A stretch of DNA of 64,000 nucleotides from the NCBI RefSeq assembly GCF_916618955.1, contig NZ_OU745390.1:1550001-1614000 (forward strand), read 5' to 3'. Positions within the stretch are counted from its first letter, which is position 1. The number at the start of each line of letters is the position of its first letter. The stretch is from Pseudomonas sp. Marseille-Q3773. GTDB taxonomy: Bacteria; Pseudomonadota; Gammaproteobacteria; Pseudomonadales; Pseudomonadaceae. Shown in pieces: positions 1 to 64,000 of this stretch. Below the pieces are notes generated by a model. The model had not been told where the DNA came from and searched no databases. It saw nothing but the letters and a program-made list of their open reading frames with translations. Made by a program: the position numbers and the translations under genes.

Positions 1-340
1 CGGCCAGGCCCTCTGCTAACCAGGCAAATGCCAGGTTGAAAAGCGCCCCCGTGACGGCGCAGCAGAAGAACAACGAACTGGCATGAAAGCGGTCGGCTGC
101 ACCGCTGAGCGAAAGGCTCAAGGTACCGATGATGAAGCCGAGCTGCACGGCGTTGGTCAACCAGCCAATATCAGCTGCAGAAGCATGCCACGCCGCCATC
201 AACGACGACGCGGCCCCATTGGCACTGAACCACAACGAGGTGCCAAACAACTGGGCAATAGCGATAACCGCAACTGGGCTCAACCATTTCAGCAACACGC
301 CGCGAAGCCCAGCGGGACGTGCGGTGACGGTAATGCTCAT
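1..340 (-). CDS. MFS transporter, N-terminal part (cut by left window edge)
   Basis: Only the first 113 residues lie in the window. From the ATG at 340 the frame stays open to base 1. It shows a short basic lead, a hydrophobic helix at about residues 20-42 containing FGTSLWFSANG, a second helix at 57-80, a DRF turn at 83-85 where MFS motif A normally sits, and a third helix at 88-108. This is the start of a 12-helix inner-membrane major facilitator. It lies 93 bp downstream of the TPR gene on the same strand and may be co-transcribed with it. No ribosome-binding site is convincing, so the start is moderately sure. The substrate cannot be told from this fragment. Confidence 0.75.
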   Translation of the reverse strand, partial: MSITVTARPAGLRGVLLKWLSPVAVIAIAQLFGTSLWFSANGAASSLMAAWHASAADIGWLTNAVQLGFIIGTLSLSLSGAADRFHASSLFFCCAVTGALFNLAFAWLAEGLA

Positions 341-433
341 GACGAATATCCACTTCACGGAGGTGCAGAGCAGCAGGCCGATCTGTTGCCAGATCAGCCA
401 GCCAAGCTTTGCGTCAACGGATTGAGCGATAAA

Positions 434-1756
434 TCAGCGGGCAGCGAGGCTTGCCAACCAACGACTATCGCGAGGGGATGGGCGGCGATGCAGGCGCTGG
501 TCAAGCAGCGCCCGAGCCTTTTCTGCCTCACCAGCACGCATCAAAGAAACCAGCAACGTATCCTCGACGATTTCCCGCTGCGCGCCGCTGCCACCGATAC
601 GCACGACCTCATGGGCCACGGGTTCGAGAATGCGCGCGCAGTCAGTGTAATGGCCATCGGCAAAAGCCATTACCGCGTGGCACAGTGCAGGCACCACTGG
701 CCCCGCTTTCAGTTTTCCGTCAGCTACCAGCGTGGACAATGTGGCAGCGCGTTGCTCCAATGATCGCTGGTCACCCGTCGCTGCAGCCAGCAAGGCCATA
801 TGGAAATCTGCAAACGGGAAGCCGGGCTGCTGGAAGTAACCGGATGCATAACGCGCGGCGTCCTGCCACAGGCTTGCAGGCACCTCATGCCCATATGCCT
901 GCATGCGCCAGAGGAACGATGACGTATCGCTGATCACGTTGATTGGCAGGCCGGTCGCCACTTCTGGTGCTACATGCTCGACATACATGCCCAGCGCGGT
1001 TTCTACATCGCCGCGCTCCAAGGCAACCAAAGCCCCGTGCCAGGCGATGTGGTTGTGCAAAGTCCCGCTGCGGTCGTAGCCCGGCAGCCAGTTTTTGATG
1101 ACCTCACCCGCTTCATCGTTGGCACCGGCCTCGTACAACACATGAGCCACAGCATGCACGCCGTTCACGTTGTTGCGGCGAAGCTCAAGCGAGCGCTGGG
1201 TCAGAGCGCGTCCCAGCGCCACATCGCCATTTTCGCCGTGTGCCCAGCCACGGTAGTTGAGGAACCACCAATCGTTCTCCGGGAAGTGGCGAGCATGACG
1301 CTCGCACAACTCCACTCGGGCCTTGTCGTGATCGGCCATACCGGAAAAAGCGAACAGGCCGAATGCGCCCAGAGGCAAGGACATGATGACAATGTCTACA
1401 GGCCAGCGGTCCAGGTGCTGCAGGGCACTGGCCAGTGCTTTGGCTGGTTCACCATGAATGACATACGAGAGCGTTTGTACGTGGCTGCGCTCACGCTCGG
1501 TACCGTTGATCTGCACCAACTCACTGGCCTTCGCGATCTTCGCCTTGGCATCTGCGACTTCAGTGCGGATGACGTGAAAGCGCGCGCGCGCCGCATAGGC
1601 CAGTGCAAAGTCCGGGTCAGCTGCAATCGCCTTGTCCAACGTCTCGGCCACACCCGTCCACAGTGAAAGCAGCAGATCCACGCCTGTCCGATAATGCTCG
1701 GCCGCGGTATCGGATATGGTCGAAAGGGGCAAATTGTAACGGTCGACACAGGCCAT
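434..1756 (-). CDS. TPR protein of the TTC38 type
   Basis: A 440-residue soluble protein without a signal peptide. It is built of alpha-helical pairs with TPR character, for example about residues 18-80 (AEHYRTGVDLLLSLW and DPDFALAYAARARFHVI) and further repeats around 150-260 with WHGALVALERGD. The overall pattern resembles the tetratricopeptide repeat protein 38 family, whose biochemical role is not established; such repeats usually bind partner proteins. The ATG at 1756 is preceded by AGGAG 11 bases upstream. The gene is divergent from an AraC regulator across 275 bp and sits upstream of the partial MFS gene. Family assignment is by recognition of the fold and residue pattern; no function is claimed. 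Confidence 0.7.
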   Translation of the reverse strand: MACVDRYNLPLSTISDTAAEHYRTGVDLLLSLWTGVAETLDKAIAADPDFALAYAARARFHVIRTEVADAKAKIAKASELVQINGTERERSHVQTLSYVIHGEPAKALASALQHLDRWPVDIVIMSLPLGAFGLFAFSGMADHDKARVELCERHARHFPENDWWFLNYRGWAHGENGDVALGRALTQRSLELRRNNVNGVHAVAHVLYEAGANDEAGEVIKNWLPGYDRSGTLHNHIAWHGALVALERGDVETALGMYVEHVAPEVATGLPINVISDTSSFLWRMQAYGHEVPASLWQDAARYASGYFQQPGFPFADFHMALLAAATGDQRSLEQRAATLSTLVADGKLKAGPVVPALCHAVMAFADGHYTDCARILEPVAHEVVRIGGSGAQREIVEDTLLVSLMRAGEAEKARALLDQRLHRRPSPRDSRWLASLAAR

Positions 1757-2031
1757 GGTAATTGCAGCTCCTAAAATGGGTTGAAGCGAAAAGGTACGAG
1801 ATGACCGCTTTACAGAATTACCCTGTGCGCGGCGGGCGGGCCATCTCGTAGCTGCATTAGAACCTAACCGGCTCTGGCAGGCTTTCGACTACCTGCCATG
1901 TGATGTAGAACAACAGACAGACACTGCTACAACTTGAGTAAACTTGCATACCACATGAAATTGGCTCCGCTTGCGTCGGCTTTCTATTTGGCATCATCCC
2001 TTCGCCCCTTGATCAAGACACGAGTCCATTA

Positions 2032-2832
2032 ATGAACTGGGACACCATCGAAGCCCCCCACGGCCTCACGCCACCCGACCCACTGAAGGTCCGTGCGCAG
2101 TCAATCCCTGCACGCCATAGTTTCCCCGAGCATGCGCACGATTGGCATCAAATGGTGTACGCCATTTCCGGTGTGCTGACCGTCACTACCAGGGCCGGCT
2201 CATTCGTCATTTCACCCGAACAGGCCGCCTGGCTACCGACTGGTTTGGGCCACAAAGTGGGCTCGATGTTCGGCGCAGAGTTCCGTAGCCTCTGGATTGA
2301 CGATCGGATCGCTTCAGGCCTACCGGCTGACCAGCCGACGTTGTTCGGTGTATCGCCATTACTCAAGGCATTGATTGTCGAAGCCACAAGAATCGGAAAT
2401 GAAGAGGATGATGACGGCTACGCCGGGCGCATCACTCAGCTGATTCTCGACCAATTACGGCGTGCCACCCCCATCTCCACGGCACTGCCCTGGCCAACCT
2501 CATCCGCGTTGGTTGGTTTGTGCGAAGCCCTCTATGCCGTCCCTGCCGACGCTACCGAAGTCGAGACCTGGGCTCGCACCCTAGGCATGTCGGAGCGAAC
2601 CCTTGCCCGTCGTTTCCTCGCGGAAACTGGAATGAGCCTGCGTACATGGCGCAGACGCCTGCGCCTGTTCAGAGCGATCGAAATGCTCGGAGGTGGGCTG
2701 GATGTCACAAGCACAGCTCTGGAGCTGGGCTACAGCTCGACCTCGGCCTTCATTTATGCATTCCGCCAAGAGCTAGGCAACAGTCCGCAAGCCTATATGA
2801 AAGGGGAGTCGCCAAGCGACAAGAACCCATAG
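2032..2832 (+). CDS. AraC-family transcriptional regulator with N-terminal cupin
   Basis: A 266-residue DNA-binding regulator. The N-terminal half (about residues 10-90) is a cupin-like sensor with a His-rich stretch FPEHAHDWHQMVY and a GSFVISPEQAAWLPTG strand. The C-terminal 95 residues carry the two helix-turn-helix units of AraC/XylS proteins (RTLGMSERTLARRF and ALELGYSSTSAFIYAFRQELG). The layout resembles NimR/YeaM-like regulators, which control a neighbouring MFS exporter. The next gene, an MFS carrier starting 108 bp downstream on the same strand, is the likely target. The ligand is unknown. Confidence 0.88.
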   Translation: MNWDTIEAPHGLTPPDPLKVRAQSIPARHSFPEHAHDWHQMVYAISGVLTVTTRAGSFVISPEQAAWLPTGLGHKVGSMFGAEFRSLWIDDRIASGLPADQPTLFGVSPLLKALIVEATRIGNEEDDDGYAGRITQLILDQLRRATPISTALPWPTSSALVGLCEALYAVPADATEVETWARTLGMSERTLARRFLAETGMSLRTWRRRLRLFRAIEMLGGGLDVTSTALELGYSSTSAFIYAFRQELGNSPQAYMKGESPSDKNP

Positions 2833-2939
2833 CGCAAAGGTTTTGTTGCCATCGCCCAAATATTTTCTGCTTTGCAGGTGGTTCACCGACATACGGACAA
2901 TGCACCTCGTGCGTCCTCTTGAAGACTGTTGGAAATGCA

Positions 2940-4124
2940 ATGTTCAGAACCAGAATAAACTCGAACGTGCTGCGCCTTACCGTGGCTCAGGCGCTATCAG
3001 GCGCCAACTCAGTCGTGGTGTATGCCACTGGCGCCATCATCGGCAACATGCTTGCCCCCAATCCAGCGCTGGCTACGTTGCCCATCACGGTATTCGTGGT
3101 CGGCATGGCCCTTGCGACATTGCCCATTGGGCACGTTGGTCGGCGCTGGGGGCGCAATGTCGGTTTCATGATCGGTAACTTAAGCGGCGCCGTCATGGGC
3201 TCATTGGCCGCCTACGCCCTGTCCATCCGTTCGTTCACACTGTTTTGCGTAGCCATGCTCTTCGGCGGCGCCTATGCCGCAGTAGTGCTGACCTTCCGTT
3301 TCGCTGCCGCAGAGTGTGTAGAGGTCAAGGAGCGCCCAAAAGCGCTATCAACGGTGTTGGCCGGTGGTGTCATTGCTGGCGTGTTCGGGCCACAGTTGGT
3401 CAGCGCGACCATGGGGCTTTCCAGTCAGGCATATGTATTCACCTACATTGCCGCCGCTGTGGTCGCCCTACTGTCTGCCGGTGTACTGGTTGGCGTGCGT
3501 TTCAACCATCATCGTGCCCAAAACGCCAAGCAGTCGATCGGTAGCGTCTGCGCCGTTGTACGTCAGCCACGCTTCATCATTGCCATGCTCTGCGGCGTGG
3601 TCAGCTACATGATGATGAACTTCATGATGACCTCTGCCCCGTTGGCAATGGATTTGTGTGGTATTGCCAGAGTCCACTCCAATACCGGCATCGAAATGCA
3701 TGTGATCGCCATGTACGCCCCCAGCTTCTTCACCGGCCGCCTCATCAGCCGATTCGGCGCGCCAATGATCATTCAATGCGGGCTGCTACTCACGGGCCTG
3801 GCAGCGTTGGTAGGCATGACCGGGATGAGCATCGGACACTTCTGGCTAGCTCTGGTCTTGCTCGGTGTTGGCTGGAACTTCGGTTTCCTGGGCGCATCAG
3901 CTCTGGTTCTCACTTGCCACGCCCCCGAAGAGGGCACAAGGGTTCAAGCCGTCAATGACTTCGTGGTGTTCGGCACGATGGTCGTAGGCTCGTTTCTTTC
4001 TGGCGGACTGCTTGATGCATTCGGCTGGACGATTGTTTCCGGCATGATTCTGCCACCTGTTCTGATCGCAATGCTGGGACTGATGTGGCTACAACGCAAA
4101 CAGAGCATTTCGCAGCCAGCCTGA
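2940..4124 (+). CDS. MFS transporter downstream of the AraC regulator
   Basis: A 394-residue inner-membrane protein with about 12 hydrophobic helices. The open frame extends upstream to 2520, but the extra part overlaps the AraC gene in another frame and is not hydrophobic. I place the start at the ATG at 2940, just before the first helix, with GGAAA upstream. After the second helix comes GHVGRRWGRN, the motif A loop of major facilitators. The gene follows the AraC regulator, which suggests a regulator-transporter pair handling one compound, plausibly efflux. Similar NimR-NimT-like pairs exist, but the substrate here is not evident. Confidence 0.85.
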   Translation: MFRTRINSNVLRLTVAQALSGANSVVVYATGAIIGNMLAPNPALATLPITVFVVGMALATLPIGHVGRRWGRNVGFMIGNLSGAVMGSLAAYALSIRSFTLFCVAMLFGGAYAAVVLTFRFAAAECVEVKERPKALSTVLAGGVIAGVFGPQLVSATMGLSSQAYVFTYIAAAVVALLSAGVLVGVRFNHHRAQNAKQSIGSVCAVVRQPRFIIAMLCGVVSYMMMNFMMTSAPLAMDLCGIARVHSNTGIEMHVIAMYAPSFFTGRLISRFGAPMIIQCGLLLTGLAALVGMTGMSIGHFWLALVLLGVGWNFGFLGASALVLTCHAPEEGTRVQAVNDFVVFGTMVVGSFLSGGLLDAFGWTIVSGMILPPVLIAMLGLMWLQRKQSISQPA

Positions 4125-4171
4125 CCAAGGTAGCACAGGGTCGTCTTGAATTATCGACGGCCCACTTGCAC

Positions 4172-4522
4172 TCAGAAGATGAGCACTTTCTCTGCCTCGA
4201 AGGTCCAGTCCGCGAGCTCCCCTGCCGCAGCGCGCCGCGCACCCGCTACCAGCTCTACTTCCCGCATGCCACGCGCATCCATACCATCACCGCACAACGC
4301 CACTTCCCCCGTCCGGAGGATCTTGGTCAGCACCAGTTCAAGGTTGTAGTGCCCCGTAGGCACTATCTGCCCTGCCCGCGCACAACTCACGGCATCGGAC
4401 TGCAAATACACGCGCACTTGCGCCTGCTTGCGGGCCGCCAGCGAGCCGGCCAAGCGCAGCGCATGGTAAGCGCGCTCCGAGCCGTAGCTGGCTTCATTGA
4501 TGATGAAAAGAAATGCACCCAT
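4172..4522 (-). CDS. DsrE/DsrF-like family protein
   Basis: A 116-residue cytoplasmic protein. It begins MGAFLFIINEASYGSERAYH and contains a central VRVYLQSDAV strand, typical of the small alpha/beta DsrE fold whose members relay sulfur or bind nucleotides. It has Cys48 (VSCARAG) and Cys77 (ALCGDGMDARG); the second, followed by G-D-G-M-D-A-R-G, sits where many DsrE proteins keep a reactive cysteine. AAGGAG precedes the ATG at 4522. It is the last gene of the leftward lyase/ABC-transporter set, 82 bp after the ATPase gene. Placement next to a C-S lyase suggests a persulfide-handling role, which is inference. Confidence 0.78.
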   Translation of the reverse strand: MGAFLFIINEASYGSERAYHALRLAGSLAARKQAQVRVYLQSDAVSCARAGQIVPTGHYNLELVLTKILRTGEVALCGDGMDARGMREVELVAGARRAAAGELADWTFEAEKVLIF

Positions 4523-4604
4523 GTGCGACTCCTTGAAGTAAAAAAAGCGAGGAGAGGGACGAACCCACCTCCTCGGAAGTGATGACGCCAGAGATAACGG
4601 TGAA

Positions 4605-5381
4605 TCAGTGCCGCAGGATCTGACTGAGGAACGCCCGCGAGCGCTCGGATTGCGGGTTGTTGAAGAAAGCCCTGGGCTCGTTCTGCTCGACGATCTGCCC
4701 CTGGTCCATGAATATCACCCGGTTGGCCACCGCCTGGGCGAAGCCCATTTCGTGGGTGACACACAGCATGGTCATGCCCTCCTCCGCCAGCTGAATCATG
4801 GTGTCGAGCACTTCCTTGATCATTTCCGGATCCAGTGCCGAGGTCGGCTCGTCGAACAGCATCACCCTAGGGTTCATGCACAGCGCCCTGGCAATCGCAA
4901 CGCGCTGCTGCTGGCCACCGGACAACTGCCCGGGAAACTTGTGCGCATGCTCTGGAATGCGGACTTTGCTCAGGTAGTGCATGGCCTGTTCCTCAGCCTG
5001 CTTGCGCGGCACCTGACGCACCCAGATCGGCGCCAACGTGCAGTTCTCCAGGATGGTAAGGTGCGGGAACAGGTTGAAGTGCTGGAACACCATGCCGACT
5101 TCCTGGCGCACTTCATCGATCTTGCGCAGGTCGCTGGTGAGCTCTGTACCGTCTACCACGATGCGGCCCTGCTGAAACTCTTCCAGCCGGTTTATGCAAC
5201 GGATCATGGTCGATTTGCCTGATCCTGATGGCCCGCAGATCACGATGCGTTCGCCGCGGGTCACCGTGAGATTGATGTCGCGCAGTGCATGGTAGTTGCC
5301 ATACCACTTGTTCATGCCGGTGATCTGGATCGCAGTTTCCTGAGTGGACGCCTGCAAGGCGTCGAGTGGCGCGTTCTTCAT
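4605..5381 (-). CDS. aapP: Amino-acid ABC transporter ATP-binding protein (Aap-like)
   Basis: A 258-residue ATPase of polar amino-acid importers. It has a Walker A loop GPSGSGKST near residue 50, the Q-loop region [12 protein letters not shown], the signature LSGGQQQR, Walker [15 protein letters not shown] and the switch histidine VTHEMGFA. Length and sequence match AapP/GlnQ proteins. It is the last transporter gene of aapJ-aapQ-aapM-aapP, 12 bp after the AapM stop, with GAGGAACC as ribosome-binding site. It would power uptake through the two preceding permeases. The symbol reflects family resemblance; the true substrate of this copy may be narrower. Confidence 0.9.
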
Positions 5382-5393
5382 TGTTGTGGTTCC

Positions 5394-6683
5394 TCAACGG
5401 TGATCGGTCTTGAGCCGACGCTCAAGGTGAATCGAATAACGCGACATGCCGAAGCAGAAGACGAAGAACACGCCGCCGATGAACAGGAACAGCTCCCAGT
5501 ACACGCCCTGCCACTGGGTACTGGCACGAATGGCTGTAGACAATGCAATGGGATCGAGCAGGCCGATGAACACGACCAGCGTGGTGTCCTTGAACAGACC
5601 GATGAAGGTACTGACGATCATCGGAATGGAGATCTTCAAGGCCTGCGGCATGATCACCAGCCGCTGCGCCTTCCAATAGTCCAGGCCCAGCGCCTGCGCG
5701 GCCTCGGTCTGTCCCTGTGGCAGCGCAGCCAGGCCCCCCCTGATCACTTCAGCCATGTAGGCGGTCGAGAAGATGGTCACCATGATGACCACCCGCAGGA
5801 TCAGGTCGAACGAGGTACCGGGTGGCAGGAAGTAATTGAGCAACAGCGAAGCTGTAAACAGCAGCGTGATCAGCGGTACGCCGCGCACGAATTCGATGAA
5901 GGTGACGCTCATTACACGGATCAATGGCATCGAAGAGCGCCGCCCCAGTGCCAGCAGGACGCCCAGTGGCAGCGACATGGCTATACCGCTGACACCCACC
6001 ACGAACGACAGCAGGAAGCCACCCAGGTCACGTGAGCTGACCGCTGTCAGGGCCAACGGCGAAAGGTTGCTGGCCGAAAGGACCAGGTACTGCATGCCTT
6101 GCAGCCACCAGGCTGCCGCTGCTAGCAATGCGCAAGCCACGGCGACACCGCCGCCCAGACGTCGCATCACCCTGAACAACAACCAGGCCATGGCCAGACC
6201 GACATAGGCTGAAACCGGCTGCCAGAGCGATCCGCCCCAGATCAGCCAGAACGCGAGGCCCGGATAAACCGCAGTGAACCACAGCACCCGACGCGGCACC
6301 CACTTGAAAAGGATCGGTCCCAGGGCTGCAAACAGCAGCACGAACGAAGCGAGAGGCCGCCAATAAGCCTCCGGTGGGTAGAAACCGAACAGCAGCTGTG
6401 GCCAACGCTCGCGAATAACGCCCCAGCAGGCCCCGGGGTCGCCATTCATCAGGCGTCGGCACTCGCCCAGAGAGTCAGCCTGCCACACCGAATTGGCCAG
6501 CCAAGGCAGAACCGCATTCACCGCGGCGCCGATGACCAGCAAAGCAATGATCGTCAGCACGCTGCTGAGCCAACCGTTGAACAGCCTGACACGCAGCCAG
6601 TGGCTGACGCCGGTCTGCCCGCGCGGCGGCTCGGACGGCTGCAGCAAGGTGTCACGGAACCAGGCAATGGAAGATTGGCTCAT
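5394..6683 (-). CDS. aapM: Amino-acid ABC transporter permease (AapM-like)
   Basis: A 429-residue inner-membrane permease, longer than HisM-type permeases because of extra N-terminal helices, as in Aap systems. The C-terminal third carries the coupling region EVIRGGLAALPQGQTEAAQALG, which contains the EAA loop that contacts the ATPase, followed by IMPQALKISIPM. It starts one base after the aapQ stop and ends 12 bp before aapP, so the genes are clearly one operon. With AapQ it should form the membrane channel for amino acids delivered by AapJ. Confidence 0.9.
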   Translation of the reverse strand: MSQSSIAWFRDTLLQPSEPPRGQTGVSHWLRVRLFNGWLSSVLTIIALLVIGAAVNAVLPWLANSVWQADSLGECRRLMNGDPGACWGVIRERWPQLLFGFYPPEAYWRPLASFVLLFAALGPILFKWVPRRVLWFTAVYPGLAFWLIWGGSLWQPVSAYVGLAMAWLLFRVMRRLGGGVAVACALLAAAAWWLQGMQYLVLSASNLSPLALTAVSSRDLGGFLLSFVVGVSGIAMSLPLGVLLALGRRSSMPLIRVMSVTFIEFVRGVPLITLLFTASLLLNYFLPPGTSFDLILRVVIMVTIFSTAYMAEVIRGGLAALPQGQTEAAQALGLDYWKAQRLVIMPQALKISIPMIVSTFIGLFKDTTLVVFIGLLDPIALSTAIRASTQWQGVYWELFLFIGGVFFVFCFGMSRYSIHLERRLKTDHR

Positions 6684-6684
6684 G

Positions 6685-7929
6685 TCAGCGCCCCTGCAGT
6701 TTGACGCGGTTGTTGTAGAGGTTCATTGCGCCAGAGATCAGCAAGCTCATGGCGAGGTAGACAAGCATCATCAGCAGGATCCCCTCCAGCTCTCTGCCGG
6801 TCTGGTTGATAGTGATGCCGCCGAGTGTCGAACGCAGGTCCATGTAACCCACTGCCAATCCAAGCGAGGTGTGCTTGGTGATGTCCAGGTACTGCGACGT
6901 CAGCGGTGGCACGATGACTCGCAAGGCTTGAGGCAGAATCACCAATCGCATGGTCCGGCCCGGGCGCAATCCAAGCGCGTTGGCAGCCTCGGTCTGCCCG
7001 CGGGCGATGGACTGAATGCCACTGCGCACGATCTCGGCGATGAATGCTCCGGTGTAAACGCTCAGGCCGATCCACATCGCAATCAAGGCATTGCCCAACT
7101 GCAAGCCACCCTGGAAGTTGAACCCCTGCAGTTGCGGATAGCCCAGATGCACACCCAGCGCGTACAGCACCGCGATCGTAGGCAGCAGGAGGATCAGCAG
7201 ACGCTTCCACCACAGTGTCGGGCGCTTTCCCGTGGCGCCCTGCAAACGGTCTGCATGAGCGCGCAGGGATCGGTCAGCCCAGAGGCTTGCGACGAACACG
7301 CCCAGCACTAGCAGCACGTTTAGGCTTGGCGCTACCACGCCTAGATCAAGCGTACCTAGGTCGCGCTCGAACAGCGGCTGCGGTATGTAGATGCCGCGAT
7401 TGGTTACTGCGATTGCAGTCTGCGCAGCACCCCTGTAGCTACTGGGCGCGGGCATCGATTGCGCCATGATGGCGCCGATCACCAGGATACACAGCAGTGC
7501 CGGGATATTGCGGAACAGCTCGATGTAGGCGCCCATCAAGCGGGAGACGATCCAGTTGTTGGACAGCCGCAACACCCCGGCCACCACGCCGATTGCCGTC
7601 GCAGTGGCACAGGCCAGTACAGCAAGGATCACGGTGTTGAGCAGGCCGACCAGCGCTGCCCGACCATGGCTCATCTGGCTGTCATAGCTGATGGGCTGCT
7701 GGTTGATGTCGTAGCCTGCGGCAGACCATAGAAAGCTGAAGGAAAAGTCCTTGCCCAGTGCAGCAAGGTTTCGCACGGTATTGTCGAGTAGCCAGGCGGC
7801 GGTCAGCATCAGACACATCAAGGCAATGATCTGGATGGTGTAGCCGCGGTAGCGCTTGTCGTGCAGCAGCATGCCCAACGAGAAAGCCGGCTGGGCCGTT
7901 TTCTTGTCAGTCAGTATGAGGGTGGACAT
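6685..7929 (-). CDS. aapQ: Amino-acid ABC transporter permease (AapQ-like)
   Basis: A 414-residue inner-membrane permease. An upstream TTG at 7935 is open, but the ATG at 7929 has GGAG nine bases before it and is preferred. It has an extended N-terminal region of helices and, near the C terminus, the permease loop EIVRSGIQSIARGQTEAANALG followed by ILPQALRVIVPPL. It pairs with AapM in a heterodimeric channel. A GC-rich hairpin lies between its start and the end of aapJ, a common way of making more binding protein than permease. Confidence 0.9.
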   Translation of the reverse strand: MSTLILTDKKTAQPAFSLGMLLHDKRYRGYTIQIIALMCLMLTAAWLLDNTVRNLAALGKDFSFSFLWSAAGYDINQQPISYDSQMSHGRAALVGLLNTVILAVLACATATAIGVVAGVLRLSNNWIVSRLMGAYIELFRNIPALLCILVIGAIMAQSMPAPSSYRGAAQTAIAVTNRGIYIPQPLFERDLGTLDLGVVAPSLNVLLVLGVFVASLWADRSLRAHADRLQGATGKRPTLWWKRLLILLLPTIAVLYALGVHLGYPQLQGFNFQGGLQLGNALIAMWIGLSVYTGAFIAEIVRSGIQSIARGQTEAANALGLRPGRTMRLVILPQALRVIVPPLTSQYLDITKHTSLGLAVGYMDLRSTLGGITINQTGRELEGILLMMLVYLAMSLLISGAMNLYNNRVKLQGR

Positions 7930-8012
7930 TGTCAATCACTCCCGGACAGGGTGACCGACCAAAGCGGCTTCTACGCTACGGTCAGTCCTTCGCAACAACA
8001 AAAGTCGAACGA

Positions 8013-8028
8013 CGCGCCGGCAGGCGCG
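8013..8028. promoter_or_regulatory. GC-rich hairpin between aapJ and aapQ
   Basis: CGCGCC, loop GGCA, GGCGCG forms a perfect 6-bp stem just after the aapJ stop codon and before the aapQ start. In leftward RNA it is followed by a short U-rich stretch (CTTTTG). Such intercistronic stems often stabilise binding-protein mRNA or cause partial termination. The role here is inferred. Confidence 0.4.
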
Positions 8029-8033
8029 CCGGA

Positions 8034-9053
8034 TCAGCGAAACGGCTCGGCGTAAAGCAGGCCGCCCTGGTTCCATTGGGCGTTCAGACCTCGCTCGAGG
8101 CCGATAGGCGTGTTCTTGCCCAGGGAGTTATCGAAGATTTCCCCGTAGTTGCCACCGGCGGCAATGGCACGACTGGCCCATTTGGCATCCAGCCCCAGTT
8201 GCTCGCCATAATTGCCCTCGCTACCGAGCAGTCGGTTGATTTCCGGGTTGTTGGAGCCGGCCGTCATCTTCGACACGTTGCTTGAGTCCACGCCCAGTTC
8301 TTCAGCCGCCACCAACGCATTGAGTGTCCAGCGCACCACATCAGCCCATTGATCGTCACCCTGGCGTACCATCGGGCCGAGCGGTTCCTTGGAGATCAGT
8401 TCCTTCAACACCATGTGCTCATCAGGGGCTGCGAAGCTTGCCTTCGAGGCCGCCAGGCCGGAGACGTCGTTGGTGAACACATCGCAGGCACCGGCGAGGT
8501 ATTTCTGCTCGCCCTCGGCGGTGGAGTCGATAGGAACGGGTTGGTACTTGATGCCATGGTTGCGTGCGTACTCGGCCAGGTTAAGCTCATGGGTTGAGCC
8601 GGTCTGCACGCAGATTGATGCACCGTCGAGGTCCTTGACCGAACTGGCACCTAGATTCTTGTGAACGAGGAAGCCTTGGCCGTCGTAGTAGTTGATGCCG
8701 GCAAACGTGAGCTTGAGATCGACGTCACGCGTGAATGTCCACGAGCTGTTACGCACCAGCAAGTCGACCTCACCCGACGCCAGCGCCGTGAAGCGCGTCT
8801 GGCCGGTGGTGGGCACGAAGTTGACCTTGTTCGCATCACCGAGCACTGCAGCGGCGACCGCCCGACACATGGATACGTCCAGCCCTTGCCAGGCACCTTT
8901 GGCATCCGGCGCAGACAAGCCGGTGTTACCGGTAGAGACCCCGCAGTTGAGCTTGCCACGGGTTTGTACATCCTTGAGCGTGCCAGCATATGTGAAACCG
9001 GTAGCCAGTGATGCAGCGAGGCATACCAGCGGAACCAGAACAGACTTTCTCAT
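8034..9053 (-). CDS. aapJ: Amino-acid ABC transporter substrate-binding protein (AapJ-like)
   Basis: A 339-residue periplasmic binding protein. The ATG at 9053 is preceded by AAGGTGAAT and gives a classical signal peptide (basic MRKS, hydrophobic core, cleavage near TYA-G at residue 22-23). The mature part has LKDVQTRGKLNCGVS, GLDVSMCRAVAAAVLGD and VRNSSWTFTRDVDL, all characteristic of AapJ/BztA binding proteins for glutamate, aspartate and general L-amino acids. It is the first transporter gene, downstream of the MalY-like lyase, separated from it by two stem-loops. A longer reading from 9128 lacks signal-peptide character. Confidence 0.9.
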   Translation of the reverse strand: MRKSVLVPLVCLAASLATGFTYAGTLKDVQTRGKLNCGVSTGNTGLSAPDAKGAWQGLDVSMCRAVAAAVLGDANKVNFVPTTGQTRFTALASGEVDLLVRNSSWTFTRDVDLKLTFAGINYYDGQGFLVHKNLGASSVKDLDGASICVQTGSTHELNLAEYARNHGIKYQPVPIDSTAEGEQKYLAGACDVFTNDVSGLAASKASFAAPDEHMVLKELISKEPLGPMVRQGDDQWADVVRWTLNALVAAEELGVDSSNVSKMTAGSNNPEINRLLGSEGNYGEQLGLDAKWASRAIAAGGNYGEIFDNSLGKNTPIGLERGLNAQWNQGGLLYAEPFR

Positions 9054-9114
9054 CGTATTCACCTTGTTGTTGTGATGTTTATTAAGGCGGCAGTTCAGGC
9101 AAAGGAGCAGCGAA

Positions 9115-9139
9115 AGGCTTGCGTGCATCGCACAAGCCT
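9115..9139. promoter_or_regulatory. Imperfect dyad upstream of aapJ
   Basis: AGGCTTG (9115-9121) pairs with CAAGCCT (9133-9139) and an inner TGC with GCA, with a two-base bulge. The site lies 62 bp upstream of the aapJ start, between aapJ and the lyase gene. It could be an operator for an aapJ promoter or an RNA hairpin in the leader. Confidence 0.4.
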
Positions 9140-9147
9140 AGGTGTCG

Positions 9148-9172
9148 TGCCCGAGGCGATCGACCTCGGGCA
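9148..9172. terminator. Stem-loop between lyase gene and aapJ
   Basis: TGCCCGAGG and CCTCGGGCA form a perfect 9-bp stem around a 7-base loop, directly after the lyase stop codon in leftward RNA. No U-tract follows leftward, so if it ends transcription it would do so partially; AGATTTT follows only in the rightward sense. Confidence 0.45.
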
Positions 9173-9185
9173 AGATTTTGTGAGT

Positions 9186-10415
9186 TCAGCGGTTCTGTAC
9201 GGCGCGAGTGATTCGCTGGATGGCTTCGTTGACCGTAACCCGGCTGCAGCCGAGGTTGGCCCGCATGAAGCCGTGGCCTTCCAGGCCGAATTTCTGGCCT
9301 TTGTCGAGCCACACGCGCGCCTTGGTCAGCATGAAGCGATCGAGCGCCTGGGCGTCCATCCCCAGCCCTCGACAATCCATCCAGGTGAGGTATAGCGAGT
9401 CGGTGGGAACCACCTTGATCTGCGGTGCCGCCGAGTGGATGGCTTCTGCGAAATGGGCCTGGTTGTCACGCACATAACTCAGCATCTGCTCCAGCCAGGG
9501 CTCGCCGTGGGTATAGGCCGCCTCGGCGGCAACCATGCCAAGCGCATTCACGTAGCGATACAGGTTGCGATCGTACTGGCGCCCCAGCTCGTCGCGGATA
9601 CGCTTGTTCGGGATGAAAATGTTGGCGGTCTGCAAGCCTGCCATGTTGAAGGTTTTGCTCGGCGCAGTGCAGGTGATGCTGTTCTGGGCAAAGGCTTCAC
9701 CCAGGGACGCGAAGGGAATGTGTTTCTTGCACGGGTTGAGGATGAAGTCCTGGTGGATTTCATCGGAAAGCACCAGCACGTCATGCCGCGCGCAGATTTC
9801 GCCCATGGCGCGCAGCTCCGCCTCCGACCACACATTGCCGGTCGGGTTATGCGGGTGGCTCAAGATGAATAATCGGGTATTGGGCTGGATGGCAGCCTCG
9901 AACTTGCGCTCGTCGAAATGGTAACGCTCACCGTCGAAATCCAGGGGCGCCAGCGCCAGGTGGCGCCCGTTGATACGGGCATCGTCATGAAAGTGCACGT
10001 ACACCGGCGGCTGAATCAATACCGAATCGCCCGGCGAGGTAAACGCCTGGATCGCCAGCTTCATGACGGTGATGATGCCAGGCGCCTGCATCAGCCAGTC
10101 GCGTGAAACGTCCCAGCCGAAGCGCTTGCCCTGCCAGCCGATCACGGCGTCGACGTACGACTTGCGAGCACCACCCGCGTAACCGAACACCCCGAACCGG
10201 ACTGCCTCGCTCAGCGCATCGATGACCGCCTGCGGGGAGCGGAAGTCCATGTCGGCGACCCACATCGGCAATGGGTCGGCGGCACGTTCCTCTGGGGTGA
10301 GAAAATTGTGCGCGTAGTCCCACTTCATGGAATTGGTGTGCCGCCGGTCGATAACTTCATCAAACAGGCATGCTGGTTGTTCAAGGGATGTCGGGGGAAG
10401 TGCTTGGGTAGTCAT
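9186..10415 (-). CDS. PLP-dependent C-S beta-lyase, MalY/PatB family aminotransferase fold
   Basis: A 409-residue fold-type I PLP enzyme. It has PLPMWVADMDF near the N terminus (family hallmark), SHPHNPTGNVW, LSDEIHQDFI (PLP-binding Asp) and the Schiff-base lysine in APSKTFNMAGLQ near residue 245. MalY/PatB enzymes cleave cystathionine, cystine or other beta-thioethers to pyruvate, ammonia and a thiol or persulfide. It is the first gene of a leftward set with an Aap-like importer and a DsrE protein, and is divergent from a MetR-like regulator across 121 bp. The physiological substrate is not given by the sequence; a plain aminotransferase role is the alternative. Confidence 0.85.
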   Translation of the reverse strand: MTTQALPPTSLEQPACLFDEVIDRRHTNSMKWDYAHNFLTPEERAADPLPMWVADMDFRSPQAVIDALSEAVRFGVFGYAGGARKSYVDAVIGWQGKRFGWDVSRDWLMQAPGIITVMKLAIQAFTSPGDSVLIQPPVYVHFHDDARINGRHLALAPLDFDGERYHFDERKFEAAIQPNTRLFILSHPHNPTGNVWSEAELRAMGEICARHDVLVLSDEIHQDFILNPCKKHIPFASLGEAFAQNSITCTAPSKTFNMAGLQTANIFIPNKRIRDELGRQYDRNLYRYVNALGMVAAEAAYTHGEPWLEQMLSYVRDNQAHFAEAIHSAAPQIKVVPTDSLYLTWMDCRGLGMDAQALDRFMLTKARVWLDKGQKFGLEGHGFMRANLGCSRVTVNEAIQRITRAVQNR

Positions 10416-10432
10416 TATTCTTGATATCCAGC

Positions 10433-10496
10433 CTGTTCATTACAGTGGTGGCTCGAGCGCCTTGCGTTATTTGTAGCAACATCACATCATGAACAG
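10433..10496. promoter_or_regulatory. Divergent promoter region with inverted CTGTTCAT/ATGAACAG half-sites
   Basis: CTGTTCAT at 10433-10440 and its exact inverse ATGAACAG at 10489-10496 lie 48 bases apart in the 121-bp region between the lyase gene and the MetR-like gene. TGAA/TTCA half-sites fit known MetR-type recognition, so this is a candidate operator for both genes. Confidence 0.4.
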
Positions 10497-10536
10497 AAAT
10501 GGTATTACTTCATCGAACCATGAGCGGATTACATAG

Positions 10537-11427
10537 ATGATCGAGGTCCAGCATTTATCGATTTTGCGTGAGGTTTCCCGCACGGGCAGCGTCACCGCGG
10601 CTGCGGAGCGCCTCAACGTGAGCCAGTCGGCGTTGTCGCACGCGATCGCGAAGTTCGAGGAACGCAGTGGCATCAAGGTGTGGATGAAGGACGGCCGCAG
10701 CCTGCGCTTCACGCAAGCGGGCAACTACCTGCTCGGCCTTGCCGAGCGGCTGCTACCGCAGCTGGACCATGCGCAGCGGGTGCTGTCGGACTTCGCCGAT
10801 GGGCGCCGTGGGGCTCTGCGCGCGGGCATGGAGTGCCATCCGTGCCAGAAATGGCTCATGGGCGTGACAGGGCCGTACTTGCGGCGCTGGCCGGATGTCG
10901 ATTTCGAAGTATGCACCGCGTTCCGCTTTGACGGCGTCGCCGCCCTCCTCGGCCATGAGATCGACCTGCTGATCACGCCTGATCCCATCGACCAGCCAGA
11001 GCTGCTTTTTACACCCGTCTTCGACTATGAACTGGTGCTCATCCTGCATGAGGACCATGCCCTGGCAGACAAGCCCTGGGCGGACCCGCGTGACCTGGTG
11101 CCGGAGACCCTCATCACAGTGCCGGTCAGCCTGGAGCGCCTTGACGTCTATAGCCGCTTCCTGGTTCCGGCCAACTGCCGCCCCCATCACCGCATCACGG
11201 CCGAAACTACCGAGCTGATGCTGCAACTGAGTGCCGCCGGGCGCGGCATCAGTGTCTTGCCGGAATGGCTGCTGCATGAAGAAGGTGCACATTTGCCATT
11301 ACGGGCCGTTCGGATCGGGCCACATGGCTTGCATAAGAGCATTCATCTGGGCGTGCGCAAGGCAGAGGAACACGTCGACTACCTTGCCGGGTTTTTGGAA
11401 ATTGCACGCAATCACCGGCCCATCTGA
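10537..11427 (+). CDS. LysR-family regulator, MetR-like
   Basis: A 296-residue LysR protein. The N-terminal winged helix-turn-helix (about residues 1-60) includes SGSVTAAAERLNVSQSALSHAI-like spacing, with SQSALSHAIAKFEER as recognition helix. The effector domain has AGMECHPCQKWL, FDYELVLI and LDVYSRFLVPANC, matching positions of MetR proteins that sense homocysteine and control methionine genes. It is divergent from the MalY-type lyase and most likely regulates the lyase and transporter operon in response to a sulfur amino-acid intermediate. The exact inducer is inference. Confidence 0.88.
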   Translation: MIEVQHLSILREVSRTGSVTAAAERLNVSQSALSHAIAKFEERSGIKVWMKDGRSLRFTQAGNYLLGLAERLLPQLDHAQRVLSDFADGRRGALRAGMECHPCQKWLMGVTGPYLRRWPDVDFEVCTAFRFDGVAALLGHEIDLLITPDPIDQPELLFTPVFDYELVLILHEDHALADKPWADPRDLVPETLITVPVSLERLDVYSRFLVPANCRPHHRITAETTELMLQLSAAGRGISVLPEWLLHEEGAHLPLRAVRIGPHGLHKSIHLGVRKAEEHVDYLAGFLEIARNHRPI

Positions 11428-11430
11428 AGC

Positions 11431-11459
11431 AGCGCCTGGCCGCCTCAGGTACAGGCGCT
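11431..11459. terminator. Stem-loop between convergent genes
   Basis: AGCGCCTG and CAGGCGCT form a perfect 8-bp stem with a 13-base loop between the ends of the MetR-like gene and the DsbB-like gene. There is no U-tract on either side, so it is a weak or factor-dependent terminator candidate. Confidence 0.45.
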
Positions 11460-11468
11460 GATGGCAGG

Positions 11469-12053
11469 TCAGGGCTTCATCACGTCACCGTCGTAAAGCA
11501 TGCGGTAATGCTGCTGCCCGCCGGCGAGAAAATGGTCGAAGCCGTTCTGCAGGAAGGCTGACAGCAGGTTGGCCGCTACCAGTGCCACGAAAAGACCGAT
11601 GACGAACTTTTGCAGCGTCGACTTGGATTCCGCTGTTCTGGAAGGCAGCACATCGCGCTGCGCATAGAGCACAGCCATGATCAGGCAGAACATGATGGCC
11701 GCGGTGAACACCATGAATGTCCAAGTGTACATGTGCAGGCCCAGAATGGCTGACCCTGTCGGTTTGGTCCAGGCAGGTGCCTTGGCGAACATGAACAGCA
11801 AGCTCAACAGACTGCCGATCAAGGCGCCGAAAGCGCTGAGCACGTAATTCCAAGGGTTGATGCCGAACACTCGATTGAGCAACAGCCCCGACCCGAGCAG
11901 CATGAAGCACACGCGGATGAGGTTGCAGAATGCGCACGGCAACTCCCCGAGCACCAATTGGTAGAAGAAGGCATCCAGCAGCAGGAAGCAGATGCCGGCA
12001 ATTGCTGCCAGTTCGAGTTGGCCCAGGCGGTTTTCAGTCAGTTGCGCATTCAT
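11469..12053 (-). CDS. DsbB-like membrane protein with a single CxxC
   Basis: A 194-residue inner-membrane protein with about four to five helices. The start is the ATG at 12053, which overlaps the TAA stop of the small upstream gene by one base (TAATG), arguing for coupled translation. Cys40-Ala-Phe-Cys43 in VLGELPCAFCNLIRV sits at the start of a periplasmic or helix-edge position as the quinone-proximal CxxC does in DsbB, followed by an arginine as in DsbB proteins. The second periplasmic Cys pair of classical DsbB is absent; the second half instead has GLHMYTWTFMVF. It may oxidise a partner thiol or be a relative with another redox role. Confidence 0.7.
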   Translation of the reverse strand: MNAQLTENRLGQLELAAIAGICFLLLDAFFYQLVLGELPCAFCNLIRVCFMLLGSGLLLNRVFGINPWNYVLSAFGALIGSLLSLLFMFAKAPAWTKPTGSAILGLHMYTWTFMVFTAAIMFCLIMAVLYAQRDVLPSRTAESKSTLQKFVIGLFVALVAANLLSAFLQNGFDHFLAGGQQHYRMLYDGDVMKP

Positions 12054-12226
12054 TACCAGGATCCCAGTTGCTTGAGGTCGGACAGATGGTGGGCGCCGTG
12101 CCAGGTGGTCCAGATCACCACCAGGATGGCGCACACGATCCATAAAGCGCGAGCCAGCGCCAGGTTTTTGAATGACGCCAACGTGGCGACGAGTGCAAAT
12201 AGCACAGGAATGAAACCAATGAACAT
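12053..12226 (-). CDS. Small membrane protein (57 residues)
   Basis: A short gene read directly from the sequence. ATG at 12226 is preceded by AAAAGG, and the frame runs 57 codons to TAA. It has a hydrophobic helix at about residues 1-17 (MFIGFIPVLFALVAT), a second at 26-41 (ARALWIVCAILVVIWT), then HGAHHLSDLKQLGSW, a His-rich tail. The stop overlaps the start of the DsbB-like gene by one base, and the metallo-beta-lactamase-fold gene lies 40 bp upstream, so it is inside an operon. It may be a small subunit of the DsbB-like protein; this is inference. I do not recognise a named family. Confidence 0.7.
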   Translation of the reverse strand: MFIGFIPVLFALVATLASFKNLALARALWIVCAILVVIWTTWHGAHHLSDLKQLGSW

Positions 12227-12266
12227 GGAATGGCCTTTTACGGATAGGTCGAAGGGTCAGGCAGGT

Positions 12267-13136
12267 TCAGAACTGATATGCCTGACCGTCGTCAGGGACC
12301 AGTACATGAGTGGCATCGAGCTGCTTGGCGGTGATGTAATCGGTCAGCTCCTTGCGTGATTGTGTGGCATGGCCAAGCGCTTCGAGATGGCTTGCCACAA
12401 TGTAGGCACCCGGAGCGGCCTTAGCTGCGCGATAGAGGTCTTCTTTCCCCATGATTACCGAGCCTTCGATATCCTTGAAGCGCACGTAACCGGCGTTGAG
12501 CACGATCACTTCCGGGCGGTAGCGGGCGATTGCATGCTCGACTTGGGTGTTCCAGACAGTGTCGCCTGCCACGTATACCGTCTTGTATCCTGGCCTCTGC
12601 AACACCACGCCAGACACGCTGCCCAACTGTTTGCTACGCACCGCCATGGTTGCGTCACTGCCGTGCTGGCCTTCCGTACGTGACAGCGTCACGCCTTTGA
12701 ACTCGCTTTCAGACGTGAGGATGTGCACGTCAGTGAAGCCTGTGGCCCGGATTCGCTGGGCATCTTCTGCATTCTGGGCAAAGATCGGCATGTGCTTGGG
12801 CAGCAACTTCTGGGCAACCTCATCCCAGTGATCGACATGCAGGTGGGTCACAATCACGGCATCTGCCCTGGCCACGTCGTCAGCTGGAATCGGTAGGTCC
12901 ACCACCGGGTTTCGCACCTGCTCGTTGAACGCGCCGGGTGCAGCGGCGTAAGCCCCCTTGGCGCCGAGCATCGGGTCGATCAGGAAGGTGACATCGCCGT
13001 ACCCGAGCTTGATGGTGGCGTTGCGTATCTCCTGGAAGGTCACCGCCTGCGGCGTGCGCGCTTCGACTGCCACGCCAGCGAGCGGCAGAGCCAGCAGTGC
13101 CGTGCATAGGCCATAAGCAAACAGCTTGGATATCAT
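12267..13136 (-). CDS. Secreted MBL-fold metallo-hydrolase (UlaG-like)
   Basis: A 289-residue protein with an N-terminal signal peptide (MISKLFAYGLCTALLALPLAGVAVEA, cleavage near residue 26), so it probably works in the periplasm. The metal site is clear: THLHVDHWD, GQHGSDATM, VAGDTVWN and ASHLEALGH supply the His and Asp ligands of the metallo-beta-lactamase fold, in the arrangement of the UlaG/NAPE-PLD-like branch. AAGGAGGAG precedes the ATG. It is preceded by the alcohol dehydrogenase gene (36 bp) and followed by the small membrane protein gene. The substrate is unknown; hydrolysis of an ester, lactone or phosphodiester is typical of the branch. Confidence 0.85.
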   Translation of the reverse strand: MISKLFAYGLCTALLALPLAGVAVEARTPQAVTFQEIRNATIKLGYGDVTFLIDPMLGAKGAYAAAPGAFNEQVRNPVVDLPIPADDVARADAVIVTHLHVDHWDEVAQKLLPKHMPIFAQNAEDAQRIRATGFTDVHILTSESEFKGVTLSRTEGQHGSDATMAVRSKQLGSVSGVVLQRPGYKTVYVAGDTVWNTQVEHAIARYRPEVIVLNAGYVRFKDIEGSVIMGKEDLYRAAKAAPGAYIVASHLEALGHATQSRKELTDYITAKQLDATHVLVPDDGQAYQF

Positions 13137-13172
13137 CTTTAAACTCCTCCTTGGATAGTGACGACGCTTTGA

Positions 13173-14201
13173 TCAGGCGTCGTTCATGGTCAGGACCATG
13201 CGGAACTCGACGTCCCCGGAGCGCACTCGCTGATAGGCGTCCCACGCCCTTTCCAGCGGCATGGTCTCGATACGCGCACGCACGTCTGTCATCACGCTGA
13301 AGTCCAGCGTTCTTGCTGCCTCGTAGGGTGTACCGGTGATGTTGCCGCGAACATTGCGCTCGCCGCCAACCAGTGCCCCAGGCATGATGCTGAGCGGTTC
13401 CCGGCCAACGCCGACGACCAGCAGCGTACCCTGCGGCGCCAGCGCCTCCATCAACGGCGACACTGCAGTACTGTCGGTAATGGTGGTAAGAATGACCTGC
13501 GCTCCGCCCATGTTTTTCAGGCATGCCACCGGGTCTTGCGCCCGCGAATCAATATAAGTGTGGGCGCCCAGCGCCAGCGCCTGTTGCTCGATATCCGCAC
13601 CGCGCCCGACAGCGATGACCCTGAATCCCATCCTCCGAGCATATTGCAATGCCAGGTGGCCCAGCCCGCCAATGCCGTGTATCACCACCCGATCACCGGC
13701 AAGGGCACCCGATTTGCGCAACGCATTGAACGTGGCTATTCCAGCGCACAGCAGCGGAGCCGCCTCTACTGCACCCAGCTCGTCCGGGATAGCGACCAGG
13801 CCAGTGGCACCGGCGAGCATCATCTGCGCGTATCCACCGTCTCGCGAGCTACCTACCACAGGCTGATCGAGGCACAAATTGAAGTGGCCCTGCTGGCACT
13901 GTTCACAGAGGCCGCAGTGCCCGCCAAGCCGTCCCACCCCTACGCGCTGTCCGATACGCCAGATCGTAGGGACCTGGCTGCCGACGGCCGCTATTCGACC
14001 GACCACTTCATGGCCGGGCGTGCGCGGCAGCGTCAGCCCAGCTTCGGTGCCTTCAATGGCACCCGCATCGGCGCCACAAATACCGCACGCCTCGACGCGA
14101 ATGAGCACTTCACCAGCGCCTGGCGCTGGAATCTCCAAGTTGGCTAACTGTAACTTCCCCGGCTGGGTAACCTGCATCGCCTTGTAGGTCTTGCCTGCCA
14201 T
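13173..14201 (-). CDS. Zinc-dependent alcohol dehydrogenase (MDR family)
   Basis: A 342-residue medium-chain dehydrogenase. The open frame extends far upstream into the divergent region, but the ATG at 14201 has GGGAGG nine bases before it and begins the typical first strand (MAGKTYKAMQV). Catalytic zinc ligands are Cys39 and His64-Glu65 (CGICGAD, PGHEVVG); structural zinc comes from the cysteines in GGHCGLCEQCQQGHFNLC. The NAD(P)-binding loop is GIGGLGHLALQYA. It oxidises an alcohol or reduces an aldehyde. It heads a leftward operon with the MBL-fold, small membrane and DsbB-like genes, and diverges from the GMC operon. Confidence 0.88.
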   Translation of the reverse strand: MAGKTYKAMQVTQPGKLQLANLEIPAPGAGEVLIRVEACGICGADAGAIEGTEAGLTLPRTPGHEVVGRIAAVGSQVPTIWRIGQRVGVGRLGGHCGLCEQCQQGHFNLCLDQPVVGSSRDGGYAQMMLAGATGLVAIPDELGAVEAAPLLCAGIATFNALRKSGALAGDRVVIHGIGGLGHLALQYARRMGFRVIAVGRGADIEQQALALGAHTYIDSRAQDPVACLKNMGGAQVILTTITDSTAVSPLMEALAPQGTLLVVGVGREPLSIMPGALVGGERNVRGNITGTPYEAARTLDFSVMTDVRARIETMPLERAWDAYQRVRSGDVEFRMVLTMNDA

Positions 14202-14532
14202 TTGCCGCATCCTCCCGAAGTACTCGTGAACCCAGGCCAAGCCCGGACCAGCATGGATTCTCGGTGGAGAAAAGGCCGCAGGCCAAACGAGTAAAACTAT
14301 TGTCCGGTGGAAGCAAATCTTTACTGTCATCCGGGCCTGCTGAACAGGCGATGGGTATTTACCCGCCAGCACTTTCCCAAGGCGGAAAGCTTTACGGCGA
14401 AGGGAGAAGAATTTCTTCGCTGTACCACATTTATCTTTGCTTGGTGCCTGGGGATGGCAGCGCGCCAAATAGCGATGATCGGGAGGCGGGCTTCCCGGAT
14501 TGCTTACCAGAAACGCCATTCGCGGGTTGACG
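14202..14532. other. Divergent intergenic region between the ADH and GMC operons
   Basis: 331 bp without a supported gene. It should hold promoters for both operons. I see a weak dyad CGGGA/TCCCG around 14480-14498 close to the GMC start and no clear sigma-70 pair. Frames open through here are extensions of the flanking genes and show no protein-like pattern. Confidence 0.5.
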
Positions 14533-16098
14533 ATGCAAAGAAAAGTGGAAGTCTTGATAGTTGGAAGTGGCTTTGGTGGGGCTATCGCTGCTCGCCGCCT
14601 GGCCGAAGCCGGACGGGAAGTGCTGGTGCTCGAGCGTGGCCCCTGGCGCGACACGGTGCCCAACCGCTCGCTCGGTATCAAGAACCTGGCGCCCCTGCCC
14701 CAAGGCGCCAAGGCTTACACCCATGGTCTGCGCAGCTTGGGGTCACACCGCCTGAAACGCGATATCGTGTTGAACACGAAGGGCTTCGTCGAGGCTTACC
14801 ACGGTGATGGTATCAACATTATCTGTTCATCGGGTGTAGGCGGTGGCAGCCACATCTATGCCGGCTTCATGGACCGCCCGCTGGTGCCTGGCTACTGGGA
14901 CGGCCGCCATCCAGCGTTGTGCAACGCGGACATGGAGCGTTACTACGCTGAGCTGCTGGAAACTTACCAAGCGCGGCCGCTGACCGCGCAAGACCAGGTA
15001 CCCAACAGCATCGAGACGACCGATTACGACGGGACGCTGAAGTGTCTGGGCCATCCGGCCGTCGCATTCCTCATGGCTGAACGTCCCGGCCACCCCGCCA
15101 AGCGTGTCGACGCCAACGGTATCGAGCGCTGGGAATGCGACATGCAGAACAACAGCTTTCTCGGCTCCCCCTCCGGCGCCAAGACCACGCTTGATTTCTC
15201 GACCTTGTGGCCAGCGATGCAGAAAGGCCTGATGATCAATGCATTGTGCGAAGTCACGGGCATCCGACGCCTGGCCCAACCCACGGCTGATCGCATGCGC
15301 TATGAAGTCGCGTACCGGGACCACACTGCCAAACGAACGGAAACCGTCCTGGCCGAGCATGTCATCGTCGCTGCGGGTGGCCTTGGCAGCGTACGCTTGC
15401 TGCTCAAAAGCCGTGATGTCGATCGCGGTCTCGAAGGCATGCCGCGGCTAGGCATGCAATTTGGCGGCAACGGTGACTATTTCGGTCTGTGGAAGGAAAA
15501 CAGCCGCAAGGACCTGTCCAAAGGCATGCCCATCGGCTCACCTTTCCGTCTCAAGGACTCCTGCAACTCGTCAGTTCTGGTTCTGCGCGCCAGCATCCAG
15601 GGCATTGCTGCCATACCCATGCCCTCTTTGCTCAAGGGATGGCTGCGCCGGCAGTCGGTGATCATCGCCTTCGGTGGCGACAACAACACCGGCAAAATGA
15701 CCATGAAAAACGGGCGATTCAAGATTGCCTACAAGACAAGCGAAAATCCGATCTACCAGCAGATCGATGATGAGATAGCCGGCATCGAGCGCGCGACCAA
15801 CACCAAGGTATACGCACCTCGCAACCCGGTTACCGTTCACCCGGTTGGCGGGGCCTGCCTGGGCGCCTCCATCTCTGATGGTGTTGTCGGCGCCAATGGC
15901 GAAGTATTCGACAACCCGGGCTTGTATGTGGCCGATGCCGCTGCACTCCCCGCTTCCCCGGGTGGCGCACCCAGCCTGACGATCGCTGCCTGGTCGGCGA
16001 ACGTGGCAGACCGCCTGATCGCCGCCTTGCGCGAACGCGACGGCCGGGCCGATGTTTCGCTCAATGCCTCGACAGCGCCAACCGGCCAAGAGGCCTGA
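14533..16098 (+). CDS. GMC-family FAD oxidoreductase (cholesterol-oxidase-like), copy 1
   Basis: A 521-residue flavoprotein. The ATG at 14533 places the FAD dinucleotide loop GSGFGG at residues 11-16; a TTG at 14500 is an alternative start with better GGGAGG spacing upstream. Other marks are ERGPWRDT, the CSSGVGGGSHIYAGF segment around the isoalloxazine ring, and near the C terminus HPVGGACLGA with DAAALPASPG, typical of the cholesterol oxidase branch of GMC enzymes. It oxidises a hydroxyl group of an unknown, probably hydrophobic, substrate. No signal peptide is visible. The neighbour downstream (3 bp) is a close paralogue. Confidence 0.85.
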   Translation: MQRKVEVLIVGSGFGGAIAARRLAEAGREVLVLERGPWRDTVPNRSLGIKNLAPLPQGAKAYTHGLRSLGSHRLKRDIVLNTKGFVEAYHGDGINIICSSGVGGGSHIYAGFMDRPLVPGYWDGRHPALCNADMERYYAELLETYQARPLTAQDQVPNSIETTDYDGTLKCLGHPAVAFLMAERPGHPAKRVDANGIERWECDMQNNSFLGSPSGAKTTLDFSTLWPAMQKGLMINALCEVTGIRRLAQPTADRMRYEVAYRDHTAKRTETVLAEHVIVAAGGLGSVRLLLKSRDVDRGLEGMPRLGMQFGGNGDYFGLWKENSRKDLSKGMPIGSPFRLKDSCNSSVLVLRASIQGIAAIPMPSLLKGWLRRQSVIIAFGGDNNTGKMTMKNGRFKIAYKTSENPIYQQIDDEIAGIERATNTKVYAPRNPVTVHPVGGACLGASISDGVVGANGEVFDNPGLYVADAAALPASPGGAPSLTIAAWSANVADRLIAALRERDGRADVSLNASTAPTGQEA

Positions 16099-16101
16099 GC
16101 C

Positions 16102-17649
16102 ATGGGGGATACAGTTGACGTCGTGGTCATCGGTAGCGGATTCGGTGGCGCGATCGCAGCCAAGCGCCTGGTCGAGGCTGGCTGCACAGTGGTGATGCTG
16201 GAGCGTGGACCCTGGCGTGATACGCTGCCCAACCGATCTATCGGCATGGCTGACCTGGCGCCGCTGCCGCAAGGCGCAAAGGCATTCACCCATGGACTGC
16301 GCTCGGTGCGATCACATCTGTCGAAACGGCAACTTCTGCTCAACCACAGGGGCTATGTCGAGGCGTACCACGGCGCTGGCATCAATGTAGTTTGCTCATC
16401 CAATGTAGGCGGCGGCAGCCATATTTACGCGGGCATGCTGGCAAGGCCATCGGATCCGTCCTACTGGGATGGCCACCACCCACAGGTCAACCAGGCCGGG
16501 ATGGATCGCTATTACAGTGAAATCATCCAGCAACTGGGTGCAAGAGCCGCGACGGAAAGCGACCAGGTTCCCAACCGCATCAGCCTCACCGATCACGACG
16601 GTAAGCTTTCCTGCGAAGGCCTGCCCAACCCGCTGCTGGGGTTCCTGCTGCCGCAATCCCCCGGTGCCCCGGTAAAAGTGACCGATGCAAATGGCGTCGA
16701 ACGCTGGGAATGCGACTATCTGAACAACAGCGTGCTTGGATCCTTCTCTGGCGCAAAAACCACGCTCGATTTCGCGGTGGTGTGGCCTGCGGTGAAGATG
16801 GGCCTGCTGGTCCACGATCTTTGCGAAGCAACCTCCATCGTCGCTTTGAAAAATGCCGTGCCGGGCACTGAGGGCTATGAGGTTCGCTATCACAACCACC
16901 GCGACGGCACACGGCAAAGCATCAAGGCCAGGCGCGTGGTGCTGGCCGCTGGCTGTTTGAATACCGTCTCGCTGCTTTTCAAAAGCCGGGACGAAGCCAG
17001 AGGTCTGCAGGGTATGCCAATGCTCGGGCAAAAATTCGGTACCAATGGAGGCTTCTTCGGGTTCTGGCGAGAAAACGCCCCAGCAGACTTGAGCCGCGGT
17101 TTGCCATTGAGCGGCCCGTTTCGCAGCAAACAATCCCCCAGCAAGCAGGCCCAGTTGCTGCGGGCGGCCATCCAGGGCATCGACGCGATACCGATGCCGC
17201 GCTGGCTCAGGCGTTGGTTCGGCAGGAACGCTTTCATCGTGGCACTTGGCAAGGACCGCAACAACGGTAGCATCACCTTCAACAAAGGAAGGCTCTCCAT
17301 TCGCTATGACAAGGTAGAAAGCCCCGTTTACCAGGAAATCGAGTACGAGCGGCGCACGATCGAGCACACCACAGGTACCCGCATCTACGCCCCCCATGCC
17401 CCGATTACTGTGCAGCCTCTGGGCGGAGCGTGCCTGGGTGCCACTGCCGATGATGGGGTGGTTGGCGCTAACGGCGAGATATTCGACAATCCTGGTTTGT
17501 ATGTGGCTGACGCCGCCGCGCTGCCAGAGTCGCCGGGCCGTCCGCCGAGCCTGACCATTGCGGTATGGGCCACTCATGTTGCGGACTGCCTCATAGCCGA
17601 GACTTGGCGAGAACAGGCAGGTCAGCCAATGCAGGATGGCCTGTCGTGA
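16102..17649 (+). CDS. GMC-family FAD oxidoreductase, copy 2
   Basis: A 515-residue paralogue of the preceding protein with the same landmarks: GSGFGG at residues 11-16, ERGPWRDTLPNRS, CSSNVGGGSHIYAG, and QPLGGACLGATADDGVVGAN near the C terminus. The copies are similar over their full length, so they come from a tandem duplication. One difference is at the putative catalytic region near the C terminus, where copy 1 has VHPVGG and this copy VQPLGG, replacing a histidine by glutamine. The gene begins 3 bp after copy 1 and its stop overlaps the next start. The two could form a heterodimer or act on related substrates. Confidence 0.85.
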   Translation: MGDTVDVVVIGSGFGGAIAAKRLVEAGCTVVMLERGPWRDTLPNRSIGMADLAPLPQGAKAFTHGLRSVRSHLSKRQLLLNHRGYVEAYHGAGINVVCSSNVGGGSHIYAGMLARPSDPSYWDGHHPQVNQAGMDRYYSEIIQQLGARAATESDQVPNRISLTDHDGKLSCEGLPNPLLGFLLPQSPGAPVKVTDANGVERWECDYLNNSVLGSFSGAKTTLDFAVVWPAVKMGLLVHDLCEATSIVALKNAVPGTEGYEVRYHNHRDGTRQSIKARRVVLAAGCLNTVSLLFKSRDEARGLQGMPMLGQKFGTNGGFFGFWRENAPADLSRGLPLSGPFRSKQSPSKQAQLLRAAIQGIDAIPMPRWLRRWFGRNAFIVALGKDRNNGSITFNKGRLSIRYDKVESPVYQEIEYERRTIEHTTGTRIYAPHAPITVQPLGGACLGATADDGVVGANGEIFDNPGLYVADAAALPESPGRPPSLTIAVWATHVADCLIAETWREQAGQPMQDGLS

Positions 17650-18506
17650 AAAGTCGGTTGTTCCTGCTTGGCCAATACCTGCTGCCTCATCATGCCCTGT
17701 CGAGGTTGACCGGTTATTTTGCGAAGTGCAGGGTGCCATGGTTCAAGAACCAGGTCATTCGCTGCTTCATCAGGTGGTTTGACGTAGACATGCGTGCCGC
17801 TATTGGCGATGGCCCCGAGGATTATGAACATTTTGACGCGTTCTTCACCCGGCCGCTGAAATCCGGGGCAAGGCCGCTGCAAGGAGGAGACGGCAGCGTG
17901 ATCAGCCCGGCCGATGGAGTAATCAGCCAGATTGGCGCGATCGACGGGGACCGCTTGTTCCAGGCTAAAGGACACACCTACACCCTTGGCCAACTTCTGG
18001 GGGGTAACGCTGCTCTGGCAGGCCTTTTCCAGGACGGGCGGTTCGTCACCATCTACCTGTCACCGCGAGACTACCACCGCGTCCACATGCCGCTGACAGG
18101 AACGCTGCGAACCATGATTCACGTACCGGGAAAGCTGTTCTCGGTGAACCCTCTTACGGTATCGAAAGTCCCGAACCTGTTTGCCCGCAATGAACGCGTC
18201 ATTTGTGTGTTTGATACACACGCTGGCCCGATGGCCGTCGTGCTTGTAGGTGCCATGATCGTGGCATCGATCACTACAGTATGGGCAGGATCCATACAGT
18301 CGTCGGGTAGCGATGTGACCACCGTTCACTACGAAACAGGCAAAAATGCGCTCAAGCTGGCACGCGGTGTCGAACTGGGACGCTTTGGTCTTGGCTCCAC
18401 CGTGATCGTGGTTTTCGGCGCAAGGGCTATCGACTGGATTGCATCGACGGTCGAAAGTCAGCCACTGCGTGTAGGTGAACAGCTAGGGCTGGTCGTCAGT
18501 GGTTGA
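17646..18506 (+). CDS. psd: Phosphatidylserine decarboxylase, second-locus type
   Basis: A 286-residue protein, the usual length for bacterial Psd. The GTG start at 17646 overlaps the GMC stop by four bases (GTGA). It keeps the charge-relay Asp in SPADGVISQIG, the His in PRDYHRVHMPL, and the LGST self-cleavage site with Ser251 that becomes the pyruvoyl group, so it should be active. Psd makes phosphatidylethanolamine from phosphatidylserine at the inner membrane. Pseudomonads normally carry psd elsewhere, so its translational coupling to two oxidoreductases is unusual and suggests a pathway-specific paralogue. Confidence 0.9.
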   Translation: MKSRLFLLGQYLLPHHALSRLTGYFAKCRVPWFKNQVIRCFIRWFDVDMRAAIGDGPEDYEHFDAFFTRPLKSGARPLQGGDGSVISPADGVISQIGAIDGDRLFQAKGHTYTLGQLLGGNAALAGLFQDGRFVTIYLSPRDYHRVHMPLTGTLRTMIHVPGKLFSVNPLTVSKVPNLFARNERVICVFDTHAGPMAVVLVGAMIVASITTVWAGSIQSSGSDVTTVHYETGKNALKLARGVELGRFGLGSTVIVVFGARAIDWIASTVESQPLRVGEQLGLVVSG

Positions 18507-18517
18507 TGCCTCATCAT

Positions 18518-18537
18518 GGCGCTGGTGTGCCAGCGCC
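18518..18537. terminator. Stem-loop at end of the GMC-psd operon
   Basis: GGCGCTGG, loop TGTG, CCAGCGCC: a perfect 8-bp stem 11 bases after the psd stop and between convergent genes. No U-tract follows. It is a likely transcript end or RNA-stabilising structure. Confidence 0.5.
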
Positions 18538-18580
18538 TCGTTGGTCCGTTACCGGCACGTAGCCAACGCTTCGGTCGGCA

Positions 18581-19351
18581 TCAGCGAATGTAGCTGCCGC
18601 CGTTAACGTCCAGCGTCGCCCCGTTCAACGAAGCCTGAGACGGCCGCATGACGAATGCCACGAGCTCGGCGATTTCTGCCGGGGCGGCCATGCGTCCAAT
18701 TGGGATATCGCTCACTGCCGCAGCTTCGCCGTGCTGAGCGACAAACTGCTCGGCCATCTCGGTACGCACCCATCCTGGCGCAATGGCTACAGCCACGATC
18801 CCCTGATCAGCGACGCTGCGGGCCAGGGATTTGGTGAGATTGATCAGCGCAGCCTTGCTGGAACCGTAAGGCAATGCGTCGGCGGCATAGCCCCGCTGGG
18901 CTGCCCGGCTGGCCATGTTGATGATACGGCCGCCGCCTTGGGCACGGAAATGGGCCACCGCTTCACGACACAGGTCCGCAGCAGCGAAGAAATTGATCTG
19001 GAACTCCCGGCGCCAGGCAGCACGCCATTGGGTGTGATCGGCGGACATCGGGACTTCCGTACGAATCCCGGCATTGTTGACCAGACCATGAATGCGACCG
19101 CCAGCCAGTTCCAGAGCCTTCTGCCAAAGTTGTTCCGGTCCGCTTTCATCGCTGAGGTCACCCTGGACAATCCAGCCTTGACCCTGCACGCCATCAAGCA
19201 CACGCTGCGCGCCGACTGCATCACGACTGAAATGGATCAGCACGCGGGCTCCCTCCGCCACCAGTCGTTCAACGACTGCTGCGCCGATGCCTCCCGTGGC
19301 GCCAGTGACCAGAACAGTCTGTCCCGCTAACGGGTGTGCAGTATTACTCAT
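18581..19351 (-). CDS. SDR-family oxidoreductase
   Basis: A 256-residue short-chain dehydrogenase. The start at 19351 (MSNTAHPLAGQTVLVTG) follows GGTGGA and puts the cofactor loop TGATGGIG at about residues 16-23. NNAG, the catalytic serine in INMASRAAQ and the YGSSK active site (Tyr-x-x-x-Lys) are intact, and the C terminus ends in DVNGGSYIR. It reduces or oxidises a carbonyl/hydroxyl with NAD(P)H. It stands 68 bp downstream of the orphan binding protein gene on the same strand; the order binding protein then SDR suggests co-transcription. Substrate not determinable. Confidence 0.87.
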   Translation of the reverse strand: MSNTAHPLAGQTVLVTGATGGIGAAVVERLVAEGARVLIHFSRDAVGAQRVLDGVQGQGWIVQGDLSDESGPEQLWQKALELAGGRIHGLVNNAGIRTEVPMSADHTQWRAAWRREFQINFFAAADLCREAVAHFRAQGGGRIINMASRAAQRGYAADALPYGSSKAALINLTKSLARSVADQGIVAVAIAPGWVRTEMAEQFVAQHGEAAAVSDIPIGRMAAPAEIAELVAFVMRPSQASLNGATLDVNGGSYIR

Positions 19352-19419
19352 GGGTATCCACCGTGTTGTAGGCAATGAAGGCCCGCCACCCACTACCAAG
19401 GCAGCAGGCCGTGATCACA

Positions 19420-20256
19420 TTATTTCGCTTCCGCGTTCGCAGCAGCCGAAGCCTTGTCGACCAGACGCTGGATTTCCCCTGTCTCGCGACGTTGCTGCAG
19501 GTAGATGTTCAGGACCTGCAGGTCTGCGGGGGATATGTCTCGGCGCACACCGAAGGAAACGCCCTGCTTGGCCAGTGCTGGTTTGGGAAGGATTTCACGC
19601 GTCCAGCCCGGGTTGGCGACCGCGAACAGATGGTTGGTATCGCTGGCGTCGACCAGCACATCGGCGCGCTTGGACATTACCGCCAGGCGTACTTCATCCA
19701 TGCCCGGCAAGCGCATGATCTTGCCGTTCTTGATCACCGATGAAATCGCCTTGTCCTGAGCCGTGCCTGACATTACTGCAAAGGTGACGTCCGGCTTATC
19801 CAGCGCAGAGATATCGTCCTTGACGTCGCTGACCTTGGGGTTCTCCTTGTTGACCAACAGCGAAACCTGATAGTCAGTGGCCGGCACGCTGAAGGCCACT
19901 GCCAGCGCCCGCTCCGGGGTCTGGTTGAGCGCCATGGCCATATCCCACTTGTTACTTTGCAGGCCGGCGACCAGGTTATCCCAGTTGGTATCCACGAACG
20001 AAACTTTCACCTTGAGTACCTTTTCGCCAAAGTCCTTGCACAGGTCGACAAAGTAACCGCTGTACTCACCTGTCTTGGCGTCTCGCATCACATAAGGCGC
20101 CGCCACGGCGGCCCCGCACCGGAGCTCGCCTGCCTTCTGGATATCCTTCCAGACCGAGGCTTCTTCTGCTTGTGCGCAGGCCTGCGCCAACAGGGCTGCA
20201 CAAAAAGACGCACCCACGACAATTGCTTTGAGGGACGAGCGAATAGGAAGAACCAT
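19420..20256 (-). CDS. Orphan amino-acid-type periplasmic binding protein
   Basis: A 278-residue substrate-binding protein. The ATG at 20256 with TGAGG upstream gives a signal peptide (MVLPIRSSLKAIVVGASFCA, ending near AQA-EE). The mature part has LRCGAAVAAPYVMRD, GYFVDLCKDFGEKVLK, VAFSVPATDYQVSLLVN and SKRADVLVDASDTNH, the pattern of polar amino-acid (family 3) binding proteins. No permease or ATPase adjoins it. It is a clear paralogue of the binding protein at 30123-30953, so it may deliver another ligand to that transporter. Confidence 0.88.
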   Translation of the reverse strand: MVLPIRSSLKAIVVGASFCAALLAQACAQAEEASVWKDIQKAGELRCGAAVAAPYVMRDAKTGEYSGYFVDLCKDFGEKVLKVKVSFVDTNWDNLVAGLQSNKWDMAMALNQTPERALAVAFSVPATDYQVSLLVNKENPKVSDVKDDISALDKPDVTFAVMSGTAQDKAISSVIKNGKIMRLPGMDEVRLAVMSKRADVLVDASDTNHLFAVANPGWTREILPKPALAKQGVSFGVRRDISPADLQVLNIYLQQRRETGEIQRLVDKASAAANAEAK

Positions 20257-20523
20257 TTTTAGCCTCACTGAATAATCTTTGTTGTTCTGGCAGGTAAGGA
20301 ACGGCACGGAATGCATGCGATTTTGTGTGCATGGCTGCATTCACATTAAAAAGGAACTTCGTGGCTGTCAACACTGAGATCACCGCAAATATTTCGGAAT
20401 AGAGCGGATAAAAACTTTCAATATTGCGCAATAAAAATCGTACCTAAAGGTGAGTAGAAACAGATTTAACTCACCCTAAGTTCGGCACAAGCTTTGTATA
20501 TCGAATCGATTGGAGAATCAGCA

Positions 20524-21036
20524 ATGAGCCTCACAGATGATCTGGTGCGCTTGAAACACCAGGAAGAAACGCTGCAATTCACGCGGTTCGATGAGACGAC
20601 CGCCTGGCAGTTGGGCGCGTACCTGCATCGCCACGCTTGCGAGCGATCACTACCATTGATCGTGGATGTCCGGCGCTTCGATAGACCGCTGTTTCTTGCC
20701 ACCACCCCCGGCGTCACCTCCGATAGCGTTGAATGGATCAGAAGAAAATCCAACACCGTTCAGCGCTTCCTGCGCAGTTCCTATCGGCTCAAATACCAGC
20801 TGGCGCTTGAGAAACAAGACATTACCCAGCGCTACTTTCTATCCCCTGCGGACTATGCAAGTGCCGGTGGCGGGTTCCCGATCAGCATTCGAGGCACCGG
20901 CGTGATCGGTTCGGTCAGTGTCTCCGGTTTGCCCGAACGAGCTGACCATCAGCTGATTGTGGAGGCGCTCTGCGCACTGCTGGGGCACGATCCGATCCCC
21001 CTCATGCTCGGCGAGGCATGCCCTTTCTCAGGATGA
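20524..21036 (+). CDS. UPF0303/GlcG-HbpS-like heme-degrading-domain protein
   Basis: A 170-residue cytoplasmic protein. The ATG at 20524 has GGAG upstream. The mixed alpha/beta fold of the HbpS/GlcG family is indicated by LPLIVDVRRFDRPLFLA, WIRRKSNTVQRF and a C-terminal GGGFPISIRGTGVIGSVSVSG, which is the family's most conserved segment. UPF0303 proteins are of unknown function, often found in small-molecule catabolic clusters. It is divergent from the orphan binding protein gene across 267 bp and points toward the Lrp gene. No further role can be claimed. Confidence 0.8.
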   Translation: MSLTDDLVRLKHQEETLQFTRFDETTAWQLGAYLHRHACERSLPLIVDVRRFDRPLFLATTPGVTSDSVEWIRRKSNTVQRFLRSSYRLKYQLALEKQDITQRYFLSPADYASAGGGFPISIRGTGVIGSVSVSGLPERADHQLIVEALCALLGHDPIPLMLGEACPFSG

Positions 21037-21117
21037 TCCACGGGCACGCAGGGTTAAATGCTGACCAATGCCAGTACCGGGCGAGGCGACGAGCGTTGCC
21101 TGCGTCGCATTCCATGC

Positions 21118-21588
21118 TCAGTCTTCCGGATCGGTCGGCACAGCCAACCCGGTTTTGACATTGCTCATTGACACCAATGTCTTGAAGCGCTTGACGTTGT
21201 TGTTCTGAAAAAAAAGCGCCCTGGTCAATTGCGTGTACTGCTCCATGTTCTTGACCAGCATGATCAATACGAAATCACACTCCCCTGCCACGTAGTAGCA
21301 CTGTTGAACCTGTGGACACGCCATGAACGTCTTTTTCATTTCGTCCAGTAGTTCCAACCGCTCACTTTCTACCTCAACCTCGGTGATGACCGTCAGCATG
21401 TAACCCAGGCTCGCCGGATTCACCTGTGCCACCGTGCGCTGAATGACCCCTTCGCTGCCCAATTTCTTCAAGCGCCGATTGACCGCCGCCGACGACAGGT
21501 TCACCTGCTCGCCAAGATCAATCTGCGATGTAGTTGCATCGCGCTGGACGACCTCCAGCAGGGCACGGTCAAACGAATCAAGGCTCAT
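21118..21588 (-). CDS. Lrp/AsnC-family transcriptional regulator
   Basis: A 156-residue regulator. The start at 21588 (MSLDSFDRALLEVVQRD) matches the conserved beginning of Lrp proteins. The helix-turn-helix is QIDLGEQVNLSSAAVNRR followed by LKKLGSEGVIQ, and the RAM ligand-binding domain follows (CYYVAGECDFVLIML, the typical VTG/AGDxD segment). Lrp-type regulators sense amino acids. It is divergent from the hydrolase/diaminopropionate lyase operon across 169 bp and is the natural candidate to control it, with an amino acid of that pathway as ligand. Confidence 0.9.
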   Translation of the reverse strand: MSLDSFDRALLEVVQRDATTSQIDLGEQVNLSSAAVNRRLKKLGSEGVIQRTVAQVNPASLGYMLTVITEVEVESERLELLDEMKKTFMACPQVQQCYYVAGECDFVLIMLVKNMEQYTQLTRALFFQNNNVKRFKTLVSMSNVKTGLAVPTDPED

Positions 21589-21757
21589 GGTCAGCTCGTA
21601 ATGGATCGCTTGGTTTAAACGCTCAAACGCAATAAAACTACGCAATCCGGCTCAAAATCAAGCTTTCTTGCACTTCGAAAGGAATATCATTTTTGCTATA
21701 ACCCCAGAACAACAACGCGAAGGAGCGGCATCCGCCCTTCGCACTGCGGAGATGACG

Positions 21758-23011
21758 ATGAGCAATGTGCCTGGCTTGCAATTGAATGGTGCGAAGTTTC
21801 TGCAGCAAATAAAGACCTTGGCCGATATCGGTGTTGACCTGACCCATGGCGGCAGGACGCGTATCGCGCTCAGCGATGCGGAAAAAGCTGGCCGTGATCA
21901 ATTGGTGGCCTGGATGCGCGAGCTTGAACTGGACATCCAGGTTGATCGTGTCGGCAATATTTTCGGTTCGCTGCGCAGCGCAGGTGACACCGGACATGAA
22001 CGCCCCTTCATGATGGGCTCGCACATCGACACGGTTACCAACGCCGGAGCCCTGGACGGTTGCTACGGCGTGCTGGCTGGGCTGGCCGTACAGCGTGCAT
22101 ACCGTGAGGCAGGCGTGTTGCCAACGCGCACCATCACCGTGGGCGCCTTTACCAATGAAGAAGGCGTGCGCTACCAACCGGACATGATGGGCTCGCTGGT
22201 CTATGCCGGCGGCTTGAGCGTCGAAGATGCCCTGAACACCGTAGGCACCGACGGCAGCCGCCTGGGTGATGAGCTTGCCCGCATCGGCTATGCCGGCGAG
22301 CTGGAGCCGGGCACCATGGTGCCCCACGAATACCTGGAGCTGCACATCGAACAAGGCCCCATCCTGGAGGCGGAAAACACCTTGATCGGGGTGGTGGAAA
22401 ATCTGCAGGGCATTTCCTGGCAACAGGTGACCGTAAAAGGCAATGCCAACCACGCGGGGACTACCCCTACCCGCCTGCGTCGCGATGCTGGCTATGTGGC
22501 GTGCGCCATCACCACCGAGTTGCGGCAGCTCGCTAAAAGCAGCGGTACCACGCTTGCGACCATCGGTTGCATGACCTTCGAGCCCAATGTGATCAACGTT
22601 ATCCCGCGTCGTGCCAGCTTCACTGTCGACCTCAGGGACCCAGACGAAAGCAAACTGCTGAAAGCTGAACAACAGCTCGCCGCGCGACTTGCAGAAATTG
22701 CCGAAGAAGAAGGCGTGTCGATTGAAACCGAGCAACTGGTGCGATTCCAGCCTGTGACATTTGACCCCTCCCTGGCAAATGCTATCGAAGACTCTGCCCG
22801 ACGCTTTGGCTTCAGCCACCGCCGCATGACTTCGGGCGCAGGCCACGATGCGCAGATGATCGCCCGAATTGCCCCTGCCGCAATGATCTTCGTGCCCAGC
22901 CGTGGGGGCATCAGCCACAACCCCCGCGAACATACTGATGACGACCAACTACTCAACGGTGCGCAAGTGCTGCTGGATGTCGTCCAAGGGCGCCTGAACA
23001 CGCCCCACTGA
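21758..23011 (+). CDS. M20-type Zn hydrolase, N-carbamoyl amino acid hydrolase (HyuC/AmaB) family
   Basis: A 417-residue amidohydrolase. GGAG at 21748-21751 fits the ATG at 21758 with six bases spacing. Binuclear metal ligands are visible: His89 (GSHIDTV), Asp100 (GALDGCYG), Glu-Glu in FTNEEGVRY, His in LHIEQGPILE and His in ISHNPREHT. The family cleaves N-carbamoyl amino acids, beta-ureidopropionate, ureidoglycolate or allantoate. Here it is followed 75 bp downstream by diaminopropionate ammonia-lyase, so a carbamoyl- or acyl-diaminopropionate is a plausible substrate (inference). Lrp regulator divergent upstream. Confidence 0.88.
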   Translation: MSNVPGLQLNGAKFLQQIKTLADIGVDLTHGGRTRIALSDAEKAGRDQLVAWMRELELDIQVDRVGNIFGSLRSAGDTGHERPFMMGSHIDTVTNAGALDGCYGVLAGLAVQRAYREAGVLPTRTITVGAFTNEEGVRYQPDMMGSLVYAGGLSVEDALNTVGTDGSRLGDELARIGYAGELEPGTMVPHEYLELHIEQGPILEAENTLIGVVENLQGISWQQVTVKGNANHAGTTPTRLRRDAGYVACAITTELRQLAKSSGTTLATIGCMTFEPNVINVIPRRASFTVDLRDPDESKLLKAEQQLAARLAEIAEEEGVSIETEQLVRFQPVTFDPSLANAIEDSARRFGFSHRRMTSGAGHDAQMIARIAPAAMIFVPSRGGISHNPREHTDDDQLLNGAQVLLDVVQGRLNTPH

Positions 23012-23031
23012 TCTCCCCTACCCAAATGTGC

Positions 23032-23051
23032 CCGCCGGTGATTACCGGCGG
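23032..23051. promoter_or_regulatory. Intercistronic stem-loop
   Basis: CCGCCGGT, loop GATT, ACCGGCGG: perfect 8-bp stem between the hydrolase and the lyase genes, without a U-tract. It may protect the upstream message or reduce read-through. Confidence 0.45.
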
Positions 23052-23086
23052 CAGTGGCCCCACTTTGCCTGCTATTGGAGTCCGAA

Positions 23087-24313
23087 ATGCTGTTAGCGAA
23101 CCCGAACGTAACCCGCCAACCCTACCCTGATGATCTCAAGCGGATCATGAGCATCGCCAGTGCCAACGAAAGTCGCCAGTGGCTTCGCCAGTGGTCGAGC
23201 ATCAATGCCAATGGCACACCGCTGTATAACCTGCCAAGCCTTGCCAGTGAACTGGGCGTAGCCGAGGTACTGGTCAAAGATGAATCGGTACGTTCGCGAC
23301 TGGGTAGTTTCAAGGCGCTCGGTGCCCCGATCGCCTTGGTGCGCCTGATCATGCGCACCTTTGCCGAGCGCCAGTTCAAGGCTGCAGACCTGTTTACCGG
23401 CAAGCATGCAACTGAACTGGCAACCTTCACTGTCATTAGCGCTACCGATGGCAACCACGGTCGTGCACTGGCTGCCGCAGCCCAGAGTATTGGCTGCCGC
23501 TGCGTGATCGTGCTGCATGCCAACGTCAGCGTCGAGCGTGAGACCGCCATCGCTGCCTATAGCGCACAAATCGTGCGCATCACTGGCAACTATGACGAAT
23601 CTGTCGAGGAAGCGGCCAGCCTGGCAGAGCGCAACAGCTGGCTGGTCGTATCTGACACCTCGTACGAGGGCTATCAGGATATCCCCAGAGATGTCATGCA
23701 AGGCTACGCCACCATTCCTGCTGAAATCATTGAAGACCTGCAAGCTGAGAGCGCACTACGCCCGCCGTTTACCCATGTATTTCTGCAAGGCGGCGTGGGC
23801 GGTCTGGCAGCAGGGATTTCCAGCTACCTGTGGGAGCGCTTCGCTGAGCAACGCCCTACCTTCATCGTTGTTGAGCCGGCGCAAGCCGACTGCCTCTATC
23901 AAAGCGCAAAGTCCGGCAAAGCAGCCAAGGCAACCGGCTCGGTGGATTCCGTCATGGCGGGCCTAGCCTGTGGTGAAACCTCTCCTCTGGCGTGGCAGTT
24001 CCTGCAGCCGTGCGTTGACTTCTTCATGACCATCGAGGATGACGAAGCCGTGACGTCAATGAAGCGATTGGCTCAAGGCAGCCAGCACGACATTCCGCTG
24101 GTAGCGGGTGAGTCCGCAGTAGCAGGCCTCTCAGCCCTGACCCGGCTGATGCAATCCCCCAGCTTGGCTGCGGACGTCGGACTAAACGGGCAATCGCGCG
24201 TGCTGCTGATCAGTACCGAGGGTGCAACAGCGCCGGGCGTTTACCAAGAACTGGTGGGCGAATCGAGCGACTCGGTACGTAAGCGCCAGGTGGACTGGCT
24301 TTTCCGCACCTGA
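23087..24313 (+). CDS. dpaL: Diaminopropionate ammonia-lyase
   Basis: A 408-residue fold-type II PLP enzyme; the usual length of the family is about 400. ATG at 23087 with GGAG seven bases upstream. The Schiff-base Lys76 lies in RLGSFKALGAP, the phosphate-binding and glycine loops in ATDGNHGRALA and QGGVGGLAAG, and MAGLACGE near residue 290 is characteristic of YgeX-like enzymes. They convert 2,3-diaminopropionate (both isomers in studied cases) to pyruvate and two ammonia. Together with the preceding hydrolase it could degrade a ureido- or acyl-derivative of diaminopropionate. Confidence 0.9.
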   Translation: MLLANPNVTRQPYPDDLKRIMSIASANESRQWLRQWSSINANGTPLYNLPSLASELGVAEVLVKDESVRSRLGSFKALGAPIALVRLIMRTFAERQFKAADLFTGKHATELATFTVISATDGNHGRALAAAAQSIGCRCVIVLHANVSVERETAIAAYSAQIVRITGNYDESVEEAASLAERNSWLVVSDTSYEGYQDIPRDVMQGYATIPAEIIEDLQAESALRPPFTHVFLQGGVGGLAAGISSYLWERFAEQRPTFIVVEPAQADCLYQSAKSGKAAKATGSVDSVMAGLACGETSPLAWQFLQPCVDFFMTIEDDEAVTSMKRLAQGSQHDIPLVAGESAVAGLSALTRLMQSPSLAADVGLNGQSRVLLISTEGATAPGVYQELVGESSDSVRKRQVDWLFRT

Positions 24314-24339
24314 TCGCTGCCCTTTGGCTTTTTTTCAGG

Positions 24340-24368
24340 AAAAAAATGCCGCCCAGCGTGGGGCGGCA
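24340..24368 (-). terminator. Rho-independent terminator for the leftward beta-alanine operon
   Basis: In leftward RNA a stem TGCCGCC/GGCGGCA (24362-24368 with 24347-24353) is followed by seven U (24340-24346). It lies about 180 bp beyond the stop codon of the class III aminotransferase gene at 24545, and also sits just after the end of the convergent lyase gene. Confidence 0.8.
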
Positions 24369-24544
24369 AATGTCTCAGGCGCTAACCTTCGACAAGGGTG
24401 AGAAGCTGCAATCCATGAAAGTTGCAACCAACCGCAGTGACCTCTGCGGGTAAGAGCGACAGCGCCGTGATACTTCTTCGTCAGAACAGTCGGCCGAAAC
24501 TGCCACTCGAACTCAATCCATCCCAGGCGCCCGGTGTACAACCT

Positions 24545-25849
24545 TCAGCCGAGCACGGAACCGATGACTTCGTCCAGGATGGCGATACCGGCCTCGACTT
24601 CTTCAGCCCTGATGATGCACGGCGGCGCCACGTGGATACGGTTTTCGACCACGAACGGCAGCAGACCGCCCTCCATCAGCTTGTTCTTGAGGGCCAGCAT
24701 GGTCTGGGCAGGCAATGGCGCACGGGTCGTCTTGTCGCTGACGAATTCCAGCGCCCAGAACACGCCCGCCCCGCGAACCTCGCCGATGGCCGAGTGGCGC
24801 TGCTGCAGTTCACGCAGACGTGGGCCCAGCTGCTTCTCGCCGATTTCCTGGGCGTTCTCCACTACCCGGTCCTTGCGCATGGTGTCGATCGAGGCGACGA
24901 TCGAGGCCATGGCCAGCGGGTGACCGGAGTAAGTCAGGCCGCCCGGGAAAAAGTGGGTGTCGAAGTAGCTGCTCAGTTGCTCTGATATCACCACCCCACC
25001 GACAGGTACATAACCGGAGTTGACCCCTTTGGCGAAGGTGATCAGGTCCGGCACCACACCGTAATGCTCAAAAGCGAACCACTTGCCGGTGCGGCCGAAG
25101 CCAGCCATCACTTCGTCGAGAATCAGCATGATGCCGAACTCGTTGGCCAACTCGCGCACCCCCTTCATATAGGCAGCCGGGGTCACCAGCACACCCGCAG
25201 TCCCTGGGAGGCTCTCAAGGAGAATGGCGGCGACCGAGTTCGCACCTTCGCATTCGATCACGCGACGCAGGTGACGCAGGGCGCGCTCGGTTTCTTCAGC
25301 CTCGGTCTGGGCGTTGAACTCGCTGCGATACAGATACGGGGTGAAGAAGTGCACATGGCCACGGGCATACTCGTTCGGCACGCGACGCGGGTCGCCGGTG
25401 GCGACGATTGCCGAGCCAGTGTTGCCGTGATAGGACCGGTAGGACGACAGTACCTTGTCACGGCCCGTGAACAGCCGCGCCATACGGATCGCGTTTTCGT
25501 TGGCATCGGCGCCGCCGTTGGTGAAGAAGACTTTCCTGAACCCTGCCGGAGCCTGCTCGATGATGCGCTTGGCGGCTTCGCCGCGCATCAGGTTGGCGGT
25601 TGCCGGGGCGATGGTGGTCAGCGCGCCGGCTTGTTCCTGGATGGCCTTGATCACCGCTGGATGCTGATGACCCAGGTTGGTGTTGATCAGTTGGCTGGAA
25701 AAATCCAGGTAACGCTTGCCGTCATAATCCCAGACTGTGCTGCCCTCGCCGCCTGCGATCACCAGAGGATTGAGTGTTCCTTGGGTAGACCACGAGTGGA
25801 ACACGTACTCGCGGTCGAGATCTTTCACGTATTGGTTGGTAATCGCCAT
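24545..25849 (-). CDS. Class III PLP aminotransferase (third gene of the bau operon)
   Basis: A 434-residue omega-aminotransferase-type enzyme. It has LDFSSQLINTNLGHQHP at the N terminus, TNGGADANENAIRMAR, SYRSYHGNTGSA, LILDEVMAGFGRTG (PLP Asp) and the Schiff-base lysine in LITFAKGVNSGYVPVG. It resembles taurine- and 4-aminobutyrate-type pyruvate transaminases. It follows mmsA by 119 bp on the same strand. BauA in the same operon has the same fold but is clearly a different subfamily, so this enzyme probably admits a second amine to the same semialdehyde route, for example taurine, GABA or beta-aminoisobutyrate; which one is not shown. Confidence 0.87.
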   Translation of the reverse strand: MAITNQYVKDLDREYVFHSWSTQGTLNPLVIAGGEGSTVWDYDGKRYLDFSSQLINTNLGHQHPAVIKAIQEQAGALTTIAPATANLMRGEAAKRIIEQAPAGFRKVFFTNGGADANENAIRMARLFTGRDKVLSSYRSYHGNTGSAIVATGDPRRVPNEYARGHVHFFTPYLYRSEFNAQTEAEETERALRHLRRVIECEGANSVAAILLESLPGTAGVLVTPAAYMKGVRELANEFGIMLILDEVMAGFGRTGKWFAFEHYGVVPDLITFAKGVNSGYVPVGGVVISEQLSSYFDTHFFPGGLTYSGHPLAMASIVASIDTMRKDRVVENAQEIGEKQLGPRLRELQQRHSAIGEVRGAGVFWALEFVSDKTTRAPLPAQTMLALKNKLMEGGLLPFVVENRIHVAPPCIIRAEEVEAGIAILDEVIGSVLG

Positions 25850-25968
25850 GATGCTTATCGACCTATCTATAAAGTGAGCTGAACGCGTGGAGGGTGACGA
25901 ACGCCTGCGCCATCGCGGTTCTCCGTCAGAACAGTGAATGGCGCAGGCATTCGAACCTGGGGCCTACC

Positions 25969-27465
25969 TTAGCTGTTGCTAGGGAAAGCGAATTGAGCGG
26001 CCTCATGGCTGGTGCGTTTCGGCCAACGCTGAGTGATCGCCTTCTTGCGGGTGTAGAAGCGCACGCCGTCCGGGCCGTAGGCGTGCAGGTCACCGAACAG
26101 CGAACGCTTCCAGCCGCCAAAGCTGTGGTAGCTCACCGGTACCGGCAGCGGCACGTTGACGCCCACCATGCCGACTTCGATTTCGTCGCAGAACAGGCGT
26201 GCGGATTCGCCATCGCGGGTGAAGATGCAGGTACCGTTGCCATATTCGTGGTCGTTGATCAGCTGGATCGCCTCTTCCAGGCTGTTTACACGGACCACAC
26301 ACAGCACCGGGCCGAAAATCTCTTCTTTATAGATGCGCATCTCCGGAGTTACGCGGTCGAACAACGTGCCGCCCACGAAGTAGCCTTCTTCGTTGCCTGC
26401 CACTTTGAAGCCACGGCCGTCCACAACGACTTTGGCGCCGGCGGCAACACCGTCATCGATGTAGCCCAGCACCTTGTCACGGGCAGCAGCAGTCACCAGC
26501 GGGCCCATATCCAGGCCGCAGGAAGTGCCGGCACCAATCTTCAGCGCCTTGATCTGTGGTTCGAGCTTGGCAATCAGGGCATCGGCCACCTGGTCCCCCA
26601 CGCACACCGCCACGGAGATCGCCATGCAGCGCTCGCCACAAGAACCGTAGGCTGCGCCCATCAACGCGCTGACAGCGTTGTCCAGCTCGGCATCCGGCAT
26701 CAGCACTGCGTGGTTCTTGGCGCCGCCCAGAGCTTGTACGCGCTTGCCGCGCTTGGTGCCTTCGGCGTAGATGTATTCGGCGATCGGGGTCGAACCGACG
26801 AAGCTCAGGGCCTTCACTTCAGGCGCCTCGATCAGGGCGTCCACCGCCTCCTTGTCACCGTGTACCACATTCAGCACACCCTTTGGCAGGCCGGCTTCGT
26901 GGAGCAATTCGGCGATCAGCAGCGTCGAGCTTGGGTCGCGCTCCGACGGTTTGAGGATGAAGCAGTTGCCGCAGGCAATGGCCAGTGGATACATCCACAG
27001 CGGCACCATGGCCGGGAAGTTGAATGGGGTGATACCGGCAACTACGCCGATTGGCTGCAGGTCGCTCCAGGCATCAATGTTAGGACCGACGTTGCGGCTG
27101 TATTCGCCTTTGAGAATCTCAGGGGCGGCCGAGGCGAATTCGACGTTCTCGATACCGCGCTTGAGTTCACCGATGGCATCTTCGATGGTTTTGCCATGCT
27201 CTTCACTGATCAACCGGGCAATACGCTGCTCGTTCGCCTCCAGCAATTGCTTGAAGCGGAACATTACCTGCGCACGCTTGGCCGGCGGGGTGTTACGCCA
27301 GGCTGGAAAGGCGGCTTGGGCCGAGTCGATGGCCTTTTGCACGGTGGCGCGGCTCGCCAGGCCCAATTTGTGGATAGCCTGGCCAGTGGAAGGATTGAAC
27401 ACATCCGTGGTGCGGGAGTCGTCCGCAATATGTTCACCATGGATCAAGTGCGTGATAGTAGCCAT
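25969..27465 (-). CDS. mmsA: CoA-acylating methylmalonate/malonate-semialdehyde dehydrogenase
   Basis: A 498-residue aldehyde dehydrogenase of the MmsA/BauC/IolA group. Marks are GVVAGITPFNFPAMVPLWM, the cofactor loop FVGSTPIAEYIY, and the catalytic cysteine in GSCGERCMAISVAV at about residue 280. GAGGAAACAAG precedes the ATG. MmsA enzymes turn methylmalonate or malonate semialdehyde plus CoA into propionyl- or acetyl-CoA and CO2. It sits 69 bp behind bauA, the transaminase that makes malonate semialdehyde from beta-alanine, so the BauC role fits. A valine-pathway mmsA would normally adjoin mmsB, which is absent here. Confidence 0.93.
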   Translation of the reverse strand: MATITHLIHGEHIADDSRTTDVFNPSTGQAIHKLGLASRATVQKAIDSAQAAFPAWRNTPPAKRAQVMFRFKQLLEANEQRIARLISEEHGKTIEDAIGELKRGIENVEFASAAPEILKGEYSRNVGPNIDAWSDLQPIGVVAGITPFNFPAMVPLWMYPLAIACGNCFILKPSERDPSSTLLIAELLHEAGLPKGVLNVVHGDKEAVDALIEAPEVKALSFVGSTPIAEYIYAEGTKRGKRVQALGGAKNHAVLMPDAELDNAVSALMGAAYGSCGERCMAISVAVCVGDQVADALIAKLEPQIKALKIGAGTSCGLDMGPLVTAAARDKVLGYIDDGVAAGAKVVVDGRGFKVAGNEEGYFVGGTLFDRVTPEMRIYKEEIFGPVLCVVRVNSLEEAIQLINDHEYGNGTCIFTRDGESARLFCDEIEVGMVGVNVPLPVPVSYHSFGGWKRSLFGDLHAYGPDGVRFYTRKKAITQRWPKRTSHEAAQFAFPSNS

Positions 27466-27534
27466 CTTGTTTCCTCGAGCTTGATCGCAAGCTGTCTAGT
27501 TGTTGTAAAAGAAGTTGCCTTTGATTGCCGTCGC

Positions 27535-28881
27535 TCAGTTGATACTGTGCAGCGCTTCACCCACCGCATCGAACAGGCGATCCAGCTCCTCGGGCTTGGT
27601 GTTGAATGTCGGTCCAAACTGCAGCGTGTCGCCGCCAAAGCGTACGTAGAACCCCGCTTTCCATAGCGCCATGCCTGCCTCGAACGGGCGAACCAGCACG
27701 TCACCATCGCGCGGCGCGATCTGAATGGCACCGGCCAGGCCGCAGTTGCGGATGTCGAGCACGTGCTTCGTGCCCTTGAGGCCGTGAATGGCTGTCTCGA
27801 AATGAGGAGCCAACGCCTTCGACTGGTGTACGAGGTCGTCCCTTTGCAACAGCTCCAGCGTCGCCAGCGCTGCAGCACACGCAACGGGATGCGCTGAATA
27901 GGTGTAGCCATGGGCAAACTCGACCGCGTAATCGGGTGAAGCCTGGTGCATGAAGGTGTCGTAGATTGTGCTGCTTGCGATCACCGCGCCCATCGGTATC
28001 GCACCATTGGTGATCTGCTTGGCCACGTTCATCAGGTCTGGTGTGACACCGAAGTACTCCGCTGCGGTCATGCAACCCAGGCGGCCAAAGGCAGTGATCA
28101 CTTCATCGAAGATCAGCAGGATGTCGTGCTGGCTGCAGATCTCGCGCAGCCGCTGCAGATAGCCTTGAGGCGGTACCAGGACCCCCGCCGAACCCGACAT
28201 CGGCTCTACGATGACAGCGGCGATATTCGATGCATCGTGCAATTCGATGAGCTTCAGCAGCTCGTCGGCAAGCGCCACTCCGCCGGTTTCGGCAGCGCCC
28301 CGGGTGTATGCCTGATCCGCTTGCAAGGTGTGCGGAAGGTGGTCGACATCCATGAGTTGGCCAAACATCTTGCGATTGCCACCAATACCGCCCAAAGCGG
28401 TCCCAGCCACGTTCACGCCGTGGTAGCCACGGGCCCGCCCGATCAGTCTGGTTTTCTGTGGTTGCCCTTTCAGCCGCCAGTAGGCACGCGCCATCTTGAT
28501 GGCAGTATCTGCGGACTCCGAGCCGGATCCGGTGAAAAACACATGATTCAGATCCCCAGGGACGAGGCTGGAAAGCTTCTCCGAGAGCTTGAAAGACAGC
28601 GGATGGCCGTATTGAAAGGCAGGCGAGTAATCCAGGGTAACCAGCTGTTTCGCTACTGCATCGGCAATCTCCTGCCGGGAGTGACCTGCACCACAGGTCC
28701 ACAAGCCGGACAAGCTATCGAAAACGGCTCGCCCTCGATCATCGATCAAGTGGTTGCCTTTGGCTCCTACAATGAAACGCGGATCTTTGCGGAAATTGCG
28801 GTTCGACGAGAACGGCATCCAGTGGGTGTCCAACTGGAGGCTGCTGGCCAACGGAACTGAGGTTTGCACGGCCTGATTCAT
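27535..28881 (-). CDS. bauA: Beta-alanine (omega-amino acid) - pyruvate aminotransferase
   Basis: A 448-residue class III aminotransferase, the length known for BauA/AptA. It has LDTHWMPFSSNRNF, SLSGLWTCGAGHSR, FFTGSGSESADTAIKMARAY, RARGYHGVN, LIFDEVITAFGRLG and the PLP lysine in MNVAKQITNGAIPMG. The enzyme transfers the amino group of beta-alanine or other omega-amino acids to pyruvate, giving malonate semialdehyde and alanine. It is the first gene of the leftward operon with mmsA and a second aminotransferase, and is divergent from a LysR gene across 99 bp, as in the P. aeruginosa bau locus. Confidence 0.95.
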   Translation of the reverse strand: MNQAVQTSVPLASSLQLDTHWMPFSSNRNFRKDPRFIVGAKGNHLIDDRGRAVFDSLSGLWTCGAGHSRQEIADAVAKQLVTLDYSPAFQYGHPLSFKLSEKLSSLVPGDLNHVFFTGSGSESADTAIKMARAYWRLKGQPQKTRLIGRARGYHGVNVAGTALGGIGGNRKMFGQLMDVDHLPHTLQADQAYTRGAAETGGVALADELLKLIELHDASNIAAVIVEPMSGSAGVLVPPQGYLQRLREICSQHDILLIFDEVITAFGRLGCMTAAEYFGVTPDLMNVAKQITNGAIPMGAVIASSTIYDTFMHQASPDYAVEFAHGYTYSAHPVACAAALATLELLQRDDLVHQSKALAPHFETAIHGLKGTKHVLDIRNCGLAGAIQIAPRDGDVLVRPFEAGMALWKAGFYVRFGGDTLQFGPTFNTKPEELDRLFDAVGEALHSIN

Positions 28882-28923
28882 CGCGGTGTACCTGACTGGT
28901 GAATGCGAGCTAGCTTGAACCGA

Positions 28924-28933
28924 ACATTAATGT
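28924..28933. promoter_or_regulatory. Palindrome in the bauA-LysR divergent promoter
   Basis: ACATTAATGT, a perfect 10-bp palindrome, lies centrally in the 99-bp region between bauA and its LysR regulator, next to an AT-rich stretch (ATAAATCTATATTTTC). It is a candidate LysR operator. Seen in sequence; binding is not shown. Confidence 0.4.
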
Positions 28934-28980
28934 GCGATAAATCTATATTTTCTTGCTTTCAGTTATCGGAAAACTCACGC

Positions 28981-29901
28981 ATGACCAAGAAAATACCCTT
29001 ACACCAGGTAACCGATTTTGACTTGCGGCTGTTGCGTGTTTTCAAGACGGTCGCCGAATGCGGCAGTTTTTCCGGTGCAGAGAGCGTGCTGGGCATCACC
29101 CGGTCCGCCATCAGCCTGCACATGGGTGACCTGGAAAAGCGGCTGGGAATGCGCCTTTGCCAACGCGGCCGGGCCGGCTTCGCATTGACCGACGAAGGCC
29201 GCGAGGTGCTTCGTGCAAGCGAGACGGTGCTGGTCGCCATCGAGGGCTTTCGCAGCGAGGTGAACCACATGCACCAGCACCTTCGCGGCGACCTCAACGT
29301 CGCGATCGTGAACAACCTGGTAACCCAGCCCAGGATGCGCATCACCCATGCGCTGAAGGCCGTTCGGGCCGAAGGTGGCGGCGTGCGCATCAACCTCAGC
29401 ATGAGCACTCCGGGCGAGATAGAGCGCGGGCTGCTCGACGGGCGCCTGCACGTCGGCGTGGTTCCTTTGATTGCCCCGCTGTCGGGCCTGGACTATGCAT
29501 TGCTCTACGAGGAGCGCTCCAACCTGTACTGCAGCAATGAACATCCGCTGTTTGCCTGTGCCGACAAAGTGACCAACGAACAGCTGTCGGCGGCGGACGC
29601 AGTGGTACCCACCTACCGCATGACTGCGGAGGCAATAGGCTTGCACCAACTGCTCAACTTCGCGGCTTCGGCGACCGACCGGGAAGGCATTGCATTCCTG
29701 ATACTCACAGGTAGCTACATCGGTTTCCTTCCTGACCACTATGCGGCAGCCTGGGTGGAAAAGGGTTTGATGACCGCGCTCGATCCGTCGCGTCTGTATT
29801 TCGAATCCAAACTGGCCGTCGCTACTCGAAAGGGACGCAGACCGAACCTGATCCTTGAGCGTTTTCTCGACGCTTTGCAGTTGACCGCCGGCCCCGCCTG
29901 A
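28981..29901 (+). CDS. bauR: LysR-family regulator of the beta-alanine operon
   Basis: A 306-residue LysR protein starting MTKKIPLHQVTDFDLRLLR at 28981. The helix-turn-helix (about residues 18-70) holds AECGSFSGAESVLGITRSAISLHM, an unusual HTH with a methionine-rich end, then an effector domain ending in a Lys-Gly-Arg-Arg-rich tail. Its divergent position next to bauA matches BauR of P. aeruginosa, an activator responding to beta-alanine, which is why I give the symbol; the assignment relies on position more than on sequence. A strong terminator follows at 29932. Confidence 0.85.
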   Translation: MTKKIPLHQVTDFDLRLLRVFKTVAECGSFSGAESVLGITRSAISLHMGDLEKRLGMRLCQRGRAGFALTDEGREVLRASETVLVAIEGFRSEVNHMHQHLRGDLNVAIVNNLVTQPRMRITHALKAVRAEGGGVRINLSMSTPGEIERGLLDGRLHVGVVPLIAPLSGLDYALLYEERSNLYCSNEHPLFACADKVTNEQLSAADAVVPTYRMTAEAIGLHQLLNFAASATDREGIAFLILTGSYIGFLPDHYAAAWVEKGLMTALDPSRLYFESKLAVATRKGRRPNLILERFLDALQLTAGPA

Positions 29902-29931
29902 CTTTCCGCCGCCCTCCTCGACCTGCAAACG

Positions 29932-29968
29932 CCGGGGCTCACTTTCGAATGTGAGCCCCGGTTTTTTT
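29932..29968 (+). terminator. Rho-independent terminator after the bauR-like gene
   Basis: CCGGGGCTCAC and GTGAGCCCCGG form a perfect 11-bp stem (loop 29943-29950) followed by seven T at 29962-29968. It separates the LysR gene from the ABC transporter operon. Confidence 0.95.
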
Positions 29969-29993
29969 GCTTCAAAAAATTCTTTCAGCGCTG

Positions 29994-29999
29994 TTGACA
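29994..29999 (+). promoter_or_regulatory. Possible -35 element upstream of the ABC operon
   Basis: TTGACA lies 124 bp before the binding-protein start, directly after the terminator. The matching -10 near 30015 is weak (CAATAG), so this is only a candidate promoter. Confidence 0.3.
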
Positions 30000-30122
30000 G
30001 CTTGATGAAATCCGCAATAGCCTGAATGCATCGCTGCACACAACGCCGCACTCAGAAAAAACACAGCGTTCGTTGATTACTTACTCTTCTGTCTACAACA
30101 AAAACTACTGGAGAGATTCAAG

Positions 30123-30953
30123 ATGGCACGGTTCCCTCGGTACTCATTCGCAAGCGGCGTTGCATTCGCCAGTGCTTTGATCTTTGCCCAACCCGGCGCA
30201 CATGCCGCAGATCAGGCTTGGGCCAGCGTTCAGCAAGCCGGTGTCCTCAGGTGTGGTGCAGCGGTAGCCGCCCCTTACGTCATGCGCGACCCGGCGACCG
30301 GTAAATACAGCGGATACTTCGTCGATCTGTGTCGCGACTTCGCCGAGCAGGTGCTCAAGGTCAAAGCGCAGTTCGTGGACACCAACTGGGATAACCAGGT
30401 AGCGGGCGTACAAAGCGGCAAATGGGACATGGCCATGGCCTTGAACCAGACGCCAGAGCGGGCCAAGGCCGTGGCATTCTCCGTACCTGCCACCGATTAT
30501 CAGGTGTCGCTGCTGGTCAATCGCAAGAACCCGAAATTCAGTGCGGCAGGCACTGACCTCTCCGACTACGACAAACCCGACGTGACCATAGCCGTCATCT
30601 CGGGCACCGCCGCAGACAAAGCCATTACCTCGGCTATCAAACAAGCGAAGTTGATGCGTCTGCCCGGCTCGGATGAGACACGACTGGCATTGATGTCTCG
30701 CCGCGCTGATGTCTTGGCCGACGCCAACGACACCAATCACCTGTTTGCCATGGCCAACGAGTGGGCCAAGGAGGTACTCCCCGTACCCGCGCTCGCCAAA
30801 CAAGGGGTTTCATTCGCGCTTTCGCGCACAACGCCCGCCGACGATCTCGCTCAGCTGGACGCCTATATCACCCGACGCCGCGAGTCCGGTGAAATCGACA
30901 AGTTGGTCGACAAGGCGTCTGCCGAAATCATTGCGGGCAACAAAGCCCAGTAA
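30123..30953 (+). CDS. Amino-acid-type ABC substrate-binding protein
   Basis: A 276-residue periplasmic protein with signal peptide (MARFPRYSFASGVAFAS, cleavage near AHA-AD at 29-30) and GGAG before the start. Core marks are LRCGAAVAAPYVMRD, GYFVDLCRDFAEQVLK, MALNQTPERAKAVAFSVPATDYQ and SRRADVLADANDTNH. It belongs to the polar amino-acid binding family and is a close paralogue of the orphan protein at 19420-20256. It heads an operon with an ATPase, two permeases and hydroxyproline-type enzymes, so hydroxyproline or a related imino acid is the likely ligand (inference from context). Confidence 0.9.
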   Translation: MARFPRYSFASGVAFASALIFAQPGAHAADQAWASVQQAGVLRCGAAVAAPYVMRDPATGKYSGYFVDLCRDFAEQVLKVKAQFVDTNWDNQVAGVQSGKWDMAMALNQTPERAKAVAFSVPATDYQVSLLVNRKNPKFSAAGTDLSDYDKPDVTIAVISGTAADKAITSAIKQAKLMRLPGSDETRLALMSRRADVLADANDTNHLFAMANEWAKEVLPVPALAKQGVSFALSRTTPADDLAQLDAYITRRRESGEIDKLVDKASAEIIAGNKAQ

Positions 30954-31004
30954 CTTCCGCTGACATGCCGAGCTCTCCTTATAGAGTTCGCGGAGATGAC
31001 TGTA

Positions 31005-31826
31005 ATGACTACTCCTCACTTGGTGGCTTCACAGCCGCAGGCTTCGCTCACCCCGAATTCAAGCCAAGGTGGCTGTTTCGTCCAGCTGCAGAATGTGCGC
31101 AAAGCCTACTCGGAACAGCTTATCGTCATGGATGGCATGAACCTGGATATGCGCGCCGACGACCGCCTTGTCATCATCGGCCCGTCGGGCAGCGGCAAGA
31201 GCTCTCTGCTACGGGTGCTCATGGGGCTGGAAGGCATCCAGGGCGGCAGCATTCAGTTTCAGGGCAAACCTTATATCGATGGCAGCCGCAAACAGGGCAA
31301 GCCGCTTGATGAAACGTTGCACAAGCAAATCGGCATGGTGTTCCAGCATTACACGCTGTTTCCCCACCTGTCGGTACTCGGCAACCTGATCCTTGCCCCC
31401 GTCAAAGTTCATGGCCTGAGCAAAGCCGAGGCAACCGAGAAGGCACGTGCCTACCTGGCCCGGCTGGGCCTGGAAAGCAAGCTGCACGCTTATCCGAGCC
31501 AGCTGTCCGGTGGCCAGAAGCAGCGCGTGGCCATTGCCCGGGCGCTGATGCTCGAGCCCCGGCTGATGCTGTTCGATGAGGTTACCTCCGCCCTCGACCC
31601 GGAAATGGTCATCGAGGTGCAGAACGTGATGATGCAACTGGCCGAGCAGAAGATGGCGATGATCATCGTCACCCACGACATGCACTTCGCCCGCCACATC
31701 GCTACCCGCGTGGTGTTCTGTGCCAACGGCAAGGTAGTCGAGCAAGGCCATCCGGAGCAGATCTTCACCCAACCCAAGGAAGCCCGCACACGCGAGTTCC
31801 TCGAGAAGGTCGTGCAATTCGATTGA
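31005..31826 (+). CDS. Amino-acid ABC transporter ATP-binding protein
   Basis: A 273-residue ATPase. GGAG at 30992-30995 is eight to nine bases from the ATG at 31005 but touches the ATG at 30996, so 31005 is chosen. It carries Walker [11 protein letters not shown]-loop MVFQHYTLFPHL, signature LSGGQKQR, Walker B LMLFDEVTSALDPE and switch VTHDMHFA. The usual proline after the catalytic glutamate (DEP) is valine here. It should energise the two permeases encoded directly downstream (10 and 10 bp spacing). Confidence 0.92.
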   Translation: MTTPHLVASQPQASLTPNSSQGGCFVQLQNVRKAYSEQLIVMDGMNLDMRADDRLVIIGPSGSGKSSLLRVLMGLEGIQGGSIQFQGKPYIDGSRKQGKPLDETLHKQIGMVFQHYTLFPHLSVLGNLILAPVKVHGLSKAEATEKARAYLARLGLESKLHAYPSQLSGGQKQRVAIARALMLEPRLMLFDEVTSALDPEMVIEVQNVMMQLAEQKMAMIIVTHDMHFARHIATRVVFCANGKVVEQGHPEQIFTQPKEARTREFLEKVVQFD

Positions 31827-31836
31827 GGGCGTTGCC

Positions 31837-32508
31837 ATGAACTACCAATTCGACTTCCACTTCCTGAGCGGCAGCCTGCCGGCGTTGCTCGAAGGCCTCA
31901 AGGTCACGCTTGAACTGGCGCTGGTCTCGAACCTGATCGGTATCGTCTGCGGGTTCCTGCTCTGCCTGATGACACTAAGCCGCTGGTTCTTCATTCGTTG
32001 GCCCGCGCAGCTGTTCATCGAGTTCTTCCGCTGCACGCCAGCGCTGCTGCAGATCGTCTGGTTCTTCTACTGCGTGCCGATGCTGTTCGACGTCTTCATC
32101 GACCCGATCGCCATGGGCTTCCTGGCCCTGGGCCTGAACCTCACTGCATTCAATGCCGAAGCCTACCGCGCCGGCGTGCAGGCGGTGCCGCGAGAGCACC
32201 TGGATGCGTGCGTGGCCCTGGGGCTTCGCTCGTGGCAACGGACTGTCTACGTTGTACTGCCGCAGTCGCTGCGTAGCGCCCTGCCGGTGCTTATCACCAA
32301 CGGTATCGGCACCCTGCAGCAAAGTGCGCTGGTGGCCATCGTTGCGGTCGCCGACCTCATGTACGTGGGCAAAAGCCTGGCTACCGAAGCTTACCGCCCA
32401 CTGGAAACCTACACCCTGATTGCCCTGATCTACTTCGCCCTGTCGCTGCCTGTCGCGCAGTTGGTGCAGTGGTTCGAGCGGCGCCAGGAACTGGCCGGAC
32501 AGCGCTGA
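31837..32508 (+). CDS. Amino-acid ABC transporter permease 1
   Basis: A 223-residue HisQ/HisM-type permease with about five hydrophobic helices. The coupling loop is visible as EAYRAGVQAVPREHLDAC followed by ALGLRSW, and the N-terminal FLSGSLPALLEGLKVTLELAL is typical of the family. It lies between the ATPase and the second permease in one operon and would form a heterodimeric channel with it. Confidence 0.92.
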   Translation: MNYQFDFHFLSGSLPALLEGLKVTLELALVSNLIGIVCGFLLCLMTLSRWFFIRWPAQLFIEFFRCTPALLQIVWFFYCVPMLFDVFIDPIAMGFLALGLNLTAFNAEAYRAGVQAVPREHLDACVALGLRSWQRTVYVVLPQSLRSALPVLITNGIGTLQQSALVAIVAVADLMYVGKSLATEAYRPLETYTLIALIYFALSLPVAQLVQWFERRQELAGQR

Positions 32509-32518
32509 GGAACTCATC

Positions 32519-33184
32519 ATGCCACTCGATTTTTCGGTTGTTCTGGGCTACTGGCCGGTCCTGCTGAAGGGCCTTGCGCTGACTTTGGCCTTCACCGGCG
32601 CCTGCGCCATTCTCGGTAGCCTGCTGGGCTTTGCCGTCAGCATGTTGCGGCAGTTGAAGACGCCAATTGTGCGCCTGCCATTGGCGTTGTACGTCGAGTT
32701 CTTCCGCGGCACGCCGCTGCTGATTCAACTGTTCTGGGTGTTCTTCTGCTTCCCGGTGGTGTTCGGGCTGGATATCCCGCCGTACGTGTCGGTCATGATC
32801 GCCCTGACCTTGTTCATGGGGGCGATTACTAGTGAGACCTTCCGCGGTGCGCTGAAGTCCATCGCCAGCGAGCAGCACGATGCCTGTACGGCGCTCGGCC
32901 TGACGTCGAAGGTCAAGGTGCTATACGTCATCTTCCCTCAGGCCCTGCTGCGCGCGGTTCCACCATTGCTGTCCAACGTCGTCAGCCTGTTCAAGGAAAG
33001 CGCGCTGATCTCGTCTGTCGGGGTCGCTGACCTGATGTTCGTCGGCCAGAACATTTCCAACAGCACGGCTCGACCCGTCGAGTTTCTCTCGGCGGTAGCC
33101 GTCATCTACTTCCTCGTAGCCTTCCCGCTGACACGCCTGGTTGGCGTCGTCGAGGGGCGCCTGTTGCGCCGCTACGCCTACTAA
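32519..33184 (+). CDS. Amino-acid ABC transporter permease 2
   Basis: A 221-residue HisQ/HisM-type permease with a ribosome-binding site GAGGAAC. It shows YVEFFRGTPLLIQLFWVFF and the coupling loop SETFRGALKSIASEQHDA followed by CTALGL, marking it as the partner of the preceding permease. The next gene, a DapA-family enzyme, starts 33 bp downstream with its own AGGAGA, continuing the operon from import into catabolism. Confidence 0.92.
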   Translation: MPLDFSVVLGYWPVLLKGLALTLAFTGACAILGSLLGFAVSMLRQLKTPIVRLPLALYVEFFRGTPLLIQLFWVFFCFPVVFGLDIPPYVSVMIALTLFMGAITSETFRGALKSIASEQHDACTALGLTSKVKVLYVIFPQALLRAVPPLLSNVVSLFKESALISSVGVADLMFVGQNISNSTARPVEFLSAVAVIYFLVAFPLTRLVGVVEGRLLRRYAY

Positions 33185-33217
33185 GCCACGAAATCAATCA
33201 CCCTAGGAGATAACAAC

Positions 33218-34093
33218 ATGAAATTGAATGGCATCCTGCCGGCTCTGGTCACCCCTTTCAACGCCGCGGGCAACGTCGATCATGAAACCCTGGCCTCGAT
33301 CCTGGAACACCAGCTCAAGGCCGGCGTCAGCGGCTTCGTCCCCCTGGGCTCGACCGGTGAATACTACGCGCTGACCAATGAAGAGCGCCGCCAGATCCTC
33401 GCCACCGTCAAGGAGGTGGTTGGCGACAGCGGCACCCTGATTGCTGGTGCCAATGGCTCGTGCACCCGCGAAGTACTGGAGCAGATCAAGCAGACCGTTG
33501 ACGCTGGCTACACCAACCTGCTGATCGCGCCTCCATACTATGCCCTGCCATCGCAGGAAGAGCTTCTGGCCCACTACAACACCATCCTGGAAACCTTCCC
33601 GGAAATCAACGTGGTGCTGTACAACTACCCAATCCGTACCAACGTCGAAGTGGGCATGGATGTGATCGCTGCGCTCAATGACCACCCGCGCGTGATCGGC
33701 ATCAAGGAAAGCAGCGGCAACCTGCTGCGTGCCATCGAAATCGGCGAGAAATACAAGGGCATTCAACTGTCCTGCGGTTCGGACGACCAGGCGCTGGACT
33801 TCTACCTGTGGGGCGCCGACAGCTGGATCTGTGGCCCGGCGAACATCTTCCCGGAAAAAGTCGTGGCGTTCCACAAGGCCTTCACCAGTGGCGACCTGAA
33901 GGGCGCGCAGAACGTGATGCGCAGCCTGTTCCCTGCCATGGCCAACCTGGAAAGCGGTAAATTCGTACAGAAGGTCAAGTACGGGGCCGAGCTGGCCGGT
34001 TTCAAGGTCGGCAATGCACGTGCTCCGCTGTTGCCGTTGACCGATGAGGAAAAAACCGAGTTCCGCAAGGTCTTCGAAGCGTCGCAGCAGTAA
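33218..34093 (+). CDS. DapA/NAL-family lyase, probable pyrroline-4-hydroxy-2-carboxylate deaminase
   Basis: A 291-residue class I aldolase-fold enzyme. It has GFVPLGSTGEYYALT (phosphate-analogue GST loop), the tyrosine in VLYNYPIRTNV, and the Schiff-base lysine in VIGIKESSGNLLR. True DapA belongs to lysine synthesis; here the neighbours (amine dehydrogenase, semialdehyde dehydrogenase, proline-racemase-family enzyme) indicate the hydroxyproline branch, where such a protein deaminates 1-pyrroline-4-hydroxy-2-carboxylate to 2-oxoglutarate semialdehyde. A keto-acid aldolase role remains possible. AGGAGA precedes the start. Confidence 0.85.
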   Translation: MKLNGILPALVTPFNAAGNVDHETLASILEHQLKAGVSGFVPLGSTGEYYALTNEERRQILATVKEVVGDSGTLIAGANGSCTREVLEQIKQTVDAGYTNLLIAPPYYALPSQEELLAHYNTILETFPEINVVLYNYPIRTNVEVGMDVIAALNDHPRVIGIKESSGNLLRAIEIGEKYKGIQLSCGSDDQALDFYLWGADSWICGPANIFPEKVVAFHKAFTSGDLKGAQNVMRSLFPAMANLESGKFVQKVKYGAELAGFKVGNARAPLLPLTDEEKTEFRKVFEASQQ

Positions 34094-34101
34094 GGCTACA
34101 C

Positions 34102-34121
34102 GGGGCTGCCCTGGCAGCCCC
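34102..34121. promoter_or_regulatory. Intercistronic GC-rich stem
   Basis: GGGGCTGCC, two-base spacer, GGCAGCCCC: a 9-bp perfect stem in the 58-bp gap between the DapA-family gene and the FAD dehydrogenase gene. It is followed later by a short TTTT. It may protect mRNA or cause partial termination inside the operon. Confidence 0.45.
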
Positions 34122-34151
34122 TTCGCACCCTTTTCAGGATCGAGATAACCC

Positions 34152-35432
34152 ATGAACACGCCACAATCGTCATCGCAGAACGCCGTAGTCATCGGCGGCG
34201 GTATCGTCGGTGTATGCTGCGCGCTGTACTTGCAGCGCGAGGGCTACAAGGTCACGCTCATCGACCCCGCCGCACCGGGCGACAGTACCGCGAAGTGGAG
34301 TTGCGGTCAGATGGCGGTCAGTGAAGTCATTCCGCTGTCCAAGCCTGGCATCCTGATGAAGATCCCTGGCTGGCTACTTGACCAGAAAGGTCCACTGGCG
34401 TTGCGACCCAGTGCTTTGCCCGGCATCCTGCCATGGTTTCTACGCTTTCTGGCTTGTGCCCGGTCTTCCAAGATTCATCAGATCGCCCAGGACATGGCGA
34501 AACTGACTCAACATGTCTATGAAGATTACGCACCTCTGCTAGACGCTTGCCCGGACAAATCGCTGCTGGGAGACCGGCCCATTCTGGAGGTATTCGACTC
34601 TTCCGCCGGCCTGGCCCACGAGCGGCCCCACCTTGAATTGCGCAAGCAGTTGGGCTTCAAGTCCGAGGAGCTGGATGGCGCGGCCATCGGCGATCTTGAG
34701 CCGGCACTTGCCGGAAAATTCCAGCATGGTCTGCTGTTCCCGGACTGGCGCGCGGTCAACGACACAGAAGGGTTCATCGCTGCGCTCACCCAGAGCTTCA
34801 TCGCCCAGGGCGGTGTGCGTCTGCGCCAGACAGCGAAGAGCATTGATGCACACCTTGACCGTGCAACCGGGGTAACACTGGCTGACGGTACGCGTGTGCC
34901 TGCAGACCATGTGGTGCTCGCCGCCGGTACCGGCGCCCGGGCATTCTTCGATGCCTTGGGCGTCAGCATTCCGCTGGCCGGAATCGCCGGCTATCAAGCC
35001 GTCTTGCCGGCTCCTGGCGTGGAAATCCGCCATTCGGTCATCTACGCCGACGGCGGTTTCTGCTTCGCTCCCATGACCCGCGGCCTGCAAATTGGCGGCA
35101 CCATCGAGTTCGCAGCTGCAGGCGCCGAACCGAACTTCAAGCGTGCCGAAATCATCATGGAGAAGGCGCGCCGCGTCTTGCCACAACTCAATACCCAAGG
35201 GATGGAGTTCGGTGTCGGTTATCGGCCTTTCCTGCCGGATACCAAACCGGTCATCGACCGCTCTCCCCGCCTGAACAATGTGATCATGGCTTTCGGCCAT
35301 GGCCAGCTCGGGTTGACGCTGGGTGCAACCACTGGACGCCTGGTGGCCGACCTTGTGGCCCAACGTAGCCCCGCTCAAAACCTGTCTGCATTCAGCGCCC
35401 GGCGCTTCGCCCTTATCGGAGGTACTGCATGA
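34152..35432 (+). CDS. FAD-dependent D-amino/hydroxy-D-proline dehydrogenase (DadA-like)
   Basis: A 426-residue flavoprotein with the FAD loop VVIGGGIVGVCCALYL at about residues 12-27 and the C-terminal FGHGQLGLTLGATTGRLVADL typical of D-amino acid dehydrogenases. In hydroxyproline catabolism such enzymes oxidise cis-4-hydroxy-D-proline to the pyrroline. The stop overlaps the aldehyde dehydrogenase start by four bases (ATGA at 35429-35432), so translation is coupled. No signal peptide is evident. General D-amino acid oxidation is the alternative. Confidence 0.87.
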   Translation: MNTPQSSSQNAVVIGGGIVGVCCALYLQREGYKVTLIDPAAPGDSTAKWSCGQMAVSEVIPLSKPGILMKIPGWLLDQKGPLALRPSALPGILPWFLRFLACARSSKIHQIAQDMAKLTQHVYEDYAPLLDACPDKSLLGDRPILEVFDSSAGLAHERPHLELRKQLGFKSEELDGAAIGDLEPALAGKFQHGLLFPDWRAVNDTEGFIAALTQSFIAQGGVRLRQTAKSIDAHLDRATGVTLADGTRVPADHVVLAAGTGARAFFDALGVSIPLAGIAGYQAVLPAPGVEIRHSVIYADGGFCFAPMTRGLQIGGTIEFAAAGAEPNFKRAEIIMEKARRVLPQLNTQGMEFGVGYRPFLPDTKPVIDRSPRLNNVIMAFGHGQLGLTLGATTGRLVADLVAQRSPAQNLSAFSARRFALIGGTA

Positions 35433-36910
35433 ACCGCTACGATCAGTTCTACATCAATGGCCAATGGGTCAGCCCGGTCAACGGGGGGAGCTTCGACTCG
35501 TACGACCCGAGCGACGAGAGCCTGATCACCGCCGTAGCCTCCGGCGATGCCGCTGACGTAGAGATCGCAGTCAAGGCGGCCCGTGCTGCCTTCGACGAAG
35601 GCCCATGGCCGCGCCTTAGCGGCGCCGAGCGCGGTGCCTACCTGCGCAAGATCGCAGAAGGCATCCGCGCGCGCCAGGAAGCGCTCGCCGAACTGGAGGT
35701 ACGCGATAACGGCAAGCCATTCCCGGAGGCCATGTGGGACATCGGAGATACCGCCGGTTGTTTTGAGTTTTATGCCAACCTGGCTGAGGAACTGGACCAA
35801 GAACGCGAGAAAGCCGTCGCCCTCTCCGATGATCGCTTCAGTTCGGTCGCGCGCAAGGAGCCGATCGGCGTCGCAGGCGCCATCGTGCCCTGGAATTTCC
35901 CGATGCTGATGGCGTCCTGGAAGATCGCGCCCGCCCTGGCAGCCGGTTGTAGCATCATCCTCAAACCTGCCGAACAGACCTCCCTGACTGCGCTCGAGCT
36001 GGCCCGCATCGCGGATGAGGCCGGGCTGCCTGCGGGCGTACTGAACATCGTCACCGGCCCCGGCTCTACCGTTGGCGCGGCACTGTCCTCACACCCAGGC
36101 GTCGACAAGCTGGCGTTCACCGGCAGCGTGCCGGTGGGCAGCCAGATCATGCAGGCAGCCGCCCAGGACATCAAGAACGTGACCTTGGAGCTCGGCGGCA
36201 AGTCACCCTTTGTCATCTTCGCCGACAGCGATATCGAGAAGGCTGTCGAGTGGATCATGTTTGGTATCTTCTGGAACAAAGGTGAAGTCTGCTCAGCCAC
36301 ATCGCGCGTGCTGGTAGAGCGTGCCGCCTATGAGCCGCTGCTCGCGCGACTGGCTGAAGAAACCCGCAAGATCAAGATTGGCAACGGCATGGAAGAAGGC
36401 GTGCTGCTCGGGCCGCTGGTCAATCGCAAGCAATATGAAGGCACCCTGCAGGCGATCGCACGCGGCCTGGAAGAAGGCGCACGTCTGGTATGTGGCGGTG
36501 AACGCCCGGCCCACCTGGACAAAGGCTTCTACCTGCAACCGACAGTATTTGCCGACGTACCGGAAGACAGCTGGATCTGGAACGAGGAGATTTTCGCGCC
36601 GGTGGTGTGCATCCGTCCGTTCGATACCGAAGAGGAAGCCATCAAGTCTGCCAACAACTCGCGTTTCGGTCTCGGTGCTGCTGTCATGTCCAGGGATCTG
36701 CCACGCTGTGAACGTGTCGCCCGTCAGTTCCGTGCAGGCATCGTCTGGATCAACTGCTCCCAGCCGACCTTCACCGAAGCACCGTGGGGTGGCTACAAGA
36801 CCAGCGGTATCGGCCGCGAACTGGGCGAATGGGGCCTGAACAACTACCTGGAAACCAAGCAGATCACCCGCTACGACAGCGAACAGCCTTGGGGCTGGTA
36901 CATCAAGTGA
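35429..36910 (+). CDS. Aldehyde dehydrogenase, probable 2-oxoglutarate semialdehyde dehydrogenase
   Basis: A 493-residue NAD(P)-dependent aldehyde dehydrogenase. It has IVPWNFPMLMASWKIAPAL, the coenzyme motif FTGSVPVGSQI, LELGGKSPFVIF (catalytic Glu) and GEVCSATSRVLV (catalytic Cys), plus EAPWGGYKTSGIGRELG near the C terminus. The closest look is betaine-aldehyde/gamma-aminobutyraldehyde-type enzymes, but context puts it at the last step of hydroxyproline breakdown, oxidising 2-oxoglutarate semialdehyde to 2-oxoglutarate. Coupled to the preceding gene by ATGA; 10 bp before the racemase-family gene. Confidence 0.88.
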   Translation: MNRYDQFYINGQWVSPVNGGSFDSYDPSDESLITAVASGDAADVEIAVKAARAAFDEGPWPRLSGAERGAYLRKIAEGIRARQEALAELEVRDNGKPFPEAMWDIGDTAGCFEFYANLAEELDQEREKAVALSDDRFSSVARKEPIGVAGAIVPWNFPMLMASWKIAPALAAGCSIILKPAEQTSLTALELARIADEAGLPAGVLNIVTGPGSTVGAALSSHPGVDKLAFTGSVPVGSQIMQAAAQDIKNVTLELGGKSPFVIFADSDIEKAVEWIMFGIFWNKGEVCSATSRVLVERAAYEPLLARLAEETRKIKIGNGMEEGVLLGPLVNRKQYEGTLQAIARGLEEGARLVCGGERPAHLDKGFYLQPTVFADVPEDSWIWNEEIFAPVVCIRPFDTEEEAIKSANNSRFGLGAAVMSRDLPRCERVARQFRAGIVWINCSQPTFTEAPWGGYKTSGIGRELGEWGLNNYLETKQITRYDSEQPWGWYIK

Positions 36911-36920
36911 GGTAACACCC

Positions 36921-37946
36921 ATGCGTTGGAAACAGACGCTTCAGCTGGCTGAGGTGCACTGCGAAGGCGAGATCGGTAAGGTCATCACCGGGGGCGTCAT
37001 CGGCGTCCCAGGTGCCACCATGCTCGACAAGATGAACTACATCAACGAGGTCGACGACAGTCTGCGTCGCCTGGTGACGCTAGAGCCGCGTGGCTGCCTG
37101 CAGATGTCGGTCAACCTCTTGCTACCGCCGACCCGCCCTGAGGCCCAGGCCGGCTTCATCGTACTGCAGGCTGACAAGGCTCATCCCATGTCGGGCAGCA
37201 ATTGCATCTGCGTGGTCACTGCACTGCTCGAACTGGGCATGGTGCCGATGCAGGAACCCGAGACGACGGTGGTGCTCGACACCCCGGCGGGCCTTGTCAC
37301 CGCCCGCGCAACATGCGCGGACGGTCGCTGCCTGGGGGTGTCGCTGGACATGGTGCCAGCGTTTGTCGAACACCTGGACCTGGCCATCGAGACCGAGGCC
37401 TTCGGTACCTTGAAGGTAGATGTCGCCTTTGGCGGTGTCTATTACGCGCTGATCGATGTCGAGCAGACAGGACTTGCTATCGCCCCGGAAAACGCCCGCG
37501 CTTTGGCTGATGCCGGCGTAGCGCTGAAGGACGAGATCAACCGCCAGTTGAACATCCAGCACCCTCTGCTGCCGTCAGTCAACGAAGTTGCCTACGTGAT
37601 GTTCCGCAACCGTCTCGATGATCGCACGTACCAGACATGTACCACCTTGCCACCAGGACGTGTGGATCGCTCGCCATGCGGCACCGGCAGCTCGGCTAAC
37701 CTGGCGACGCTGGCAGCGCGCGGACGGGTGCAGACTGGCGACCAACTGGTGTCGCGCTCGACCATCGGTGGCCAGTTCCGGGTCGAGTTGCTCGGCACTA
37801 CGGAAGTCGCCGGACGGCCAGCGGTGCTACCGAGGGTAACTGGCCGGGCCTGGCTGTATGGCCTGCAGCAGCTGGGCGTAGACCCAGACGACCCGCTGGC
37901 CGCTGGCTTCATGCTCAGCGATACATGGGGGGCAGGCCAGATTTGA
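36921..37946 (+). CDS. Proline racemase superfamily enzyme with Ser/Cys active-site pair
   Basis: A 341-residue enzyme of the proline racemase/4-hydroxyproline epimerase/3-hydroxyproline dehydratase family. The second catalytic motif DRSPCGTG has Cys253. At the first motif, where epimerases have cysteine (MCGH/N), the sequence is MSGSN with Ser91 (codon 37191-37193). Cys-Cys pairs mark racemases and 4-hydroxyproline epimerases; Ser/Thr-Cys pairs occur in members with dehydratase or mixed activity. The operon favours 4-hydroxyproline epimerisation; the active site raises trans-3-hydroxyproline dehydration. GAGGTAACACCC precedes the start. Confidence 0.87.
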   Translation: MRWKQTLQLAEVHCEGEIGKVITGGVIGVPGATMLDKMNYINEVDDSLRRLVTLEPRGCLQMSVNLLLPPTRPEAQAGFIVLQADKAHPMSGSNCICVVTALLELGMVPMQEPETTVVLDTPAGLVTARATCADGRCLGVSLDMVPAFVEHLDLAIETEAFGTLKVDVAFGGVYYALIDVEQTGLAIAPENARALADAGVALKDEINRQLNIQHPLLPSVNEVAYVMFRNRLDDRTYQTCTTLPPGRVDRSPCGTGSSANLATLAARGRVQTGDQLVSRSTIGGQFRVELLGTTEVAGRPAVLPRVTGRAWLYGLQQLGVDPDDPLAAGFMLSDTWGAGQI

Positions 37947-37953
37947 CGGTTTG

Positions 37954-37991
37954 CCGCACTGCACACCACCAGAATGGATCGTGCAGTGCGG
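37954..37991. promoter_or_regulatory. Inverted repeat after the racemase-family gene
   Basis: CCGCACTGCA (37954-37963) and TGCAGTGCGG (37982-37991) form a perfect 10-bp inverted repeat with an 18-base spacer, 7 bp beyond the stop codon and 191 bp before the GntR gene. No U-tract. It may be a terminator of sorts or an operator for the GntR gene. Confidence 0.45.
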
Positions 37992-38182
37992 AACCGCTCA
38001 GGTGACTCAGCGTGTGGGTGCGCGTACGCCAACCCAGCCATCCACGAGCAGTCGGATGCCAAGGTGGCAAAGTTTGACGTCGAAGCCAGCCCCGCCCCAT
38101 GCTAATGGTCACCCAGTCGTGAACGACTGCAAAAAATAGCCGATCCGGACTGTATGATGCGGCCCAGATCAACCGAGACCTG

Positions 38183-38890
38183 ATGATGGCTAAAGAAAAC
38201 GATAAGGAAAATGGCGCTCGCCGGCACAGCGGACGTTACATTTATGAAGAGTTGCGCAGGCAGATCCTGACCCTGAAGCTCAAGCCAGGCGTGCAACTCG
38301 ATGAAGTCTCCCTGGCGACCCAGTTCGGCCTGTCGCGTTCGCCGGTACGTGACGCACTGGCGCGGCTGATAACCGAAGGCTTGGTGGTGATACTGCCGAA
38401 CCGCACCACCTTGGTCACGCCTTTCGAGATCGAAGAATTTCCCAACTACGTCTCCGCACTCGACCTCATGCAACGGGCCGTGACGCGTCTGGCCGCAACC
38501 CAGCATCGTCCCGAAGACCTTGTCGCCATCCGCAAAGCGGACTCAGATTACCTGGACGCCGTGACACGAGGTGATTTCCAGGCGATGTCTGAACTGAACA
38601 AAGCTTTCCACATGGCCATAGCCCATGCCGGTCGCAATCCGTATTTCATCAATTACTACGAGCGCTTGCTGGGTGAAGGTCAGCGTTTATTGCACTTGCA
38701 CTTCGACCATATCGTCAGCAATGCCAGCAGTATCAAGTTAGGACGCGATCATGATGAAATCATCAACGCAATAGCAGCCAGGGACGCGGACGCTGCGGAG
38801 GCCGCTGCGCACGAACATACCATGCTGTTCCAGCGACGTTTCCTCGACTATATGCAACAGAATCTGACGGCACGCATGTCGATAGCGTAA
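38183..38890 (+). CDS. GntR-family regulator (FadR/FCD subfamily)
   Basis: A 235-residue regulator. The winged HTH at about residues 15-80 has YIYEELRRQILTLKLKPG, ATQFGLSRSPVRDALARL and a wing ITEGLVVILPNRTTLV. The C-terminal all-helical FCD domain contains AFHMAIAHAGRNPYFI and HDEIINAIAARDADAAE with the histidines that bind metal and small acids. It follows the hydroxyproline-type operon on the same strand after 236 bp and is the probable local repressor. Two adjacent ATGs (38183, 38186) are possible starts. Confidence 0.88.
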   Translation: MMAKENDKENGARRHSGRYIYEELRRQILTLKLKPGVQLDEVSLATQFGLSRSPVRDALARLITEGLVVILPNRTTLVTPFEIEEFPNYVSALDLMQRAVTRLAATQHRPEDLVAIRKADSDYLDAVTRGDFQAMSELNKAFHMAIAHAGRNPYFINYYERLLGEGQRLLHLHFDHIVSNASSIKLGRDHDEIINAIAARDADAAEAAAHEHTMLFQRRFLDYMQQNLTARMSIA

Positions 38891-39045
38891 GCGGTCATCA
38901 CCCCCGGCGCTGTTAACCCTAACCGCGCCTCTTCTATCCCGCTCGTGTTACCCGATGCGTTCGCCCAGAACATGCATCTCTTGTTTGATCGTGATTGTAA
39001 TCGCTTGCCTACCGCAACCGGCGGGGCATTCGTGCGGCCGTTGTT

Positions 39046-39055
39046 CGTTTAAACG
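39046..39055. promoter_or_regulatory. Palindrome upstream of SDR gene
   Basis: CGTTTAAACG is a perfect 10-bp palindrome 42 bp before the SDR start at 39098. A second one, GATT-GT-AATC, lies at 38993-39002. Both are in the 207-bp gap after the GntR gene and could be operators of that regulator; this is inference. Confidence 0.35.
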
Positions 39056-39097
39056 TTCCTGGACAGTCTCCCCATTAACAACAAGCAGGAGTCACTC

Positions 39098-39853
39098 ATG
39101 ATTCGGTTCGAGAATAAAGTAGCCATCGTAACCGGCGCTGCAGGCGGCATCGGGTCGGCCATCGCGGCAAAGCTGGCGAGCGAAGGCGCCAAGGTGGTGA
39201 TAAGCGACGTAAATCTGGCTGCGGCCAAACAGGTCGCCGAGGATATCCAGAAAGACGGGGGGCACGCGCTGGCAATTGCTGCCGACATTTCACAAGGCGA
39301 CGCCTGTCGCGAGCTGATCAACCAGACCTTTGCCGAGTTCGGCAAGATCGATGTCCTGGTGAACAATGCGGGGATCAACCGTCGTGGCGACCTGCTGGCC
39401 TTGACCGAGGAAGACTGGAGCGTCAGCTTTGCTGTCAACCTGGACTCCATGTTCCATCTGTGCCGGGCGGTGCTCCCGCTGATGATCGAGGCAGGTGGTG
39501 GCGCCATCGTCAATACGGCCTCGCAGTGGGGCCTGTACCCGGCGCCGGGACACATCGCGTACAACGTGACGAAAGCTGCAGTGGCATCCTTTACGCAGAA
39601 CCTGGCACGCGACTACGCACCTCACAAGGTCCGGGTAAACGCTGTTTGCCCCGGCGAAATTCACACACCGATGCTGGAGGCCGGTGTCAAACGTTCAGGC
39701 CGCAGCATTGCCGATCTCGACAAGATGGTGCCGTTCGGACGTATCGGTAAACCCTCCGAAGTTGCAGCACTGGTCGCATTCCTGGCATCGGACGAAGCGG
39801 CCTTCATGTGTGGATCGCTGGTAGAAATCACCGGCGCCCAGCCTGTCGCCTGA
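39098..39853 (+). CDS. SDR-family oxidoreductase
   Basis: A 251-residue short-chain dehydrogenase with AGGAG upstream. The cofactor loop is TGAAGGIG at about residues 12-19, then VNNAG, a catalytic serine in IVNTASQWG and the YNVTK pair, ending with the ITGAQPVA tail. It reads rightward and converges on the split transketolase operon. With the GntR gene upstream it may belong to the imino-acid set, or it may be a sugar dehydrogenase linked to the transketolase. The substrate cannot be told. Confidence 0.87.
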   Translation: MIRFENKVAIVTGAAGGIGSAIAAKLASEGAKVVISDVNLAAAKQVAEDIQKDGGHALAIAADISQGDACRELINQTFAEFGKIDVLVNNAGINRRGDLLALTEEDWSVSFAVNLDSMFHLCRAVLPLMIEAGGGAIVNTASQWGLYPAPGHIAYNVTKAAVASFTQNLARDYAPHKVRVNAVCPGEIHTPMLEAGVKRSGRSIADLDKMVPFGRIGKPSEVAALVAFLASDEAAFMCGSLVEITGAQPVA

Positions 39854-39977
39854 CCCTCATGGCTGCGCCACCGTCGAGCGGATGGCGCAGTTGCGAACGT
39901 CATCGCTGTCGGATTCACGCCCTGCTTGGTAGTGGCCGTGAAGCGTCTGGGCGTCCATGCCCCGTAGCCAAGCGATA

Positions 39978-41000
39978 TCAAAGCCAGGCTTTGATCTGAG
40001 CGCATACAGCGTCAGTCGATATGCCGTAGCGGTCATGCAATGTCGGCAAGGCGCCGGCATCGAGAAACGCGTCAGGAAGCGCGATCTGGCGGAAGGTTGG
40101 CGTAACGCCGTTGCGCATCAACAACCCGGCAACCGCTTCACCCAGGCCACCGATAATGCTGCTGTTCTCGGCGGTCACCACCAGCCGTCCGGATTGCTTC
40201 GCTTCGGCCAGGATGGTCTGTTCGTCCAGAGGCTTGATGGTCGGCACGTGCAACACCGCAACGTCGACACCATCGGCTTGGAGCTTGCTGGCCGCTTCGA
40301 GCGAGCGCATGGTCATCAGCCCGGTGGAGATGATGAGCACGTCTCTGCCGGTGCGCAGGGTCTTCGCCTTGCCGATTTCGAATTTGTATCCGTATTCATC
40401 AAGCACCACCGGTACATTGCCGCGCAGCAGGCGCATGTAGACTGGCCCTTGGTGAGCAGCGATCGCCGGAACTGCCTGTTCGATCTCCACGGCGTCGCAA
40501 GGATCGACGATCATCAGATTTGGCATCGCTCGGAAGATGGCAAGATCGTCGGTCGCCTGGTGGCTTGGACCATAACCGGTCGTAAGCCCGGGTAGCCCGC
40601 AGACGATCTTCACATTCAAATTCTCTTCGGCGATTGCCATACAGATGAAATCGTAGGCGCGCCGCGAGGCAAATACGGCGTAGGTTGTGGCGAAGGGTAC
40701 GAACCCCTCCCGTGCCATGCCCGCGGCCGCGCTCATCAACAGTTGCTCGGCCATGCCCATCTGGTAAAAGCGGTCCGGGTGCGCCTTGGCAAAAATATGC
40801 AGGTCGGTGTATTTGGACAGGTCTGCGGACAGTCCGACAATTTCAGGGCGCTGCTCAGCCAGCGCAGCCAGGGCATGGCCAAAGGGCGCCGAGCGGGTCG
40901 CTTGGCCCTCAGCGGCGATCGAGGCGATCATGGCCGAGGTGGTCAGGCGCTTCTTGGTTGGCTCGGCAGTCGAAGTAGAACTATTCGGCTTGCTCATCAT
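39978..41000 (-). CDS. Transketolase, C-terminal subunit (split type)
   Basis: A 340-residue protein with the Pyr domain and C-terminal domain of transketolase. The catalytic glutamate is in RFYQMGMAEQLLMSAAAGMA, with SADLSKYTDLH, LPGLTTGYGPSHQATDD and the C-terminal domain from about residue 215 (GRDVLIISTGLMT). The ATG at 41000 follows AAGGAAAACA and overlaps the stop of the N-terminal subunit by four bases (ATGA). Such halves assemble into one ThDP enzyme that moves two-carbon ketol units. The pair is not a housekeeping transketolase, which is a single chain of about 660 residues. Confidence 0.92.
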   Translation of the reverse strand: MMSKPNSSTSTAEPTKKRLTTSAMIASIAAEGQATRSAPFGHALAALAEQRPEIVGLSADLSKYTDLHIFAKAHPDRFYQMGMAEQLLMSAAAGMAREGFVPFATTYAVFASRRAYDFICMAIAEENLNVKIVCGLPGLTTGYGPSHQATDDLAIFRAMPNLMIVDPCDAVEIEQAVPAIAAHQGPVYMRLLRGNVPVVLDEYGYKFEIGKAKTLRTGRDVLIISTGLMTMRSLEAASKLQADGVDVAVLHVPTIKPLDEQTILAEAKQSGRLVVTAENSSIIGGLGEAVAGLLMRNGVTPTFRQIALPDAFLDAGALPTLHDRYGISTDAVCAQIKAWL

Positions 41001-41842
41001 TGTTTTCCTTCTTCGAGATTGTTGAGCGCCAACGCCCATTCATGTTCTTCCACGCGTATGAAGTGGGTCTTTTCCCGCGTTTCGAGGAACGGTACCCCCT
41101 TGCCCATCTTCGTATCGCAAATGATCACGCGCGGTTGCGCGCCTGTGTGATTGCGCGCCGCATCGAACGCTGCGACCAGGGCTTCGATGTCATTGCCATC
41201 GACTCGCTGGGTGAACCACCCAAACGCCTGCCAACGATCGACGATCGGTTCAAAAGAAAGAATTTCGCTGGAATAACCGTCGGCCTGCTGGTTGTTCACA
41301 TCGACGATGGCGATGAGGTTGTCGAGCTTCCAGTGAGAGGCCGACATGACGGCTTCCCAAGTGGAGCCTTCATTGAGCTCACCATCTGACAAGAGGTTGT
41401 AGACGAAAGAAGTCGACTGCTTGCGTTTGAGGCCCAGGCAAGCGCCAACCGCAATACCCAACCCCTGCCCCAACGAACCGCCAGTGATTTCCATGCCCGG
41501 CGTATACGCGGCCATGCCGGACATGGGCAGGCGGCTGTCGTCCGAACCATAGGTTTCCAGCTCATCGAGCGGGACGATTCGGGCCTCGATCAAGGCGGCA
41601 TACAGCGCAATGGCGTAATGACCGATGGACAGATAGAAGCGGTCGCGCAGTTCCCAGTCAGGATCATCGGAGCGATAGTTCAGCGCATGGAAGTAAGAGA
41701 CTGCCAGCAGTTCCGCAGCGCCCAGGGCCTGCCCCACATAGCCCTGACCTTGCACCTGCCCCATGCGCAACGCATGGCGACGGATATTGTGCGCGCGCTC
41801 GGCCAGGCTCAAGGCGGGCTTCAGTATAGTGTTCGTATTCAT
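40997..41842 (-). CDS. Transketolase, N-terminal subunit (split type)
   Basis: A 281-residue ThDP-binding half. It shows LSIGHYAIALYAAL, PGMEITGGSLGQGLGIAVG and the ThDP/Mg segment SDGELNEGSTWEAVMSAS ending in IVDVNNQQADG. It lacks the other half, which is encoded next and translationally coupled. GGAG precedes the ATG at 41842. It is 17 bp after the MFS gene. Split transketolases are found in pathways for apiose, other branched or deoxy sugars and sulfo-sugars; the substrate is not given here. Confidence 0.92.
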   Translation of the reverse strand: MNTNTILKPALSLAERAHNIRRHALRMGQVQGQGYVGQALGAAELLAVSYFHALNYRSDDPDWELRDRFYLSIGHYAIALYAALIEARIVPLDELETYGSDDSRLPMSGMAAYTPGMEITGGSLGQGLGIAVGACLGLKRKQSTSFVYNLLSDGELNEGSTWEAVMSASHWKLDNLIAIVDVNNQQADGYSSEILSFEPIVDRWQAFGWFTQRVDGNDIEALVAAFDAARNHTGAQPRVIICDTKMGKGVPFLETREKTHFIRVEEHEWALALNNLEEGKQ

Positions 41843-41859
41843 TATGTAGCTCCGTTAAC

Positions 41860-43158
41860 TCAACGATTGACCGCTGCAGCGGGAATGCGCAGGACCAACG
41901 AGGCCCCCACAAGCAGGACGGCTGTAATCAGATACATGCCGATGGCGCTGGACCCGGTCTGGGTAGTGATCCATCCAATCAGGTAGGGCGAGCAGAAGCC
42001 GGCCAGGTTGGCAAAGCTGTTGACGGCGGCGATGCCGGCGGCTGCGGACACACCGCCCAGAAGCGTGGTGGGCAGCATCCAGAACAGCGAGGTGGCCGAG
42101 AGGATTCCCGACGCAGCCAGGCACAAGCTGAGGACCGACAGTGTCACGTTGCCGCCCATCAATGCGGCCAGGCTGAGCCCGATGGCGCCGACAATCATCG
42201 GTATGATCAGATGCCAGCGGCGCTCGCGGTACTTGTCGCCGCTGCGACCGACCAGCAGCATCGCGGCAATGGCGCACAGGTAAGGCAGGCTGGACAGCAT
42301 GCCGATGTGCAGCGGGTCAGATACACCAGCATTACGCACCAAGGTCGGTAGCCAGAAGGTAATGGCGTACTGGCCCATGACCACGCAGAAGTAGATGCCA
42401 GCCAGCAACCACAACCGACGGTCGCGGATGAATTCCCCCACCGAACCATGAGTGACCTTCTGTTGGTTGTCCTCGGCCAGTTCGCGGGTAACCAGGGACT
42501 TTTCTTCGTCGTTCAGCCACGTGGCCTGGTGCACGCCGTCCTTGAGGTAAGCCAGTACCAGCAGGCCCACCAGGACCGTCGGCACCGCTTCGAGCACGAA
42601 CATCCACTGCCAACCGGCCCAACCGTGCACGCCGGCAAACTGGTTCATGATCCAACCGGAGAGAGGCCCGCCAACCATGCCTGACAGTGGGATGGCAATG
42701 AACCACAACACCGTCATCCGTGCCCGGCGATAGGAAGGGAACCAGTAGGTAAGGTACAGCAGCAGCCCTGGCGCAAGGCCTGCCTCGGCGATACCAAGGA
42801 GGAATCGGAGGGCGTAGAACTGCCACGCTGTTTCGACGAATGCGAACAGCGCGGAAATGATCCCCCAGGTGATCATGATGCGCGCGATCCATACCCGTGC
42901 GCCCACTTTGTGAAGGATGATGTTGCTGGGAACTTCGCAGAGAAAATAGCCAATGAAGAACATACCCGCACCCAGGCCGTAGACTGTCTCGCTCAAGGCG
43001 AGATCGTTCATCATCTGCAGCTTGGCGAAACCGACATTGACGCGATCCAGATAGGCGCAGAGGTAGCACAGCATCAGGAACGGCATCAGGCGCCAGGCGG
43101 TCTTGCGGTAGGCGGAGGTACGCACGGTCGAAACCGCTTCGAGCGATAAGGTAGTCAT
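41860..43158 (-). CDS. MFS transporter (anion:cation symporter-like)
   Basis: A 432-residue 12-helix carrier. The ATG at 43158 is preferred over upstream frames because the first residues (MTTLSLEAVSTVRTSAYRKTAWRLMPF) are the usual cytoplasmic lead. CYLCAYLDRVNVGFAKLQM is the ACS-family hallmark seen in tartrate, phthalate and hexuronate transporters, followed by GIAEAGLAPGLLLYLTYWFP. It lies between an SDR gene (99 bp) and the transketolase halves, so it probably imports the organic acid or sugar acid handled by that operon. Confidence 0.9.
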   Translation of the reverse strand: MTTLSLEAVSTVRTSAYRKTAWRLMPFLMLCYLCAYLDRVNVGFAKLQMMNDLALSETVYGLGAGMFFIGYFLCEVPSNIILHKVGARVWIARIMITWGIISALFAFVETAWQFYALRFLLGIAEAGLAPGLLLYLTYWFPSYRRARMTVLWFIAIPLSGMVGGPLSGWIMNQFAGVHGWAGWQWMFVLEAVPTVLVGLLVLAYLKDGVHQATWLNDEEKSLVTRELAEDNQQKVTHGSVGEFIRDRRLWLLAGIYFCVVMGQYAITFWLPTLVRNAGVSDPLHIGMLSSLPYLCAIAAMLLVGRSGDKYRERRWHLIIPMIVGAIGLSLAALMGGNVTLSVLSLCLAASGILSATSLFWMLPTTLLGGVSAAAGIAAVNSFANLAGFCSPYLIGWITTQTGSSAIGMYLITAVLLVGASLVLRIPAAAVNR

Positions 43159-43257
43159 GCTGGTCTGATCTCTTGTTGTTATTGGCAGCCAGGCCTGAAA
43201 CTTGGCTGTCATTGATCCAGAACCGCGCGGGCCGGGGACCGGCCCGCCCACGTGTAC

Positions 43258-44007
43258 TCAGTGAATCAGCATCCCGCCGTTGACATCCAGGGTAATGCCG
43301 GTCAGGTAGGTAGAGAGGTCGCTGGCGAGGAACAGTGCAGCGTTGGCGACATCCTGGGCCTGGCCAAGGCGGCCCAGGGGGATGCCTTCGATGATCGCGT
43401 GGCGGCGTTCATCCTGCATCAGCCCACCGGTGATGTCTGTGTGGATCAAACCGGGTGCGATGGAGTTGACACGCACGTTGTCCGGCCCCAGTTCACGCGC
43501 CATCGCCTTGGCAAGGCCCAGCACGCCGGCCTTTGCGGCACTGTAGTGCGGGCCGCCAAAAATGCCCCCGCCGCGCTGTGCAGAAACGGAGGACATGCAT
43601 ACGATGCTGCCGCTGCCTTGCTCACGCATTTGCGGGATCACCGCCTGCGACATCAGCAGCGTGCCCCGCAGGCTGACATCCAGCACCTTGTCATAGTCAG
43701 CGCCACGGATATCCAGGGTCTTCAGCGGCTGGGTAATGCCGGCGTTATTGATCAACACGTCAATGCGGCCGAAATGTTCGACAACCGTGGCAACAGCGCG
43801 CTGAACCTGGGCTTCGTCAGCGACATTCGCCGCCAGGCCCAGATGGCTTTCGCCCAGTGAGGCGGCAGCATCGCGGGCGGCAGATTCGTCAAGATCGAGG
43901 ATTACCACGCGGGCACCTTGCTGAGCGAACGTTGCGGCCGTGGCACGGCCAATGCCACGTGCGGACGCTGCGCCGGTGATGATTGCGACTTTACCTTGGA
44001 GAAGCAT
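43258..44007 (-). CDS. SDR-family oxidoreductase (first gene of the transketolase operon)
   Basis: A 249-residue short-chain dehydrogenase. The cofactor loop is TGAASARGIG, an insertion-bearing version of TGxxxGxG, then INNAG, the catalytic serine in IVCMSSVSAQR, YSAAK as the Tyr-Lys pair, and a DVNGGMLIH tail. AGAGGG precedes the ATG. Divergent from a GcvA-like LysR gene across 173 bp, it begins the leftward operon SDR-MFS-transketolase A-B, and probably oxidises the imported polyol or sugar acid to the ketose or keto acid used by the transketolase. Confidence 0.88.
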   Translation of the reverse strand: MLLQGKVAIITGAASARGIGRATAATFAQQGARVVILDLDESAARDAAASLGESHLGLAANVADEAQVQRAVATVVEHFGRIDVLINNAGITQPLKTLDIRGADYDKVLDVSLRGTLLMSQAVIPQMREQGSGSIVCMSSVSAQRGGGIFGGPHYSAAKAGVLGLAKAMARELGPDNVRVNSIAPGLIHTDITGGLMQDERRHAIIEGIPLGRLGQAQDVANAALFLASDLSTYLTGITLDVNGGMLIH

Positions 44008-44106
44008 GTGTGAACCCTCTGTTTGTTGTTATGGGCCGATTCAGGAATCGTGGGTTCAGCTTGTGGCCCGCGAGCTGCGTGAGCAATAACGTGAAAATCA
44101 TCCGAT

Positions 44107-44123
44107 GCTGAAAAAAATTCAGC
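44107..44123. promoter_or_regulatory. LysR-box-like palindrome in the SDR-LysR divergent region
   Basis: GCTGAA, five A, TTCAGC: a perfect inverted repeat whose inner part TGAAAAAAATTCA fits the T-N11-A LysR box. It is 57 bp before the LysR start and 99 bp before the SDR start, a good position for control of both. Confidence 0.6.
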
Positions 44124-44180
44124 CCAGCTGCGCTATCCTACGGGTTTCCCCCAATAAAAATAACGCTTTGGAGAATCTGT

Positions 44181-45098
44181 ATGCGCTCGGTAAACGACAC
44201 GGCATCGCCGCTGCCACCGCTCAAGACCATCCAGGCTTTCGAGCAGGCCGCCCGGTTCGGCAACGTTGCCCGAGCTGCCGAGGTGCTGGACTTGACCCCA
44301 TCGGCGGTCAGTCATCAGCTTGCCAAACTCGAGGCCATGATCGGCAGACAACTGTTCGTGCGTGGTGCACGTGGCGTAGCCCTTACCTCGGTTGGCCAGC
44401 AGTACCTGAAAGACGTCTCGGGTATCCTCCACAGCCTTGCCATCGCGACCGAACGTGCCAGCAGCGATGTCAGCCTCGACTGCCTGCGGCTGCACTCTTC
44501 ACCGAGTTTCGGCCTGCTCTGGCTGATGCCGCGTCTCGAAGCGTTTCGCGAAGAGTACCCGTCCATTCAGATCAATTTGTCATGCTCGTACGAGGCGCTG
44601 CATTTCAGCCGTGACAAGATCGACGTGGACATTCGCCATGGCGACCCGAACTGGCCCAGTTACGAAGTGCGCACGGTGAGTAACGAGACCTTCGAGGTGC
44701 TGGCGGCACCCAAGCTCCTCGCCCGCCACCCCGTGCATGATGCCAGCGACCTGCTCGATTGCGACCTGATCCTGTCCGAGGCGACCTTGTTGAGGTGGCC
44801 GGCGTGGTTTGCCCAGCATGGGCTGGCACGGCCTGAAAAACCCTATGCGCTGAGTTTCGACCGTTCCTACATGAGCCTGGAGGCCGCCAGCCACGGCCTT
44901 GGCTTCGCTTTGGAAAGTGGCTTACTCGCGCAGAAATACCTGGAAGCCGGGACCTTGGTGAAAGTGGCACCCGAGGCACTGGGTGCACCGGTCGCTGCGC
45001 ACCATCTGGTGTTTCCCAAGGCCCACGCAGCCTTTCCCAGGGTGCGGTGTTTTCTGCACTGGGTAGAGAAGGAACTGGGGCACCAGTTCGTTTTCTGA
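44181..45098 (+). CDS. LysR-family regulator, GcvA-like
   Basis: A 305-residue regulator with GGAG before the ATG. It has the GcvA-type start LPPLKTIQAFEQAARFGN, the HTH AAEVLDLTPSAVSHQL, and GARGVALTSVGQQYL; the effector domain has LLWLMPRLEAFREEYP and VDIRHGDPNWPSY, typical of GcvA-like proteins. It diverges from the transketolase operon and precedes an esterase gene by 33 bp on the same strand, so it may control both. Confidence 0.88.
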   Translation: MRSVNDTASPLPPLKTIQAFEQAARFGNVARAAEVLDLTPSAVSHQLAKLEAMIGRQLFVRGARGVALTSVGQQYLKDVSGILHSLAIATERASSDVSLDCLRLHSSPSFGLLWLMPRLEAFREEYPSIQINLSCSYEALHFSRDKIDVDIRHGDPNWPSYEVRTVSNETFEVLAAPKLLARHPVHDASDLLDCDLILSEATLLRWPAWFAQHGLARPEKPYALSFDRSYMSLEAASHGLGFALESGLLAQKYLEAGTLVKVAPEALGAPVAAHHLVFPKAHAAFPRVRCFLHWVEKELGHQFVF

Positions 45099-45131
45099 TG
45101 CTTACCCAGGCAGGACGATCACGAGGCATTC

Positions 45132-46094
45132 ATGTCCAAGTACAACCTCGATCCGCAACTTGAGCTGTATCTCCAGGAATGTGCCCAGTTCGTGTCGCAC
45201 ACGGATGACTGGCAGGTGCGGCGCGATCGCTTTGCCGAGTCCGGCAGCTACTTTTCCCCGGCAATGCTTGGTGTCACTGTGAAAGACGAACACTGTCAGA
45301 AAGTGCCCGTTCGCATCTATCAGCCTGCAGCAGCGCAGGCGGGTGTCTTGCCGACGATTATGTATTTGCACGGTGGCGGCTGGTGCGTTGGCGACCACAC
45401 CACCCATGACTGGTTCGCCCACGCCGTGCTGTCTCGCCTGAACGCCAGGGTCATAGCTGTGGGCTACCGACTTGCTCCTGAGCACCCGTTCCCAGCGCCG
45501 TTGGATGATGCGCGCACGGTGTGGGAGGCGCTATCCTGTGGTCACTGGGGCAACGTCGATAGTCAGGCCCTGGCTGTGGTCGGCGATAGCGCTGGTGCAA
45601 CGCTGGCGGCCGGTCTGTGTATCGACCTGCACGACCGTGGCCGACCCCAACCTCGCCTGCAAGGGCTGCTCTACCCCCTGCTCACACGCCGGACCGATTT
45701 GCCCTCCATGCACGCTTTCGCTGATGCGCCCCTATTGAGTGCGGCCGATGTAAGCGCAGCGCTGGCGCTTTATGCGCCGAAGCCAGAACAGTATATGGAT
45801 CCCAGGGCGTTGCCGTTGGATGCACCCATCCGATCTGCACTAGCCCCAGCTTTCATCGTGGCCGCGCAATATGATCCGCTCGCCGACCATGCGCAGGCCT
45901 ATGCAATCGGATTGGACAAAGCTGGCGTGTCGGTTGAATTTCACGTAGCCAACGGCATGCTCCATGGCGGACTGAGAGCAGCCAAATTGGCGGAAAGTGC
46001 GACTGTATTCGACAGTCTGGCCAACGCGCTGGGCCGGGTCTTCGGTAAGGCGGCCCACGACGCAGGCTTGGGTGAAAGTCAGGCTACGTCTTGA
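45132..46094 (+). CDS. Alpha/beta hydrolase, hormone-sensitive-lipase-type esterase
   Basis: A 320-residue cytoplasmic esterase. It has the oxyanion-hole motif YLHGGGWCVGDH, the nucleophile elbow VVGDSAGATLAAG, an acidic residue in AAQYDPLADHAQA and the catalytic histidine in NGMLHGGLRAAK. HSL-type enzymes hydrolyse short acyl or aryl esters. It directly follows the LysR gene (33 bp) on the same strand. It might release the acid or alcohol used by the adjoining operons; no substrate can be named. Confidence 0.88.
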   Translation: MSKYNLDPQLELYLQECAQFVSHTDDWQVRRDRFAESGSYFSPAMLGVTVKDEHCQKVPVRIYQPAAAQAGVLPTIMYLHGGGWCVGDHTTHDWFAHAVLSRLNARVIAVGYRLAPEHPFPAPLDDARTVWEALSCGHWGNVDSQALAVVGDSAGATLAAGLCIDLHDRGRPQPRLQGLLYPLLTRRTDLPSMHAFADAPLLSAADVSAALALYAPKPEQYMDPRALPLDAPIRSALAPAFIVAAQYDPLADHAQAYAIGLDKAGVSVEFHVANGMLHGGLRAAKLAESATVFDSLANALGRVFGKAAHDAGLGESQATS

Positions 46095-46169
46095 GCCAAT
46101 GACAGAACAGGGATATTCGTCTCCAGCCGGGGCTGTTGATCAGCTGACGTGCCAACAGGCCAAGCGGGT

Positions 46170-47492
46170 TTACAACAGCGGTATGTTGTATGTCACGAAG
46201 AGACGATTCAAATCCTGATTACGCGACAGCTCGCTGTGCGATAGCGCATTGCGCCAACCCAGACCGATACCTTTCAAGGGCCCGCCCTGGATAACATAGT
46301 CAACCACCAGATCGCGTTCCCACTCCGCGGCCGAACCTCCAGCCAAGGTGTCCGCATCCGTGCCCTTCAGGTACATCACCGAGGCCTTCAACCCAACAAC
46401 GCCGACCGCAGTAAAATCGAACCCATACTGGGCGAATGCCGTTCGCTCTCCGGCGCGGTTGAAGCCTTGAATGAAACGGTCGGTCAGCAGGTAGGTGCTG
46501 GCGCCTCCAGCGCCTTTGCCTTCGAGGCTTCCCTGGTTGGGCTGGACGAAGTTGCTGCCGCTGGATACCGCCTGGTAGCCAATCATCAGTGCATGCCCAG
46601 CATGCCGATATTCGCTGCTGATCGACCAGGTCCGGTTGTCGATCTTGCCAGTGTCGCCCTCGGTATATCCGCCGGCGACATATCCGCCGGCTCGACCTTC
46701 CGCAGTGCTGTTGGCACCCGATGAGCGCGTGCTGAAGACCCGTGCATCGGTGACCAGTTCGCTGTTCTCCCCCAGTTGCAGGTGATGAATCGCACCGAAA
46801 AAATGCTGCGAGTAGTAGTCATCGAGCTTGGCGAAGTAGTACTGCGCCTTGAGTGCATCGTCTACCGCCCAGTCTGCACCGCCATAGTAGAAGGCGTCAG
46901 ATTCCCGGATGCCGCCTGCCACAGACAAACCGGTCCGGTCAGTGGATCCGCGCCCCACCGCCCGGGTAATTCTCCCGCCGGTCAGCAGTAGCCGATCAAT
47001 GGCCTCAGAGGTGATTTGCAGCCCTTCGAAGGTTTGCGGCAGCACCCGGCCGTCATTGGCCATCAGTACCGGAAGTTGCGGTACAAGCGCACCGTAGCGC
47101 AGTTCGGTGCTGGCCAGGCGAGCCTTGAACGTGGGCGCAAGCCGAGCCCAGTTCTTCTCGGCTCGACCGCCATCGCTCGGTATCATCGAGCTGCCAACAT
47201 GCCGCCCCCGCCCGCTATCGAGCGTCACGCCTGCAAGCGCTAGAGCGTCGACCCCATATCCGATGCCGCCAGGTGTGAAACCTGACTGGAACTTCACCAC
47301 GAAACCTTGTGCCCACTCCTCTGTTCGGGAAGGAGCACCGGTACCGTCCAGGTTATCGTTTCTGAAACCGAATGTTCTTAGGTTGAGGTTGGCCTTGGCG
47401 CCTGCAAAGAAGCCGCCGGGGCCAGGTTCGGCCGCCGGAACTGACGCGCATCCAAGTGACAGGGCCAGCGTCGACGCTACAGCGAAGCGCAT
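46170..47492 (-). CDS. OprD-family outer-membrane porin
   Basis: A 440-residue outer-membrane protein with a signal peptide (MRFAVASTLALSLGCASVPAAEPG, cleavage near residue 20). The mature chain alternates as beta-strands and has OprD-family segments FFAGAKANLNLRTFGFRND, EWAQGFVVKFQSGFT, LRYGALVPQLPVL and GGRITRAVGR, and ends with an aromatic/hydrophobic strand (LFVTYNIPLL). OprD porins admit small carboxylates and amino acids. It is the third gene of a leftward unit after an M20 amidohydrolase and an MFS carrier, so it should be the entry channel for the compound cleaved by that hydrolase. A weak AAGGAAAA lies upstream. Confidence 0.9.
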   Translation of the reverse strand: MRFAVASTLALSLGCASVPAAEPGPGGFFAGAKANLNLRTFGFRNDNLDGTGAPSRTEEWAQGFVVKFQSGFTPGGIGYGVDALALAGVTLDSGRGRHVGSSMIPSDGGRAEKNWARLAPTFKARLASTELRYGALVPQLPVLMANDGRVLPQTFEGLQITSEAIDRLLLTGGRITRAVGRGSTDRTGLSVAGGIRESDAFYYGGADWAVDDALKAQYYFAKLDDYYSQHFFGAIHHLQLGENSELVTDARVFSTRSSGANSTAEGRAGGYVAGGYTEGDTGKIDNRTWSISSEYRHAGHALMIGYQAVSSGSNFVQPNQGSLEGKGAGGASTYLLTDRFIQGFNRAGERTAFAQYGFDFTAVGVVGLKASVMYLKGTDADTLAGGSAAEWERDLVVDYVIQGGPLKGIGLGWRNALSHSELSRNQDLNRLFVTYNIPLL

Positions 47493-47561
47493 AGTTGGTT
47501 TTCCTTGTTGTTATTGTTGTGGGTGGGCTCATCCACGTCGGTGAGCAAACAGCAAGTGAAT

Positions 47562-48866
47562 TCAGAGTCGGTGCCTGGCAAGGATCGCCGCCAGTCCACC
47601 GCCTGCGAGCACGGTGCCGATCATCAGGTAGACCGCCGCGTCGACCCCGCCACTCAGACGGCTACTCAGGCCAATCAATACGGGCGACAGGGCTCCGAAG
47701 CCGACTGCAACACCATTGAGTACCCCAGCAGCGGATGAAATGGCCTGAGCCTGCACCAGGCCTTGAAGCAAGGTGAAGACCGCCGGGATCTGCATGGACG
47801 ACATGCCTATCCCGATGGCAATGGACAGGCTGGCCATGTAGCGGTTGTCCAGATGCACCCCCAGGTACAACGCCAAGGCACACAGTGCTGCCGAGACCAT
47901 GATGACCGTTGCACTTCGGCCTGAGCGATCAATCACGACGCCGGCGACTATCTTTGCAACCAGGCCGAACACGAAGGGCAATGCAGAGAGCATCCCCATC
48001 GAGTCCCAGGAAAACCCCCGCGCCTGCTTGAGGTACGTCGGGAACCATGACAACAGGCCCCATGACAGGATTGAGTTACTGGCCAGGATCAGCATGAGCA
48101 GCCAGAAACGGTAATCCACCAGGAAGCCCCGGCCGCCAGCTGAAAGCCTTGCGCCTACCTCGCTTTTCCTGGGTTCGGCAGTGGCCAGTGCCTGCTCGAT
48201 GTAGGTTCGTTCCCCCACATTGACCCGCCGGTGCATCGCAGGCCTGTCGGCGGTCAGCCAGGTGATCAATACCAACGGCACCAGGCTCAGCACAAAGGAA
48301 AGATGAAAAGTCGACTGCCATGCGTACAGGCTGACAAAGAAGGTAAAGACCGGCATGGCCAGTGCAGGGGCTATAGACTGGCCAAGCAGCCAGACTGTGT
48401 TCGCCCTGCCGCGCTCGGCCGGCGGGAACCAGTGTTTCACCAAGGTATTCTGCATTGGGTAGTACAACCCCTCGCCGACGCCCAACAGAACCCTGGAGGC
48501 CAGCAGCACCCCGAACGATGCTGCCAGACCGCCCATCAGCAATGCCGCACAGATGATCAGATAGGCCGCGATCATTGCCTTGCGCGGCCCCAGGTAGTCC
48601 CCGAGCGGGCTCAGCAGCACGTTTGCCAGCCCGTAGGCGAACAGGAACGCGCTCATCATCAACCCGATACTGACCGGGTCACCCGCGATGCCCATGTCTT
48701 GCAGAAACTGCTCGTTCGCTGCGATGACGGCCACATTGACCCGGTCAAGGTAGGCAATCGATATGCCCAGAAAGAGGATCGCCAACAAGACGAAGCGTTG
48801 CCTCGTCGGTTTTTCCAACGCAGCGTGTGCGGTTGCGGAGCACGTCAATTGGATATTCTTGTTCAT
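47562..48866 (-). CDS. MFS transporter (anion:cation symporter-like)
   Basis: A 434-residue 12-helix carrier. GGAG seven bases before the ATG at 48866 decides the start over an upstream GTG at 48878. It has SIAYLDRVNVAVIAANEQF and GVGEGLYYPMQNTLVKHWFPPAERGRAN, typical of ACS-family importers for carboxylates. It lies between an M20 hydrolase gene (90 bp) and the OprD porin (69 bp). The trio outlines an uptake route for a carboxylate or N-acyl amino acid across both membranes. Confidence 0.9.
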   Translation of the reverse strand: MNKNIQLTCSATAHAALEKPTRQRFVLLAILFLGISIAYLDRVNVAVIAANEQFLQDMGIAGDPVSIGLMMSAFLFAYGLANVLLSPLGDYLGPRKAMIAAYLIICAALLMGGLAASFGVLLASRVLLGVGEGLYYPMQNTLVKHWFPPAERGRANTVWLLGQSIAPALAMPVFTFFVSLYAWQSTFHLSFVLSLVPLVLITWLTADRPAMHRRVNVGERTYIEQALATAEPRKSEVGARLSAGGRGFLVDYRFWLLMLILASNSILSWGLLSWFPTYLKQARGFSWDSMGMLSALPFVFGLVAKIVAGVVIDRSGRSATVIMVSAALCALALYLGVHLDNRYMASLSIAIGIGMSSMQIPAVFTLLQGLVQAQAISSAAGVLNGVAVGFGALSPVLIGLSSRLSGGVDAAVYLMIGTVLAGGGLAAILARHRL

Positions 48867-48956
48867 TATTATCTCCACGCATTCAAGATGCCGGGCGCAA
48901 CTCTCCGGGGCCTGAAGCGGCCAGAAAAGCGCGTGCGGGGTTTGCAGGTGTTTCGG

Positions 48957-50135
48957 TCAGGCTCGCTCAAACCAGCGGCGGGCAAGGCGATCCCAGAACC
49001 GCGCGCCGAGGGACAGGTTCTCGTCGTTGAAGTCGTATTCGGGATGGTGCAAGCCCGCCTCTGCGTGGCCGTTACCGATCCAGCCGTAAGCGCCCGGGAC
49101 TTCCTGCAACATGAATGCGAAGTCCTCGGAGGTCATTGCCGGTGCCACATGGGTATCGACATGGTCCTCGCCGACCATCTCTGCCATGACCTGCCCCATC
49201 AGCCGGGCCTGGTCCGCGTGATTGTCTGTCACGGGGTACCCGCCTGGCTTGATGACCACCTCAGCAGTAGCGCCATGCGCCTGGGCCACCAGGCAGGCCA
49301 CGCGCTCGATCCCTTCGAGCAACGTACGCTGGACCTGGTTGTCGAGGCTGCGGCAGGTGCCCTGGATGCGCGCTTCGCCGGGGATGATATTGGCCGAGCT
49401 CCCCGCCTCTACCCGGCCAATGGTCAGCACTGCCGCCTGTAAGGGGTCGACCCGGCGTGAAACCAAGGTCTGCAACTGGGTCACGATGAAGCAGGCGACC
49501 ACCAGGGGATCGACCGTTTCATGCGGCAGTGCAGCATGTCCGCCCCTGCCCTTGACGATGATCCCGAACTGCTGGGCTGCCGCCATGATCGGCCCGACCC
49601 GCACCGCCATCTGCCCTTGGGGCAAAGCAGGCCAGTTGTGCAGGGCGAATACTGCCTGGCAAGGGAAGCGCTCAAACAGTTGTTCGTCGAGCATCGCGCG
49701 CGCACCCGCCCCGCCCTCTTCTGCGGGTTGGAAAATCAAATGTACGGTGCCATCGAAATCGCGATTGGCTGCCAGCAGCGCCGCTGCGCCGAGCAGCATT
49801 GTCGTATGCCCGTCGTGGCCGCAGGCATGCATGCAGCCAGGCACTGCACTGGCATGGTCGAACGCGTTCGACTCTTGCAAGGGCAAGGCGTCCATATCGG
49901 CTCGAATGCCGATGGCAGGGCCGGGGTTGGCCGCTGAGCGGCCTTTGCCATGCACGCTGGCGACGATGCCGGTGCTGGCGATTCCGCTGACATGGACAAT
50001 GCCTAGCGAGGTCAGGTACTGGCTGATTTTTTCAGCAGTACGGTGCTCCTGGTAGCGCAGTTCAGGATGTCGATGAAGGTCGTGACGGAAAGCACGAAGG
50101 CGATCGAGATCCAAGGCGTGATTGTCATGAGGCAT
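48957..50135 (-). CDS. M20 amidohydrolase (hippurate hydrolase-like)
   Basis: A 392-residue peptidase-M20D-type enzyme. It has FRHDLHRHPELRYQEH, IRADMDALPLQE, the metal-site cluster MHACGHDGHTTMLLGAA, FQPAEEGGAGA and, near the C terminus, MTSEDFAFM and HHPEYDFND. These are the marks of N-acyl amino acid amidohydrolases and hippuricases. The ATG at 50135 is chosen; a GTG at 50162 is open but less likely. First gene of a unit with an MFS carrier and an OprD porin, divergent from a LysR gene across 136 bp. It probably cleaves an N-acyl or indole-acetyl-type amino acid conjugate. Confidence 0.9.
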   Translation of the reverse strand: MPHDNHALDLDRLRAFRHDLHRHPELRYQEHRTAEKISQYLTSLGIVHVSGIASTGIVASVHGKGRSAANPGPAIGIRADMDALPLQESNAFDHASAVPGCMHACGHDGHTTMLLGAAALLAANRDFDGTVHLIFQPAEEGGAGARAMLDEQLFERFPCQAVFALHNWPALPQGQMAVRVGPIMAAAQQFGIIVKGRGGHAALPHETVDPLVVACFIVTQLQTLVSRRVDPLQAAVLTIGRVEAGSSANIIPGEARIQGTCRSLDNQVQRTLLEGIERVACLVAQAHGATAEVVIKPGGYPVTDNHADQARLMGQVMAEMVGEDHVDTHVAPAMTSEDFAFMLQEVPGAYGWIGNGHAEAGLHHPEYDFNDENLSLGARFWDRLARRWFERA

Positions 50136-50234
50136 AAAAGGTCCGCGGCTGGTTACGTTCACGGTGCTGGCAGACCAAGCTTGCCAACAGGCGTGCCGGG
50201 ATGTTAATTAGCCGCGTGTCATACCGTAAAATAC

Positions 50235-50240
50235 TATAAT
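50235..50240 (+). promoter_or_regulatory. TATAAT -10-like element before LysR gene
   Basis: TATAAT at 50235-50240 lies 32 bp before the GTG start of the LysR gene, in an AT-rich patch. No clear -35 partner is seen at the usual distance, so it may be an activator-dependent promoter. Confidence 0.35.
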
Positions 50241-50271
50241 TTCATCTCTGCGATGCTCTGAAGGTATAGCT

Positions 50272-51168
50272 GTGGATCTACGTCAACTGCGTTATTTCAG
50301 TGCGGTAGCCAAACATGCGAGCATCAGCATTGCCGCCCAGGAAGTGCATATCGCGCAGCCAGCACTGACCCGCCAGATCCAGGGGCTGGAACAGGAACTG
50401 GGCACACAGTTGTTTACCCGCAGCACCCGCGGTGTCAGCCTGACAGATGCAGGCAGACAGCTGCTGGCCGATGCAAGCAGGTTGCTGGAGGATGTCGAAG
50501 CTGCGGGCGAACGGGCGCGCAGAGCAGGCCGTGGCGAGGTCGGGCATCTGTCGATCGCGCTGCCAGTCATGCAAAATCTCGCCCCCATGATCGCAGAGCT
50601 GCTGAGGACCTATCGCGCCGAGACTCCTGGTGTGGGTATCACGCTCCATCACCTGCTGTCCGACGTACAACTACGCCAGTTGGCAGACGGCCGTCTGGAC
50701 GCAGGGTTCATGCTCTTCCGCCCCCAGGATGACCCGTCGCTGGACGGTGTCCCACTATTTTCAGAACGCTTGCTGCTTGCCTACCCAGCCGATTGGCAAT
50801 GGCCCAAAGCCAAGACCCCGGTGGTACTCAAGGACCTTCAGGCGCTGGATTTCGTCTGGCTGCCGCGCAGCGCTGCGCCAGCATGGCATGATCGGCTGAT
50901 CCACTGTTTTTTCGCTGCCGGTTTCGTCCCAAGGACCAGCGTGCTGGGTGTCGATGCAGCGTCCATGCTGACCTTGGTTGCGGCAGGCATGGGCTGCACG
51001 GTATTGCCGGAAGGTGCTCGAACGCGGGCGCCGGCATCGGTCGCCTTCATGCCCCTGGAAGACCTGACGATCCGGCAGGAGTGGGAACTGGTATGGCGCA
51101 GGGACCACTGCTCGTCTGTTCTCGAGCGCTTCATTAAAGTAGCGCAGGCCTCACATTCCAACGAGTGA
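50272..51168 (+). CDS. LysR-family regulator
   Basis: A 298-residue regulator starting with GTG (MDLRQLRYFSAVAKHASISIAAQ), a classical LysR N terminus; HTH AAQEVHIAQPALTRQIQGLE. The effector domain has GEVGHLSIALPVMQNLAPM and GMGCTVLPEGAR, like CbbR/CatR-type proteins. Divergent from the M20-MFS-OprD unit across 136 bp, it is its probable activator. It is followed after 163 bp by the convergent UbiD gene. Confidence 0.88.
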   Translation: MDLRQLRYFSAVAKHASISIAAQEVHIAQPALTRQIQGLEQELGTQLFTRSTRGVSLTDAGRQLLADASRLLEDVEAAGERARRAGRGEVGHLSIALPVMQNLAPMIAELLRTYRAETPGVGITLHHLLSDVQLRQLADGRLDAGFMLFRPQDDPSLDGVPLFSERLLLAYPADWQWPKAKTPVVLKDLQALDFVWLPRSAAPAWHDRLIHCFFAAGFVPRTSVLGVDAASMLTLVAAGMGCTVLPEGARTRAPASVAFMPLEDLTIRQEWELVWRRDHCSSVLERFIKVAQASHSNE

Positions 51169-51331
51169 TGGCTATTTCAACCTGCATAGATCGATATTGC
51201 CTGCATTCGAATATATTCAACGAATACTGAGCAAAGATCTTCAGCTGATCGACGTCGCCGTCGGGCCTTGCAGCATTGGCGCTTGCGACCACCAGTGGTG
51301 CCGTTGATCAGCTGCTGTCAGTGACCATGGC

Positions 51332-52843
51332 TCATGCCCCGTTCCAGTCTGGCAGAAACCTTTTCACATCCACGTCCTGGAACGGCGCGCGGATAAATTT
51401 GTCACGCAGCCCCCAAGGGACGGTGCAGTCGAAGATTACCTTGGTGGAGATGCCGTGGTCGAAATTCGTCCAGAGAAATGCCGGGTCCGCGGAGGGGTCC
51501 AGCGGATGGCACCGTACACCAGGAATGGGAACTACCGAGCGTTCCGCCTGAAATCGTGTCGTCATCGCCCAAAGCACATCGTCAGTGTCAAAGATATCAA
51601 CATCGTCGTCCACGAGGATAATGTGCTTCATCTCCGGGAACGCGCCGAACGCAACGATGGCGGCTTGCCGCTCGCGACCCTGGTCATTGTGGTCGCGCTT
51701 GTGAACTTGCAGGATGCCAAGATATTTCCCGCCGCCCGCCGGATGCGAATACACGTTCTTGACGAACCCTGGCAGTGCATTTTCGAGCGCCTGCACCAGC
51801 GATCCTTCGGTCGGGATGCCTGCAAGGCTCACGTGTTCTTCCCCCGGGCCGACCAGTGTTTGCAAGATCGGATTTGTACGGGTCGTGACCGCCTTGACCT
51901 TCAAGATCGGCAGCGAAGGGTTAGCCGTGCCGTCGTAACCGGGAAACTCGGGCATCGCAAACCCGGTCTTTGTGTGCTGGTCTTCGGCCACGCGGCGCTT
52001 GGGCAGCAATTCACCTTCGATAACGATCTCGGCCGTTGCCATGGCATACTCTTCCACCGTCTTCGCCTTCACCAGCTCTACGGGCGAGCCGATCAGACCG
52101 CCTGCGAACTCCAGCTCATCGAAGCCGTAAGGCGTGGAAGGAGGCTCGAAGGAAATCGCCATGTACTCCACCGGCGAAATGCCCATCGAGACAGTGACCG
52201 GCATCGGCTTGTCCAAGGCTTCGTATTTCTCGTACATCATGCCGATATGCCGGCCGGTCTGCATGAAGACCGAGATCTCATCGCGATCCTGCACGCACAG
52301 CCGATGGATCGTGACATCGTGCTGGCCTGTTTCCGGATCGGTGGCACGTAATACTGCCATACAGAAGTACGGGCCCGCATCTTCAGGCGTATTCGTGGGC
52401 GCTGGCAGCAGCTTGCGTATGTCGAAGTCCGGGTCGCTCGCCAGATGGACCTGCTCCTGGCACGGCGCCGAGTCGACGATCACCGGCTCCTTCGCGTGAT
52501 GCATGGCGTCGAGCATGTGACGGCCGAGATGTTTCTCGTCAGCTCCCATGAAAGCTGCCAGGCGCTTGCGGGAGGCGAGCACGCCGACTATGACTGGAAT
52601 GTCGTACCCCTTCACCTTCTCGAACAGCATGGCCGGCCCCACCTGCGTCGGCCGCTGCACGGTGCCGCCCGCCCCAACCTTGCGATATACGCCAGCCAGC
52701 TCTGCCTTCGGATCCACCTCCACACTCGTCGAGACGAATTGCCCGTCCATCTTCCTGAGCAATTCGATACCTTCTCGCAGATCCTTCACGGTCGCCTTCG
52801 GGGCTGCGACCTCCTGGTTCTTGTATGTGGCAGCGGTCATCAT
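51332..52843 (-). CDS. UbiD-family (prenylated-FMN) decarboxylase
   Basis: A 503-residue protein of the UbiD family, the length expected for aromatic or heteroaromatic acid decarboxylases. Core segments are ASRKRLAAFMGADEKHLG, DVTIHRLCVQDRDEISVF, EFAGGLIGSPVELVKA and TAEIVIEGELLPKRRVAE, the last being the conserved loop with acidic residues near the cofactor. UbiD enzymes need prenylated FMN from a UbiX partner; no ubiX lies in this window. It follows the SRPBCC gene on the same strand by 77 bp. Reversible (de)carboxylation of a benzoate- or cinnamate-like acid is expected; the substrate is unknown. Confidence 0.88.
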   Translation of the reverse strand: MMTAATYKNQEVAAPKATVKDLREGIELLRKMDGQFVSTSVEVDPKAELAGVYRKVGAGGTVQRPTQVGPAMLFEKVKGYDIPVIVGVLASRKRLAAFMGADEKHLGRHMLDAMHHAKEPVIVDSAPCQEQVHLASDPDFDIRKLLPAPTNTPEDAGPYFCMAVLRATDPETGQHDVTIHRLCVQDRDEISVFMQTGRHIGMMYEKYEALDKPMPVTVSMGISPVEYMAISFEPPSTPYGFDELEFAGGLIGSPVELVKAKTVEEYAMATAEIVIEGELLPKRRVAEDQHTKTGFAMPEFPGYDGTANPSLPILKVKAVTTRTNPILQTLVGPGEEHVSLAGIPTEGSLVQALENALPGFVKNVYSHPAGGGKYLGILQVHKRDHNDQGRERQAAIVAFGAFPEMKHIILVDDDVDIFDTDDVLWAMTTRFQAERSVVPIPGVRCHPLDPSADPAFLWTNFDHGISTKVIFDCTVPWGLRDKFIRAPFQDVDVKRFLPDWNGA

Positions 52844-52920
52844 TCACCTACCTTTTGTTTGGAGACAGTGGCAACGACGAACGCTGCGAGATGGGATCGG
52901 TCACTGGCATGCGATGGCTC

Positions 52921-53322
52921 TCACGTCTTCTCCACATGGGATTTGAGGCGATGCAGCGCTTCGCCCCAGTGGGTGTTGCAAAACGGGAGGTGGTCATCTC
53001 CTTCAAGCCATTCGCCGTGTGTCAGATCAACCTGAGTGCTGCCGTCCTGCAGATCGGAAAGCGTAAAGGTCAGCGTTTTGCCGACCGAGCTGCCCGGACC
53101 CTCCACCTCAGTCTGGATGATAGCGGCGTCCGGTTCCAACCTGTCGGTCCGCCAACTGAAGCGCTGGCCCGGCTTCGGCGTTAACGTCATCACCTGACCA
53201 GCCAAAATGGCACCTTCAACGGTACCGAGGTGCCACCCCCGCATGGCCTCCAAATCGGTCAAGGCTTGGTAGACCGCGCCCCTTGGAGCAGAAATTTTGA
53301 CCGCATGCTTCAGGGTAACCAT
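52921..53322 (-). CDS. SRPBCC-family (AHSA1-like) small-ligand-binding protein
   Basis: A 133-residue protein. The start at 53322 (MVTLKHAVKISAPRGAVYQALTD) has AAGGAG eight bases upstream; the longer frame has no protein pattern. The START/SRPBCC fold is suggested by ISAPRGAVYQALTDLEAMRGW, RFSWRTDRLEPDAAIIQTEVEG and the C-terminal helix WGEALHRLKSHV. Such proteins bind hydrophobic or aromatic ligands or act as cofactors of catabolic pathways. Its coupling with a UbiD decarboxylase suggests it presents an aromatic substrate or product to it; not proven. Confidence 0.75.
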   Translation of the reverse strand: MVTLKHAVKISAPRGAVYQALTDLEAMRGWHLGTVEGAILAGQVMTLTPKPGQRFSWRTDRLEPDAAIIQTEVEGPGSSVGKTLTFTLSDLQDGSTQVDLTHGEWLEGDDHLPFCNTHWGEALHRLKSHVEKT

Positions 53323-53701
53323 GTGTCGCTCCTTCTGTTGAACAGGCCCACATAGCGGGTGAGCACAGCCTGTCAGCATAGAAAATCCTAGTGCATTCGC
53401 AATGTTCAAGTGTGTGACTTCGAACCTTGCGCCCTGGGCCCTGACGCTGGCCAATGTAGCCACAAACTGGCAAAACAAGAGAACCATCTCTGCGGATCCG
53501 ATCAACGGGAGTCCGTTATCGCTGGCCTTGGGCCTGAGTCACCGAGCCGGCCGAGAAACATCGGCAAGCCGGGCGGCCGGGCGGTGCGGATAGCTTTTCT
53601 GCATAAGCAAAATGAATGTCTCTTTAAGCAAATTGCGTTTCCGGGCACCGCCTTTGGAGGCAAAAAATGGGATTCCAATAAATAAAAGAAAGGGATCCCT
53701 C
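53323..53701. other. Divergent intergenic region, no gene supported
   Basis: 379 bp between the SRPBCC gene (leftward) and an MFS gene (rightward). Short frames cross it on both strands but none has a ribosome-binding site with a recognisable protein family. It should carry promoters for both neighbours and may contain a degenerate remnant; I see no clear operator. Confidence 0.5.
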
Positions 53702-54994
53702 ATGAAACTTGGGTGGTACTCGCAACTGTCTTCAACGGAAAAGCGTACCTACTGGGCATGTCTGGCAGGGTACACGCTTGACTCGATGGACTCGACGATC
53801 TATTCGCTGGTGATGCCGGTTTTGCTCACAGTCCTTGCACTGAGCAAAGCAGACGCTGGCGTGCTCGGTTCAGTCGCTTTGATCGGCAGCGCCGTCGGGG
53901 GATGGGGGGCAGGTTTGCTGGCGGACCGTTACGGCCGGATCAAGATCATGCAGCTTACTGTCTGCTGGGTCGCGGCGTTTACCCTGGCAGCCGCGTTCTG
54001 CACGGATTTCTGGGAATTCTTCATCGTTCGGTTCCTGCAAGGCATCGGCTACGGGGGGGAGGCCGTGGTCGGTGCAGTCTTGATAAGTGAAGTCATCAAG
54101 CCGGCACTGCGAGGACGCGTAGCCGCCTCCATTCAAAGTGGATATGCGCTCGGCTATGGGCTCTCCCTTTGTGCAATGCCCGTTGTCTTCTGGCTTCTCC
54201 CGGAGGACATCGCATGGCGCTGGTTCTTCGCTATCGGGATCCTGCCGGCCGTGTTGGTCTGGTTCATCCGGCGCATCGTGCCCGAGTCCGAAACGTTCTC
54301 CAAGTCGCAGGCCAAGGTGCGGGACAAAGCCGAGTTTCTGAAGATCTTCGTATCTCGCCAGCGGCGCATCACCATCACTTCAACGCTTCTGGCCACCGGG
54401 ATTTTTGGTGGCGCCTACATCATGATCACCTGGCTACCTACCTACCTAAGACTGGTACTGGGTCTACCGATTACCTCGATGTCTGGCTACCTTGCGCTTA
54501 ATATCCTGGGCTCCCTGATCGGACCGTTCATATACGGGCTTGTCAGTGATCGCTACGGAAGGGGGCGCACGTTCATGATGTTCCTGTGCTGCCAAGCTGT
54601 AGTGGTTGCATGCTATCTGTTCATGCCCATTGGCTTGGGATTGACGTTGGTACTGGGCTTGTTCCTTGGAGCGTTTCAAGGGGGGCTGGCATCTGGTTTG
54701 ACACCGACATTCGCCGAGCTTTATCCCACATCGATCCGAGCGAGTGGAGCGGGGTTCTGCACCAGTTTTGGACGAGGTTTTGGTGCGATCATGCCGGCTG
54801 CCGTGGGCATTGCCTCAGGTTACGTACCCCTGGGCTATGCGATGGGAGGCTTCGCGATACTTTCGTATCTGCTGGGTTTCTGTGCAGCATGTGTGCTTCC
54901 GGATGCAACGGGCGTTGACATGAATGAGGTGTCAGGCGCTACGAATGTGTCGGCCGGCGCTGAAGATAACCCAGGCAGCCTGAAGGCTCGCTAG
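53702..54994 (+). CDS. MFS transporter (aromatic acid/shikimate-type)
   Basis: A 430-residue 12-helix carrier. AAAGGGA before the ATG at 53702 decides the start. The first helix has AGYTLDSMDSTIYSLVMPVLL, and motif A reads GAGLLADRYGRIKIM, both seen in the aromatic-acid:H+ symporter group; GGFAILSYL and FAELYPTSIRASGAGFC follow. It diverges from the SRPBCC-UbiD unit, which would fit a transporter for the aromatic acid acted on by the decarboxylase. Direction (import more likely) is inference. Confidence 0.88.
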   Translation: MKLGWYSQLSSTEKRTYWACLAGYTLDSMDSTIYSLVMPVLLTVLALSKADAGVLGSVALIGSAVGGWGAGLLADRYGRIKIMQLTVCWVAAFTLAAAFCTDFWEFFIVRFLQGIGYGGEAVVGAVLISEVIKPALRGRVAASIQSGYALGYGLSLCAMPVVFWLLPEDIAWRWFFAIGILPAVLVWFIRRIVPESETFSKSQAKVRDKAEFLKIFVSRQRRITITSTLLATGIFGGAYIMITWLPTYLRLVLGLPITSMSGYLALNILGSLIGPFIYGLVSDRYGRGRTFMMFLCCQAVVVACYLFMPIGLGLTLVLGLFLGAFQGGLASGLTPTFAELYPTSIRASGAGFCTSFGRGFGAIMPAAVGIASGYVPLGYAMGGFAILSYLLGFCAACVLPDATGVDMNEVSGATNVSAGAEDNPGSLKAR

Positions 54995-55161
54995 TACCCA
55001 TCTTGTCAGCAGGGGCCTGGTGGAGAAAGATTTTGTTCCCGCCGATGGAGCGTGGCCTGCCCTGGCGGGCAGGCAATTTGAGCGAAATGGCCGCAGCGTT
55101 TCAGCAGTGTCTAATTTCAGCCAACGAGCTTTAGCCTTGAGCCGGAGCTACTGAGCCGGAC

Positions 55162-56067
55162 TCACACGAAATTCTGCAAAAAATCCAGGAAACTCTGGCT
55201 GGTGGCGCTGCGCATTTCCCGTGGGTGAGCTACTACATGAAACTGCCGGCTCGCCCAGGCATCCTTCAGAGGAATCCTGACAAGTGCAGGCCCCTCTGGC
55301 GACTCGCAGACGGCTCGATCAGGAATGACAGCAATGCCTAAGCCACCCTGGATCATCCTGCACACAGCATCGAAGCTCTGCAGATGCACCCCATAATTGA
55401 TCATCGACTGCGCAGCCCGCGCTGCTTTATCCAGGGTCTGGTAGAGCGGGCTGTCTCGATGCAGCGCTATATGCCGGTAGGTGAGGCTTTCAGCGAAATC
55501 AATGTTGTCACGCTCAGCGAGCTCATGATCCTCTCGCACAACCAATGCCAGCCGATCCACGTGGTAGTTCTGGATGGTCAGCCCAACGTGGACTGCAGCC
55601 TCCAAATCCGCGCCGATGCCGAGATCGCACTGATTGCCAAGCACGCTCTCTATAACCTGCACGCTCGTACGTTCTTCGAGCTCGACATCGACGTAGGGGT
55701 GAGCAGACAGGAAGCTGTTCAGATCGTCGGGCAAGAACTGGATGATGCTTGAGCGATTGGCGTGAATCCTCACATGCCCCCTTTCACCGCTGGTGAAACG
55801 CGAAAGATCGGCGCTCAACTTGAGCATCTCCCCCAGCAGTCGCTGGGCGTGCTCCAACAGGCATTTACCGGCAGGCGTAGGCTGAACTCCTTTATTGAAA
55901 CGGTACAACAGGGGTGAACCGACAGCCTCCTCCAGTTCGGCAATGCGCTTGCTGACCGCGGAGGCGCCCATGCATTCACGTTCAGCTGCCCTGGCAAAGC
56001 TGCCCTCCTCGCAGGTGGCGATGAACAGTCTCAGGGTGGTCGGGTCGTAACGCCAAGTGGTGTGCAT
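55162..56067 (-). CDS. LysR-family regulator
   Basis: A 301-residue regulator. HTH at about residues 10-70: LRLFIATCEEGSFARAAERECMGASAVSKRIAELEEAVG. The effector domain has GERGHVRIHANRSSIIQFLPDDL and IQGGLGIAVIPDRA. It is divergent from the fused aconitase-type gene across 95 bp, which contains two direct repeats suitable for LysR binding. It should control the rightward (de)hydratase-aldolase-MFS operon with an intermediate of that pathway as inducer. Confidence 0.88.
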   Translation of the reverse strand: MHTTWRYDPTTLRLFIATCEEGSFARAAERECMGASAVSKRIAELEEAVGSPLLYRFNKGVQPTPAGKCLLEHAQRLLGEMLKLSADLSRFTSGERGHVRIHANRSSIIQFLPDDLNSFLSAHPYVDVELEERTSVQVIESVLGNQCDLGIGADLEAAVHVGLTIQNYHVDRLALVVREDHELAERDNIDFAESLTYRHIALHRDSPLYQTLDKAARAAQSMINYGVHLQSFDAVCRMIQGGLGIAVIPDRAVCESPEGPALVRIPLKDAWASRQFHVVAHPREMRSATSQSFLDFLQNFV

Positions 56068-56082
56068 AGGTAACCGGAATTT

Positions 56083-56115
56083 TTATCGTGGCAGCCAAGA
56101 AGAATTATCGCGGCA
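56083..56115. promoter_or_regulatory. Direct repeats TTATCGYGGCA 22 bp apart
   Basis: TTATCGTGGCA at 56083-56093 and TTATCGCGGCA at 56105-56115 are nearly identical direct repeats with a period of two helical turns, filling the 95-bp region between the LysR gene and the fused aconitase-type gene. They are a likely binding array for that regulator. Confidence 0.55.
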
Positions 56116-56162
56116 AGCCTATGGCATAGCTTCTTATCATGACCCTCGTTGAGGAGATGATC

Positions 56163-58127
56163 ATGACAAAAAAAATACGCTTTGCTGGCCGGTTCCTTTA
56201 TTTATCCTGCAACAGCGACGCCGTGCAACGCCAAATTGACGGTGAGCAGCTGGACCTGCAGGCTGCACTGCCATTGCGCGATAACATTTCCACTGATGAA
56301 ATTACACCTGTCGTCATCATGATGACGTATGACGAGCGCCTGGGCACTTACCCTTACGTTGGCTTCAAGACCGAGGGAAAACTTCCAATCGGCAATGACG
56401 CGGTGAAGAACGGTGGCTTCGAGATCACTGTCGCTGGTAAGCGATACGGCAAAGGCTCTTCCCGAGAGTCCAGCCCACTGGCTGAAAAATCCGCTGGGAT
56501 TCGTCTGATCATCGCGGAAAGCTTTGAGCGCATCTACCGGCAGAATTGCGACAACATCGGCATCTACACCTCGACCGATTTCTCCCTCATCGATCGCATT
56601 CGTGCGGGAGAAGAGATTGACCTCGAGGAATTCCTGGCCGGTCGAGACGAGGTAACCCAGGAAGTGATTCGCGCAGGTGGGCTGCTGCCTTACAGCAAGC
56701 AGCACTTGCCTCGCAATCCCGAAAAGGTTTTCGAACCGCTCGCTGCCAACCGTCGCCCGATGACCCTCGTAGAGAAGATCATTGAGCGTCGACGCGTCGC
56801 CCCTCAAGGGGCGCTGGCGCGTGGTGATGGTGTGTTCCTGTCCGCCGATTGGCGTTTCAGCCATGACTATTTCACGGGCATGTGTGCGCACCTGATGCAC
56901 GGTGCTTTTGGCCAAACGCTCGAGCTGGTCCGACCAAGCGAGATCATTGCATTCCAGGATCACCTTATTCTGGCCAACCAGAGCTTCCCTCATGTACGCG
57001 ACAACTTGCTGGCAGCTGTAGGCGGACTCGCTTCGGCTCACGATGAGTTTGTTCGCCGCTATCCCGTTCGCGCCCATGGCGCCTTGGCTGGGCAAAGTGG
57101 TTCGGAGGGTATCTGCCATGCGCTCTTGACCGAGCAATATGCCCTGCCCGGCCAGGTCGTGGTGGGTACCGACTCTCACACACCGCACTCAGGTGCACTG
57201 GGTTGCTTGGCCTTCGGTGCCGGCGCCACCGATATCGCCAACAGTTGGGCCACCGGCTTCATTCGTTGCCGCATGCCTGAGGTCATCAAGGTTGAGCTGG
57301 TGGGCAAACTGCGGCCAGGTGTGACAGCGAAGGATATCGTCCTGGAGCTGCTGCGCAGCGAACCCATCCGACAGGGCCAGGCCATTGGCGCAGTATTCGA
57401 ATACTCTGGCGAAGCTGTAGCTGCGCTGTCGATTGATGAGCGCGCGACGTTGACCAATATGGTCGCCGAACTTGGCGGGTTCACCGGCATTGTGATCCCT
57501 GATCAGAAGGCGGTGGACTTTATCCGTGAGCGCCGTGGTATAGAGATCGAACTGGAAGATTGGCTGTTCAGCGATCCCGAGGCTGAATACAAAGAGCAGA
57601 TCTCAATCGATTGCAGTGCTCTCACTCCGCTTGTGGCAGCACCCGGTGATCCAGGAAATGGCATGGCGATCAGCGATCTAGACGGCGAGGTTTCCATAGA
57701 CATCGCCTACGGTGGTTCCTGTACCGCAGGCAAGCGAGAAGATTTCGATTACTACCATGAGGTGCTTGCCTGGGGTATTGAACGCGGCCTGCGCATCCCT
57801 GAACACACCAAGCTCTACCTGCAGTTCGGTACCCTTGCCGTGCGGGATTACTGCAAGCAGCGAGGATATCTCGAGACCTTCGAGAAAGCAGGGGTTGAAC
57901 TGATAATGCCGGGTTGCGGTGCTTGCGCAAATTGTGGCCCGGGCTCATCGACACGGGCTGATCAGGTCACGGTGAGTGCTATCAACCGCAACTTCCCTGG
58001 CCGCTCAGGCCCAGGCCAGGTTTGGCTAGCCAGCCCTTACACCGTCGTGGCAAGCGCCCTGCTCGGCAAGCTCTCAAGCTTCGAGACGCTGCAAGAGGTC
58101 GTAGCCGCTGAAGTGGCTACCGCATGA
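56163..58127 (+). CDS. Fused aconitase-superfamily (de)hydratase, small domain before large domain
   Basis: A 654-residue protein. GAGGAG at 56151-56156 fits the ATG at 56163. Residues about 1-200 form the LeuD-like swivel domain (NISTDEITP, YGKGSSRESSPLAEK with the catalytic Ser and Arg). The rest is LeuC-like: GTDSHTPHSGALG, GGSCTAG with Cys520, and GCGACANCGPG with Cys585, Cys588 and Cys591 for a [4Fe-4S] cluster. Normally LeuC and LeuD are separate chains; the order here, small first, is as in AcnB but without its N-terminal HEAT domain. It should hydrate or dehydrate a hydroxy-acid. It overlaps the aldolase gene by four bases. Confidence 0.9.
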   Translation: MTKKIRFAGRFLYLSCNSDAVQRQIDGEQLDLQAALPLRDNISTDEITPVVIMMTYDERLGTYPYVGFKTEGKLPIGNDAVKNGGFEITVAGKRYGKGSSRESSPLAEKSAGIRLIIAESFERIYRQNCDNIGIYTSTDFSLIDRIRAGEEIDLEEFLAGRDEVTQEVIRAGGLLPYSKQHLPRNPEKVFEPLAANRRPMTLVEKIIERRRVAPQGALARGDGVFLSADWRFSHDYFTGMCAHLMHGAFGQTLELVRPSEIIAFQDHLILANQSFPHVRDNLLAAVGGLASAHDEFVRRYPVRAHGALAGQSGSEGICHALLTEQYALPGQVVVGTDSHTPHSGALGCLAFGAGATDIANSWATGFIRCRMPEVIKVELVGKLRPGVTAKDIVLELLRSEPIRQGQAIGAVFEYSGEAVAALSIDERATLTNMVAELGGFTGIVIPDQKAVDFIRERRGIEIELEDWLFSDPEAEYKEQISIDCSALTPLVAAPGDPGNGMAISDLDGEVSIDIAYGGSCTAGKREDFDYYHEVLAWGIERGLRIPEHTKLYLQFGTLAVRDYCKQRGYLETFEKAGVELIMPGCGACANCGPGSSTRADQVTVSAINRNFPGRSGPGQVWLASPYTVVASALLGKLSSFETLQEVVAAEVATA

Positions 58128-58618
58128 TCTCGACTGCCGACCTATGTGACTTGCATGCCGGGCTTGTTGCCTCTGGCGACGTGCAAATCCTGCCAGGCGC
58201 CTGGCGCTGGCTCAGCCAGGCCCGCGCCTTTGGCGGACAGCTCATGACCTTGGAGGCTCGGGGTTGTAATGCCGAACTTCGCGATCTACTCGCGCAAGAA
58301 GGTAATGGGCGAGTCCTGGTGATCGATGCAGGTAGCGATCCACGGGCGCTGCTGGGTGAGAACCTGGCCAACCAGGCGTTGCGTAACGGCTGGGGCGGCG
58401 TATGGGTAAATGGCAAGGTACGCGACTGCACCGCGTTGGCTGCCATCGCCCTGCCGGTGCTTGCTGCCGGCGCTTGGCCACAGCGCTCGGTGAACGAACG
58501 CGGCGGTCAGGTTGGGGCGCCCCTGACGATAGGTGGCACACGCCTCTTTCCCGGAGACTGGATCTATGCCGACGAGGATGGCGTCCTGTTAAGCAAGCGT
58601 GAACTGAAATCAAGCTGA
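58124..58618 (+). CDS. RraA-fold protein, probable HMG/CHA-type aldolase
   Basis: A 164-residue RraA-family protein with the catalytic region GVWVNGKVRDCTAL (Arg-Asp pair), typical of 4-hydroxy-4-methyl-2-oxoglutarate/4-carboxy-4-hydroxy-2-oxoadipate aldolases. It starts inside the stop of the preceding hydratase gene (ATGA), so the two proteins work in sequence. An RNase-E-inhibitor role is less likely in this setting. The hydratase would supply a 4-hydroxy-2-oxo acid which this enzyme splits to pyruvate and a second 2-oxo acid (inference). Confidence 0.85.
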   Translation: MISTADLCDLHAGLVASGDVQILPGAWRWLSQARAFGGQLMTLEARGCNAELRDLLAQEGNGRVLVIDAGSDPRALLGENLANQALRNGWGGVWVNGKVRDCTALAAIALPVLAAGAWPQRSVNERGGQVGAPLTIGGTRLFPGDWIYADEDGVLLSKRELKSS

Positions 58619-58728
58619 TGCTCCTGGTGCTGCCAGCTGTGACCGTGAGTTTGAATGCCTGATTGGCGGCTGGTGATGGCCTCATCAGCCAACTACATCT
58701 CCGACAAATACAACTATGGAGAATACGT

Positions 58729-60045
58729 ATGGCTACCTTGACCCAGGGAGCAACTCACGTTGCTTCGGATGTGCAGGAGCTGTTGCTCTACCGTCGCATT
58801 GCCTGGCGTATCTTGCCGTTGACGATCGTCTGCTTCCTCTTCTCCTATTTTGACCGCATCAATATCAGCTTTGCGAAAACCCAAATGCAGGCGGAACTGG
58901 GCCTGAGTGATGCCGCTTATGGATTCGCCGCGAGCATTTTCTTCTTCGGCTACGTGATGTTCGAGGTGCCAAGCAGCTATGGGTTGAAGAAATACGGGGC
59001 GCCGAGCTGGATCTGCCGGATCATGGTGTCGTGGGGGCTGGCCACCGCTTGCCTGGTGTTTGCCTACAACGAGTACACCCTGTACTTCCTGCGTTTTCTA
59101 ATTGGCGTGATGGAGGCCGGCTTTGGTCCGGCGCTATTGTTCTATCTTGCGTGCTGGTTCCCCAAGAAGAACCTGGCGAGCATGAACGGCATCTGGTTCC
59201 TGTCCATTCCACTTTCCGGTGTGCTGGGTGCCCCCGTTTCCGGTGTCATTCTGGAGTACATGAATGGCTTCCTGGGGCTGGCGGGGTGGCATTGGCTGTT
59301 CGTGCTTTCTGGCCTGCCCTGTGCTGTCCTGGGCGTGATTGTGTTGTTCAAGCTTGATCGCGATATCCAGTCGGCAAAATGGCTCACGCAGCCCGAGAAA
59401 GACCTGCTCCAGCGCAATCTGGATAACGACAAGAAGGATTCGAAGCCGATCCACGCCTCTTTGCTGAAGGTTATCCTTACTCGAGAAGTGGCCATACTCT
59501 CGGCGATCTACTTCATGGTCAAGCTGACCGGCTATGGGCTGAACTTCTGGATGCCGCACCTGATCGGCTCATCCGGGGTCAAGAACCAGATGGCGGTCGG
59601 TTTCCTCACCGCCTTGCCGTACCTGGTCGCGGCGATCGGCATGATCTTCGTTACACGTCGCTCGGACAGCACCGGCGAGCGTAAGCGGTATCTGTGGCAG
59701 TGCATGGCAATAGGCGGTGTCGGATATTTCGCTGCTTGCTATTTCAATGGCAATTACTATTTGCTCACCGCTTTCCTGGTACTCGCCACGGCCGGTGTTT
59801 TCATCGCCATTCCGATCTTCTGGACCATTCCTCAGACAGCCTTCGCCGGGCTGGCCATTGCTGGCGGTATTGCTGCTATCAACACCGTCGGGCAGCTCAG
59901 CGGTATGGTGGCACCGCTGCTGGTCGGCTACATCAACGACCTGACCGGCAATACTTACATGGGCATGTTGGCACTGGCGCCCTTCTGCTTCATCTGTGTT
60001 GCCGTCATCCTTTGGGGCGTTCCGAACGATCGCAAGATCGCTTGA
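58729..60045 (+). CDS. MFS transporter (anion:cation symporter-like), third gene of the hydratase operon
   Basis: A 438-residue carrier, ATG at 58729 with GGAG upstream. It has SYFDRINISFAKTQMQAELGLSD and GVMEAGFGPALLFYLACWFPKKN, the ACS-family pattern for carboxylate and sugar-acid importers. It follows the aldolase gene by 110 bp. Together with the hydratase and aldolase it makes a minimal pathway: import of a hydroxy- or unsaturated polycarboxylic acid, rearrangement and cleavage. Confidence 0.9.
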   Translation: MATLTQGATHVASDVQELLLYRRIAWRILPLTIVCFLFSYFDRINISFAKTQMQAELGLSDAAYGFAASIFFFGYVMFEVPSSYGLKKYGAPSWICRIMVSWGLATACLVFAYNEYTLYFLRFLIGVMEAGFGPALLFYLACWFPKKNLASMNGIWFLSIPLSGVLGAPVSGVILEYMNGFLGLAGWHWLFVLSGLPCAVLGVIVLFKLDRDIQSAKWLTQPEKDLLQRNLDNDKKDSKPIHASLLKVILTREVAILSAIYFMVKLTGYGLNFWMPHLIGSSGVKNQMAVGFLTALPYLVAAIGMIFVTRRSDSTGERKRYLWQCMAIGGVGYFAACYFNGNYYLLTAFLVLATAGVFIAIPIFWTIPQTAFAGLAIAGGIAAINTVGQLSGMVAPLLVGYINDLTGNTYMGMLALAPFCFICVAVILWGVPNDRKIA

Positions 60046-60050
60046 TCCGT

Positions 60051-60070
60051 GGGTGCCCTGAAGGGCACCC
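60051..60070. terminator. Stem-loop between convergent genes
   Basis: GGGTGCCC, loop TGAA, GGGCACCC: perfect 8-bp stem immediately after the MFS stop and before the end of the convergent esterase gene. No U-tract on either side; possibly a shared, weak terminator. Confidence 0.55.
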
Positions 60071-60094
60071 ATCACCTCGTCACACCACGTACGC

Positions 60095-61042
60095 TCAGGT
60101 GCCAGGCCGAAATTTGTCAAGGAAGGCAAGGATATCACTTATATTGTTTGGCGTTTCATACTGCGGTCCGCCATGAGATGCACCCGGGATTTGTTGATAA
60201 TGAACCGGGACACTGTGACGTTGCAAAGCATGGACCAGCAATAACGATTGGCCAGCACCCACCATGCAGTCCTTATCACCGTTCTGAATGAAGAACGGTG
60301 CCGCATGGGAGGTTACATAGGTTCTCGGATCGGCTTGCGCCACACGATCTGGAATATCTGGGAGAGCGCCCCCCAGATAGAGGGACTCAAAACTTCCGGC
60401 CGCATTGTGCTCCATTCCCCCTGGACATTCCTGCGCCTTCAACATCGGATCGATCTGCAAAAAGTTGACCGGCGGATAATGAGCAATTACGGCCATGGGC
60501 TTGAGGTCGAGACCAGCTTCACCTTCTGGCATGAAAAGCGGATTGTCATACGCTACGCCCACCAGAGACGCCAGATTGGCACCCGCCGATTCACCATAGA
60601 TCGCTATATGACCGGGATCAATCTGCAACTCTGCCGCGTGCGCTTTCACGTATGCCATCGCGCTGAACACATCTTGTACCGCGGCAGGGAATCGAGCCTC
60701 GGTGGATAGTCGATAATCAATGGAAAGGACGGCATAGCCCGCAGCGAGAAATCCTTTGACCAGCCCGGCGCTCGCCATTTCACGGGTACCGAATCTGAAA
60801 CCGCCGCCGTGGATGTAAATCAACACGGGCGGCGCTTTCACGCCCTCCGGACGGTAGAGGTCCATGCGCTGGGAGGCAGACTGATTACCATAAGCGATAT
60901 TTGCCAACGTCGGGTTGATGCCGACGTCCTTGACTGAAGGAACCGCGACCAATCCACCTGTAGCGGGGCCATGAGGTCCCGGAGTGCAGGCAAGCAAAGC
61001 GCAGCTGACGGCGACCAGGCCGAAAGTAGGCCGTATATTCAC
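60095..61042 (-). CDS. Lipoprotein alpha/beta hydrolase (esterase)
   Basis: A 315-residue esterase starting with GTG and GAGGG seven to eight bases upstream. The N terminus is a lipoprotein signal: hydrophobic LVAVSCALLACTPG with the lipobox L-L-A-C at residues 16-19, so the protein is likely anchored to the periplasmic side of a membrane. Catalytic marks are YIHGGGFRFG (oxyanion hole), YGESAGANLAS (nucleophile) and the histidine in GASHGGPQYE. It lies 32 bp behind a Bcr/CflA-type MFS gene on the same strand. It may hydrolyse an ester or lactone in the periplasm. Confidence 0.85.
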   Translation of the reverse strand: MNIRPTFGLVAVSCALLACTPGPHGPATGGLVAVPSVKDVGINPTLANIAYGNQSASQRMDLYRPEGVKAPPVLIYIHGGGFRFGTREMASAGLVKGFLAAGYAVLSIDYRLSTEARFPAAVQDVFSAMAYVKAHAAELQIDPGHIAIYGESAGANLASLVGVAYDNPLFMPEGEAGLDLKPMAVIAHYPPVNFLQIDPMLKAQECPGGMEHNAAGSFESLYLGGALPDIPDRVAQADPRTYVTSHAAPFFIQNGDKDCMVGAGQSLLLVHALQRHSVPVHYQQIPGASHGGPQYETPNNISDILAFLDKFRPGT

Positions 61043-61074
61043 ACAAAATCCCTCATAAGTTCTGAAGTTAAATA

Positions 61075-62295
61075 CTATTCACGCTGTTCTGCATGCGGTT
61101 GACGATAGCTGTCCGAATGCTGAAAAGCCTTCCAAAGCGCGAGGGCGATCAAGGACGGTATCAGAACGCCCAGCGCCAGTGGGCGCGCACTGGCGCCGAT
61201 GATCGAAGCCACAATTCCTGAACAGACAAACGCCAAGCCAAATTGCAGGGCACCCACGAGCGCTGATCCTACGCCCGACATACTGCGCGCTGCCTCCATT
61301 GCTGTTGAAGTGCAATTTGCGCTGAGCAGGCCTATCAAAGCGATTGAGAACCATAGAGGCAGGAGAAGAACCCAAAGGCTGTGAGTATTGGAAATGACGA
61401 ATAGCACCCCGCTCACCAGGACAAACAAGGGGAGAACGCGGTTGATGATTAAAATTGCAGGATATTTCTTTAATAACCAGTTATTGAGAAATGACGCAAC
61501 GACCAGACCGAACGCAACGAAACCGAATGCTAAACCATACGCTATTTCATCCAGCCCCATCACACCCTGGAATACATTTGATGAAGCTGTGATAAATGAA
61601 AACATGGCGGCCTGAACGAATGACCCAACCAGGGCCGGGACGCAAAAGCTCCGCGTGGTGAGGAGCTTCAGATAGACCCCCGCCTCGCGAGACAACGGAG
61701 CTTTTCGCCGTTGTGATGTCGGCAGTGTTTCAGGCAGCAGAGCCCACGTCATTGCCAAAGCCATGGCCCCGATAATCAGCATGGTGACAAAAACCGACTT
61801 CCAGCCGAAGTGCGTCACCAGAACACCGCCCATCAAGGGCGAAACAACCGGCCCCAGCGTCATCAACATCACCAGCAGTGTCATGGTCCGCGCTGCCGCG
61901 CGTCCTGAGTAAAGATCTGTGACTACCGCTCGACCCACCACCATACCAACGCAGGCGCCTAATGCCTGAACAAAGCGCAGCCCAATGAATACCTGTGCCG
62001 ACGTGGTCACAAGTAAAATGGCTGTAGTGACACAAAAAATTGAAGTGCCTAACAGCAACGGTAGTTTACGGCCAAAACGATCGATGACCGGCCCTACCAA
62101 CAACTGTCCCACGCAAAGTCCAAGGAAAAACACCGACAGGGAAAGCTCCATTGCCCCTGCTGGCGCATGGAGGTAAGCCTGCATCTGGCCAAACGCGGAC
62201 AAATACATGTCCGTCGCAAGCGGAGGGAATATCGAAAGGACGGCAAGTACGAGAATAATCGTTAACCCGGATGACTTGGCTTGCGAATTGTCCAT
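61075..62295 (-). CDS. Bcr/CflA-family MFS efflux transporter
   Basis: A 406-residue drug/metabolite exporter. The ATG at 62295 has AAGGTGA seven bases before it; a GTG at 62304 is open but less likely. The PPLATDMYLSAFGQM segment in the first helix and VIDRFGRKLPLL (motif A) are Bcr/CflA features, with RAVVTDLYSGRAAARTM further on. It should export a drug-like or waste compound. It is followed by a periplasmic lipoprotein esterase, so the pair may detoxify an ester compound; inference. Confidence 0.87.
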   Translation of the reverse strand: MDNSQAKSSGLTIILVLAVLSIFPPLATDMYLSAFGQMQAYLHAPAGAMELSLSVFFLGLCVGQLLVGPVIDRFGRKLPLLLGTSIFCVTTAILLVTTSAQVFIGLRFVQALGACVGMVVGRAVVTDLYSGRAAARTMTLLVMLMTLGPVVSPLMGGVLVTHFGWKSVFVTMLIIGAMALAMTWALLPETLPTSQRRKAPLSREAGVYLKLLTTRSFCVPALVGSFVQAAMFSFITASSNVFQGVMGLDEIAYGLAFGFVAFGLVVASFLNNWLLKKYPAILIINRVLPLFVLVSGVLFVISNTHSLWVLLLPLWFSIALIGLLSANCTSTAMEAARSMSGVGSALVGALQFGLAFVCSGIVASIIGASARPLALGVLIPSLIALALWKAFQHSDSYRQPHAEQRE

Positions 62296-62521
62296 GACTG
62301 TCACCTTGTTGGTTCGTCAATACGTGGCAGGACCCTCCCCTGGTGACCCGGACGAAGCAGAATACCGATTTCCTAAGCGCATGCCAGGGAAGTCGCCAAT
62401 CTGATCAAGGACGGATCGAATCACTTGGAGACAGGCCTCTACCCTAGCATTACTCGTCAGTTGGCATTGTGGAGAAAGTATGGATATGAGCCCTTCCGGT
62501 GCCGTCTGGCCTCGGCATTCC

Positions 62522-63298
62522 TCAGGCTGCAGTTGCCCCTCCATCCACTTTCAGGTCGCTCCCGGTCACCCAGGCCGACTCGTCGCAAGCGAGGTAAAGT
62601 GCAGCCCAAGCGACATCTTTTGGTTGACCGATGCGTTGGCGAAGCAACTGCTTGCCGAGCGCAACCTTGAGGAACGCTGGTTCGCGTTCGATGTGGGCGC
62701 GGGTAGCGTTGGTCTCGATCAATCCTGGGGAAATGGTATTGGCACGTATGCCAAACGGCCCGCCTTCCAATGCCAGCTGCCGGGTCATGGCCAACACGCC
62801 TCCTTTCCCGGCGCAATGTGCAAGCGCAGCGGAACCCTCAAGCGCCATCCACGCGTTTGCGGAGGCGAAATTGATAATTGAGCCGCCGCATCGTTTGAGA
62901 TGAGGCCAAGCTGCCTGGCAGAGCAGGAAAACCAGATCGAGCTCACCGCGGATAGTCGCCTGCCAATGAGACTGATAGTCCATCTCCTCAATCCAAGCGA
63001 AGGCACCCCATGCAGCTGCATTGACCAAGATGTCGATACGGCCATGACTGGCCAAGGCGTACGACACGAGTGCTTGCGCCTGTTGCGGTGATGTCAGGTC
63101 GCAAGGGTGAAGGCTAAGCATCTCCGTCCCTTGCTCCCGAGCGAGCGCCAATGTCCCGCTCGCTGCTTCGGCGTCCAGATCACATCCCACCACACAGGCT
63201 CCCTCCCGGGCGAACAGGAGCGCGCAACCCTGGCCGATACCACTGCCAATGCCGGTTACGATCGCCACTTTGTTCGCCAGGCGCTTATTCCCTGCCAT
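62522..63298 (-). CDS. SDR-fold protein with His in place of the catalytic Tyr
   Basis: A 258-residue short-chain dehydrogenase fold. The cofactor loop TGIGSGIG is at residues 15-22 and the tail ends DGGATAA. The active-site Tyr-x-x-x-Lys is read as His161-Cys-Ala-Gly-Lys165, with Ser146 and a weak NNAG (VNAAA). The His161 codon (62816-62818 on the complement) is CAT, one base from TAT (Tyr). It follows the MFS gene without any gap (TGA-ATG), so they are co-transcribed. Without the tyrosine proton donor it may be inactive, or use another acid, or be a sequence difference. Confidence 0.85.
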   Translation of the reverse strand: MAGNKRLANKVAIVTGIGSGIGQGCALLFAREGACVVGCDLDAEAASGTLALAREQGTEMLSLHPCDLTSPQQAQALVSYALASHGRIDILVNAAAWGAFAWIEEMDYQSHWQATIRGELDLVFLLCQAAWPHLKRCGGSIINFASANAWMALEGSAALAHCAGKGGVLAMTRQLALEGGPFGIRANTISPGLIETNATRAHIEREPAFLKVALGKQLLRQRIGQPKDVAWAALYLACDESAWVTGSDLKVDGGATAA

Positions 63299-64000
63299 TC
63301 ACGCGTCCTCCAGGTTGCGCGCCACTACTCGCAGACAAGCCCTGCGCCTATACCGGCAAAAGCTTGCTACCAGTGCAGCCGCAACCAATGGCACAAGGCA
63401 CCATCCCAGCCATGCGATGGTGGTCGGCAGCCCGCCCAAGTGCTTGCTGAGGCTGACTACGAGCACCGGGCTGAGGAACATACCCAAACAATAGCTGCCA
63501 TACCACATGCCAGTTCCCAGCCCGCGGCGGAACCAGGGCAGCTGACGCATGTTCCAGATCGCCAAGGTCGGCAGCAAAAGCCCGCATCCCAGACCATTCA
63601 CGAGGGCGATCTCAAGCATGCCCCAGCGGTTTTCGACGTGGGGGATCATCAGGAAGCTGATGGCGATCAGGCCAAAAGCGAAGGCCAGGCAGTGCGGGGT
63701 TCGCAAGCCCAGGCGGCTCAAGACATGGACGGAAAGTGTACCAAGCACGATCATGACACTGCATGCCGAAGCGATCATGCCCGCCGTCTGCGGTGAGGGT
63801 TCTCCGATACTGTTGAGCAGATAGGCCAGCTGAATTTGCAATATCATGAACGCCAGAGCACCAATGAAGGTGATCAGGCAAATTCCCGCGAGCAAATAAG
63901 GACGGAACGTCTGTGGCCCATCCCGACTTTGTTCTTCCGCACGCGCCAGATCATCTGGCTTCGGCTCCCAGAGCAGCAGCTGTGCGAATGCCGCCAGCAG
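63299..64000 (-). CDS. MFS transporter, C-terminal part (cut by right window edge)
   Basis: The frame stays open from the right edge to the TGA at 63299-63301, giving the last 233 residues. They contain about six hydrophobic helices, for example LAGICLITFIGALAFMILQIQLA, a loop LSRLGLRTPHC at the place of motif A repeat, and GMWYGSYCLGMFLSPVLVVSL. The TTG at 63895 is internal, not a start. Its stop is directly followed by the SDR start. The gene begins outside the window, and the substrate is unknown. Confidence 0.8.
   Translation of the reverse strand: MLAAFAQLLLWEPKPDDLARAEEQSRDGPQTFRPYLLAGICLITFIGALAFMILQIQLAYLLNSIGEPSPQTAGMIASACSVMIVLGTLSVHVLSRLGLRTPHCLAFAFGLIAISFLMIPHVENRWGMLEIALVNGLGCGLLLPTLAIWNMRQLPWFRRGLGTGMWYGSYCLGMFLSPVLVVSLSKHLGGLPTTIAWLGWCLVPLVAAALVASFCRYRRRACLRVVARNLEDA

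Follow-up and report, generated by a model that had tools for sequence, protein, structure and literature searches.

The locus considered here raises the question of why a second phosphatidylserine decarboxylase (Psd), a pyruvoyl enzyme that makes phosphatidylethanolamine (PE), should be encoded in overlap with one of a pair of GMC oxidoreductases in Pseudomonas sp. Marseille-Q3773. The window, meaning the whole stretch of DNA that was analysed, comprises 64,000 nucleotides.

Organization of the locus

An earlier note on this DNA described tandem GMC genes and a psd joined by a 4-base GTGA overlap, with genes for an alcohol dehydrogenase, a metallo-beta-lactamase (MBL)-fold protein, a 57-residue membrane protein and a DsbB-like protein running divergently; coordinates and strands were confirmed for both sets, as was the overlap. 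GMC2 starts 3 nt after GMC1, and psd overlaps GMC2 by GTGA. Scans of the locus for consensus promoters and terminators returned fewer matches than shuffled sequence, and were uninformative. The features are as follows.

434-1756, -, TPR protein (PF13431)
2032-2832, +, AraC-type regulator (PF12833)
2520-4124, +, MFS transporter ORF, weakly Bcr/MdtL efflux-like (PF07690 77.7 bits; NCBIfam matches of relatives); homology begins near 2925
4605-9128, -, amino-acid ABC importer genes adjoining PatB: ATPase, two permeases, binding protein (PF00005, PF00528 twice; binding protein TIGR01096 187 bits against a cut-off of 256)
9186-10415, -, PatB/MalY family C-S beta-lyase (TIGR04350 424.5 bits, cut-off 340)
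10537-11427, +, MetR-like LysR regulator (NF011950 MetR 189 bits, below the cut-off of 382; MetR is the best NCBIfam match)
11469-12053, -, DsbB-like membrane protein starting MNAQL (PF02600 23.6 bits, cut-off 22.1)
12053-12226, -, 57-aa protein, membrane-like by eye (translation; no Pfam or NCBIfam family match)
12267-13136, -, MBL-fold hydrolase (Lactamase_B_2, PF12706 51.3 bits); N-terminus resembles an export signal by eye
13173-14201, -, ADH, zinc alcohol dehydrogenase/aldehyde reductase-like (Ahr-like), divergent, starting MAGKTY (PF08240 and PF00107; NF047908 241 bits, below its cut-off of 470)
14533-16098, +, GMC1, GMC oxidoreductase paralog with the conserved GMC His 436 and Asp 315 (PF05199 50.8 bits)
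16102-17649, +, GMC2, with Gln 438 replacing the conserved His and Gly 317 replacing Asp (PF05199 43.2 bits)
17646-18506, +, Psd2 (PSD2), second phosphatidylserine decarboxylase, in translational overlap with GMC2 (TIGR00163 250.1 bits)
21118-24313, Lrp/carbamoylase/diaminopropionate ammonia-lyase set, near GMC genes in the window, L065 and L080
47562-51168, trio of MFS (-), M20 deacylase (-) and LysR (+), from the locus comparison

Conservation and co-occurrence

The association had been proposed to be conserved and specialised, and this is borne out: Psd2 is not the sole copy in its genome and stands apart from the housekeeping enzyme, the order GMC1-GMC2-Psd is shared by another Pseudomonas genome (L005/L072), and GMC and psd genes are adjacent in three Burkholderiaceae genomes. 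Because L005/L072 repeat the order at 83, 74 and 64 % identity, respectively, the arrangement is not due to chance.

Two Psds are present in 2/2 GMC-positive Pseudomonas genomes versus 0/48 GMC-free ones, the GMC-free count being drawn from 80 chosen genomes (48 Pseudomonas, 28 enteric and four GMC-positive). Related genomes are not independent in this or the other counts, and Fisher values, which ignore kinship, are not taken as proof. As all 48 sampled GMC-free Pseudomonas genomes yield exactly one match, Psd is a lone housekeeping gene in this genus; the rule is less strict across the class, with at least two PF02666 matches in 10 of 40 other genomes, the second being weak (<73 bits) except in G325. 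Two of the 28 enteric genomes (0.6 and 0.4 Mb) have no Psd match. Within the Burkholderiaceae, an E. coli-type Psd is carried by 4/4 GMC-positive versus 6/394 GMC-free genomes; G1074 holds its Psd on a separate contig, where the stretch read contains no GMC gene, and G667, the only Burkholderiaceae genome checked for its Psd being an extra copy, has three PF02666 matches.

Such figures bear on the idea that Psd copies are mobile among Proteobacteria and merely travel beside GMC genes, with no functional tie. E. coli-type Psds do occur on plasmids and in varied Burkholderiaceae contexts (no common context was seen in five of 41 plasmid records, that of C. metallidurans being without gene annotation), and tblastn found no GMC gene within 17.5-19 kb around Psd in the six GMC-free Burkholderiaceae carriers. 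The independent lineages are also few, and one enteric genome, G730, holds the GMC pair and its neighbours with a single Psd, none being detected by tblastn in the 19.5 kb read around the pair. Hitch-hiking nevertheless sits poorly with the skewed counts in both groups, with the overlap of psd and GMC2 in Pseudomonas, and with the adjoining of the same GMC pair by Psds of two sources, and we consider it unlikely. That the locus represents a conserved module is, by comparison of these genomes, something of which we are highly confident.

Identity and origin of Psd2

Psd2 was previously described as a full Psd with an LGST site, which holds: it scores 206.6 bits against PF02666 (cut-off 22) and well above the TIGR00163 cut-off of 111.75, and LGST is present. 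The protein also retains D90, Y137, D142, H144, H147, S166 and V167, and its N-terminal region aligns to E. coli Psd. In PMC7952604, Y137, S166 and H144 are given as phosphate- and carboxyl-binding residues of Psd. With regard to the GMC-associated Burkholderiaceae copies (PSD2b), a pattern search found GST in 9/9 PSD2 and PSD2b sequences, whilst P0125 carries His for D142. From its sequence, Psd2 is predicted with good confidence to be a true phosphatidylserine decarboxylase.

Phylogenetic analysis used 45 of 62 gathered sequences, the mid-locus frame of the other 17 not being Psd. The PSD2 clade contains two genomes of the genus, three further contigs and one enteric (moderate support of 94/85), and is sister to the Pseudomonadaceae housekeeping Psd (93/89). 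Psd2 is placed apart from the housekeeping Psd of its own genome, to which it is 55 % identical. PSD2b, on the other hand, nests within Ralstonia/Neisseriales Psd and shares 89 % identity with one Ralstonia enzyme; numerous proteins from Ralstonia reach 86-89 % identity with the Burkholderiaceae Psd, yet of 35 of their source contigs, compared by length, only one recurs among the GMC contigs listed. The Psds beside GMC genes therefore come from two sources, the PSD2 clade and the Ralstonia/Neisseriales type, and the extra Psd seems to have been acquired at least twice from different sources. Duplication of the housekeeping psd, the simplest origin suggested in the earlier note, fits the sister position of Psd2 to the Pseudomonadaceae genes, but not the old split, the enteric copy within the clade or the different Psd of the Burkholderiaceae.

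Could Psd2 instead have switched to an amino acid, either soluble or specific to the pathway, and decarboxylate it in a step of the GMC pathway, much as PsiD-type enzymes act on tryptophan? PSD-fold tryptophan decarboxylases exist (8zia, 8x4q), the neighbourhood is of an amino-acid character, and PSD2 has diverged more quickly than the housekeeping Psd (64 % vs 96 % identity between the same two genomes). Y137, S166, H144 and the E. coli-like N-terminal region are, however, all retained, PSD2b remains close to its Ralstonia relative, and none of the changes that PSD2 and PSD2b have in common where other Psds are invariant affects an active-site residue, making such a switch distinctly improbable.

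The GMC pair

GMC1 and GMC2 share 58 % identity; beyond these two, GMC2 matches nothing else in the genome at E <= 0.001. Both possess the GMC_oxred_C domain and the FAD-binding GMC fold that define the GMC superfamily, and the predicted structure of GMC1 (pLDDT 88.5; 88.6 for the GMC2 model) adopts a cholesterol-oxidase fold. At the conserved GMC His position, 100 aligned rows display 52 His, 47 Gln and one Leu. The GMC2 clade has Gln in 47/48 rows and Leu in one, whereas the GMC1 clade has His in 33/33; at the Asp/Gly position, Gly accompanies Gln in 47/47 rows, with Asp in 33/33 GMC1 and 19/19 outgroup rows, such that the GMC1 clade and outgroup retain both His and Asp. The GMC2 clade is supported at 100/99 (IQ-TREE, 46 rows) and 0.992 (FastTree, 100 rows), and 7/8 genomes with close GMC homologs carry both paralogs, as typed by alignment rows. 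GMC1 and GMC2 are thus two old clades with a fixed His/Gln split. The alignment omits P0001, P0002, any of P0003-P0085 shorter than 480 or longer than 560 aa, G417, which has a TGA in frame, and the C55 copy of G510; it is partly redundant (Trin_psd is P0035, Trin_mer is P0039 and G1074 is P0032), and P0045 is truncated. One comparison set comprised 39 proteins of the Gln type and 26 of the His type, as assigned from the homologue list.

The description of these proteins as cholesterol-oxidase-like stands as distant homology (~20 % identity to solved cholesterol oxidases), but not as membership of that family, NF058674 giving 112.4 and 106 bits where 850 is required. The position of ChoA Asn485 is Ala or Pro in 99/100 rows, and GMC2 has Gln at that of His447. 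According to PMC5722936, changing H447 to Gln in ChoA lowers kcat 140-fold. The fixed split hence poses an enzymological question, namely what role a natural 'catalytic mutant' plays beside its intact sister. GMC2, with its His to Gln and Asp to Gly changes, is perhaps a regulatory or structural partner of GMC1, or an enzyme with a changed reaction.

The shared neighbourhood

When ten stretches representing three families are compared all against all, the two GMCs recur in every family, as do Psd, a MetR-like LysR and an MFS transporter. Found in two families are the PatB lyase, ADH, ABC ATPase, LysR-M20-MFS trio, AraC and TPR genes, and the diaminopropionate lyase set; in the third, the M20 deacylase is only distantly related (41-44 %). 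Homologs of the MetR-like LysR lie near GMC or Psd in Burkholderiaceae (67 %, edge-cut in L079) and enterics (35 %), and those of the MFS ORF at 2520-4124 in L007 (51 %), L066 (52 %), L078 (66 %) and L080 (70 %). PatB homologs occur in L064, L081 and L078 (69-71 %), with a nearby MetC-type lyase in place of PatB in enteric L007, whilst L064 and L081 also harbour homologs of ADH (64-65 %, cut by the locus edge in L064) and of the importer ATPase (59 %). In B. cepacia GG4 (L079), the TPR and AraC homologs (74 and 70 %) adjoin each other near the GMC pair.

In both enteric loci the MFS-M20-LysR trio lies next to the GMC pair with its gene order unchanged (53, 66 and 62 % in L007); neither the trio nor the MFS transporter of 2520-4124 was seen by tblastn in 19.5 kb of Ap-967, and across 98 further Pseudomonas genomes the best match to the M20 deacylase is 51 % identical (E <= 1e-100). 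Ap-967 does contain an 87 % homolog of the DsbB-like protein. Since tblastn found neither diaminopropionate ammonia-lyase nor carbamoylase in the stretches read of Ap-967, GG4 and G1074, that set was left out of the core.

The recurrent neighbours are therefore amino-acid, transport and regulatory genes, each common to only some loci. This matters for the lipid pathway raised in the earlier note. In its fuller form the GMC pair would be membrane-acting enzymes whose substrate is a lipid or a lipid-linked alcohol, Psd2 would supply PE as substrate or membrane context, and the genes would be coupled through the same lipid. Cholesterol oxidases are indeed the closest solved structures to GMC1 and GMC2, psd overlaps GMC2 translationally, Psd2 retains its PS-binding residues, and a Lactamase_B_2 family MBL lies on the opposite strand. 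Besides psd, though, no lipid gene was found among annotated neighbours of the compared stretches, where some ORFs are unannotated, and no second one recurs across families; the MBL is common only to Ap-967 among compared loci, and the Asn485 replacement and the low cholesterol oxidase scores likewise speak against a lipid substrate. The pathway is accordingly rather unlikely, and its proposed substrate finds no backing in the neighbourhood.

A possible protective spare Psd

Our preferred explanation, held at a probability of roughly 35 %, is that the locus represents in Pseudomonas a rare module spread by lateral transfer that serves to use or detoxify an amino acid, in which a GMC pair and an E. 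coli-type Psd sit among genes for amino-acid uptake and cleavage, with Psd2 as a protective spare. The imported substrate would be a beta-substituted alanine, serine- or cysteine-like and possibly N-acylated; the odds of an amino-acid-type substrate appear about even. It would be deacylated where M20 is present, its side-chain alcohol may be oxidised by GMC1 and ADH, with GMC2 as the partner subunit of GMC1 or a second, altered activity, and the product could be split by the PatB or MetC beta-lyase. Mimosine, canavanine, rhizobitoxine, djenkolic acid and albizziine were considered as substrates in view of the chemistry of legumes and of some hosts of these genes being symbionts, and the evidence favours none.

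Psd2 would make ordinary PE and be kept as a spare protecting PE synthesis, the proposed reason being that pyruvoyl Psd is poisoned by the serine-like substrate itself or by an intermediate that reacts with carbonyls. Inhibition of E. coli Psd by serine hydroxamate and hydroxylamine, as reported in PMC10970773, is of this kind. Against a spare stand the G730 GMC pair without Psd2, the six Burkholderiaceae Psd carriers without close GMC genes, the Psd of G1074 lying on another contig and the many Ralstonia Psds of which so few share a listed contig with GMC genes; against a resistant target stands the lack of any active-site change common to PSD2 and PSD2b. The protective role of Psd2 is thus put forward tentatively.

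That the GMC pair is accompanied by Psds of two different origins suggests that PE synthesis is tied to a degradative pathway in a way not yet described, and the locus hints at a connection between the handling of an unusual amino-acid-like compound and membrane integrity. More speculatively, and with considerable doubt on our part, this could be a mobile catabolic or detoxification module with a near-obligate GMC pair, one member being changed, to which a spare Psd was repeatedly added because the chemistry of the module endangers the pyruvoyl enzyme. If true, this would be, to our knowledge, the earliest known case of a Psd retained for protection, and the GMC proteins would form an enzyme pair of a new type. 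No bacterial GMC-Psd link appears among the matches listed in the open-licence literature.

Comparison with known systems

Gene clusters that carry an additional or resistant version of an enzyme being poisoned exemplify target-duplication self-resistance. Psd2 is similarly a second copy of a housekeeping enzyme in a dedicated cluster, obtained from two sources, but its loci show no toxin, biosynthetic genes or resistant residue in evidence; among the matches listed in the literature searched, no report describes Psd in this role.

Likeness to the Streptomyces cholesterol oxidase ChoA lies in the GMC fold, the FAD-binding N-terminus and, for GMC1, the His at the H447 position, whilst the ~20 % identity, the Ala or Pro at Asn485 and the Gln of GMC2 set the pair apart. 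As in PatB/MalY C-S beta-lyase systems, the lyase exceeds its TIGR04350 cut-off and the LysR regulator is best matched by MetR; the difference is that the window PatB sits beside a GMC pair and Psd, with a MetC-type lyase near the enteric locus. Finally, Psd2 resembles the E. coli-type Psd (TIGR00163) in its score, LGST site, D90, Y137, H144, H147, S166 and aligned N-terminal region, yet differs in being a second copy, diverged from the housekeeping gene, faster-evolving and coupled to GMC genes.

Gene organization and the second Psd

Two GMC oxidoreductase genes followed by a psd gene with a GTGA overlap, and an opposite-strand set of four genes, were described in the earlier note, and the reading frames of the window agree with both parts of that description.

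Reading frames of the locus (coordinates, strand, product)
14533–16098, +, GMC1
16102–17649, +, GMC2
17646–18506, +, Psd (PSD2), with GTGA common to GMC2 and Psd
13173–14201, −, ADH
12267–13136, −, Lactamase_B_2 hydrolase (MBL)
12053–12226, −, 57-aa protein
11469–12053, −, DsbB-like protein

GMC1 and GMC2 are the only matches to a GMC2 query in their own genome (E ≤ 0.001). The 5.56 Mb single-contig host genome harbours two PF02666 genes, PSD2 and a copy at 3.854 Mb (55 % identity). Immediately 5′ of the copy at 3.854 Mb is a gene identified by eye as a rhodanese; since an excerpt of PMC4149516 describes this arrangement at P. syringae PSPTO_4955, the copy is taken as the housekeeping enzyme.

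Residues ascribed in the available part of PMC7952604 to phosphate binding (Y137, S166), carboxyl contact (H144) and proenzyme cleavage (D90, D142, H144, LGST) are all kept in PSD2 of the window. Amongst nine copies of PSD2 and PSD2b (the Burkholderiaceae Psd beside GMC), D142 is missing only from the PSD2-clade protein P0125, and no active-site position was found to be changed in both PSD2 and PSD2b. Compared with Ap-967, a second genome of the genus, PSD2 is the fastest-diverging of the genes compared, at 64 % identity, with values of 74 % for GMC2 and MBL, 83 % for GMC1, 93 % for PatB and 96 % for the housekeeping Psd. A reading of PSD2 as an amino-acid decarboxylase, which this divergence favours but the retained residues speak against, seems distinctly improbable. 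Given the 96 % value and its placement in the window's own genus, Pantoea sp. Ap-967 looks like a misnamed Pseudomonas.

Distribution of the GMC pair

Close GMC2 homologues occur in 2 of 298 genomes of the genus (the window genome and Ap-967), 2 of 295 from the family of Pseudescherichia vulneris and 4 of 398 from that of Trinickia. A protein search with GMC2 returned 568 proteins (E ≤ 1e-60), the best 120 of which include Yokenella, Dryocola, Leclercia, Cronobacter, Phytobacter, Kosakonia and Klebsiella, as well as Burkholderia, Paraburkholderia and Trinickia. The pair is therefore rare within each family, yet spread over three. Both paralogues are present in seven of the eight genomes with close homologues, the eighth (G1074, of Burkholderiaceae) showing GMC2 only.

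In a class-wide draw, 5 of 369 genomes (the window genome apart) match GMC2 at E ≤ 1e-50, with 38–45 % identity. Around more distant GMC relatives from other Gammaproteobacteria (37–45 %; L067–L071, L008, L009), no Psd was found by tblastn in the stretches read; those aligned keep the conserved GMC histidine. In L008 as in L009, the GMC gene is preceded by a 158-aa gene. An Enterobacter cloacae plasmid (L121:12001–12396) has a C-terminal GMC fragment (~60 % to GMC1) flanked by insertion sequences, and the same part is matched by six other enteric plasmids. On the Sphingobium plasmid pEP2 (L122:2319–13773) there are two GMC genes, one full (51 % to GMC1) and one partial (58 %), both with a YdhR-family gene after them; IS21/IS6100 copies adjoin, and an aldehyde dehydrogenase comes after the full GMC.

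Origin and linkage of PSD2

In a midpoint-rooted IQ-TREE phylogeny of 45 Psds, the comparison with the housekeeping enzyme that the earlier note had proposed, PSD2 falls in its own clade (94/85) with the Ap-967 and Pseudescherichia copies, P0123, P0125 and P0126, sister to the Pseudomonadaceae housekeeping Psd (93/89); the Pseudescherichia housekeeping Psd lies elsewhere in the tree. The Psds beside GMC1 in two Trinickia genomes (G667, G996) and Burkholderia cepacia GG4 (G1071) form one clade (100/99) nested inside Ralstonia/Neisseriales Psd. As the Psds beside GMC belong to separate clades, two sources therefore served the same place.

The GMC1–GMC2–psd order, likewise suggested for a search of other genomes, recurs in Ap-967. 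In the Trinickia genomes and GG4, GMC1 is followed by psd after a gap of ~122 nt, and in Pseudescherichia the order is GMC2, GMC1, then a convergent MFS gene and psd. Co-occurrence counts, which are weaker than their face value due to kinship among the genomes, are as follows: two Psds in 2/2 Pseudomonas genomes with GMC and a single Psd in 48/48 sampled without; two Psds in 1/2 enterics with GMC and 0/28 sampled others; and an E. coli-type Psd (E ≤ 1e-60 to PSD2b) in 4/4 Burkholderiaceae with GMC versus 6/394 without. The Burkholderiaceae counts come from two draws with seemingly identical genomes, treated as one sample, and the extra-copy status of Psd there is drawn from one genome, G667, with three PF02666 matches.

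That Psd is simply hitch-hiking beside GMC is to be weighed against these counts and the two sources, and alongside three exceptions to the association. The enteric G730 has the GMC pair and one Psd, with none near the pair in the stretch read; in the six Burkholderiaceae genomes with an E. coli-type Psd, GMC is absent from the stretch read around it; and many Ralstonia proteins are close to PSD2b in sequence, 1 of 35 apparently sharing a record with a listed GMC. Overall, hitch-hiking is considered unlikely. In Cupriavidus metallidurans (L128:9060–11379), a Psd adjoins a PtsJ-type MocR regulator of vitamin B6 salvage (above cut-off), and in L129 another Psd lies ~4 kb from a MocR-like gene.

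Neighbouring genes and a proposed role

Several neighbours have homologues in Burkholderiaceae loci (L064, L078–L081, with L079 from GG4) or in the enteric loci L007 and L066.

Neighbouring genes (position, product, homologues)
10537, LysR, 67 % in L064, L081 and L078; piece at edge of L079
9186, PatB, 69–71 % in L064, L081 and L078
13173, ADH, 64–65 % in L064 and L081
4605, ABC ATPase, 59 % in L064 and L081
2520, MFS, 66 % in L078, 70 % in L080, 51–52 % in both enteric loci
434–1756, TPR protein, 74 % in GG4
2032–2832, AraC regulator, 70 % in GG4

The LysR at 10537, whose best NCBIfam match is MetR (below cut-off), has a relative (35 %) in both enteric loci. A LysR–M20–MFS trio at 47.6–51.2 kb occurs in the same order in both (62–64, 65–66 and 53–54 %), its M20 having a top match of 51 % amongst 98 other genomes of the genus (E ≤ 1e-100); neither the trio nor the MFS at 2520 was found in Ap-967 within the 19.5 kb examined. 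The PatB-family lyase scores above its family cut-off, as do a MetC-type cystathionine beta-lyase and a RidA-type protein in L007, and Trinickia has an amino-acid permease and a cystine-type binding protein, both below cut-offs. By annotation, the neighbourhood thus appears to be one of amino-acid, transport and regulation genes. A role for the locus in lipid metabolism is considered rather doubtful: psd itself is a lipid gene, and no other was found amongst the genes annotated. An Lrp regulator, a carbamoylase-type M20 and a diaminopropionate ammonia-lyase (21118–24313), also beside GMC2 in Trinickia L065 (62–70 %), are possibly a second linked pathway.

The role proposed here starts with import of a serine- or cysteine-like compound, from which M20, at loci that have one, would remove an acyl group; GMC1/GMC2 and ADH would then oxidise it, and the beta-lyase would cleave the product. 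E. coli Psd is reported to be blocked by hydroxylamine and by the serine analogue serine hydroxamate (PMC10970773, in part), so such a compound could leave the cell short of PE, in which case a spare Psd would be an advantage.

Divergence of GMC2 and comparison with known enzymes

Of 100 aligned rows, 52 have His in the column of the conserved GMC histidine, 47 have Gln and one has Leu. The 48 rows lacking His form one side of a single branch (FastTree support 0.992; IQ-TREE 100/99 in a 46-row subset with 21 non-His), and Gln is taken as derived because the outgroup and GMC1 have His. At a second position, Asp is found in GMC1 (33/33) and the outgroup (19/19), and Gly in the Gln rows (47/47). 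From 39 Gln and 26 His proteins amongst the best 120, 12 Gln/His pairs apparently share a source record, an indication, though not proof, of linkage.

The components of the locus are of known kinds; no link between a GMC enzyme and Psd in bacteria appeared amongst the literature matches listed (open-licence papers). GMC1 His 436 and GMC2 Gln 438 align to H447 of solved cholesterol oxidases, and a His-to-Gln change in the Streptomyces enzyme cuts kcat 140-fold, according to an extract of PMC5722936. The predicted models of GMC1 and GMC2 (pLDDT 88.5 and 88.6) have a cholesterol-oxidase fold, and their best structure matches are cholesterol oxidases, at an identity of only ~20 %.
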